Part shown: positions 1 to 36,704 of the stretch, in pieces
How the letters are laid out: each line of letters starts with the position of its first letter
Position numbering within the stretch: position 1 is the stretch's first letter
Assembly (NCBI RefSeq): GCF_000341005.1
Contig: NZ_ANBD01000153.1
Location: forward strand, 1 to 36,704
Direction of reading: 5' to 3'
DNA from: Nocardiopsis alkaliphila YIM 80379
Lineage (GTDB): Bacteria; Actinomycetota; Actinomycetes; Streptosporangiales; Streptosporangiaceae
DNA length: 36,704 nucleotides
Notes under the pieces: model-generated
What the model was told of the DNA's origin: nothing
The model's database searches: none
Seen by the model: only the letters and a program-made list of their open reading frames with translations
Program-made: the position numbers and the translations under genes

Positions 1-70
1 TGCGGCTGAGCCCCGAGGAAACCGCTTCTCATCCCCCACCCGTCACCCCTCAAACCCCTTTCGTGAAATT

Positions 71-98
71 AATACTCGAACCCCCACACCCGAGTATT
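71..98. promoter_or_regulatory. Perfect inverted repeat upstream of the precursor gene
   Basis: AATACTCG (71-78) and CGAGTATT (91-98) form a perfect 8-bp inverted repeat with a 12-base spacer, in an AT-rich island within otherwise very GC-rich DNA. It lies about 70 bases before the precursor start. Half-site spacing of about two helical turns fits a dimeric repressor or activator. An mRNA hairpin is the alternative. No regulator gene is visible in the cluster, so the binding protein would be encoded elsewhere. The role is inferred from position only. Confidence 0.45.
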
Positions 99-166
99 CA
101 TTTTCTCTGAAATCACCACTATGGGTGACCGATCCATCTCCTCATGCTTACAGAAGAAGGTGCTTG

Positions 167-349
167 ATGACGACCAAGGAAATCCCCACGATCGAGCTTC
201 CCGCTCTCGACTTCGACGACATGGAGGTGATGAGCGTCCGCGAGGCGGTCGCCGTCCCGGAGACCGGCGCCACCAGTGGCTCCAGTTCCTGCACCTCCAC
301 CTCCTGCTGTGGCTCCAGCAGCTGCTGCTCGTCGGGGTCGTGCGGCTGA
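167..349 (+). CDS. Thiopeptide-type RiPP precursor peptide (60 aa; LazA-like leader, all-GSCT core)
   Basis: This is the substrate of the whole cluster. Residues 1-35 are an acidic leader with motifs LDFDDMEVMS and REAVAVPETGA, close to the lactazole precursor leader as I remember it. The core (about 36-60) contains only Gly, Ser, Cys and Thr: 12 Ser, 6 Cys, 3 Thr, 4 Gly. Cys can become thiazole, and Ser/Thr can become oxazole or Dha/Dhb. The first core Ser (S37) is a candidate for one half of the pyridine. ATG 167 is preferred over in-frame GTG 125 because AGAAGG lies 6 bases upstream and the leader then has normal length. It is the first gene of the cluster and is separated from the exporter by a stem-loop. 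The product structure cannot be read from sequence; a linear or macrocyclic polyazole remains possible. Confidence 0.93.
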   Translation: MTTKEIPTIELPALDFDDMEVMSVREAVAVPETGATSGSSSCTSTSCCGSSSCCSSGSCG

Positions 350-363
350 CCGAAGGTACGAAC

Positions 364-390
364 GGGCGGCCCCTCTCGGCGGGGCCGCCC
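364..390 (+). terminator. Intercistronic stem-loop after the precursor (attenuator or mRNA stabiliser)
   Basis: GGGCGGCCCC (364-373) and GGGGCCGCCC (381-390) pair perfectly over 10 bp around a 7-base loop, starting 14 bases after the precursor stop. No T-run follows, so this is probably a partial terminator or a 3'-end stabiliser. Such an element would let much more precursor mRNA than enzyme mRNA accumulate, a common arrangement in RiPP operons. The downstream genes show no other obvious promoter. Confidence 0.65.
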
Positions 391-451
391 CCACGGGTCC
401 CCGGATCACGCCCCCACTCCCCCGGCAACACGAGCACGACGAGGGCCGCAC

Positions 452-1369
452 GTGTACGCGATCAACGCCACGGACATCACCAAGGACTACGGGAAGGGAG
501 AGGTGCTCCACGGCATCTCCTACCAGGTACCCATCGGAGGGATCGCCGCGCTGCTCGGCCCCAATGGGGCGGGCAAGACGACGCTGATCGAGATCCTGGA
601 AGGTCACCGAGGACGTACCTCGGGCAGTGTCGAAGTGCTCGGTCTGGACCCCGGCAATCGCCGCGACTTCGCCGAGCTGCGCACCCGCATGAGCGTCGTC
701 CTCCAACAGACCATGTTGGAACCGGGCCTGTCGGTCCGCGACATCCTGCGCAGACACGCCTCCTACTACCCGAACCCGCTGGGGGTGGACGAGGCGCTGG
801 AACAGGTGGAGCTCACCGAGAAGCGGTCCGCGCTGGTGCGCTCCCTCTCCGATGGCCAGCGCCGCCGGCTGGACCTGGCCTTGGCCCTGACCGGGCGCCC
901 CGAACTCCTCTTCCTCGACGAGCCCACCACCGGACTGGACCCGGTGTCCCGTCGCCGCATCCGCGCCCTGGTCGCCGGACTGCGCGACAGCGGCACCACC
1001 GTCGTGCTGACCTCGCACGACCTCACCGAGGTGCAAGAGCTCGCCGACCAGGTGGACGTCATCCGCGATGGCGAGTTCATCGCCTCGGGCACCCCCGAGG
1101 AGCTGGTCCAGGGGTCGACGGCCTTCACCGTGGTGGAGTTCACCGTTCCCGAGGGGGTGGACGGACGCCTGCCCGAGGGCGCCACCGTGGTCAACGGCCG
1201 CGTGCGCATCCACACCGACGACCAGGACGCCGTGGTGGAACGTGTGCAGACCTGGGCCAGGGACGAGGGGACCAGGATCAGCGGCCTGACGATCGTGCCT
1301 CCCAGCCTGGACGACGCCTACGTGGCGATGCTGAACGACCCGCGGCTGGAGACGGAGAAGTCCGAATGA
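452..1369 (+). CDS. ABC transporter ATP-binding protein (DrrA-like, drug/peptide export)
   Basis: The 305-residue protein is a cytosolic ATPase that would power export of the mature thiopeptide and so give self-protection. It has Walker A GPNGAGKTT (about residues 36-44), the ABC signature LSDGQRRR, Walker B LLFLDEPTTGLDP and the H-loop LTSHD, all intact. The length and C-terminal extension fit the DrrA/CcmA-type subfamily, with one nucleotide-binding domain per chain. The GTG start has GAGGG six bases upstream. The stop overlaps the permease start in an ATGA junction, so the two subunits are translationally coupled. The substrate is inferred from position between precursor and modification enzymes. 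Confidence 0.93.
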   Translation: MYAINATDITKDYGKGEVLHGISYQVPIGGIAALLGPNGAGKTTLIEILEGHRGRTSGSVEVLGLDPGNRRDFAELRTRMSVVLQQTMLEPGLSVRDILRRHASYYPNPLGVDEALEQVELTEKRSALVRSLSDGQRRRLDLALALTGRPELLFLDEPTTGLDPVSRRRIRALVAGLRDSGTTVVLTSHDLTEVQELADQVDVIRDGEFIASGTPEELVQGSTAFTVVEFTVPEGVDGRLPEGATVVNGRVRIHTDDQDAVVERVQTWARDEGTRISGLTIVPPSLDDAYVAMLNDPRLETEKSE

Positions 1370-2256
1370 GCACCACCCAGACCGGCGCCCGCGGCGCGCC
1401 CCGCACCAGGCGCCCGAGCAGCTTCCTGCTGCACGTGGACGGAGAACTCAAGGAGTTCTGGCGTTCCCCCATCACCCTGGCGTTCATCGTGGCCATGCCG
1501 GTGATGTTCTACGTGGGCTTCGGGTTGGCGTTCCGCTCCCAGGCCGACGAGATCCGCGTGGTCGGTGAACACCAGATCACCCAAGGAAATCTGAGCTATG
1601 GCGGCATCCTGGGCTTCGCGCTGATGTCGGTGGCCTTCGCCAACGTCGCCATCGGGCTGGCCATTCGCCGCCACCACGGTCTGTTCAAGCGCTTCCGCAC
1701 CACCCCGGTCAAGCCGGTGACGGTGATGGGCGCCTACCTGACGAACACGCTGTTGACCACCGTGATCGTGTTGGCGGTGGTCACCGCCATCGGAGTGCTG
1801 GCCATGGGCGTGACCATCGACCCGGCACGTGTCCCACGACTGTTGATCGCCCTGCTGCTCGGCTTCGTCTGCATGGCCCCACTGGGCGCGGCCGTCTCAC
1901 TACTACCGCCCAACGCCGACGCCGCCGTCCCCGTCGTCAACGGCATCTTCTTCCCCGCCGCGTTCCTGGCGGGAGGGTTCATCGTCCTGCCCCTGGGTGA
2001 CACGGTGGCCGCCATCGTGGACCTGTTGCCGGGTCGCCCGCTCACCATCTTGATCCAAAGCTCGTTGGCCGAATCGGGCCCCGCTTGGGACTGGCCATCG
2101 GTGTGGTCGTTGCTGGCCTGGGCCCTGGTGGGCACGGTCATCGCGCTGCGCTGGTTCCGTTGGGCCTCCGAGCGGGAGCCCCGCGGCTTCGGTTCGGCCA
2201 AGGAGCGGTCCGCGCGCAAGGCGGAGTCGGCCGAGGGTGCGGAGGACAAGGGTTGA
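1366..2256 (+). CDS. ABC-2 type transporter permease, partner of the preceding ATPase
   Basis: This 296-residue membrane protein has about six hydrophobic segments, beginning with ITLAFIVAMPVMFYVGFGLA near residues 30-50, and follows the DrrB/ABC-2 permease plan. The N-terminus is polar and basic, and the C-terminus (about 275-296) is a charged Lys/Arg/Glu-rich cytoplasmic tail. The start is fixed by the ATGA overlap with the ATPase stop. Its own stop overlaps the TTG start of the LanB-like gene, so it sits inside the biosynthetic operon. It probably forms the membrane channel of the thiopeptide exporter; substrate identity is inferred. Confidence 0.9.
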   Translation: MSTTQTGARGAPRTRRPSSFLLHVDGELKEFWRSPITLAFIVAMPVMFYVGFGLAFRSQADEIRVVGEHQITQGNLSYGGILGFALMSVAFANVAIGLAIRRHHGLFKRFRTTPVKPVTVMGAYLTNTLLTTVIVLAVVTAIGVLAMGVTIDPARVPRLLIALLLGFVCMAPLGAAVSLLPPNADAAVPVVNGIFFPAAFLAGGFIVLPLGDTVAAIVDLLPGRPLTILIQSSLAESGPAWDWPSVWSLLAWALVGTVIALRWFRWASEREPRGFGSAKERSARKAESAEGAEDKG

Positions 2257-4925
2257 GCACACCTTCCTTCACCGTGGTGGAGGGTCCCTACCTGGTCTCC
2301 CGGTTGAACCTGTACCCCCACCGATGGTTGCGCCCCGAGCGGACCACGTCCTCCTTGGACGACCTGCTGGTGCAGGCCCTCGTTCAGGAGGAGGAGGAAC
2401 GCGAGCGGCTCCGCGAGGGCCTGTTGGAGACCCTGCACCTTCTCGCTCCCACCGTGGGCGAGAAGGACCGACGCGAGGTACTGGCCGCCAAGCGCGCTGT
2501 GTTCAACAGGCGTCCGCCCCGAGCGAGCCTTCAGGGACACCCGATCCTCGACGAGGTGCCCGCCCTACGGCGGTGGGCGGCGAGCCATCGACGAGCCGAG
2601 GACGTGGCCGCGCACTTGGACGCGGCCCACGAGTCGTCCCTGCGCGACGAACGCGCGGTACTGGCGGAGTGGGCGGGCGACCCGCACGTGGACCGGTCCA
2701 CCGCCCTGTCCAGCGCCGATCTGCACCGGGCGGTGGCGGCCCGAGCGGCCCACACGCGGACACCGGACAAACGCATGCGCAAGGCCGAAGCCTCGTTGGT
2801 CCGCTACTTCTCCCGGTCCACGTTGAAGGTCAGTCCGTACTCGCTGTACACGGCGGTGCACTTCGACGACCTGGAACGACCCTCCGGTATCGCCCATGCG
2901 GGTGCACCACTGCGTCTCGAACCCCACCCGGACCTACGTCGGCTGCTGGTACGCCAGGCCGGCCGTGCCCTGGCCACCGATCCCCAGGCCCGGTCGGGCC
3001 TGGAGTGGGTACTCACCGGTGGGGCCCGACGGATCACCGGCGTCGAGGCGGGTGCCGAGGACGGGGTGGAACGCCTGGTGGTACATCGTCGCCGGTGGGC
3101 ACCGCCTTCCTCGGGCCTGCGCGCCGAGGCGTTCGGGGAGGAAGAGGTCCGCCTCCCCCTGACCGGGAGTTGGGACCGGTTGATCTCGGTCCTGGAGAAG
3201 CGGGCGACCGCGCCGGTGCGGTTGGACGGACTGTGCGACGCGGTCGCCACGGACCTGGGTTGCGAGCCCGAGCAGGCCCTCGGTGTGTTGGACAAGCTGA
3301 TCGAGGCGGGCGTGCTGGTGCCGTGGGCTCCCGCCGCCGAACAGTCCCCCGATTACGTGCACCGTTGGCACGACCTGGCCCGGAGGCTTCCGGGTGAGGT
3401 GGCGGCCCGGGTCACGACCGCCTTCGAGACCACCGCGGAGGTATTGGCGGACTTCGCCGAAGCCGACGGCGCCGAGCGTGCCCGTGGGGTGCTGCGCCTG
3501 CAAAAGGCGTGGTCCGCGGCCGTGGGCGTCGAGGACTCGGCGACCTCCCCGGTGGTGGAGGACTGCCTGACCTCGCGCGGCGTTCCGGTGAGCCGTTCGA
3601 CGACCGCGCGATGGTCGGCCGATTTCGAGCGGCTGATGCCGTTGTTGTTCGCGCTGGACGACCAGCGGGTGCTCTCGGGGGCGTTGGAGCAGGTGTTCGT
3701 GGCTCGGTACGGCCGGGGCGGTCGATGCTCGGACCTGGACGCCTTCGCCCAAGACGCGCGCGCCGCGTTCCCGCTCACCCAGGAACTCATGGGCGGTGAT
3801 CCCGGTGCCCTGGCGGACGCGGACCAGGGCCTGCGTCGGCTGCTGGAAGCCCGGGCCCGCGCCGTGGCGCACCTCGTGGAGCTGGGACGCTCCGGCTCCG
3901 AGCAGGTCGAGATCGACCCGGACGTGGTGGCCGAGGTCGCCGAGGCACTACCGGAACGGGAGTTCTTCGCCCACCGTTCCCTCGCGGTGTTCGGCCAGGT
4001 CCAGGCGGCTCGGGAGGTTCCAGGCGCGTGCGAGGACGCGGTCGAGCGTTTGGTGGTCAACCACGTCTACGGTGGTCGCGCCCGGTACTTCAGCCGGTTC
4101 CTGGGGCACCTGCCACAGGAGGTGCGGCACCGGGTCGCCGAACACGTGCGGCGGGTCGCTCCCGAGGGCGCCGATACCGTGCACATGCGTTCGGCCTTGG
4201 GTTTCAACGCCAACCTCTCCCCCGCCTTGGCCGGCGAAGAGGTGGCGTTGCGGGACGAGCCCACCCTGCTGCCCGGGCCGAGCACCCGTGACCTCACCAT
4301 GGTCCATACCCCTGGCGGTCTGCGGCTGGTACGTGCGGACGGAACCGAGATCGACCCCGTCTACACCGGTTTCCTGGTGCCGCACGCGCTGCCCTACGAC
4401 GAGATGCTGGTGGCGATGGTGGCGGACTCGCCGTTCTTCTCCTTCGGCGACCTCGGTATCGACCTGCACGAACGCTGGACCGAAGAGGGATACCGGGGTG
4501 GGACGCCCCGGATCGGCTTCGGGTCGCTCATCCTGTTCCGTCGTAGATGGGCTCTGGACACATCGTTGTTCACGGCCCGGGACGGGGAGCCCGCGGCCGC
4601 GCTGCACCGGCGGATCAACGTCGAACGCGCTCGGCGGGGCCTGCCCGACGAGGTGTTCGTTCGCTCCCTTCAGGGCGCCCGGCTCGGACCGATGGAACGG
4701 GCCATGGCTCCCAAACCCCAGCACGTCGACTTCTTGAGCCGGTCGCACACCATCACCGCCGCCAAACGGCTGGCCCACCTGGGCCCGGCCCTGATGGCCG
4801 AGGAACTGTCCCCACACCCGCACGAGTCGGGGGTGGTGAGTCCATCCGGCCGGCACGCCGCCGAGGTCTTCCTCGAGCTGTCCACCGTCCCCGCCCGTTC
4901 GGGGACCCCGCCCTTCCCCCATTGA
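2253..4925 (+). CDS. LanB-type dehydratase, tRNA-Glu-dependent glutamylation protein (LazB/TbtB-like)
   Basis: The 890-residue protein matches the N-terminal (glutamylation) half of split LanB dehydratases. These transfer Glu from glutamyl-tRNA to core Ser/Thr side chains before elimination to Dha/Dhb. It opens with the typical EGPYLVSRLN segment, and residues about 187-212 carry RYFSRSTLKVSPYSLYT, equivalent to the conserved R-x-x-P-[FY] region of Lant_dehydr_N proteins. The C-terminal elimination domain is absent, as in thiopeptide systems, and is supplied by the fusion protein at 10892. TTG 2253 is chosen because GGAGG (2241-2245) lies 7 bases upstream and TTGA couples it to the permease stop. 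The longer reading back to 2085 lies inside the permease gene. Confidence 0.92.
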   Translation: MSTPSFTVVEGPYLVSRLNLYPHRWLRPERTTSSLDDLLVQALVQEEEERERLREGLLETLHLLAPTVGEKDRREVLAAKRAVFNRRPPRASLQGHPILDEVPALRRWAASHRRAEDVAAHLDAAHESSLRDERAVLAEWAGDPHVDRSTALSSADLHRAVAARAAHTRTPDKRMRKAEASLVRYFSRSTLKVSPYSLYTAVHFDDLERPSGIAHAGAPLRLEPHPDLRRLLVRQAGRALATDPQARSGLEWVLTGGARRITGVEAGAEDGVERLVVHRRRWAPPSSGLRAEAFGEEEVRLPLTGSWDRLISVLEKRATAPVRLDGLCDAVATDLGCEPEQALGVLDKLIEAGVLVPWAPAAEQSPDYVHRWHDLARRLPGEVAARVTTAFETTAEVLADFAEADGAERARGVLRLQKAWSAAVGVEDSATSPVVEDCLTSRGVPVSRSTTARWSADFERLMPLLFALDDQRVLSGALEQVFVARYGRGGRCSDLDAFAQDARAAFPLTQELMGGDPGALADADQGLRRLLEARARAVAHLVELGRSGSEQVEIDPDVVAEVAEALPEREFFAHRSLAVFGQVQAAREVPGACEDAVERLVVNHVYGGRARYFSRFLGHLPQEVRHRVAEHVRRVAPEGADTVHMRSALGFNANLSPALAGEEVALRDEPTLLPGPSTRDLTMVHTPGGLRLVRADGTEIDPVYTGFLVPHALPYDEMLVAMVADSPFFSFGDLGIDLHERWTEEGYRGGTPRIGFGSLILFRRRWALDTSLFTARDGEPAAALHRRINVERARRGLPDEVFVRSLQGARLGPMERAMAPKPQHVDFLSRSHTITAAKRLAHLGPALMAEELSPHPHESGVVSPSGRHAAEVFLELSTVPARSGTPPFPH

Positions 4926-4953
4926 TCCCCCAGACGAAGCGAGGCTGACCCCC

Positions 4954-6102
4954 GTGACCGTCGGACTCAGACTGACCTACTACGAAAGCGACAAGAGCAC
5001 GCTGCTCGGCGACTGCCTTGTGCCCGCCGCGCGCGAGGCCCGAGCCAGGGAGGGAATCACCGCGGCGTGGCTCCACCTGCACTGGCGGCTCGGCCCGCAC
5101 TGCGTGCTCTACCTGGACGGCGCTCCGGAGGCGGTGACCGGGGCCGCCGAGACCGCCCAGGCACGGATGCGCGCCTTCTTGGACCTCCACCCCTCCCGGC
5201 GGGACCTGGACCCGGCGCGATACGAGGAGTTCTCCCAGGCCATGGGCCGGATGGAGTTGGTGGAGGGCCCCTACGGTCCGTTGGACCCGGACAACTCCTT
5301 GCGGCGCCTGACCGGTGACCCCGTCGACACGTTCCTACGCGGTCCCGAGGCGATCGGGCTCAAGGGCCGGGTCCTCACCGACGGGTTGTCCCGAGTGACC
5401 GACCAGGTCGGTGGACGAGGCGGTGAACGGGCCGTGTTCGCGAACGTGTTCGCCGGGATGGGTGCGATCGCCGTCCGCTATCCCGACTGGGGTCTCAAGT
5501 CGGGCTACCAGGCGTTCCTTTCACATTGGAAGGAGCACTTCCACTGGTCCGACCCCCAGGGAAGGGCCCAGGAACGGTTGGCCCTGTCCTACCGGGCCCA
5601 ACGCCAGAGCCTGGTCACGGCCCTGCGCGGTGTCCATGAGGACACCGGTGAAGACCCCTACGCCGTGGCCTGGGGGGAGTGGGTCGACCGCTGGTTGCCC
5701 GAAGCCGTCGAACTGGCGAAGAAGGACCACATCCTGCCCTTCCCCCACCCCGACCGGCAAAAGACCGCGGCCCGGCTCGGCGAGGACGTCGAGGTGCGGT
5801 GGAGCGGGTCCGACGAGCGTTCCTATAGCGACTTCCACCAGGAATTCCGCAAGCTGGACTTCACCCGGCTCGGTGACGGGTACGGGTTCGCCGCCTACCG
5901 GTTCGTCATCAACTGCTTCTTCGACCTGCTGCCACTCATGGGCGTGGCCCCCATCCAGCGGTATTCGGTGGCCTACCTGTTCACCGAGGCCGCCCAAGAG
6001 GTGGTGGGCGAGACCTGGTCGGAGACGGTCCGCAAGGTCGTCGACCACCAACGGAGCGACCCCGAACTGAAGCCGACCCTGCCGTGGGTGGGCGATGCCT
6101 GA
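4954..6102 (+). CDS. Probable thiopeptide pyridine synthase (LazC/TclM/TbtD-like)
   Basis: The 382-residue protein resembles the thiopeptide-type bacteriocin biosynthesis family, a divergent relative of LanB elimination domains. The N-terminus has the family pattern of a beta strand followed by WLHLHWRLGPHCVLYLDG (about 35-52), where true elimination domains have W-F-x-R-Y-x-x-P-H-x-R. Gene order B-C-D-E-F and the separate canonical elimination domain at 10892 argue that this is the [4+2] cycloaddition enzyme. That enzyme joins two dehydroalanines into the six-membered azacycle, closes the ring and expels the leader. A GTG start with GCGAGG upstream follows a 28-base gap, the largest among the enzyme genes. 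The stop overlaps the next gene by 8 bases. The alternative is a second LanB C-terminal domain. Confidence 0.75.
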   Translation: MTVGLRLTYYESDKSTLLGDCLVPAAREARAREGITAAWLHLHWRLGPHCVLYLDGAPEAVTGAAETAQARMRAFLDLHPSRRDLDPARYEEFSQAMGRMELVEGPYGPLDPDNSLRRLTGDPVDTFLRGPEAIGLKGRVLTDGLSRVTDQVGGRGGERAVFANVFAGMGAIAVRYPDWGLKSGYQAFLSHWKEHFHWSDPQGRAQERLALSYRAQRQSLVTALRGVHEDTGEDPYAVAWGEWVDRWLPEAVELAKKDHILPFPHPDRQKTAARLGEDVEVRWSGSDERSYSDFHQEFRKLDFTRLGDGYGFAAYRFVINCFFDLLPLMGVAPIQRYSVAYLFTEAAQEVVGETWSETVRKVVDHQRSDPELKPTLPWVGDA

Positions 6103-7723
6103 GCACACCTCACCCCGGTCCCTCACGATCCCGACCCGGCTGAAGAGCGCCGTGCGCGCCCGTTCCCTGGCCGAGGAGGGGGTGGCGTTGAGCATGGGCG
6201 CCACCGCCGTCATCGTGCGCGGCGCCCAGGCCGAGACCGTATGGCGCGCGTTGGAGTCGACCCTTCGCACCGGGTTCGAACGCGCCACCTTGTTGGAGCG
6301 CTTCCCAGAGCGGGGTCGCCCCTTCCTCGAAGGGATACTCGACCAGTTGGAGGAGCACGGTTTCCTCCGTGACCTGGAACCCGAACTCGTCGACCCGTCC
6401 CCGGTCGAACAGGCCGCCTACGCACACCTGGAGTCGCTGACCCGACGTCCCTACGCCGCTTTGAACGCCCTACGACAGAGCACGGCCTGGGTGCGTTCGT
6501 CCTCTCCGCCGTTGACGTCCGAGGTGGTGCGCGCCCTGAAGCGGGCCGGCTTCGGACAGGTCCACGTCGATCCGAGCCCCGTCCCAAAGGGCCCGATCCT
6601 GCTCACCACGCGGCTGGAATCCGCTGATGGTGAAGGTGCCGAGCACCTGATCGCGACCGGGCGGGGCCTATGGTCGGTCGGTCCGCGCAACCGCCCCCTC
6701 AGCCCGGATCTGTCCGAACGGCTCCTCGCCTGGTTCGCCGGTCTGGAGGGCGAACACCGGGTTCCGGACCAAGCCGCGCTCCGGCTCACCCGGACCCTGG
6801 TGGCCGCCCAGCTGGCGCTGGCCCTGGTGGCTCACGTGGCTCGCACCGCCGAGGGCACCATCGCGGACCTCGATCCGGAGTTCATGGTGACCACCGACGA
6901 GTTGGTCAGTGAACCGCACACGTTCCTCCTGGCCGACCCGCTGGACCCCACCGAACTCGAGCGACCACCCGCCCTGGATCCGGCCGAACCACCGGAGGTT
7001 CCGGAACTCTTGGACTCGATCACCCACCTGTGGGACCGGGTGTTCGGTCCGGTCGCCGAGCCCCGGCCCGGTGAACTTCCCCAGCTTCCGGTCGGTCTCG
7101 CCCTGGCCGGTGACGTAGCCGGTTGTGGCCTCACCACCGCCCAGGCCCGTCTGGACGCCCTGCTCGGTGCCCTGCACCGAGTGGTGTGGCTTCCCACCGA
7201 TGCCCTGGTCGGACGTGGTCTGGGGTCGACCTCGGTCACCGCGATCGGTGCCGCCGTGGGCGATCTCCTCCAAGGGCTCCCCGAGGAGAGGTGGAAGGAC
7301 GTGGACGCACCCGACCCCTCACCCACCGCCCGACGTCTGTGGGCCGCGCTCACCCTTCGCTCGGGTGTACCCGCGAAACTGGTCCTACGTCGATTGGACG
7401 GCTCCGGCCCACACCGAGCACAGGTGTTCGCGCGTTCCTCGAAGAACCCTGCCGCCCCGGAGCGCCCCCTGGCGGGCACGAGTGTGGCGGCCGACGTCGA
7501 TTCCTGTGTCCAAGAGGCACTGATCCGCGCGGTCGCGGCGACGCTGCTCACCCAGGAGGCCCCGCACGCCGCCCTCCCCGCCCCGGCCACGGGCACCGAC
7601 ATGGCGACGGCCTCCCTCGCCCGATGGGCGTTCGAAACGGGTGCGGTCCGCGTGTCCGCTCCCAAGAACGCGGACCGTTGGCGTGGACTGGGAGTGCACT
7701 CGGCGGTGGCGACATGGAACTGA
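6095..7723 (+). CDS. RRE-containing E1/ocin-ThiF-like leader-binding protein (LazD/TbtF-like)
   Basis: The 542-residue protein is the likely partner of the YcaO cyclodehydratase. Residues about 15-95 look like an RRE (PqqD-like winged helix) domain: strands ending in TAVIVRGAQAETVWRALE, then helices through RPFLEGILDQLEEHGFLRD. This domain would hold the acidic leader and present the core. The remainder resembles ThiF/E1-like scaffold proteins of azole-forming RiPP clusters, with no evident ATP-binding glycine motif, as expected for ocin-ThiF-like members. ATG 6095 lies within the end of the pyridine synthase gene and the stop overlaps the YcaO start, so stoichiometric coupled translation is likely. 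Assignment rests on context and fold pattern more than on catalytic residues. Confidence 0.8.
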   Translation: MPEHTSPRSLTIPTRLKSAVRARSLAEEGVALSMGATAVIVRGAQAETVWRALESTLRTGFERATLLERFPERGRPFLEGILDQLEEHGFLRDLEPELVDPSPVEQAAYAHLESLTRRPYAALNALRQSTAWVRSSSPPLTSEVVRALKRAGFGQVHVDPSPVPKGPILLTTRLESADGEGAEHLIATGRGLWSVGPRNRPLSPDLSERLLAWFAGLEGEHRVPDQAALRLTRTLVAAQLALALVAHVARTAEGTIADLDPEFMVTTDELVSEPHTFLLADPLDPTELERPPALDPAEPPEVPELLDSITHLWDRVFGPVAEPRPGELPQLPVGLALAGDVAGCGLTTAQARLDALLGALHRVVWLPTDALVGRGLGSTSVTAIGAAVGDLLQGLPEERWKDVDAPDPSPTARRLWAALTLRSGVPAKLVLRRLDGSGPHRAQVFARSSKNPAAPERPLAGTSVAADVDSCVQEALIRAVAATLLTQEAPHAALPAPATGTDMATASLARWAFETGAVRVSAPKNADRWRGLGVHSAVATWN

Positions 7724-9528
7724 GAACACCCCGAAGGTCCACGGCGAATGAGCTGGTCCCGGTGGGAGCCACCCTGGCTCGGCCCCACGCCGTGGACCTG
7801 TCCGGCGGAACACTGCACGCCTCGATGGACGGGCCCTTGGCCCTCCTCGGCCCTTGGACGCCGACCGACGCACCCGGATGCTCTCGATGCGCCGGGCTCT
7901 GGCGGGTCGACGTCGAAGGTGAGACCGCCACGGACAGAGCCGCTCCCGACGAACTCTTCAGGCTCTGGGAGGACGTGTTCCGCGCCCTGGTCGCCGCGAC
8001 CGACCCGGCCGATCTGAGGCTGTCCCTGATCGCCTTGGACTGCCGCACCGGTCAGATCGACCGCCACCGCTTCATCCCCCACCCGCACTGCGAGCACTGT
8101 TTCCCCGGCGGTCGCGGACTGGCGGTGGACGACCTCGCCGACGCTCCGAACCTGGACGGTCCGCTACCGACGATCGGCTCCGTTCTGCGCACCCGGGCGA
8201 TGGACCGCGACGACCTGCGGGAGCGGCTGCTCGACTTCCGCTTCGGTCCGGCGGCACACATCTATCGGGACGAGGAGTCCCCTCTGGCGCTGATGACCTG
8301 CGAGGCCGTCTCCCCCGGCCGCACGACGCGCGAGGGCGGCTACGGACGCTCCACCCGTTTCCGGGCCAGTGAGGTCCCCGCCTTCTTGGAGGGGGTGGAA
8401 CGAGTGACCGGGGGCAGGCTCCTGTCCGGAGCCCCGACCGTCCACGGCTCCTACTCCGAACTGGCCGGAGACGCCGTCGACCCCGCTTCACTGGGCCTGC
8501 ACGAGGAGGAATGGTACGGACACCCGGCCTTCGACCCGATTCCCTACACACCCGACACCCGCACCACCTGGGTGTGGGGCTGGTCCACCCGGAACCGGCG
8601 CCGGGTCCTGGTTCCCGAGCACGTGGCCTTCTGGCACGCCGAAGCGCACGATCAGCGCTTCCTGTACGAGTCCTCCAACGGGTGTGCCGTGGGCGGCTCC
8701 CTGGCCGAGGCGGTGCTGTACGGGCTGTTCGAGGTGGTGGAGCGGGACGCGTTCCTGCTCGCCTGGTACTCGCGCACCCGGCTGCGTCGGATCGAGGGCG
8801 CCGATGATCCGGCCCTGTGCCACCTCACCGACCTGCTCACCGAACGCGGCCTGGGCCTGTCCCTGTTCGATCTCACCTCGGACCTGGACATCCCCACCGT
8901 CCTGGCGATGATCACCGCCCCGGAAGGAGCCGTCCGCGAAGGTCGGGCCCCCGCGATGAGCCTGGCCACCGGCACTCACCTCGATCCGCGGCGCGCACTC
9001 ATGGCGGCGGTCGAGGAGACCGCCACCAACGCCCTGATGTATCCCAAGTGGGTGCGGATGCGCGCTTCGGTGGCGGTGGAGCGGTGTCGTCCGATGCTCG
9101 ACGACTTCACACTGATCCGGACCCTGGAGGACCACACCGGAACGCACGGGCTGTGGGAGGCCCGGCCCCTGTGGGAGTTCCTCGAACACCCGAGCGGGCA
9201 GGTGGGGATGGGCGAGTTCACCGCGAGAGCTCCCTCCTCCTTCGCCGGGGTGGACCTGGCCGCCGTACTGCGTGAGCGTTTGGCGGCCGTGCACGCGCTC
9301 GGCCTGGACGTGATCGTGGTCGACCAGAGCAGCGCCCCGTACACGGAGGCGTCCGGTGTGCGATCGGTCAAGGTGATCGTGCCCGGCGCCCTACCCATGA
9401 CCTTCGGCCACACCCACCGGCGCACCCGTGGGCTGGAACGACTGACCCGTGCGTCCGATCTGTTCGAAGGAGGGATCCCGTGGGAGGAACCCGGAAAGGT
9501 GTACCCGATTCCACACCCGTTTCCGTGA
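7714..9528 (+). CDS. YcaO-domain azoline cyclodehydratase (LazE/TbtG-like)
   Basis: The 604-residue protein would use ATP to cyclise core Cys (and some Ser/Thr) to azolines. An N-terminal module holds two CxxC pairs, CSRC (about 55-58) and CEHC (about 127-130), a probable structural zinc site. The YcaO core contains ESSNGCAVGGSLAEAVLYGL and then EVVERDAF, the Glu-rich ATP/Mg-binding region, near residues 315-350. It ends in PIPHPFP, the proline-rich C-terminal tail characteristic of azoline-forming YcaO enzymes and important for their activity. ATG 7714 overlaps the upstream stop by 10 bases. The earlier in-frame reading to 7123 is an artefact of overlap with the previous gene. Confidence 0.95.
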   Translation: MELRTPRRSTANELVPVGATLARPHAVDLSGGTLHASMDGPLALLGPWTPTDAPGCSRCAGLWRVDVEGETATDRAAPDELFRLWEDVFRALVAATDPADLRLSLIALDCRTGQIDRHRFIPHPHCEHCFPGGRGLAVDDLADAPNLDGPLPTIGSVLRTRAMDRDDLRERLLDFRFGPAAHIYRDEESPLALMTCEAVSPGRTTREGGYGRSTRFRASEVPAFLEGVERVTGGRLLSGAPTVHGSYSELAGDAVDPASLGLHEEEWYGHPAFDPIPYTPDTRTTWVWGWSTRNRRRVLVPEHVAFWHAEAHDQRFLYESSNGCAVGGSLAEAVLYGLFEVVERDAFLLAWYSRTRLRRIEGADDPALCHLTDLLTERGLGLSLFDLTSDLDIPTVLAMITAPEGAVREGRAPAMSLATGTHLDPRRALMAAVEETATNALMYPKWVRMRASVAVERCRPMLDDFTLIRTLEDHTGTHGLWEARPLWEFLEHPSGQVGMGEFTARAPSSFAGVDLAAVLRERLAAVHALGLDVIVVDQSSAPYTEASGVRSVKVIVPGALPMTFGHTHRRTRGLERLTRASDLFEGGIPWEEPGKVYPIPHPFP

Positions 9529-10895
9529 CCGGTGGCCCGACCGGACGCGGATTCACCGAAGCCTTGGCGCACTTCCACGGCCAGTCCCACGACAAGGACG
9601 TCGCCCAGGTCGAGACGTTGTTCTTCGGCCCCGAGGTCTCCAACGGCCTGGCCCGACCCGTGCCGGGACGGGTCCACGCACCGCTGCCGGCTTTGGCCCC
9701 ACTGCGCGAACTGGACGCCGCAGGACCCGCTCTGGGCGGGCCGTGGTCCCCGGCGCAACGGCTCCTCGCCGCCTGTGTGGAAGCGGTTCGGGTGCGACGA
9801 ATCTCGGCGGCCGACCGGTACCCGGTGCACCGCGCCTACCCTTCACCTCGCGGACTCTTCGGGGCCGACCTGTTCCTGTTGCCGCACGTGGGAGCACAGT
9901 GGTGCGTGCGAGTGGATCCGCTCTCGCACGTGCTCCAACCCCTGACCGAAGCGGGCGTGCCCGCCGACCTGGAGTCGGCCCTGACGAGGGCTCGCGTGGT
10001 GGTGGCGGTGGACCACCGACGTTATCCACCCGAGTACGGGCGGCTACGACCCTCCCTGGCCCTGCTGGAGGGCGGCCACCTCTTGGCCACCTTGGGCCTG
10101 ACCCTGTCCAGGTCCGGGCTGAATCCGTACACCCACCTGGACCCGGGGCATCCGGCCTGCGCCGAGGCGCGTGCGCTCCTGCCCGAGGGAATGGAGCCGA
10201 GCGCCGCCCTCACCCTGGCCCCCACGTCCGACGCACACTCGGTGGTCCTACCCCCGGAGGTGACCGCGCGGGTGGCCGAGGTGACGGCCCGGCCGGACCG
10301 CACGCTGCGGCGCTGGTTGGACGAACGCACCAGCGGGGTCTCCACCGCCAACCTGGTGACCAGCACCCACGTCAGCCCCCAGGAGGGTTCGGGGGTGACG
10401 TCCGCGCTGATGGCGGCCCTGGACGCGGCCCGCTCCGCGCTCCTGGCACCGGACTCGCTACGCCTGTATCGACACGCCCTGGAGAACGACCGGGTGGGCG
10501 AACGCACGGTGTGCGAACTCCTCCCCGAGGGCGCCCAAGGGCTTCCTCGTCCGGTCCCCCGCACCGACGGAACCAACTTCTCCTCGACCCTGGGCCACAC
10601 CCTCGCCGTGGACTTCCCCGTCTGGGCCCACGCCCACGGCCGGTACGCCGAACCGATCCTGCACACCCTCCTCGGGTGGATCACCCAGTGGGGCTGTCTC
10701 GGAGCCTCCGCCACCGACCTGTGCGCCCGACCGATGCGCAACTACGTCGAGGAGGAGTGGGCCGCCGCCCTCGGGTTCGCCCCCGATCAGACCCCCGCCT
10801 ACCAACTGTGGGTGCGCGCCGAACGCGGCACCTACATGGACGTCCCCGTCGACGCCGAGGAGACGGACCACACCGCACCCCGGGAGACCTCATGA
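9480..10895 (+). CDS. Divergent SagB-type (nitroreductase-fold) dehydrogenase-like protein
   Basis: The 471-residue protein has a tandem SagB/nitroreductase-like layout. In the first half, YPSPRGLFGADLFLLP (about 120-135) stands where azoline dehydrogenases have S-x-G-G-x-Y-P, and GGHLLATLGLTLSRSGL matches the interface helix. In the second half, GWITQWGCLGASATDLCARP recalls the corresponding helix and strand. The glycine pair of the flavin motif is changed, so activity is uncertain. TbtE of thiomuracin clusters is the closest role I can name. The GTG start is well supported by AAGGAGG (9467-9473) six bases upstream, even though it lies 49 bases inside the YcaO gene. The stop overlaps the next start in ATGA. 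It is an addition to the laz gene set, which already has an oxidase domain in the next protein. Confidence 0.75.
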   Translation: MGGTRKGVPDSTPVSVTGGPTGRGFTEALAHFHGQSHDKDVAQVETLFFGPEVSNGLARPVPGRVHAPLPALAPLRELDAAGPALGGPWSPAQRLLAACVEAVRVRRISAADRYPVHRAYPSPRGLFGADLFLLPHVGAQWCVRVDPLSHVLQPLTEAGVPADLESALTRARVVVAVDHRRYPPEYGRLRPSLALLEGGHLLATLGLTLSRSGLNPYTHLDPGHPACAEARALLPEGMEPSAALTLAPTSDAHSVVLPPEVTARVAEVTARPDRTLRRWLDERTSGVSTANLVTSTHVSPQEGSGVTSALMAALDAARSALLAPDSLRLYRHALENDRVGERTVCELLPEGAQGLPRPVPRTDGTNFSSTLGHTLAVDFPVWAHAHGRYAEPILHTLLGWITQWGCLGASATDLCARPMRNYVEEEWAAALGFAPDQTPAYQLWVRAERGTYMDVPVDAEETDHTAPRETS

Positions 10896-12601
10896 CCCGC
10901 GCCTGGTCGGCCGTGTACGTGTACCTGCACCGCGGCCGTGCCGACATCGACACCTTCCTCCTGGAACACCTGGCCCCCGCCGCGGAGGAGCTGGTCACCG
11001 CCGGGCACGCCGACGCCTGGTTCTACCTGCGTTATTGGGACGGCGGACCACATCTTCGGGCCCGGTTCCTGAACGCCGACGCCGAAGCGGTGGCCTCCTT
11101 CGCCGACCGCATGCGGGTCCTGGCCGAGGAGACCTCCTCGACCGCGTTGGAACTGGACAGCGGTGACTACTACGCGAACCTCCCCGAGGCCGACCCGGAC
11201 CGGTGGCACTCCGACGGGGACGTGGTGGAGGCCGTCTACGAGCCCGAGACCGAGCGATACGGCGGATCGCGCGCTCTGCAGGTGTGCGAGGACTTCTTCT
11301 GCGCGAGTACCCGCATCGCGTTGGCGGTACTGCGTTCGGCCCCCCAACAGGGGCAGCGTCAGGTGGTGGCCACAGACCTGGCCACGTTGGCGTTCACGGC
11401 GATGGGCTTCGATGACGTGGAGGCGGTGCGTCAGTCCCGTGGCTACTTCGCCACCTGGGACTACTCGACGGAGGTGGCACGCGGGGACGGTCGGGCACGG
11501 GCGCAGGCCGAGAGACTCTTCCACTCCTCGCCGTCGCGGTGGTTGCAGCGACGCCCACGGGTGGAACGCCTGGTCGCGGGTGAGGGTTCGTCCACCCACC
11601 ACCTGTGGGACCGAGGGATACGCCAGACGGTACGACGACTGCGAGAGATCGACGCGCAGGAGGGTCTGAGCAACGGACTCGACCGGATCATGTGGTCCCT
11701 GCTGCACATGACCTGCAACCGGCTCGGTCTGGACATCGACGACGAACGCCGGATCGCCTGGCTGTTGTCCCTGTCCTACCCGCGTTGGGAACCGCCGGGG
11801 GACTACTTCGCGCCGGGGGTGGACGCACCGGACCGGCTGTACCTGGAGGCCGGCAAGTACCTGCCGGACACCATGGCCGGTGAGCACGCGCCGCGACTGG
11901 TGGCACCCGAGATCGATCGGGCCGAGGCCGCCGGAGCCCCGGTGGTCGAACTGCCCACCCCCGGCACACTGTCCATGTCACTGGACGAAGCGTTGGCCGA
12001 ACGCGAGAGCGCACACGGCGACTTCGGTGGCCGGATGACCCTCGCGGAGTTGTCGGACCTGTTGGGGCACGCGGCCGGGATCGGTCACGCACGGGCCGCG
12101 CGGCTCGGAACGCGCGGTTTCCCCCGCACCCATCCCTCACCGGGAGCGGCCTACGCCACACAGGTATGGGTGCTGGCTCGGCACGTTTCAGGGCTGGCGC
12201 CGGGGACCTATCGTTATCGGGCCGAGGGGCACCGGCTGTTGCGAGCGGACGGGCCCACTCCCGTGGATCGACTGACCGAACTCTCGCCCTTCCTGCGCGC
12301 CGAGGCCGATGGGCGCCCCGGGGTGGTGGCCGACACGATGGGAGCACTGGTGGTGCTGGTCGGGGACCTGGGCCGATTGCGCCAGGGGTATGGGCAACGG
12401 GCCCTGCGACTGCTGTACCAGGAATGCGGTCACGTGGCGCAGAACCTGGCGTTGTGCGCCACCGCGTTGGGGCTGCGTTCGCTGGTGGTCTCGGGGTTCG
12501 CGGACGACGCGGTCAACGCCCTGCTGCACCTGGACGGGGTGGACCGGACGGCGCTGACCCTGCTTCCGGTAGGAGCCCAAGAGCCGACCCGGACGCATTG
12601 A
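10892..12601 (+). CDS. Bifunctional Glu-elimination/azoline dehydrogenase fusion (LazF-like)
   Basis: The 569-residue protein joins two modules. Residues 1 to about 310 are a canonical LanB C-terminal elimination domain (SpaB_C, thiopeptide-type bacteriocin domain): an N-terminal WSAVYVYLH strand, then [18 protein letters not shown]. It removes glutamate from glutamylated Ser/Thr to give Dha/Dhb. Residues about 345-565 are an FMN-dependent SagB-type dehydrogenase with [29 protein letters not shown] and [20 protein letters not shown], the last being the family's typical interface helix. It oxidises azolines to azoles. The same fusion is known for LazF of the lactazole pathway. The start is fixed by the ATGA overlap with the upstream stop. 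It is the last gene of the cluster and a terminator follows within 15 bases. Confidence 0.9.
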
Positions 12602-12615
12602 TCCGAGGACTCGGG

Positions 12616-12655
12616 GCGGGGAGCGGTATGGACCGCGCCCCGCTTCCGCCTTTTT
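12616..12655 (+). terminator. Rho-independent terminator at the end of the thiopeptide operon
   Basis: A 12-bp stem (12616-12627 with 12632-12643, one G-A mismatch) closes on an ATGG tetraloop. TTTTT follows at 12651-12655 after a 7-base gap. The gap is longer than ideal, but the position, 15 bases after the last cluster stop and before an unrelated operator and gene, supports termination. Confidence 0.7.
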
Positions 12656-12776
12656 GGGAGCGCACCCATACCGGAGATAAGGAGGGCCGAAAACCCTATT
12701 GCCCTGCCCTTACAGACCCTCGACCTGCCCTGATGGGCACAAATACCCCATACCACTGGCGCTTGAGGCTACTCAG

Positions 12777-12798
12777 TAGTAACATTGACTTGTTACTA
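12777..12798. promoter_or_regulatory. Palindromic operator embedding a -35-like TTGACT, upstream of the acyl-CoA dehydrogenase gene
   Basis: TAGTAACA (12777-12784) and TGTTACTA (12791-12798) form a perfect 8-bp inverted repeat around TTGACT (12785-12790). The spacer is a good -35 hexamer. No convincing -10 stands 17 bases on; TAGATC at 12804 is too close. The 22-base size fits a TetR or GntR family dimer, the usual type of repressor on fatty-acid degradation genes in actinobacteria. It lies 54 bases before the start of the dehydrogenase gene. Which regulator binds is unknown. Confidence 0.6.
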
Positions 12799-12852
12799 GT
12801 CGGTAGATCCGCGTGTACAGACACCGCGGCCAGGGACACAGCGGAGCTGTCC

Positions 12853-14670
12853 ATGACGCATTACAAGAGCAACCTGCGCGACATCGAGTTCAACCTCTTC
12901 GAACTGTTCAAGCGCCAAGACGTGCTGGGGCAGGGCCCCTTCGAGGAGCTGGACGAAGACACCGCGCGCACCATCCTGGACGAGATCAACCGCCTCGCCA
13001 CCGGTGTCATCGCGGAGTCGTTCGAGGACGCCGACCGCAACCCGCCGGTCTTCGACCCCAAGACCAACACCGTCGCCATCCCTGAGAGCCTGAAGAAGTC
13101 CTACCAGGCCTACATGGACGCCGGCTGGTACAACCTCGACCTTCCCCAGGAGCTCGGTGGCCTCGGCGCCCCCCGTTCCCTCGTATGGTCCGCGGCCGAG
13201 CTCATCTTGGGCTCCAACCCCTCCGTCCACATGTACTCCGCCGGCCCCGGCTTCGCGAGCATCCTGTACGCCGAGGGCAACGAGGCACAGAAGAAGTTCG
13301 CCCACCAGGCCATCGAGAACGGCTGGGGCGCCACCATGGTGCTGACCGAGCCGGACGCCGGTTCGGACGTCGGCGCCGGCCGCACCAAGGCCATCGACCA
13401 GGGTGACGGCACCTGGCACATCGAGGGTGTGAAGCGCTTCATCACCTCGGCCGAGCAGGACATGACCGAGAACATCTTCCACCTGGTGCTGGCCCGCCCC
13501 GAGGGCGCCGGCCCCGGCACCAAGGGTCTCTCGCTCTTCCTGGTGCCCAAGTACCTGGTCAACGAGGACGGCTCCCTCGGTGAGCGCAACGGCGCCTACG
13601 TCACCAACGTCGAGCACAAGATGGGCCTCAAGGCCTCCACCACCTGTGAGCTGACCTTCGGCGACAAGCACCCCGCCATCGGTTACCTCGTCGGCGACAA
13701 GCACGACGGCATCCGCCAGATGTTCCTCGTCATCGAGTACGCCCGCATGATGGTCGGAACGAAGGCGATCGCCACCCTGTCCACGGGTTACCTGAATGCC
13801 CTCGAATACGCCAAGAACCGTGTCCAGGGCAACGACATCGCCGGTGGGAAGGACTCCCCCAAGGTCACCATCACCCACCACCCGGACGTGCGTCGCAGCC
13901 TCATGACGCAGAAGGCGTACGTGGAGGCCATGCGTTCGCTGGTCCTGTTCACCGCCACCCAACAGGACGCGATCCAGATCGGCCAGGCCAAGGGCGAGGA
14001 CGTTTCCGAGCTGGAGGCCATGAACGACCTCCTGCTGCCGATCGTCAAGGGTGTGGGTTCGGAGCGTTCCTACGCGCTGCTGGCCGAGTCCCTGCAGACC
14101 CTGGGCGGCTCCGGCTTCCTGCAGGAGTACCCGATCGAGCAGTACATCCGTGACGCCAAGATCGACACCCTGTACGAGGGCACCACGGCGATCCAGGCGC
14201 AGGACTTCTTCTTCCGCAAGATCGTGAAGAACGGCGGCGCCGCCATCGGCAAGCTCTCCGCCGAGATCAAGGCCTTCGGCGAGAGCGAGGCCGGCAACGG
14301 TCAGCTCAAGGAGGAGCGCGCGCTCCTGCTCAGCGCCCTGGGCCAGGTCGAGAAGATGGTCGAGCTCATGGTCGGCCACGCGATGGGCTCCGCTGAGGAC
14401 TCCCGCGAGCTGTACAAGGTCGGGCTGAACTCCGTGCGTCTGCTCTTCGCCTTCGGTGACGTCGTTCTCGGCTGGCTGCTCCTCCGCCAGGCCGAGATCG
14501 CGCTGAACAGCATCGACGGTGCCGACGCCGAGGACAAGAACTTCTACACCGGCAAGATCGCCGCCGCGCGCTTCTTCGCCGAGCAGTTCCTGCCCCGCGT
14601 CGAGGCCGAGCTGAAGATCGCTCAGAACGTGAACCTGGGTGTCATGGAGGTCCCCGAGGAGGCCTTCTAA
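12853..14670 (+). CDS. Acyl-CoA dehydrogenase, FadE5-like
   Basis: The 605-residue FAD enzyme would introduce the alpha-beta double bond in the first step of fatty acyl-CoA beta-oxidation. The opening [17 protein letters not shown] and total length match the mycobacterial FadE5 group (about 610 aa), not the 380-residue short form. Recognisable motifs are [11 protein letters not shown] (acyl-CoA/FAD contact), [20 protein letters not shown] and [10 protein letters not shown]. The Glu of YEGTT (residue 442) is the expected catalytic base. A long C-terminal helical extension follows. GCGGAG six bases upstream supports ATG 12853. Codon use is strongly biased to GCC, AAG, GAG and GTC, more than in the thiopeptide genes, suggesting high expression. 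It is a single-gene unit with its own operator and terminator, so it is not part of the RiPP cluster. Confidence 0.93.
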
Positions 14671-14707
14671 GGTCTGATCGGTAGATACGCCGGATATCGA
14701 GCACCGC

Positions 14708-14745
14708 CGAGGGGCGGGGTGGCCATGTGGCCGCCCCGCCCCTCG
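14708..14745 (+). terminator. Strong hairpin terminator after the acyl-CoA dehydrogenase gene
   Basis: A 17-bp stem (14708-14724 with 14729-14745, one G-U wobble) closes on ATGT and is followed by the T-rich TGTTCTTCC. It begins 37 bases after the stop. The same hairpin could end transcription of the small minus-strand gene that converges from the right. Confidence 0.88.
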
Positions 14746-14847
14746 TGTTCTTCCCGGTCCCGCGTCGTGGACCTGGGAAGGTGCGGGTGGGGTGGGGGTG
14801 GGGTGCGGGGCGCTTGGGGTGGGCGGGTGTGGGTGGCGAGGCGAGCA

Positions 14848-14877
14848 CCGAAGGTGGGGGCGCCGAAGGTGGGGGCG
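14848..14877. repeat. Two tandem copies of a 15-bp unit
   Basis: CCGAAGGTGGGGGCG occurs at 14848-14862 and again, identically, at 14863-14877, in a very G-rich non-coding stretch (about 14780-14885). No function is evident; replication slippage in a G-rich spacer is the simplest explanation. Confidence 0.85.
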
Positions 14878-14916
14878 CCCCCACCCCAAGCCCTCACACC
14901 CTGCCCATGCCCACGC

Positions 14917-15093
14917 TCACCGGTCGAACAACAGCCCCAAGAGCACCAAGAACCAGGCCACGGCGAAGGCTGCGATCATGAACCTGTGCAGATGCCCTCG
15001 AACGACCTCCGTCTCAGGTTCTCGAGGCACTTGGGTCAACACGAGTAACAGCGCACACCCCAGCACCGCGAGGAGCACCCCGAATCCGAACAC
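14917..15093 (-). CDS. Small two-helix membrane protein (58 aa)
   Basis: I do not recognise a family. Starting at the GTG at 15093, the protein has two hydrophobic helices (about residues 3-20 and 38-55) joined by a charged loop QVPREPETEVVRGHLHR, and ends LLFDR. On the minus strand, GGAGG stands six bases before this GTG, a much better start than the longer upstream reading, whose extra 37 residues are Pro/Gly-rich and unlike protein. It is transcribed alone, facing the acyl-CoA dehydrogenase gene and divergent from the SDR gene. Two-helix proteins like this are common, usually uncharacterised, actinobacterial membrane proteins. The gene call is likely but unproven. Confidence 0.65.
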   Translation of the reverse strand: MFGFGVLLAVLGCALLLVLTQVPREPETEVVRGHLHRFMIAAFAVAWFLVLLGLLFDR

Positions 15094-15112
15094 AAGGCAC
15101 CTCCGAGTTCCA

Positions 15113-15151
15113 AGGGGGCCTTTCCCTCCCTCTTTCAAAGGGGAACCCCCT
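15113..15151. other. Imperfect stem-loop in the divergent 5' region
   Basis: Positions 15113-15126 and 15140-15151 can pair over 12 bp with a two-base CC bulge and a 13-base loop. It lies 20 bases upstream of the small membrane gene (minus strand) and about 125 bases upstream of the SDR gene. It could be an operator or 5' leader structure for either. A TATAAG at 15212-15217 nearby is a possible -10 for the SDR gene but has no good -35. Confidence 0.4.
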
Positions 15152-15275
15152 CTAAACCCACCTCGTGGCGGATCAGGTGAGCACACCACGCTGCCGACAC
15201 GCACACGGACGTATAAGAAAACGCTGCTCGGGGTAGTCGCAGGCCCACAGACGTCCGTGAGGAAGGGGAACGACC

Positions 15276-16127
15276 ATGGGGCGGCCGGGCACCGGAAGTA
15301 GCACCGAGAGCGTCGCGGCGGTGAAGGAGTTCGACGACTACGATCGCGTGGCGGTGGTGACCGGCGCGGACAGCGGTATCGGACGGGCCAGTGCGATCCG
15401 GCTCGCCGAAGCGGGGTTCGACGTGGGCGTCACCTACCACGAGGATGAGGAGGGCATCCGTAGGACGGAGTCCGAGATCAGGGAGATCGGCCGCAGGGTG
15501 GCGGTGCGCAGGCACGACCTCGCCGAGCCGCAGCACGGAGCCGAGGCCGTCACGGAGATGATCGACGAGCTCGGTGGTGTGGGGGTTCTGGTCAACAACG
15601 CGGGCACCGGCTCCAGTGAACACCTCTTGGACACCGACTACGCCCGATGGCGCGAGGTGCTCGCCGTGGACCTGGACGCCCCGTTCCTGTGTTCACAGAT
15701 AGCCGGTCGTCACATGCGAGACGCCGGACGTGGTGGCCGCATCATCAACATCACCAGCGTGCACGAGGACTACCCGCGAGTGACCGCCGGCGCCTACTGC
15801 ACGGCCAAGGGCGGCCTGAAACTCCTCACCCGTACCCTCGCCTTGGAACTGGGCCTGTACGGCATCACCGTGAACGCGGTGGCCCCGGGTGAGATCGCCA
15901 CACCGATGACCGGTCAGCACGAGCAGCCGCCGGAGCTGGACTCACGTGCCGGCTACCCCATACCCCGCCCCGGTCACGCCTATGAGGTCGCCGAAGCGGT
16001 GGCCTTCCTCGCCCGCCCGGAGTCCTCCTACGTCACCGGAAGCTCGATCTTCGTGGACGGTGGTCTGTCGTTGATGGGACCGCAGGCGGGGGGAGACCTC
16101 CAGGACGCCACCTGGCGTGCCGGCTGA
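15276..16127 (+). CDS. Short-chain dehydrogenase/reductase (classical SDR)
   Basis: The 283-residue oxidoreductase has an NAD(P)-binding Rossmann fold. VTGADSGIG (about 28-36) is the TGxxxGxG cofactor loop and NNAG (about 107-110) the structural motif. Catalytic Ser lies in INITSVHE and the YxxxK pair in AYCTAKGGL. The end SSYVTGSSIFVDGGL is the usual SDR C-terminal signature. About 20 extra residues precede the fold. The substrate is unknown; the sequence resembles 3-oxoacyl-ACP reductase and glucose dehydrogenase-like members. ATG 15276 has GGAAGGGG upstream. It stands alone and faces the MFS gene across a shared hairpin. Confidence 0.92.
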   Translation: MGRPGTGSSTESVAAVKEFDDYDRVAVVTGADSGIGRASAIRLAEAGFDVGVTYHEDEEGIRRTESEIREIGRRVAVRRHDLAEPQHGAEAVTEMIDELGGVGVLVNNAGTGSSEHLLDTDYARWREVLAVDLDAPFLCSQIAGRHMRDAGRGGRIINITSVHEDYPRVTAGAYCTAKGGLKLLTRTLALELGLYGITVNAVAPGEIATPMTGQHEQPPELDSRAGYPIPRPGHAYEVAEAVAFLARPESSYVTGSSIFVDGGLSLMGPQAGGDLQDATWRAG

Positions 16128-16147
16128 CACCCTCCTTCTTCCTCGCT

Positions 16148-16193
16148 CATCCGGCCCGTCTCCGGTCATCTGCGGGGACGGGCCCGACGGATG
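16148..16193. terminator. Bulged inverted repeat between convergent SDR and MFS genes
   Basis: CATCCG (16148-16153) pairs with CGGATG (16188-16193) and GCCCGTC (16154-16160) with GACGGGC (16177-16183), with a four-base bulge on one side. It overlaps the last codons of the minus-strand MFS gene and could act as a bidirectional terminator. No T-run is present. Confidence 0.45.
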
Positions 16194-17452
16194 AACACCG
16201 TCAACACCACCGTGGCCAAGGCCGTGCAGGCCGCCAGTGGCCCGAACGCCGCCTGGTAGGAGCTGGGTTCCTCGGGCAGAGTCTGCAAAATCGCCCCCGC
16301 GGCGACGGTACAGACCACCGCGGTGGTGAAGCCGCTCATGTTGACCAGCCCCGACGCCACACCGGTACGGCTCGCTGGGATCCCATCACGGGCGAAGTCG
16401 AAGGAGATGGTGGGCGCGAGGGTCTGGCCGAGCACGCTGACCGCCATGACCGTGAGTCCCAGGGCCACCGGAACTCCACCCGGCCACACCACCAACAACA
16501 ACCACCCCAGGCTCAACGTCCCGCCCAGGGTGAGCGCCAGGTAGACGCGCACGTTCGGCCACCGGCCGATGAGCGCCCCGGCCACGGGCGCCAACCACAG
16601 CGCCCCCGCCGCCAGTCCGGTCAGGGTGAGCGCCGCCGTCGACTCGGCCAGCCCCAGTCCGCCCACGAGGAACGGAAAGCCCCACAGGACCATCATCATG
16701 GTGAACGGCGCCATGACGGCCGCGTGGTGCGCCATCCCGATCCGAGGGCCGTCGGCCTTCAGCGCCTCCTTGAGCGCCGCCCAGAGGGAAATGGGATCCG
16801 CGACGGTCGAGCGTCCGGCCGCACCGGCGGGCCGGTCTCGCACAACCAGGAGCACCAGGAGCGCCATCAGCACGGTGAGTCCGGTGGTCGCGAGGAAGGC
16901 CGCCACCCAGCCGATCCCACCGAGCGCCCAGGCCAGCGGGGCGGCGCTGGCCACCTGGCCGGTGCCACCGACCACCCCGGTCAGGCCGCTGACCAGCGCG
17001 TAGCGAGCGCGTGGGAACCACAGGGCGGCCAGTCGGATGACGTTGAGGAACACGAGTGCGTCCCCCAGACCGATGAGGAACCGACCCGCGACGGCCACCT
17101 CGATCCCGGGCGCCAGGGCGAACATGCAGGAACCGGCCGCCATCGCGGCCATGCCCATCACCAGCGTGTACCGCGGACCCAGTCGGTCGGCGAGCAGACC
17201 GGCGGGCACCTGGAGAAGGACGTAGACCAAGAGTTGGAGCATCGGCAGCAGGGAGAGCAGCGCGGGGCCGACGTCGAAACGACTCTGTGCCTCCAACGCG
17301 GCCACGCCCAGACCGTTGCGGTGCAGCATGGCGAGGAAGTAGCCACCCACGGCGACCCCCCACACCAGCCAGGCGCGCACGCCGCCCGTCGGTTCGGCGG
17401 GGGGTGCTCCGCCCCTTGAGGTCCTGTCACCGGATGTATCGGTCTGGGTCAC
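16166..17452 (-). CDS. Major facilitator superfamily transporter
   Basis: The protein (428 aa from the chosen start) has about twelve hydrophobic helices and a central charged loop near the middle (VRDRPAGAAGRSTVADP). LADRLGPRYTL after helix 2 is the MFS loop 2-3 signature G-x-x-x-D-R-x-G-R-R in relaxed form, and HRNGLGVA in helix 1 recalls nitrate/sialate/phthalate-type MFS members. The substrate cannot be read. The start is uncertain: GTG 17452 removes a low-complexity leader and has GAGGAG 12 bases upstream, while GTG 17509 and GTG 17497 are also open. It is a single gene, convergent with the SDR gene. There is no link to the thiopeptide cluster. Confidence 0.85.
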   Translation of the reverse strand: MTQTDTSGDRTSRGGAPPAEPTGGVRAWLVWGVAVGGYFLAMLHRNGLGVAALEAQSRFDVGPALLSLLPMLQLLVYVLLQVPAGLLADRLGPRYTLVMGMAAMAAGSCMFALAPGIEVAVAGRFLIGLGDALVFLNVIRLAALWFPRARYALVSGLTGVVGGTGQVASAAPLAWALGGIGWVAAFLATTGLTVLMALLVLLVVRDRPAGAAGRSTVADPISLWAALKEALKADGPRIGMAHHAAVMAPFTMMMVLWGFPFLVGGLGLAESTAALTLTGLAAGALWLAPVAGALIGRWPNVRVYLALTLGGTLSLGWLLLVVWPGGVPVALGLTVMAVSVLGQTLAPTISFDFARDGIPASRTGVASGLVNMSGFTTAVVCTVAAGAILQTLPEEPSSYQAAFGPLAACTALATVVLTVFIRRARPRR

Positions 17453-17509
17453 TTCGCCGCTTCTCTCCTCGTTGCGCGTCCTTCCAGTGTCCTCCACTCG
17501 GCCGAGCAC

Positions 17510-18016
17510 CCCTTACATCGGGGTGAGCGACCGCGCAAAGCGAGCGAGGATGACCGACGACGTGGTGGGTTCGAAAAGGCAAAGAGGAACCTTCAGAGGG
17601 CAAAGTACCTCTACCCTGCATAAAATTACCCTAAGTAACTCAATCATCCCCAGTAGTCATCGAATCGGGTGAGGCTCACTACAGCCAACGCACCCCCCAG
17701 CCGCGCACACCCCAACCCCAAAGGGCGAACGTGATTCCGAAATATAGGGCTTGAACTGCGTGTTCTCTCTTTGGACAAGTCGATACGCATCTGTTAAGTG
17801 TGATATGGGTCACTCGCAGAAGCCTCGACTACCAGGGGTCAGTTGCTGCTAGCATCCGGAGCGCGAAGAATAACTACGAGGTAACGACATCGTTCACGCC
17901 TCCTCAAGCTTCGCTCGAGGAAAGCCGTCAGGCGCCCCTCGGACCGCGGCGACGTGGCCGCAACAAGCACACACGGTCAGCACACCCGCGGTACCTCTAC
18001 GAACACTGGAGACACC
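17510..18016. other. Intergenic region of about 500 bases without a convincing gene
   Basis: GC content drops noticeably between about 17620 and 17880. Short open frames here (for example 17472-17672 and 17800-18237) have no ribosome site and coding-unlike composition, so I do not call them. The left part should hold the MFS promoter on the minus strand, and the right part the promoter of the gene at 18017. Confidence 0.6.
17825..17855 (+). promoter_or_regulatory. Candidate promoter for the 18017 gene pair
   Basis: TCGACT (17825-17830) and TAGCAT (17850-17855) are 19 bases apart. TTGGAC (17771-17776) and TTAAGT (17794-17799), 17 bases apart, is a second candidate. Neither matches consensus closely. 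The leader to the next gene would be about 160 bases. Confidence 0.3.
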
Positions 18017-18388
18017 TTGAGTCACTGGCGCCTGAACAACCCCCGGGCCTCCCGGGCGAAGTCGGTACTCGCCAGCCGGGTCAAGCACAAGCCCCGCCAC
18101 GCTTTCTGCGCCCAGCGCGCACTGACGGCACTGCTGACGGAACTCACCGCAGTGGCCACCCGCCCCCTCTACTGGTCGGGCACCTCCGACATGGCCGTCG
18201 CCTCCATCATGCGCGACGTCAACGTCTGGTGCCGTGACGGTCGATTCTTCTGGACCGACCTCTTTCAGGGCGGCACCATCTCACACCCGGCGAACGACCC
18301 CGCCGGCGCCGCCGCCCTGCTGAATCCCTTCGCTCAGGTCCCCGAGCCGGCGCACTACCACGCTCACCGCCGGCCGATCGCCGCCTGA
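18017..18388 (+). CDS. Hypothetical protein (123 aa)
   Basis: I do not recognise a named family. From TTG 18017 the protein has a basic N-terminus (residues 1-28), a helical middle (ALTALLTELTAVATR) and a segment DVNVWCRDGRFFWTDLFQGG followed by HPANDPAGAAALL. This last pattern, an Arg-Phe-Trp strand and then Asp-Pro-Ala-Gly-Ala-Ala, is seen in small actinobacterial proteins of unknown role. TTG is chosen because GGAG lies five bases upstream; GTG 17954 gives a Thr-rich, less likely N-terminus. Its stop is ten bases before the flavin oxidase start, so the two are probably cotranscribed. Confidence 0.6.
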   Translation: MSHWRLNNPRASRAKSVLASRVKHKPRHAFCAQRALTALLTELTAVATRPLYWSGTSDMAVASIMRDVNVWCRDGRFFWTDLFQGGTISHPANDPAGAAALLNPFAQVPEPAHYHAHRRPIAA

Positions 18389-18398
18389 CGCTTCCCAC

Positions 18399-19607
18399 GT
18401 GAACGAACGTCTGGACACCGACACCGTCGTGGTCGGCCTCGGCGCGATGGGCTCTCAGGCCCTGTGGCGCTTGGCACGTGAGGGCGTCGACGTGATCGGT
18501 GTCGAACAGTTCGCCCCTGGCCACGCCCGAGGCTCCAGTCACGGCGAATCCCGCATCATCCGGACCGCCTACCTGGAAGGTGCCGAGTACGTCCCCTTCG
18601 TCCACGCCGCCTGGCGTGCCTGGGACGAACTCCAAGACGCCGCCCAGGCCCGCCTCGTGGTCCGTTCCGGCGCCTTGATGCTCGGACCACCCGAGTCCGG
18701 GGCGATCAGCGGATCCGCGCTCGCGGCACGACGGCACGACCTCGCCCACGAACACCTGTCCGCCGAGGTCCTCGCCGAACGCCATCCCCGCCACCTCATG
18801 CGCCCGGACGAGGTCGGACTGTTCGAGGAGGCGGCCGGTGTGGTCCTTCCCGAACCCGCGATCCTCGCCGCCGTCCGACTGGCCCAGGAGGCCGGGGCGC
18901 GCGTACTGACCCACCGGGCCGTCACCCGGATCGAGCCCGACCCGGATCGCCCGCGCGTGTGGGTCGGTGACACCGAGATCCGGGCCCGCCGCGTCGTCGT
19001 CACCGCAGGGGCCTGGCTGCCCCGCCTACTCCCAGGTTTGGCCGACCTGGGCGGCGGTGTACGCGTGGAACGTCGTGTCCTCGGCTGGTTCCCGATCACC
19101 GGCCCCCTACCCGACACCGCCACCACTCCCGAGCCCGTCTTCGCCCGTGACGAACCCGACGGCACCCTCTGGTACGGGTTCCCCAGCCTCGACGGTGGCC
19201 GTACCATCAAGATCGGTGTCCACGCCGAATCCGCCGCGACCCGCGCCGCCGGTGCCCGGCGACCGGGCTCCCAGTGGGGTGAGCCCGTCGACCCCGACGT
19301 CGGCCCCCGCCCACCGGACCAGGACGACGCCCGCCGTCTCGGTGAGCTCGCCGCCGAACTGCGCGGGGTGGGTCCGCTGCCCGAACGCATGGCCTCCTGC
19401 ATGTACACGATGACCTCCGACGAGCACTTCGTCATCGGCCATCACCAAGGGTCGCCCGGCCTGGTCCTGGCCGGTGGCTTCTCCGGCCACGGGTTCAAGT
19501 TCGCCTCCGCCGTCGGCGTGGCCCTGGCCGACCTGGCCCGAACCGGCCGCACGGACCTGCCGATCGCCATGTTCGATCCACACCGCTGGGATTCGCGGCG
19601 AGGCTGA
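18399..19607 (+). CDS. FAD-dependent amine oxidase, SolA/MTOX or monomeric sarcosine oxidase family
   Basis: The 402-residue flavoenzyme of the DAO superfamily probably oxidises an N-methyl amino acid or similar secondary amine to aldehyde, amine and H2O2. VVVGLGAMGSQALWRL (about 11-26) is the dinucleotide-binding GxGxxG site, and ARGSSHGESRIIRTAY (about 44-59) is the family's hallmark after it. Cys in MASCMYTMTSDEHFVIG (near residue 333) is placed as the covalent 8-alpha-S-cysteinyl FAD anchor of MTOX/MSOX. The closing AGGFSGHGFKFAS matches the C-terminal FAD contact. The GTG start has no strong ribosome site, but follows the small upstream gene by 10 bases. The substrate is not determinable. 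Confidence 0.9.
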   Translation: MNERLDTDTVVVGLGAMGSQALWRLAREGVDVIGVEQFAPGHARGSSHGESRIIRTAYLEGAEYVPFVHAAWRAWDELQDAAQARLVVRSGALMLGPPESGAISGSALAARRHDLAHEHLSAEVLAERHPRHLMRPDEVGLFEEAAGVVLPEPAILAAVRLAQEAGARVLTHRAVTRIEPDPDRPRVWVGDTEIRARRVVVTAGAWLPRLLPGLADLGGGVRVERRVLGWFPITGPLPDTATTPEPVFARDEPDGTLWYGFPSLDGGRTIKIGVHAESAATRAAGARRPGSQWGEPVDPDVGPRPPDQDDARRLGELAAELRGVGPLPERMASCMYTMTSDEHFVIGHHQGSPGLVLAGGFSGHGFKFASAVGVALADLARTGRTDLPIAMFDPHRWDSRRG

Positions 19608-19689
19608 CCCGCTCCCCTCGTGGCTTCCCCCATTGGCCGAGGCCGAGCGAACGGAACAGGCCATGCCGCACGTCTCGGTCACAGACCGC

Positions 19690-19720
19690 ACGACACCCGT
19701 CACGGGGCACACGGTAAACT
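19690..19720 (+). promoter_or_regulatory. Candidate promoter of the kinase operon
   Basis: ACGACA (19690-19695) and TAAACT (19715-19720) are spaced by 19 bases, 40 bases before the first kinase start. The -10 match is fair and the -35 match partial. No operator is obvious. Confidence 0.35.
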
Positions 19721-19759
19721 TCGCCCGAACCCCCGTCCCACCCGAGCGTGAGAGTCCCC

Positions 19760-21856
19760 ATGCGCCAGCTCGCCGCTGACGATCCGCGTCGCATCGGCCC
19801 CTACCGGATCGTCGCGTTCCTGGGAGCGGGCGGTATGGGCCGCGTCTATCTGGGGCTGGACCGCGACGGGCGTCCCGCCGCCGTCAAGGTCGTGCGCGCC
19901 GAACACGCCTACGACCCCGCCTTCCGGGAGCGATTCGCGCACGAGTTGGCCCTGGCACAGCGCACGCACGGACCGAACGTCCCTCGGGTGTACGCGGCCG
20001 ACACCTCCGGCGAGGTGCCCTGGCTGGCCACCGAGTACGTGATGGGACCTTCCCTGCAACACCTGGTGGAAGGCGCCGGGCCGTTGCCCGAACGCTCCGC
20101 CGTCCTTCTCGGCCGTGGGATCGCCCAGACCCTGGTGGGCGTGCACCGGCAAGGCCTGGCCCACCTCGATCTGAAGCCCGGCAACGTCATGGTGGCCGCC
20201 GAGGGGCCCCAGCTGATCGACTTCGGTATCGCCCGGGCCGGCGAGGTCGACGACGCCGAAGGGGAAGGATTCACCGGTACCCCCGGTTACCTGGCTCCGG
20301 AGGTCGCCCGTGGCGAGGTCGGCGGAGCTCCCGCCGACGTCTTCGCGCTCGGCGGCATCCTCGTGCACGCCCTCACCGGCCGAGGCCCCTTCGGTGACGG
20401 CCACCCCGCCACCATCCTGTACCGCACCGTTAACTCCGCACCCGACATCAACGGCGTCCCCACCTCGCTGCGCGGCCTACTCTCCGCCTGCTTGGACAAG
20501 GATCCCAGCCGACGACCCACGGCGGAGGGGCTCCTTCACCTCCTCGGCGGCCCCCTCCCGCCGGCTCCGGAGGCGTCCGCGTGGTTGCCCCCCTTGGCCG
20601 TGGCGCGGATCGAGGACATCACGCGGCGCTACGGAGCGATCCAGCCCGACCCCGGGACGGGTACGAACAAACGCGGCCTTCTCGTGGTCGGTGCCGCCGT
20701 CGTGGCCCTCGGGCTCGTCGGCGGGTTCGGCGCCTGGACGTTGACCGATGCCCTGGGCGGTGGCGTGGAGACCGCCGGCGCCGTTGCGGGGGAGGACTCC
20801 GAGCAGGAGGTTCCCTCCGCCGGACGCCAGCAGTGCGACCCGACCGAGCACCTGGCGACGGAGTACGTGGACGCCGCCGAGGCCGACCCCACCATCCCCG
20901 GCGTCCCGGACGGGGTGCGGACCACCTTCTCCCACGACGGTTCCGTCCTCGCGGTACCCGGTCCTGGTGGCGTGGCGCTGTGGGACTGGGCGAATGGAAC
21001 CGAACTCGCACTGGTCGAAGCGACTCGAAGCGACGAGGACGGAGCCATCAGGTTCAGTCCGAACGACTGTCTCATCGCCTGGGCGAGTCCGACCGGAGCC
21101 CGGGTGTACTCGTTGGAGACCGGCGAGCTCACCGTGCACGCGCGGGGACGACCGTTGGAGGACGTCGCGTTCTCCCCGGATGGGACCACCCTCACCGTCG
21201 CCGATTCCGGGGAGGGCCACGAGGCATCGCTCTACGACATCGATCTGGACAGTGGTGAGACCACCCTGGTCTACGACCGCTCATCCGATGTCGACGAGGT
21301 CGTGTACTCACCCGAAGGCACCCACGTGGTCGGGCTGATCGGCCTCCTGGGGCGGCTGCACGTGTGGGATGGCGAAACGGGGGAGGTCGTCTTCACCGAA
21401 GAGGGGGTCCCCTCCTTGAACACCGGCTCCATGTTCGACCTCCTCGGTGAGGGAGAACTACTCTTCGGGCAACCCGGAGGCCCGGTCCACTACGACTTCG
21501 CCAGGGACGACGGGCAAGGATGGCAGTTCATCCCCGAGCCGGAGGAGGCCGAGGGTGAGCTCATCGAGTTCGCGTACAACCCCGCCACGCACCGCCTCTA
21601 CGCCTTCTACGCCACGGACCCCGAAGAGACCGGGCGCGACACGATCACCCTCGAACTCTTCGTCTGGGAGTACCGATCAGAGGACGAGTACGGCTTCGAG
21701 GTGCAACTGGAGGAAAGCGAGGTCGAACTAGAGCGACCCTCGCTGGGTCTGACCGTTCACCCCGAGGGTGAGGTGGTGGCCGGCTACGACACCGAGTCCG
21801 GACACGTCACCATCCTGGACCCGCTGACCCTACGAGAGCTCGACCACTTCGGCTGA
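19760..21856 (+). CDS. Receptor-like Ser/Thr protein kinase with extracellular beta-propeller domain (kinase 1)
   Basis: The 698-residue protein has a Hanks-type kinase domain (about 12-270): glycine loop LGAGGMGRVY (21-30), Lys43 in AVKVV, catalytic loop H135-L-D137-L-K139-P-G-N142, DFG at 154-156 and FTGTPGYLAPE. HLD replaces HRD, so it is a non-RD kinase, but all catalytic residues are present. A single membrane helix LLVVGAAVVALGLVGGFGAW lies near 305-325. The exported part (about 345-698) has repeated blades such as AFSPDGTTLTVADS, VYSPEGTHVVG and LTVHPEGEVVAGYD, typical of WD40/YVTN-like propellers, probably a ligand or cell-wall sensor. ATG 19760 is preferred to GTG 19748. It is first of three tandem paralogues. 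Confidence 0.92.
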   Translation: MRQLAADDPRRIGPYRIVAFLGAGGMGRVYLGLDRDGRPAAVKVVRAEHAYDPAFRERFAHELALAQRTHGPNVPRVYAADTSGEVPWLATEYVMGPSLQHLVEGAGPLPERSAVLLGRGIAQTLVGVHRQGLAHLDLKPGNVMVAAEGPQLIDFGIARAGEVDDAEGEGFTGTPGYLAPEVARGEVGGAPADVFALGGILVHALTGRGPFGDGHPATILYRTVNSAPDINGVPTSLRGLLSACLDKDPSRRPTAEGLLHLLGGPLPPAPEASAWLPPLAVARIEDITRRYGAIQPDPGTGTNKRGLLVVGAAVVALGLVGGFGAWTLTDALGGGVETAGAVAGEDSEQEVPSAGRQQCDPTEHLATEYVDAAEADPTIPGVPDGVRTTFSHDGSVLAVPGPGGVALWDWANGTELALVEATRSDEDGAIRFSPNDCLIAWASPTGARVYSLETGELTVHARGRPLEDVAFSPDGTTLTVADSGEGHEASLYDIDLDSGETTLVYDRSSDVDEVVYSPEGTHVVGLIGLLGRLHVWDGETGEVVFTEEGVPSLNTGSMFDLLGEGELLFGQPGGPVHYDFARDDGQGWQFIPEPEEAEGELIEFAYNPATHRLYAFYATDPEETGRDTITLELFVWEYRSEDEYGFEVQLEESEVELERPSLGLTVHPEGEVVAGYDTESGHVTILDPLTLRELDHFG

Positions 21857-21887
21857 ACCCGTTCCCCCTGGTAGAGCGAGGAGATCC

Positions 21888-23915
21888 ATGCTCCCCCTGA
21901 GCCCTCATGACCCGCCCGTGCTCGGTGTCCACCGCCTGCACGCGCGGCTGGGCGAGGACGCGTGCACACGCGTCTACCTGGCCTCCGCACCGGGTGGTCC
22001 ACCGTGTGCCCTGAAGATCGTCCGATCCGAATACACCTTTGACCCGGCGTTCCGTGACGCCTTCACCCACCTGGTCGACTCCGCCCGTGGGACGAACAGT
22101 CGGTACGTCGCTCCCGTCGTGGACGCCGACCCGCGGGCGGCCACCCCCTGGGTGGCCCTGAGCCGGCCGCTAGGTCCCACGCTCGCCGAGGTGGTCGACG
22201 CCCACGGTCCTCTGCCCCCGGCCGCCCTGCACCCATTGGCGCTCGCCCTCGCCCAAGGGCTGGCCGACCTGCACGCGGCCGGACACGTGCACGGCTCCCT
22301 GTGGCCGGATGGGGTCCTGATCGCCCGTGAGCACGCCGTCATCGCCGACGCCGGCTTCGAGTCGGCCGCCTCCGAGGTGGACCGTCGGCCACCGCATCCG
22401 TCGTTCGCGGCCCCGGAGGGCGGGACCACCCCCGCCACCGACGTGTTCGCCTGGGCGGCGACCCTGTGCTTCGCCGCGAGCGGGGTGAAAGGGCCCGCCG
22501 GGCTCGACCGGGTACCCCTTCAACTCCGTGGCCTGGTGGAAGCATGTCTGAAGGTCCGGCCGGTGCTGCGACCGGACTCCGTCGACCTGGTCCACATGCT
22601 CGGTGGTCCCGCGCCTTCCGGACCGTGGGGGCCCGACCTCGCCGCCGTGATCGATCGGCACGAGACCGAGGCCCGACGCTTCCTCCACGCGCACGGCTCC
22701 CAAGGAGAGAAGGGGCGTGGTCGCCGCAGGGTTCCGGCCCTGGTCGCGGCCGGGTTGGCCCTGGCCCTGGTCGCCGGGGTCGGCGTCGCATGGGGGTTGT
22801 CCCGTTCCGCTCCCGGCCCGGGGAAGGCCGGTGCCGCCTTCGAGCCGCGAGACAGCGGACTCATCACCGACGTGGGCTGCCGGGAAGGAGCCGTCGCGTT
22901 CCCGGCTCCTTCCGGAGAGATCGACGACTTGGATGCCACGGGGGTCGCGTTCTCCCCCGATGGCGACATCCTGGCCATCAGCAGCCTGGAACACGGACTC
23001 GGCCTGTGGAGCTGGCGTGAGGGCGAGGAGGTCGCCCGACCGGCCGGGGCCTTGGACGACCGGGGAGGGCCGCTGTTCACCCCGATCGGATGTACGGTGT
23101 CCGTACTCGCCCGGACTCCGTACGAAGGTGAGGGTGGCGCGTACACCACCGTCACCACCCATGACCTCTCCGCGGGCACTTCGGTGGAGCACCCCGGACC
23201 CCAGCCTCAACGAGCCCAAGAGGGCTTGGTCAGACCCCAGGCCGGTCTGGGTGCCGCCTTCTCCCCCTCCGGTGACCTCATGGCGGTGTTCGTCGACTCC
23301 TCACCCGAGCTCCACAAAGTGGGCATCGTCGACACGGCCACCGGGGAACAGATCGCGGAGTGGGGCCAGGAGTGGCCCCGAAGCGTTCAGCACCTGCGTT
23401 TCCTGGACGAGGAAAGGGTCGTCGCCGGCGGCTTCGACTCGATCACAATCCGCGACGCGATCAGTGGTGAGGAACAGCGGCTCATTCGGGACGCCACCAC
23501 GTCTGACTTCGCCCTCCTGCCTGGAGGCAACGAAATCGTGTACGTCGGCAACGAGCACCTCATCCACTGGAACCATGAGGAAGGCGTCGAACCGAACCGC
23601 TTCCCCATTCTCGACTTCTCCCAGGCGTGGGAGGACGGGGCCCGGATCACCGACCTGTCCGTGGACGCCGACCTCGGCCTCCTCCACTTCAGTTGGTCGC
23701 TCGACGTTCCCGGCACCGATGGTCGGCTCCGGGAGCACCACGGACACCTCTTCGATCTAGGAAACGGCACCGACCTGCTCGCCGAGGACGACTCTCCCGC
23801 GCCCCGACCGGTGGCCTTCCACCCCGATGGTGAGGTCATCGCCGCGATCCAAAGGGATGGGAGCGTCGCCCTCCTCGACCCAGGTTCCCTGGAAACCACT
23901 CGAGCGCTCCCCTGA
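21888..23915 (+). CDS. Receptor-like pseudokinase with extracellular propeller domain (kinase 2)
   Basis: The 675-residue paralogue of its neighbours has the same layout: kinase fold (1 to about 265), membrane helix near 281-305 (VPALVAAGLALALVAGVGVA), propeller-like ectodomain with AFSPDGDILAISS, AFSPSGDLMAVF and AFHPDGEVIAAI. The catalytic core is broken: the glycine loop reads LGEDACTRVY, HRD is H135-G-S137, catalytic-loop Lys139 is Trp and Asn142 is Gly, and DFG is D154-A-G. Lys43 (CALKIV) and Asp154 remain. The rest of the reading frame is intact, so selection keeps the protein. It probably acts as a regulator or heteromeric partner of kinases 1 and 3. GAGGAG four bases before the ATG fixes the start; the gap to kinase 1 is 31 bases. 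Confidence 0.9.
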   Translation: MLPLSPHDPPVLGVHRLHARLGEDACTRVYLASAPGGPPCALKIVRSEYTFDPAFRDAFTHLVDSARGTNSRYVAPVVDADPRAATPWVALSRPLGPTLAEVVDAHGPLPPAALHPLALALAQGLADLHAAGHVHGSLWPDGVLIAREHAVIADAGFESAASEVDRRPPHPSFAAPEGGTTPATDVFAWAATLCFAASGVKGPAGLDRVPLQLRGLVEACLKVRPVLRPDSVDLVHMLGGPAPSGPWGPDLAAVIDRHETEARRFLHAHGSQGEKGRGRRRVPALVAAGLALALVAGVGVAWGLSRSAPGPGKAGAAFEPRDSGLITDVGCREGAVAFPAPSGEIDDLDATGVAFSPDGDILAISSLEHGLGLWSWREGEEVARPAGALDDRGGPLFTPIGCTVSVLARTPYEGEGGAYTTVTTHDLSAGTSVEHPGPQPQRAQEGLVRPQAGLGAAFSPSGDLMAVFVDSSPELHKVGIVDTATGEQIAEWGQEWPRSVQHLRFLDEERVVAGGFDSITIRDAISGEEQRLIRDATTSDFALLPGGNEIVYVGNEHLIHWNHEEGVEPNRFPILDFSQAWEDGARITDLSVDADLGLLHFSWSLDVPGTDGRLREHHGHLFDLGNGTDLLAEDDSPAPRPVAFHPDGEVIAAIQRDGSVALLDPGSLETTRALP

Positions 23916-23960
23916 GACCGAGTGCCCTCGGGACCGCGCATCGACACAGGACGAGAAACC

Positions 23961-26000
23961 ATGAAACCCCTGACCTCCACCGACCCCGTTCACATCGGCC
24001 CTCACCGCCTGCTCTCCCGTCTCGGAGCCGGCGCCATGGGTCAGGTGTATTTGGCGCGTACGGCCCAGGGTCGACTGGCCGCGGTGAAGGCGGTACGTCG
24101 GGAACTGGCCGAGGACACCGACTTCCTCATCCGCTTCGCGCGCGAGGTGCGCACCGCGCAACGGGTACGTGGCCCGTTCACTCCCGCGGTGCTAGGAGCC
24201 GACCCGGACGCACCGGTGCCGTGGATGGCCACCGAATACGTACCCGGTCCCACCCTGAGCGAGGCCGTACGGGCGAACGGCCCCTTTCCCGAGGCGACCC
24301 TACGTGTGCTCGCCCTAGGGTTGGCACAGGCCCTCCAAGCCGTTCACGCCGCCGGGCTCATGCACCGCGACCTCAAACCCGGCAACATCCTGCTATCGCC
24401 GCGCGGTCCGCAGGTGATCGACTTCGGCATCGCCCGTGCCGTCGAGGGCACCGTCCTGACCAAGACCGGACAGTCCTTCGGCACCCCCTCCTACACCTCA
24501 CCCGAACAGGTGCTGGGCCAGGCCACCAGCCCGGCGAGCGATGTGTTCTCCCTCGCCGGGGTGGTCGTCTTCGCCGCTACCGGTACCCCCGCGTTCGGTC
24601 GGGGCCGCGCCGCCGAGGTGTTGACCCGGGTCGTGAGCCTGGAACCCGACTTGGGCGGGGTTCCCCAGAGTCTGCGCCCGCTCCTGACCCGTTGTCTGGC
24701 CAAGGACCCCGCCGCACGACCCACCGCCGACGAGATCGTCCGTGAGCTGTCCTTTGCCCCACTCCCGGCGAACGAACAGGGCTGGCTGCCCCCGTCGGTC
24801 CACCAGGAGATCAACGATCATCATCGAGAATTGGACCGGGTGGTCACGGCGCCGTCGGTTCGGTCCGCCCCCGTCGAACGCCGACGTGTCCTGAGGGCCA
24901 CGGGCGCCGTCGCCGGGACCCTCCTGCTCCTGAGCGGAGTGGGACTGGCCATCGCCCGTCCCTGGGAACCCGGCCCGGGACCTACCGCCGACGCCACACC
25001 GGAGGCTTCCGCCGAGGATGACACCGATGGGGACGCCACCACCGAGGACGAAGAGGACGAGGTGGCCCGGACGGCCTTGACCGGGACCTTCTACGGCATC
25101 CACTTCTCCGGCGACGGCGAGAGCCTGTACGTGAACTCCTCCGAGTCCATCACCCGCTGGGACTGGCGGGAGGCCGAACTCATCGAAACCGTCTTCTCCG
25201 GAGCCGAACGCCCCCATTCCTTCGACGTCGGTGCCGAGGGGACGCTGGCGGGCGCCTTCGAGGACGAGGTGAGGATCTGGAACGCCGAACACGAGGAGGT
25301 GGCCACCTACACTTCGCGAGCCCCCGAGGACCTCGACCTCTTCGACAGTGTCTCCCTCTCCGCCGACGGCTCCCTACTGGCGTTTCGGGAACGTGACCAG
25401 GACGAGAACGTCACCGTCCGAGTATGGGACTGGTCGCAGGACACCGTCGTGTGGGAGAGGCGAGTCGATGCCCTACGGCCGGTCCTCGCACCCGACGGGT
25501 CCCACCTGGTGTTGGACCATGGCAGCAATCTGCCTCGACTCGAAGTCCTGAACCTGGGCACCGACACCACCGTGGCGACGTTCCCTCGGAATGAGCCGGG
25601 TGAGGGGGACCCCCACCCGCTCTACCACTTCGCGTTCGATCCACAGAGCGCACACCTGGGGGTCAGCGGAAACGCGGAGAAGACCACCGTCGTCCTGGAC
25701 CTGGCCACCGGCGACGTCGTGCACGAGTTCGACTCATCGAGCCTCCCCAACGGGGTCGCGTTCACCCCAGACGGTTCACGTCTGATCTCCGGAGGCGGAT
25801 CCGGCGGAATCTCTCCCGGCGGCTCCATGTGGGACCTCGAATCCCAAGAGCCCCTCGTGTCCGGCACAACGGTCATCTACGAACAGCCGACCGTCCACCC
25901 CGAAGGGGAGACGATCGCCGTCGTCGAATCCGACCCGGAGGGGTTCATCGTGCTCTTCCTCGACCCCGACGCCCAACGCGACACCCACGCTCTGGGGTGA
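23961..26000 (+). CDS. Receptor-like Ser/Thr protein kinase with extracellular propeller domain (kinase 3)
   Basis: The 679-residue protein is the most canonical of the three: LGAGAMGQVY (21-30), Lys43, H135-R-D137-L-K139-P-G-N142, DFG at 154-156, and an activation loop with Thr/Ser (LTKTGQSFGTPSYTSPEQ) suited to autophosphorylation. The membrane helix is near 310-330. A linker of Asp/Glu/Thr repeats (about 340-370) leads to a propeller-like ectodomain with FSGDGESLYVNSS, LSADGSLLAFRE and AFTPDGSRLISGG. ATG 23961 is taken over the upstream in-frame start because the fold then begins at the same residue number as in the other two. It ends 52 bases before convergent eccD. Confidence 0.93.
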   Translation: MKPLTSTDPVHIGPHRLLSRLGAGAMGQVYLARTAQGRLAAVKAVRRELAEDTDFLIRFAREVRTAQRVRGPFTPAVLGADPDAPVPWMATEYVPGPTLSEAVRANGPFPEATLRVLALGLAQALQAVHAAGLMHRDLKPGNILLSPRGPQVIDFGIARAVEGTVLTKTGQSFGTPSYTSPEQVLGQATSPASDVFSLAGVVVFAATGTPAFGRGRAAEVLTRVVSLEPDLGGVPQSLRPLLTRCLAKDPAARPTADEIVRELSFAPLPANEQGWLPPSVHQEINDHHRELDRVVTAPSVRSAPVERRRVLRATGAVAGTLLLLSGVGLAIARPWEPGPGPTADATPEASAEDDTDGDATTEDEEDEVARTALTGTFYGIHFSGDGESLYVNSSESITRWDWREAELIETVFSGAERPHSFDVGAEGTLAGAFEDEVRIWNAEHEEVATYTSRAPEDLDLFDSVSLSADGSLLAFRERDQDENVTVRVWDWSQDTVVWERRVDALRPVLAPDGSHLVLDHGSNLPRLEVLNLGTDTTVATFPRNEPGEGDPHPLYHFAFDPQSAHLGVSGNAEKTTVVLDLATGDVVHEFDSSSLPNGVAFTPDGSRLISGGGSGGISPGGSMWDLESQEPLVSGTTVIYEQPTVHPEGETIAVVESDPEGFIVLFLDPDAQRDTHALG

Positions 26001-26027
26001 TCCGGGGTGAGTCGATGACTCACCGGA
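26001..26027. terminator. Hairpin between convergent kinase 3 and eccD genes
   Basis: GGTGAGTC (26006-26013) pairs perfectly with GACTCACC (26017-26024) around a GAT loop. Three more outer pairs form past a two-base bulge. It sits directly after the kinase stop and 26 bases before the eccD stop, so a two-way terminator is likely. No long T-run is present. Confidence 0.65.
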
Positions 26028-26052
26028 TCGATCATGGCTGTTTAGAAGTGGC

Positions 26053-27393
26053 TCAGCTCGCCCCGGTCATCCTCGCTACGAAGTCGAACAACCCCATGCC
26101 CCAGGCGAACATCACACACATGGCCATGATGACGAGGATCTCGGTCCAGTTCAGGGCTCTGCGAAGGGAGGCACGAGGGACGTCGTTCAACTTGACCCAG
26201 CTCAGGACGCTCAGCAGGACCCCGGCGAGCAGGGCCGCGACCGGAAACCAGGGACCGAACACCGGGTACTGCACCGTGACCGCGACACCGGCGGCGCCCA
26301 GGCCCACGACGCCCGCCAGGCGTAGGGGCAGCACGTGACGGATCCGGTCGAACAAGCGTGAACGCATGACCAACAGCACCCCGAGCAGACCGCACAGCAA
26401 CAGGTCGGGAAGACCGGTGCCGAAGTAGGCCAGCAAGACCGCGAAGATGCCGCCGGAGAGGGCCGTACCCATGACGATGCCCAGCAATAGACGGTCGGTG
26501 TTGGTGAAGGTCTCCTCGAACCGCTCCGTGGCCACCTGACCCGACCGGCCGACCTCATAGTCCAACCCGGACAGACCACCCATCACCATCGCCACACGCG
26601 GCAGCGCACCCACGCACAGGGCCAGCGCGATGCCCATCGCGCGCACACCCTGGACCGGCTCCGCGAAGATCCCGACCACGACCAGTACGCCCCCGGTCAG
26701 GGTCACCACCGCGACGCCGGCGATGTAGGGCAGACCGGTCTCGTGCAGGGACCAGCCGATCACCGCCACCAGCAGACCACCACAGAGCGCGATGGCCCCC
26801 GTGACCAACGGGGTGGGGCTGAACAGGAACCCGGCCGCGAGGACCGCGGTGGCGCCGCCCCACACACAGGCCGTCGCGAAGAGGATGTAGGCGACGGCCG
26901 GCAACGGTCGACGGGCCGCGAGCATCATCGTTCCCACCGTCAACAGCGTGCCGAACGCCGCCACCGCCAGATGTCCTGGTGAGGGCCGCAGCCACATCAT
27001 GAGGAACAGCATCAGCAGCGGGCCGATACCGCCCACGAGCAGGCCGAACGACAGCGTGGTCGTCGGGTTCCATATCCATGCGGTCTCATCGACGCTGTCC
27101 TCCACCGCTCCACGCACGTCATCGACGTGTTCGGGGCGGCTGGGGGCGACCACTCGGTCGAGCAGGAGTACGTCCCCGTCATAGACCTCCGCGCCCTCGA
27201 GTGGCTCTTCGGGACGGACTGGTCGACCATCGACCGTGGTCAGTGTCCAGGAGGCCGGTTCGGTGCTCTCCCCTTCGGCCACGCACACCTCGATGATGCG
27301 CGGCATGAGTGTGGCGACGGGGACGCTTCCCGGTAGCGCCAGGTCGGCCCAGCGCTGAGGTCCGGTGACCGTGACCCTGCAGTATCCGCTCAC
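26053..27393 (-). CDS. eccD: Type VII secretion integral membrane protein EccD
   Basis: The 446-residue protein has the EccD plan: an N-terminal ubiquitin-like (YukD) domain of about 85 residues, VTVTGPQRWADLALPGSVPVATL through VYDGDVLLLDR, a short acidic linker, then about eleven membrane helices to the C-terminus. EccD forms most of the membrane part of the ESX/type VII translocon and stands next to EccC there. The GTG start has GAGGG six bases upstream on the minus strand. It diverges from eccC across 149 bases. Length is slightly below mycobacterial EccD (about 470-510), as is usual for non-mycobacterial actinomycete systems. Confidence 0.9.
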   Translation of the reverse strand: MSGYCRVTVTGPQRWADLALPGSVPVATLMPRIIEVCVAEGESTEPASWTLTTVDGRPVRPEEPLEGAEVYDGDVLLLDRVVAPSRPEHVDDVRGAVEDSVDETAWIWNPTTTLSFGLLVGGIGPLLMLFLMMWLRPSPGHLAVAAFGTLLTVGTMMLAARRPLPAVAYILFATACVWGGATAVLAAGFLFSPTPLVTGAIALCGGLLVAVIGWSLHETGLPYIAGVAVVTLTGGVLVVVGIFAEPVQGVRAMGIALALCVGALPRVAMVMGGLSGLDYEVGRSGQVATERFEETFTNTDRLLLGIVMGTALSGGIFAVLLAYFGTGLPDLLLCGLLGVLLVMRSRLFDRIRHVLPLRLAGVVGLGAAGVAVTVQYPVFGPWFPVAALLAGVLLSVLSWVKLNDVPRASLRRALNWTEILVIMAMCVMFAWGMGLFDFVARMTGAS

Positions 27394-27542
27394 CCAAGAC
27401 CCTCTTTGTCGACTCGTGCGGTGATTACCATGCTTAAGGGATGTAACCGATGATAATTAGGCGATTCGCGGTGTTCACGAGATCATCTATAGCGTAGTCA
27501 CCTGAAAACGAAACCTTGCAGGTGGACGGAGAAGGGACCCCC
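27394..27542. promoter_or_regulatory. Divergent promoter region between eccD and eccC
   Basis: This AT-rich stretch, especially 27421-27510, separates two head-to-head secretion genes and should hold both promoters. TATAGC (27489-27494) is a possible plus-strand -10. I see no convincing -35 on either strand and no strong palindrome. Confidence 0.4.
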
Positions 27543-30500
27543 GTGGCGACGAGACCTGTTCCCCGACCCGCGCGTGAGATACCACCGGCGCCCGGAACGT
27601 CTCCGCTGGTCATCGCTACGCCGCCGCAGATGCCTGAGAACGCGCCGGCCGGTAGTTCCGGAGCGATGATCATCATGCCGATCATCACCGGTTCGGGCTC
27701 CCTCCTGATGTCCATCACCATGGGTCACCGACCATTGATGATGGTGGCGGGCGTGATGATCATGCTCGCGAGCGTCATCGTCGGAATCATCATGTTCGTC
27801 GCTCAGCACAACGGACCGCGTAAGCGCATTCGTGAGCAACGAGAGCGATATGTCGACTACCTCGACCAGTTGCGCGAAATCGTTCGTGACGTCGCCGCAG
27901 GCCAGCGTTCGGACAACGCCTTCCGCCATCCGAAACCAAGCCTACTCACGGAACCTGCGCGATCCCGGGCCCGAAGATGGGAGCGCAGGGCCTCCGACCC
28001 CGACTTCCTCGATGTGCGAGTCGGATGCGGGACACGGCCGCTGGCCCGAAGGCTCAAGCTCAAGGTCGACACCTCCTCCCCTCTGATCGTCTACGACCCC
28101 GTCTGCCAAAGCGCCGCCGACCAGCTCATCGAGCTCTACGGCGACGTCCCCGAGATGCCCTTGGTCGTACCGCTCCACCGACACGGCGTCATCTCGATCA
28201 ACGGGGACCGGGAGGCGGGACGCGGTCTCGCCCGAGCGATGATCTCCCAACTCTCGGTCTTCCACTCCCCGCACGACCTGCGCATCGGTGTGGTCCGCGA
28301 CCCCAAGCTACGGAAGCAGTGGGAGTGGACGAAGTGGTTGCCCCACAACACCTTCGACGACGCCACGGACGGGCCGATGCCCGCCCGCTTCGTCTCCGAC
28401 AACACCGTGCAGATCGCGGAGCTCCTCGCCGGCGAGATCGAGCGGCGCACCGTCGACCTGCAACGTCGCCGTGGTAAGCCGCCCGGTCCCGGGACGCAAC
28501 GGTTCGTGGTCGTCCTGGACGGCGAGTACCAGTCCACCCTCTCCGGCCTTCAGGCCGAGCCCCCCGTCACCAACCTGGCCGACCTGGGCATCCACGTCAT
28601 CATCTTGTCCTCGGATCGACGCGAGGAACCCGACTCCGTGGAACTGCGGCTCCTGATCGAGGCCGACGGCACCCTTCGTGAAGACACCGAGGGCATCAAG
28701 CCCGACCCGGAGTCCGCCTACGTCCCCCTCGAAGGTCGGGCCGACAACGCCGGTGTCGCCCAGCTGACGACCCTGGCCCGCGTCCTCGCGCCCTACGGCA
28801 TCGCGGTGACCGACGGCGACGACGCCATGCACGAGACCGTCGGGCTGCCGGAGATCCTGGGGGTCCCCGACGTCGCCGCGCTGGACACCCGCCGTACCTG
28901 GCGTAAACGTTCCACCGGGGACTACCTGCGCGTACCCATCGGCGTGGGCCCCAGCGGCAACACCGTCCTACTGGACCTGAAGGAATCGGCCTTCGGCGGC
29001 ATGGGCCCGCACGGCCTGGTCGTCGGTGCCACCGGTTCCGGTAAGTCGGAGATGCTGCGCACCATGGTGGCCTCCCTGGTCATCAACCACTCACCGGAGA
29101 ACCTGGCCCTGCTGCTGGTCGACTTCAAGGGCGGTGCGACCTTCGCCGACACCGACCGTCTGCCGCACAGCGCCGGGCTGATCACCAACCTCGCCGATGA
29201 CGATGGCCTGGTCATCCGATTCCGTGAGGCGACCTTCGGTGAGCTGGTACGTCGGCAGCAGATCCTGAAGGACGCCGGCAACCTGCCCAACCTGCACGCC
29301 TACGAAGCGGCCCGGGAGAACGACCCCGACCTGGAGCCGCTGCCGCACCTGCTCATCATCATCGACGAGTTCTCCGAGCTGCTGACCGCCCACCCCGACT
29401 TCGCGGAGCTGTTCGTCGCGATCGGTCGGATCGGTCGGTCCATCGGCGTACACCTGCTACTGGCCACCCAGCGCCTGGAATCGGGCAAGATCAAGGGGCT
29501 GGAGTCCCACCTGTCCTACCGGGTGGGGTTGCGGACGTTCTCCGAGGCGGAGAGTCGTGAGGCGATCGGTGTCGGTGATGCCTACCACCTGCCCCCGGAA
29601 CCCGGTTCGGGTTACCTGAAGGTCGACACCTCCGTCTTCGAACGGTTCAAGGCAGCCATGGTGTCCCAGCCCTACGAGCCACCGGCCAAGGAGGAGAAGA
29701 CCGCGCACGACCCGGTCCTTCCGTTGCTCTCCTACAACGGCCTGAACAAAGTGACGGGCGCGGGCTCGCTGGTGGAATCGCTGGTGGACTCCATCAAGGC
29801 GAAGGCCGAGGAGAAGCCCGAGCAGGAGAAACGCACCACCCTGCAAGTGACCGTGGACCGGTTGGTGGCCTCGGGTGCGGACCGCGTGCGCCCCGTCTGG
29901 TTGCCTCCCCTCCCGGAGATGCTGACCTTCGACACCGTGCTGACCGATCTCGGTGAGGGCGACGACCTCGAGGGCGCCGGCACCGAGCCGGACGCGACCG
30001 AGGCCAAGGCGGTCTTCGGCCTGACCGACATCCCACGCGAACAGCGCGTGGTGCCCGCCGAACTGGACTTCACCGGTGGAGAGGGCAACATCGTCGTCCT
30101 GGGCGGCCCCCAGTCCGGTAAGTCCACCTTGCTACGAACCATCATCACGAGTCTGGCGTGGCGGTACCCGCCCGGCCGGGTGGCGGTCTACGCGATCGAC
30201 TTCGGCGGTGGCGCGCTCCAAGCGATGGACGAGCTTCCGCACGTGGCGGGCGTGGCCGGTCGAGCCGACCCGGAGAAGGTCCAAAGGATCCTCACGGACG
30301 TGTCCGGGCACCTCGACCGCCGCCAACGCCTGTTCCGCAAGCACAAGCTCGACTCACCCGCGGCCCTGCGGCAGGCCCGCGCGGAGGGCAAGGTCCCATC
30401 CAACGTTCCGGGCGACCTGTTCTTGATGATCGACGGTTGGTCGGCCGTTCGGGACGCCTTCGACGCCGCCGACGACTTCCTCATGGACATCGCGACGCGC

Positions 30501-31574
30501 GGCCCCTCCCTGGGCGTGCACACCATCCTGACCGGCGCGGCCTCCTCCCAGGTCCGTTCCCGCCTACAGGCACTCTTCGGCGGCCGGTTCGAACTGCGTC
30601 TGAGCGACCCGATGGACTCGGGTATCGGTCGCAAGATCGCCGAGGACATCCCGAAGGACACCCCGGGCCGTGGCCTGACCTCCGAAGAGCACCACGCCCA
30701 CGTGGCGCTGCCTCGCGTGGACGGTGTCGCGAGCGACGAGGACCTGAGCGATGGCATCCAGGACCTGATCAAGCGGGTCCGGGAACGTTGGCCGCAAAAG
30801 GCGGTCCAGGGTGTTCGCACCCTCCCCGAGCGGGTGGAGCTGGACGAGCTGCTCAAGGGCCGCAGGACGGGCCGTGGCAAGTCCAAGGAACTGGTGTTGG
30901 GCATGGCGGAGAGCTCCCTGGCCCCGGCCGTGATGAACCTGGACCGCGACCCGCACCTGCTGGTGTTCGGCGACCCGCAGAGCGGCAAGTCCACCCTGCT
31001 GCGCGGGCTGGTCAAGCAGATCGTCCAACGCCCCGCCAAGGAGCTGGGCATCGTGATGGTCGACTTCCGCCGCTCGCATTTGGAGCTGGTGCCACAAGAT
31101 CACCTGTTGGCCTACTGCACGACCGCCGAGCAGACCAAGGCGGTCGCCGACAACCTCGCCGGTTCCCTCCAGGAACGTCTGCCGGGACCGGACGTGACCC
31201 CCAAGCAACTGCGTGAGCGTAGCTGGTGGAAGGGGCTCGACCTGTACATCATCGTCGACGACATGGACATGATCGCCTCGCGCAGCAACCCGCTGGCGCC
31301 CCTGGCCAAGTTCATCCCCCAAGGCGCCGACCTGGGCCTGCACGTCCTCGCCGCCCGCCGAACCGGCGGTACCGCGCGAGCGATGTTCGAGCCGGTTCTA
31401 CAGTCGCTGAGCGACATGGCCACCCCCGGTGTGCTGTTCTCCGGCGATCGCATGGAGGGACGCCTGGCCAACGGCGTCGCCTCCAAGCAATTGCCCCAGG
31501 GCCGCGCGCAGTTGGCTCTGCGCGGCAAACGCCCCGACCTGCTCCAAGTCGGCTGGAGTGAACCCCCCGCGTAA
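27543..31574 (+). CDS. eccC: Type VII secretion FtsK/SpoIIIE-type ATPase EccC
   Basis: This 1343-residue ATPase recognises WXG100-family substrates and drives their export. Two N-terminal hydrophobic helices (about 38-85) are followed by three FtsK-like domains. Walker A motifs are GATGSGKS (495-502), GGPQSGKS (854-861) and GDPQSGKS (1143-1150). Domain 1 has a full Walker B, LLIIIDEFSE; domain 2 has LMIDGWS with the Glu replaced; domain 3 has IIVDDMD. This matches the known pattern in which domain 1 is the main motor and the others bind substrate. It is a single-chain EccC, not split into EccCa/Cb. GTG 27543 follows GGAGAAGGG; a TTG at 27516 is an alternative. Confidence 0.95.
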   Translation: MATRPVPRPAREIPPAPGTSPLVIATPPQMPENAPAGSSGAMIIMPIITGSGSLLMSITMGHRPLMMVAGVMIMLASVIVGIIMFVAQHNGPRKRIREQRERYVDYLDQLREIVRDVAAGQRSDNAFRHPKPSLLTEPARSRARRWERRASDPDFLDVRVGCGTRPLARRLKLKVDTSSPLIVYDPVCQSAADQLIELYGDVPEMPLVVPLHRHGVISINGDREAGRGLARAMISQLSVFHSPHDLRIGVVRDPKLRKQWEWTKWLPHNTFDDATDGPMPARFVSDNTVQIAELLAGEIERRTVDLQRRRGKPPGPGTQRFVVVLDGEYQSTLSGLQAEPPVTNLADLGIHVIILSSDRREEPDSVELRLLIEADGTLREDTEGIKPDPESAYVPLEGRADNAGVAQLTTLARVLAPYGIAVTDGDDAMHETVGLPEILGVPDVAALDTRRTWRKRSTGDYLRVPIGVGPSGNTVLLDLKESAFGGMGPHGLVVGATGSGKSEMLRTMVASLVINHSPENLALLLVDFKGGATFADTDRLPHSAGLITNLADDDGLVIRFREATFGELVRRQQILKDAGNLPNLHAYEAARENDPDLEPLPHLLIIIDEFSELLTAHPDFAELFVAIGRIGRSIGVHLLLATQRLESGKIKGLESHLSYRVGLRTFSEAESREAIGVGDAYHLPPEPGSGYLKVDTSVFERFKAAMVSQPYEPPAKEEKTAHDPVLPLLSYNGLNKVTGAGSLVESLVDSIKAKAEEKPEQEKRTTLQVTVDRLVASGADRVRPVWLPPLPEMLTFDTVLTDLGEGDDLEGAGTEPDATEAKAVFGLTDIPREQRVVPAELDFTGGEGNIVVLGGPQSGKSTLLRTIITSLAWRYPPGRVAVYAIDFGGGALQAMDELPHVAGVAGRADPEKVQRILTDVSGHLDRRQRLFRKHKLDSPAALRQARAEGKVPSNVPGDLFLMIDGWSAVRDAFDAADDFLMDIATRGPSLGVHTILTGAASSQVRSRLQALFGGRFELRLSDPMDSGIGRKIAEDIPKDTPGRGLTSEEHHAHVALPRVDGVASDEDLSDGIQDLIKRVRERWPQKAVQGVRTLPERVELDELLKGRRTGRGKSKELVLGMAESSLAPAVMNLDRDPHLLVFGDPQSGKSTLLRGLVKQIVQRPAKELGIVMVDFRRSHLELVPQDHLLAYCTTAEQTKAVADNLAGSLQERLPGPDVTPKQLRERSWWKGLDLYIIVDDMDMIASRSNPLAPLAKFIPQGADLGLHVLAARRTGGTARAMFEPVLQSLSDMATPGVLFSGDRMEGRLANGVASKQLPQGRAQLALRGKRPDLLQVGWSEPPA

Positions 31575-31607
31575 GGGCGCCCGTGCCCGGTAGGGGGTGA
31601 CCGCGGA

Positions 31608-31627
31608 CGTGGCCGAATTCGGCCACG
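31608..31627. terminator. 20-bp perfect palindrome after eccC
   Basis: CGTGGCCGAA (31608-31617) is followed directly by its reverse complement TTCGGCCACG. As RNA it gives an 8-bp stem with an AATT loop, 33 bases after the eccC stop. No T-run follows, so it is either a T-less actinobacterial terminator or an operator for the next unit. The rest of 31575-31873 is AT-richer and probably carries the promoter of the 31874 gene. Confidence 0.55.
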
Positions 31628-31873
31628 ATCCAGTGCTTCTCGAGGAGCCGACCGCTACCACCGGCCCCACACCATTCCGAACACAGGCGATCACCCTGAG
31701 TACTGACCCCGCAGGAAATACGACCCTCGTTACCCTTCTGTTTCCATTGGTGTGAAACCCTCTGTCCTTTGCCGTCATCGCAGTAAGCGACCTTGACCTC
31801 GTCACTCCCCCGAAGCGGCGTTAGCGGACACCGGTTCACCCGCTGCGCACCCTCATGTGAAAGGAGTGCCCCC

Positions 31874-32197
31874 ATGACCGAGTCGGGCGCCAACCCGATC
31901 GAGGCGATGGAGGGCGGCGAGTACGCCGAGACCCTCGCCGGCGCGATGGCCGGGCTGGCCGACGCGTTCGACATCCTCCTCGGAGACGCTGTGAGCGCCT
32001 GTGGCCACCAGGACGTCAGAACCGGGTTCAACAAGTTCCGCGAAGAGGCCGACCAAGCCCTCATCGAACTCCAAGAACACGGACTCGCCCTGGCCAACAA
32101 CATCCAGGCCGGCGCCGGTGAGATCGCCAAGAACGACCTGGAGAGTTCGGACGGCTTCCACCCCTGGCAGTCCCATCGCGACCTCAACTTCGACTGA
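31874..32197 (+). CDS. Small WXG100-like type VII secretion partner protein (107 aa)
   Basis: The 107-residue, acidic, cysteine-poor protein is predicted almost wholly helical in two halves (about 10-40 and 50-90) with a turn near GHQDVRTGFNKF. That is the size and hairpin shape of ESAT-6-like proteins, but no WxG is present. It lies directly before the large candidate substrate, 67 bases apart, and is a good candidate for its dedicated chaperone or co-secreted partner. AAAGGAG eight bases before ATG 31874 supports the start; the longer reading to 31793 has a Ser/Arg-rich, unlikely N-terminus. Family membership is inferred from size, shape and neighbours. Confidence 0.72.
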   Translation: MTESGANPIEAMEGGEYAETLAGAMAGLADAFDILLGDAVSACGHQDVRTGFNKFREEADQALIELQEHGLALANNIQAGAGEIAKNDLESSDGFHPWQSHRDLNFD

Positions 32198-32264
32198 CCC
32201 CGCGGCCCCGCCCTAGCCCGAGTCCCCTTCCCACCCCGCTCGCTCTTCGCCTCTGAGGATGACC

Positions 32265-34922
32265 GTGGCCACCATCGCCCTCGTTTTCTATCCCCGTAGC
32301 TTCTACGGAAACTCGGAAAAACTGTACGAATGCGCGTCTGATCTGGAGATCCTCAACGCTCGCGTGCTCGGTCGCGCAGACGACCTCGGGGGGAGCTACG
32401 ACTCCGCCTCACACCAGTTCACCGATCTCATCGCCTGGAACATCCAAGGGCACTCCGAGGAGGACATCCAAAAGTGGCGGGACGCCGCGGTCTCGGTCAG
32501 TTACGCCGCTTCGGTCGCCGAGATGTGGGCGGACGCCGTCAAGGCCTTCGACGACGAGCGCGAATCTCAGCTCTCCACCTGGCAGACCACCAAGGGTGAG
32601 AAGGAGAGCGCGGTCCCCTCCAAGTACCAGGGTGACCGGATCACCTCCACCTACCCCGAGGCCGACGGTTTCCTGTGGACCGACTGGGGCGCCGGCGATG
32701 AGCGCAAGTGTCGCGACCTGTACAACGAGCTCTCCACCGTGCAGGAGGGGCTCATCGAGCGCGAGCGGACCAACTGGAACACCCTCCAGGACACCGCCGA
32801 AGACATCCGGACCATGCTCGAAGAGGGGCCGACCCCGCAGAACGTCTCCAAGCTGATCGAGGCCGGGAACGCCGGTTGGGGCTTCCTCAGCCTCGATCCG
32901 GCTCGCTACTCCGTGCTTTTCGAGGACGTGGAGATCGCCCCGGAGAACGCCGAGGAGTACGCCGAGGAGCTCCAGGCCTACTGGTCGGGCGACAAGCCCT
33001 TGGACGACCGTTACAACGAGCTCATGCTCGTGATGGCGATGCTGGGCTCGAACGCCCGAGGTCACCAGCAGAACGGGACACGGTTCGAATCAGAGGAGAT
33101 CGAGTTCCTGGAGGAGTTCTACCGACAACTGGAGGAACCCTACCTCCGTGACGGCGCCGGTGCGGGCATCATGGTCTACCCCGACCTGATGGCGGAGTCC
33201 GGGATGAGCGACGAGGAGCGCGAACAGGCCCTGGGCACGCTCGGCGACGGACTCCTCGCGTTGTCGGATCCACGCATCGGCGGCGGCTACGAGAACCTGC
33301 CGCAGAGCTTCCGCCACGCGGTCGAGGGACCGTGGATCGACCCCGACGCGGAAGGCAAGATCGCCACCGGCCCCGTGGGACTGGGCATGGACATGAAGGC
33401 GCTCTCCGCCTTCATGGAACACACCGACGAGAACCTGGAGGCCGGTTACGGCCTGTCCACCAACCTGCACCTGAGCACCGGCGCCTTCCTCGACGCCTGG
33501 GGAGACGAGGTCCACGGCTCCGATGACCTGCTGCCGGACTCCGAGCAGGTCTCACACCTGCTCGACGTGGCCTCCCGGAACAAGGACTCCAACTACTACA
33601 TCCTCACCGGGGACCACCTCAACGAGGAGCCGGGCGTCCCCTACGGTGACGGGGGCCTGCGCGAACAGGCTCTGGAGGGCGCCCTCACCTTCGAGTGGCA
33701 CGATGACGGGCACACCGCGCGACAGCTCACGGACTGGTTGGCGCAGGACGTGCACAGTGAGGACCCGGAGGTGAGCGAGCGAGCGGGCGACGCCTTCGTC
33801 GGGTTCATGGAGACCATCACCGACTCGGAGATGCACGACGCCCTCACCAACACGGGCGTCGATGTCACCGAGGGGGACAACGATTACTCGAACGCCTCCT
33901 TCACCCAGTTCAACGGCGCACTCGCCGACAGCCTCGGCGACATCTTCGACGCACACATCTACAGCTTCGCCAATGGCGACATCCTGGACGCCGATGGCAA
34001 CGCGGTGGAGGGCATCGGGGACTTCGACCACGACACGGGTTACGTGCGTATGGGGCCCGATGAGCGTGCCCAGTACATGCAGCTCCTCATGGGCAACGAT
34101 GAGACCGCCGGACGCATCGTGAACTCGGTGGACGCCTATCAGCAGATCGAGGCCATCGCCTATTTGGAATCCGGCAACGAGGCGACCTCCGCGCGCGGCT
34201 CGGCCCAGCTCCAAGGGCTGCTGGAACGTGCCCTGTACCTGGAGTCGGTGAACCGTAGCGCCGATCTGGACGAACAGATCGAGCGGGAGACTCAGATCGC
34301 CGACTTCGTGGTGAGTGAGGCGGGGAGTCTTTCCGAGAAGATCCCGGTCATCGGCCAAGGGGTCTCCAAGGGGCTGGACCTGGGCAAGGACAGCATCGTC
34401 GAGGCGATCGTCGATGGGGACTACGAGGTGTCCCCCCGGTTCCCGACCTACACCAGTGAGCAGAGCGTGGAGCGGAACTTCCGTCTAGAGACCATGGACT
34501 TCATGCTCAGGAACGATCCCGAGGCGTTCAACGGCCAGACCCAGCGTGCGGACCTTCGGACCCTGGTCGATGGCGGTGCACTCACCATCGTGCAGGACGG
34601 CCGGGAGCTCGGTCCTTCCGAGATCGGCAACGACTTCGTCATCGACGACTCGGTGGAGCTGTCCCTCCAAGAGGATCCGGGCAAGTGGGAGCACAATGAG
34701 GACCGTGCGCTCTCCGGGATGGACGATGCCCTCGGCAACATCATGGACGCCACCGTCCTCACCGCGAACAGCACCGACCCGCACACGGGAGAACCCGTGG
34801 TGTACACCGCGTCCGGAGACAAATGGGTGAGCGACTTCACCGGCCAGTACAGCGACGCCTACAAGACGACACGGGACTACTTCGGGGGCGAACTGGAGAC
34901 GTTCGGCAAGCCCCCGGAATAA
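32265..34922 (+). CDS. Large acidic candidate type VII secretion substrate (885 aa)
   Basis: The 885-residue protein has no signal peptide and no membrane helix, and is rich in Asp and Glu throughout. It resembles the large actinobacterial T7SS-linked family annotated as DUF6571 or TPR-repeat-region proteins: GGGYENLPQSFRHAVEG, SEQVSHLLDVASRN and TFEWHDDGHTARQLTDWLA recur in that group as I remember it. The N-terminal 110 residues are helical and could form an LXG/WXG-like targeting domain. A late segment EKIPVIGQGVSKGLDLGKD is also typical. No toxin active site or polymorphic C-terminus is evident and no immunity gene follows. GTG 32265 is chosen because GAGG is six bases upstream; it abuts ATG 32259, ruling that start out. 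Confidence 0.78.
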   Translation: MATIALVFYPRSFYGNSEKLYECASDLEILNARVLGRADDLGGSYDSASHQFTDLIAWNIQGHSEEDIQKWRDAAVSVSYAASVAEMWADAVKAFDDERESQLSTWQTTKGEKESAVPSKYQGDRITSTYPEADGFLWTDWGAGDERKCRDLYNELSTVQEGLIERERTNWNTLQDTAEDIRTMLEEGPTPQNVSKLIEAGNAGWGFLSLDPARYSVLFEDVEIAPENAEEYAEELQAYWSGDKPLDDRYNELMLVMAMLGSNARGHQQNGTRFESEEIEFLEEFYRQLEEPYLRDGAGAGIMVYPDLMAESGMSDEEREQALGTLGDGLLALSDPRIGGGYENLPQSFRHAVEGPWIDPDAEGKIATGPVGLGMDMKALSAFMEHTDENLEAGYGLSTNLHLSTGAFLDAWGDEVHGSDDLLPDSEQVSHLLDVASRNKDSNYYILTGDHLNEEPGVPYGDGGLREQALEGALTFEWHDDGHTARQLTDWLAQDVHSEDPEVSERAGDAFVGFMETITDSEMHDALTNTGVDVTEGDNDYSNASFTQFNGALADSLGDIFDAHIYSFANGDILDADGNAVEGIGDFDHDTGYVRMGPDERAQYMQLLMGNDETAGRIVNSVDAYQQIEAIAYLESGNEATSARGSAQLQGLLERALYLESVNRSADLDEQIERETQIADFVVSEAGSLSEKIPVIGQGVSKGLDLGKDSIVEAIVDGDYEVSPRFPTYTSEQSVERNFRLETMDFMLRNDPEAFNGQTQRADLRTLVDGGALTIVQDGRELGPSEIGNDFVIDDSVELSLQEDPGKWEHNEDRALSGMDDALGNIMDATVLTANSTDPHTGEPVVYTASGDKWVSDFTGQYSDAYKTTRDYFGGELETFGKPPE

Positions 34923-34989
34923 GAACGAGGGCCTGATGGCGGCCCGAGACTCTGTCTCCACCCACCGCAGAATCTCTTTGGAGAATCCC

Positions 34990-35565
34990 TTGACCCACCG
35001 CATGGTCCGGACATCCGACCTGTCGGCGCTCCCCCTCTCGGTGTTCACCCTCGCCGTGGGGCTGGTCCTATCGGGTTGTTCCACGTCCGAGCCCGAACCG
35101 GAGCCGACGTCGGGTCTGCCGGAGGACTATGTCTCCGTGCAATGGATCGAACGGGAGGTCCGGTTGCACACCTTGGACCGCATGATCGATGAAGCGGGCT
35201 CGGACGAGGTGCTCGTGAACGCGGGCGGCACTCGTGAGCACCTGTTCGACCATGGGGTCATCGTCTCCGAAGACGGCGATGAGGCGGCCGTGGATTGGGA
35301 GGCCGGGTACGAGGACGGTGGCTTGGCGGGGTTCGTGGTCGAACTGAACAAGGAGGCCTGGGAAGAGGACTCCCCCCTCTTCCAGATCGACAACGCTCTC
35401 GGCAACGCCATGCGGCACAACGAGGTCACCTGGTGTGAGGAGACCGTCAGCGGCGAGGTCTTCGTCAAGGCCTATAGGGAGCGGCTCGAAGACGCCTTCG
35501 ACAGCCAGGAGGAGTACACGGCGAGCATCACCGACTACGTCGACTGCGGGACCGGCGAGCCGTGA
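34990..35565 (+). CDS. Predicted lipoprotein
   Basis: From TTG 34990 the protein has 191 residues with a lipoprotein signal: Arg-containing n-region, hydrophobic h-region LPLSVFTLAVGL and lipobox LVLSGC with Cys30 as the lipidation site. A Pro/Glu linker (TSEPEPEPTSG) and an acidic mature domain follow, with two further Cys that may form a disulfide. GGAG six bases before TTG 34990 supports this start; ATG 34936, with GAGGG four bases upstream, would give an unusually long 47-residue signal and is the alternative. It follows the candidate substrate closely and is likely cotranscribed. It may bind the substrate at the cell surface, or protect the cell, but no family is recognised. Confidence 0.8.
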   Translation: MTHRMVRTSDLSALPLSVFTLAVGLVLSGCSTSEPEPEPTSGLPEDYVSVQWIEREVRLHTLDRMIDEAGSDEVLVNAGGTREHLFDHGVIVSEDGDEAAVDWEAGYEDGGLAGFVVELNKEAWEEDSPLFQIDNALGNAMRHNEVTWCEETVSGEVFVKAYRERLEDAFDSQEEYTASITDYVDCGTGEP

Positions 35566-35607
35566 GCCTCCGCCATGGCCCCACCGCGAACCCGTTCGGT
35601 GAAGTAC

Positions 35608-35638
35608 CTCTCGGAGGGCCTTGGATGCCCGCCGAGAG
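35608..35638 (+). terminator. Possible stem-loop after the lipoprotein gene
   Basis: CTCTCGG (35608-35614) and CCGAGAG (35632-35638) pair perfectly over 7 bp with a 17-base loop, 43 bases after the stop. No T-run follows. It plausibly separates the substrate unit from the ESX pair. Confidence 0.35.
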
Positions 35639-35697
35639 TCTCCGGTTCCCGACAGGAAAGGAGGTAATTCCCACTCTGCCGCCGACGTCACGAAATG

Positions 35698-35737
35698 TGC
35701 ATATGCATTGACCGACAGGTCATACCCTGACTAATGT
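35698..35737 (+). promoter_or_regulatory. Promoter with adjacent palindromes for the ESX gene pair
   Basis: TTGACC (35708-35713) and TAATGT (35732-35737) with 18-base spacing make a good housekeeping-type promoter, about 100 bases before the 35840 start. The palindrome TGCATATGCA (35698-35707) touches the -35. A second inverted repeat TGACC-GACA-GGTCA (35709-35722) overlaps it. Both are placed where a regulator could control the promoter. Confidence 0.55.
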
Positions 35738-35839
35738 CCCTACTCGCCGTACCTCCCCTGATCGCGAGCTCCGGGCGAATACCCTGCTCATGGAGGACGG
35801 GACGCACACTTCCCCTCAGCGATTCCTGAAAGGGTTCGG

Positions 35840-36178
35840 ATGTCCCAGCACGCCGGTCTTGAAAACGTCAATAGTCTGTCGAAGGGCGGTGAACAGCTCG
35901 GGCAGGAGTCCGACGGCCTCCGCACCCAGATGAACCAGCTCATCGACGACATGAGCAACGACGCCGACTCTCTTCAGGGGCAGGCCCTCCATGACTTCCG
36001 TGAGGCTCGCAACGCCCTGATGGAGCGTTTCAACGAGCTCATGAGCTGGTGCAGCCAGAACGGCATCAAGCTGAACGAGGGTCAGCAGCAGTTCAACCTG
36101 ACCGATGACCAGGCCAGCGACGACTACTCGCAGTCCGCCAACGACCTCGGTGCCATGGCCCGCCCGGTCAACGGCTGA
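35840..36178 (+). CDS. ESX/WXG100-family small secreted protein, LxG variant (112 aa)
   Basis: The 112-residue helical-hairpin protein heads the ESX pair. At the turn where WXG100 proteins have W-x-G, it has L45-Q-G47 followed by QALHDF, so the pattern is kept except for the Trp. A Trp is found instead at residue 70. No signal peptide is present, as expected for T7SS substrates. It likely forms an antiparallel heterodimer with the next gene product, the form recognised by EccC. The start is the first ATG of the frame, 13 bases after GAAAGGG. I do not see a clear C-terminal YxxxD/E signal. Confidence 0.85.
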   Translation: MSQHAGLENVNSLSKGGEQLGQESDGLRTQMNQLIDDMSNDADSLQGQALHDFREARNALMERFNELMSWCSQNGIKLNEGQQQFNLTDDQASDDYSQSANDLGAMARPVNG

Positions 36179-36221
36179 CCCCTGCACCGCTTCCGCCACG
36201 ACTTTCGAGAAAGGCACTTTC

Positions 36222-36515
36222 GTGGGTAGTAATTTCGACGTTTATGGCAATGTCGGCGGGTTGCAGAACCTGGCTTCCGACCAGCAGTCGCACCTGGGCC
36301 GTTTCACGGCCATCATGAGCCAGATCAACGAGCAGTCCGAGTCGACGGTCAGCCAGTGGGAGGGGTCGGGCAGTTCGCAGTTCCAGGCCAAGGCCCAGGA
36401 GTTCGACACCCACTTCTCCGAGGTCAACTCCGCTTTCGCGAAGATGATCGACGCCACCAGTGAGACCGCGAACAAGTACGACAAGCTCACCCGGTACCTG
36501 GACGGTCTGTTCTAG
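36222..36515 (+). CDS. WXG100-family small secreted protein (97 aa)
   Basis: The 97-residue protein has the diagnostic W46-E-G48 at the helix turn, flanked by SQ and SGSSQFQAKA, and about 40 residues of helix each side. This is a classical WXG100/EsxA-type member, the second partner of the pair. The gap to the upstream gene is 43 bases. GTG 36222 is chosen because AAAGG stands about seven bases upstream and the length is then standard. The longer reading to 36105 lies in the preceding gene. It ends in TYLDGLF-like RYLDGLF with TAG. Confidence 0.93.
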   Translation: MGSNFDVYGNVGGLQNLASDQQSHLGRFTAIMSQINEQSESTVSQWEGSGSSQFQAKAQEFDTHFSEVNSAFAKMIDATSETANKYDKLTRYLDGLF

Positions 36516-36529
36516 TAAACTCGCTCCTG

Positions 36530-36704
36530 ATGTCCTCCCCACCCTCGCCTCCTTCCACCGATCCGGATCCGCAGCTTCCCGAGGCGTTCCACTACACGCC
36601 CGACGAGGAGAAGTACGTCCTCGAAGCGGACGCTCTCCGGCATCGGCAACTCCGATCCGCCCTGTTGTACGGCTCCAGCCGGTACTGGCGCCGTCGACAG
36701 CGGG
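36530..36704 (+). CDS. 5' fragment of a further gene, cut by the window edge
   Basis: An open frame starts at ATG 36530, 14 bases after the WXG100 stop, and runs 58 codons to the window end. It begins with a Pro/Ser-rich stretch, then FHYTPDEEKYVLEADALR and a basic segment SSRYWRRRQR that may precede a membrane helix. The Y-T-x-x-x-E-x-Y pattern before a basic patch recalls YcxB-like membrane proteins, but this is weak. Close spacing suggests it belongs to the ESX operon. Confidence 0.6.
   Translation, partial: MSSPPSPPSTDPDPQLPEAFHYTPDEEKYVLEADALRHRQLRSALLYGSSRYWRRRQR

Follow-up and report, generated by a model that had tools for sequence, protein, structure and literature searches.

Lactazole-like clusters make up about half of the predicted thiopeptides (251/508) and have one characterised member, whose function is unknown, according to the sections of PMC7210931 at our disposal. 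The same sections describe the roles of LazB to LazF, and the fusion that constitutes LazF, and report that LazC needs Ser1, Ser10, Ser11 and Ser12. Natural thiopeptide rings were reported in 2020 to range from 26 to 35 members, to which later exceptions may exist, and targets are known for 26- and 29-membered thiopeptides (PMC3917276, in part). Here we describe a locus that is, judged by its gene content, a complete lactazole-type thiopeptide set plus additions. It lies at the start of a 36,704-nucleotide contig of Nocardiopsis alkaliphila YIM 80379, a soil actinobacterium; we refer to this whole stretch as the window. In our reading, which we consider likely, the precursor gene of the window (A2) is the second of two tandem lactazole-type precursors, and their products would be two congeners with a 44-membered ring.

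A2 is followed on the same strand by an ABC transporter pair, a LanB protein, a pyridine synthase, gene D, a YcaO protein, protein X and an elimination/dehydrogenase fusion (Table 1). The thiopeptide identity put forward in an earlier, sequence-only reading of this DNA is now strongly supported by both the precursor, which scores above the cut-offs of PF19409, NF033400 and TIGR03892 and has a Ser/Thr/Cys-rich core after its leader, and the enzymes. The LanB functions are split as in thiopeptides, with a glutamylation domain (PF04738) and an elimination domain (PF14028/TIGR03891); the YcaO protein (PF02624, TIGR03604) is accompanied by an azoline dehydrogenase (TIGR03605), and the elimination domain is fused to this dehydrogenase, as in a lactazole-type LazF. 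The pyridine synthase is TbtD-related, although its 140.9 bits lie below the cut-off of 325 for NF045556, the TbtD/PbtD equivalog. In a tree of pyridine synthases without LazC itself, which warns of long branches elsewhere, the window falls with Curtobacterium and Arthrobacter in a group of 12 rows (support 100/99), nested in a 23-row clade (99/95) together with lactazole-like loci of genus g70, presumably Streptomyces. The g70 cores in this clade resemble lactazole, for example SWGSCSCQGSSSCA. Gene D had no significant family match in Pfam or NCBIfam. The ABC pair T1/T2 suggests export of the product or a part in immunity. Among the genes identified in 167-12601 there was none for a ribosomal protein, EF-Tu or an rRNA methylase, which speaks neither for nor against the targets known for 26- and 29-membered thiopeptides.

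Elsewhere in the window, a downstream acyl-CoA dehydrogenase stretch was conspicuous among the matches listed in a conserved-neighbour search. EccD-like, FtsK/SpoIIIE and EspA-like TPR genes at 26053-34922 probably belong to a type VII secretion locus, and beside them (19748-26000) lie genes for two Ser/Thr kinases with weak beta-propeller matches and for a similar protein without a kinase match.

Table 1. Features of the thiopeptide locus in the window (positions counted from its first nucleotide)
Feature	Position	Strand	Basis
Last codons (Cys-Gly-stop) of upstream precursor A1, cut by contig end	1-9	+	TGC GGC TGA
Thiopeptide precursor gene A2, 60 aa	167-349	+	PF19409 2.3e-14, NF033400 6e-18, TIGR03892 5e-8
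Leader, residues 1-36	167-274	+	Alignment; pN = 0 at codons 21-36 (19 A2, 17 A1 genes)
Core S1 to G24, residues 37-60	275-346	+	Ser37 invariant in ten distinct cores
Ser1 of core, proposed first Dha of pyridine	275-277	+	Invariant; inferred
GSSSCC, core residues 13-18, proposed closure Dha14-oxazole15-Ser16(pyridine)-thiazole17	311-328	+	Invariant in ten distinct cores
Core position 20, separates A2 (Ser) from A1 (Gly or Ala)	332-334	+	17/17 genomes with both
10-bp perfect stem 3' of A2, possible attenuator	364-390	+	Stems vary in relatives
ABC transporter ATPase (T1)	452-1369	+	PF00005 2.6e-27
ABC-2 permease (T2)	1366-2256	+	PF01061 2e-18
LanB-type glutamylation enzyme (LazB-like), start uncertain	2253-4925	+	PF04738 4.9e-16
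Pyridine synthase (LazC-like)	4954-6102	+	NF045556 140.9 bits; TbtD in PDB 3.6e-16; lactazole-type clade
LazD-like partner of cyclodehydratase (D)	6095-7723	+	Position only; position kept in relatives
YcaO cyclodehydratase (LazE-like), ATG at 7714 inferred as start	7714-9528	+	PF02624 1.2e-76, TIGR03604, TIGR03882
Protein X, probable double nitroreductase-fold, SagB/McbC-like dehydrogenase	9480-10895	+	Profile comparison; AF2 + Foldseek
Glutamate elimination + azoline dehydrogenase fusion (LazF-like)	10892-12601	+	PF14028 1.3e-45, PF00881 7.8e-11; TIGR03891, TIGR03605

The precursor A2 ends in TSGSSSCTSTSCCGSSSCCSSGSCG. Translation bears out the claim that 272-346, exactly codons 36-60, encode only Gly, Ser, Cys and Thr (12 Ser, 6 Cys, 3 Thr, 4 Gly), and the six Cys and 15 Ser/Thr counted earlier are correct for this span (13 Ser/Thr over 278-346). 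These 25 residues are unmatched in length by any such run in the window's six frames, the runner-up having 10. The accompanying statement that unmodifiable residues occur in the known thiopeptide cores is incorrect, because PMC8448680, in the part available to us, gives the core of sulfomycin as SCTTTGCTTSSSSSSSS; the idea that the composition by itself made the core novel was dropped on the same ground. Fragments of the A2 core did not occur in the open-access literature searched. A macrocycle dense in azoles and dehydroalanines is a plausible candidate product.

The same reading had divided the core into two 11-residue repeats. These exist as text, and the shared GGCTCCAG start is present at 278 and at 311, but the repeat is weak, with agreement at 7 of 11 residues and 19 of 33 bases. 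Composition shuffles reached 7/11 in 1.5% of cases in the fixed register and in 21.5% in any register tried; two GSSSC in one core arose in 0.3%. For comparison we used ten distinct cores, hand-chosen and including that of the window, all of the SGSSS type with a pyridine synthase nearby, five of which come from Nocardiopsis/Curtobacterium and are nearly alike. The second copy is invariant across these cores, and the first is not GSSSC in five (GSSSS in four, ASSSC in one). Growth of the core by internal duplication thus finds no support in the DNA or in relatives.

By analogy with lactazole, the core most likely starts at Ser37 rather than at Gly38. Thr36 directly follows GA, as Ser1 does in lactazole-like leaders, and by the same analogy could be residue 1, giving a ring of 47; Ser37 is preferred because position 37 is Ser in every core compared. 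On the 3' side of A2, the hairpin was considered as an attenuator but set aside, the 111-nt stretch after the gene folding no better than shuffles (z 1.24) and the stems being variable among relatives.

Protein X had no significant match in Pfam or NCBIfam, and its PDB matches were marginal, both with the single sequence (a telomere-complex chain, E 0.9) and with a profile (alanine dehydrogenase 0.047, McbC 0.72). In a profile comparison it aligned with F's dehydrogenase domain (E 6.5e-7, probability 92%). An AlphaFold2 model of modest confidence (mean pLDDT 67) gave five Foldseek matches at E <= 0.001, namely the 487-residue nitroreductase 3eo7 at the top (2.1e-9, but TM 0.49 and rmsd 12.6), two chains of 3hj9 and two BmdB/BmdC entries; McbC (1.1e-3) and ThcOx (6.5e-3) were weaker. 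We read X as a probable second dehydrogenase of the set with a putative double nitroreductase fold. It was found in the Nocardiopsis and Curtobacterium sets, on a Clavibacter plasmid (27%) and in one set of genome G044 (26%), and as a partial, weaker match at the end of the Arthrobacter locus. At E 1e-3 none was found in four lactazole-like g70 loci (L125, L126, L127, L129), the count covering four of five such loci, without the 3.6-kb contig L128. The X profile had weaker matches in distant thiopeptide loci (L130, L132, L139 and L140 at 41-82 bits; L141, twice, L138, L134 and L085 at 17-33 bits), so X-like proteins also occur outside this group; the strong matches in L049 and L087 are in part built in, since the profile includes both as rows.

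A precursor match was present in 19 of 40 Nocardiopsis genomes, that of the window included, with tandem copies in 17, and absent from 21. A scan of GTDB genome contigs gave at least 20 loci, and among those listed are 14 in Nocardiopsis, one filed as Glycomyces fuscus, four in three Curtobacterium genomes and one in Arthrobacter terricola. A wider profile matched 26 of 345 genomes of the order, some weakly; the phylum-wide precursor profile reaches close kin only, since it matched 2 of 396 genomes, the window's own among them. The gene set also occurs in the same order on a mobilizable plasmid, pCL-A6099 of Clavibacter sp. A6099 (L177/L178), where it is followed by a TetR-family regulator and the core is SGSSSSNSSSCCGSSSCCSSS. 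As this precursor is already annotated as a 'thiazolylpeptide-type bacteriocin', the gene family itself counts as known.

Several other loci came to light in these searches. Three (L087, L085 and L144, in genomes G044, G077 and G202) hold two divergent thiopeptide sets back to back, each locus with two pyridine synthases; the two longer ones encode two YcaO proteins, but only one LanB was found, and the precursors number up to four (G044), their cores being very dissimilar. Locus L086 of genome G182 (about 14.8-15.6 kb) has three tandem precursors, SGSSSCESCSCCAVCSCCSVCST and kin, and no match to LanB, YcaO or pyridine synthase within a 20-kb stretch. Further, distant pyridine synthases in Nocardiopsis (G032:C113, G039:C7, C17; L141, L143, L138) probably belong to other thiopeptide clusters of the genus.

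Within Nocardiopsis the core is almost frozen. Variation was counted in 36 distinct precursor genes, 17 A1 and 19 A2: the A2 core is identical in 18 of the 19 second-copy genes, and in all 36 the core varies only twice besides position 20 (Gly2Ala once, Thr9Pro once). Its codons do vary, and at four positions serine moves from one of its two codon classes to the other; because such switches are counted partly as non-synonymous steps, the core pN/pS computes to 0.15-0.16 rather than zero. In leader codons 21-36, pN is 0 against a pS of 0.29-0.36. The first-precursor core of three Curtobacterium genomes is identical to the A2 core over 24 residues, and in the two with enzymes the pyridine synthase is 44-45%, YcaO 46-47% and LanB 40% identical. 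A core conserved to this degree argues for a specific target or signal and not for a diversifying product. We consider it very unlikely that the cluster is silent or decaying: reading frames are open throughout, leader codons 21-36 show no non-synonymous change, and the core hardly varies while synonymous sites do. Such decay would agree with the lack of a precursor match in 21 of 40 genomes and with Curtobacterium aurantiacum CFBP 8824 (L046), in which a precursor and ABC pair, perhaps an immunity remnant, stand in a genome with no pyridine synthase match. It would also agree with the literature, where the titles and abstract openings listed on Nocardiopsis, Curtobacterium and Clavibacter thiopeptides and lactazole-like compounds, mostly from outside subscription papers, report no product for the cluster.

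The evidence for a second precursor begins with the first nine bases of the window, TGCGGCTGA, which align with the A1 end of the closest relative; the A1-A2 gap is 157 bp in both. The genome of the window (G000) yielded no further part of A1, and in genome G021 A1 is broken likewise, its start ending one contig and its tail opening another. When genes are assigned by their ending, A2 ends in CCSSGSCG in 19/19 cases and A1 in CCSGGSCG in 16/17, the remaining gene having Ala2 and Ala20. The Gly/Ala20 gene is the upstream one in all 17 genomes with both. Over codons 16-54, A1 and A2 differ by 0.022 per bp within genomes, compared with 0.074-0.078 for orthologues between genomes. This is reversed in codons 3-15 (0.410 within, 0.196/0.185 between) and 55-60 (0.284 within, 0.095/0.099 between). 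For the middle tract, 9 of the 17 genomes show strictly less distance to their own paralogue than to every A1 orthologue, and for either flank none of the 17 does. The likeness of A1 and A2 within genomes apparently stems from gene conversion, position 20 being kept distinct.

The concerted evolution of codons 16-54 would also be expected of a gene-dosage duplicate kept alike by conversion, whose Ser/Gly20 difference is tolerated drift in the tail; this account is compatible with any ring. It would also suit Curtobacterium Ac-1395, whose second precursor appears broken, a case that disfavours a universal need for the pair. What speaks against it is that the position-20 difference is kept in 17/17 genomes with both genes, and that Curtobacterium Ac-1376 has its Ser20 gene before the enzymes and its Ala20 gene after them, at opposite ends of the cluster. 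We regard a dosage duplicate as a serious possibility, though on balance improbable.

To relate the core to a ring, we count 2+3(n-2) atoms for a pyridine joining Ser1 to Ser-n. This arithmetic of our own yields 32 for lactazole (n = 12), in agreement with the published ring, 26 for n = 10 and 35 for n = 13. Two sites in the A2 core have an azole-competent residue before the Ser and a Cys after it, n = 10 (26-membered) and n = 16 (44-membered). Ser5 is ruled out as a closure site, since LazC in vitro formed 14- to 62-membered rings and not an 11-membered one, as stated in the sections of PMC7210931 seen.

Provided that the product is a thiopeptide, closure at n = 16 has, in our estimate, a good probability. 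First, GSSSCC at core residues 13-18 is the same in all ten distinct cores, and positions 6, 7, 8, 9 and 11 vary. Second, S14-S15-S16-C17 matches Ser10-Ser11-Ser12-Cys13 of lactazole (PMC7210931, in part). SSSC is common to all seven lactazole-like g70 cores listed. Third, n = 16 is the sole site under the Ser-Cys rule in the A-type cores of G077, G202 and G044, and the N. prasina core, with the remaining genes present, has Pro at position 9, which cannot become an azole. Lastly, 8 of 9 cores from G044, G077 and G202 leave 7-8 residues after the last closure candidate. The G182 cores were left out of this comparison because their 20-kb stretch lacks the three enzyme matches; they carry CSCC twice, at 9-12 and at 15-18, and so would favour neither site, and their Val14/Gly14 breaks the S14 position.

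Were the pyridine to close Ser1 to Ser10 instead, the product would have a ring of the classical 26-membered size (PMC3917276, in part) and a 14-residue tail. Ser10, too, is invariant in the ten distinct cores, with azole-competent residues at n-1 and n+1 in nine of them; T9-S10-C11 of the window fits such a closure, and the Arthrobacter and Clavibacter cores have SSSC at both candidate sites. Nor is the tail absurd, as lactazole-like g70 cores encode tails of 11-13 residues, which makes tail length no firm guide to closure. This reading is nevertheless unlikely in view of the Pro at 9 in N. prasina, the Thr at 11 in G077, G202 and G044, the invariant and lactazole-like motif at 13-18, and the short remainders in eight of nine cores of those three genomes. 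Less probable still, to the point of being hardly credible, is a linear azole peptide on which the pyridine synthase is inactive. The extreme richness of the A2 core in azole-competent residues and the extra dehydrogenase-like X would suit it, but Ser1 is invariant, and the loci examined in Nocardiopsis, Curtobacterium (Ac-1376, Ac-1395), Arthrobacter and Clavibacter have precursor and pyridine synthase in one set.

Returning to closure at Ser16, and starting from what is observed directly (the gene content, the conserved core, the paired precursors and their likeness within genomes), we infer a chemistry, ring size, export and function of the following kind. The leader would bind the YcaO pair (D/E), and Cys and some Ser/Thr would be converted to azolines, which F and probably X would oxidise to azoles. 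LanB (B) would glutamylate Ser, from which the elimination domain of F would yield dehydroalanines. The pyridine synthase C would then join Dha1 (Ser37) and Dha16 (Ser52) into the pyridine, releasing the leader as an amide and leaving a ring of 44 members (2+3x14 atoms) from which a tail of eight residues extends. Export of the product, or immunity to it, would fall to T1/T2. A1 and A2 would thus give two congeners that differ only at tail position 20, Gly versus Ser.

A broader reading, to which we give somewhat less than an even chance, is that the cluster represents a natural family of 44-membered thiopeptides, above the reported 26-35 range, made as a pair of Ser20 and Gly or Ala20 congeners. 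The paired genes would be homogenised by conversion except around position 20 and the leader start, and one conserved target or signal role would have kept the core frozen in both Nocardiopsis and Curtobacterium, a near relative of it being carried on a plasmid. A near-frozen, duplicated core in about half of the Nocardiopsis genomes (19/40) points to a constrained role, and the core comparison yields a testable rule for predicting ring size from the sequence. The pair also provides a built-in mass tag: the computed gap between the A1 and A2 products is 30.011 Da with Ser20 unmodified, 12.000 Da with it dehydrated and 9.984 Da with it as an oxazole. Before any modification the two cores compute to 2110.631 and 2080.621 Da.

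Compared with known systems, the locus shares with lactazole A (Streptomyces lactacystinaeus, lazA-F) the B-C-D-E-F set including the elimination/dehydrogenase fusion, the SSSC motif, a position 2 that is not azole-competent (here Gly2) and related pyridine synthases, as far as PMC7210931 was available. It differs in its 24-residue core with the S14-S15-S16-C17 motif at 14-17 instead of 10-13, in a predicted 44-membered rather than 32-membered ring, and in having two precursors, an ABC pair inside the set and the extra X. The Ser1-Ser12 ring of lactazole A has no counterpart, since residue 12 is Cys and the candidate closures give 26 or 44; read from its sequence, the cluster product is a variant of the lactazole type and not lactazole itself. 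The sulfomycin core is likewise limited to Ser, Cys, Thr and Gly (PMC8448680, in part), but its residue 2 is Cys, and it lacks a Ser-Cys closure candidate of the A2 kind. Streptomonospora litoralis also has one thiopeptide cluster with two precursor genes, lit11 and lit12; their cores are described as very different, fitting two known compound types (PMC8448680, in part), whereas A1 and A2 differ at one residue. The pyritides of Micromonospora rosaria likewise combine two precursors with a pyridine macrocycle, but differ, in the part of PMC9247985 available, in having no Cys, no azole-forming genes and 14- and 17-membered rings.
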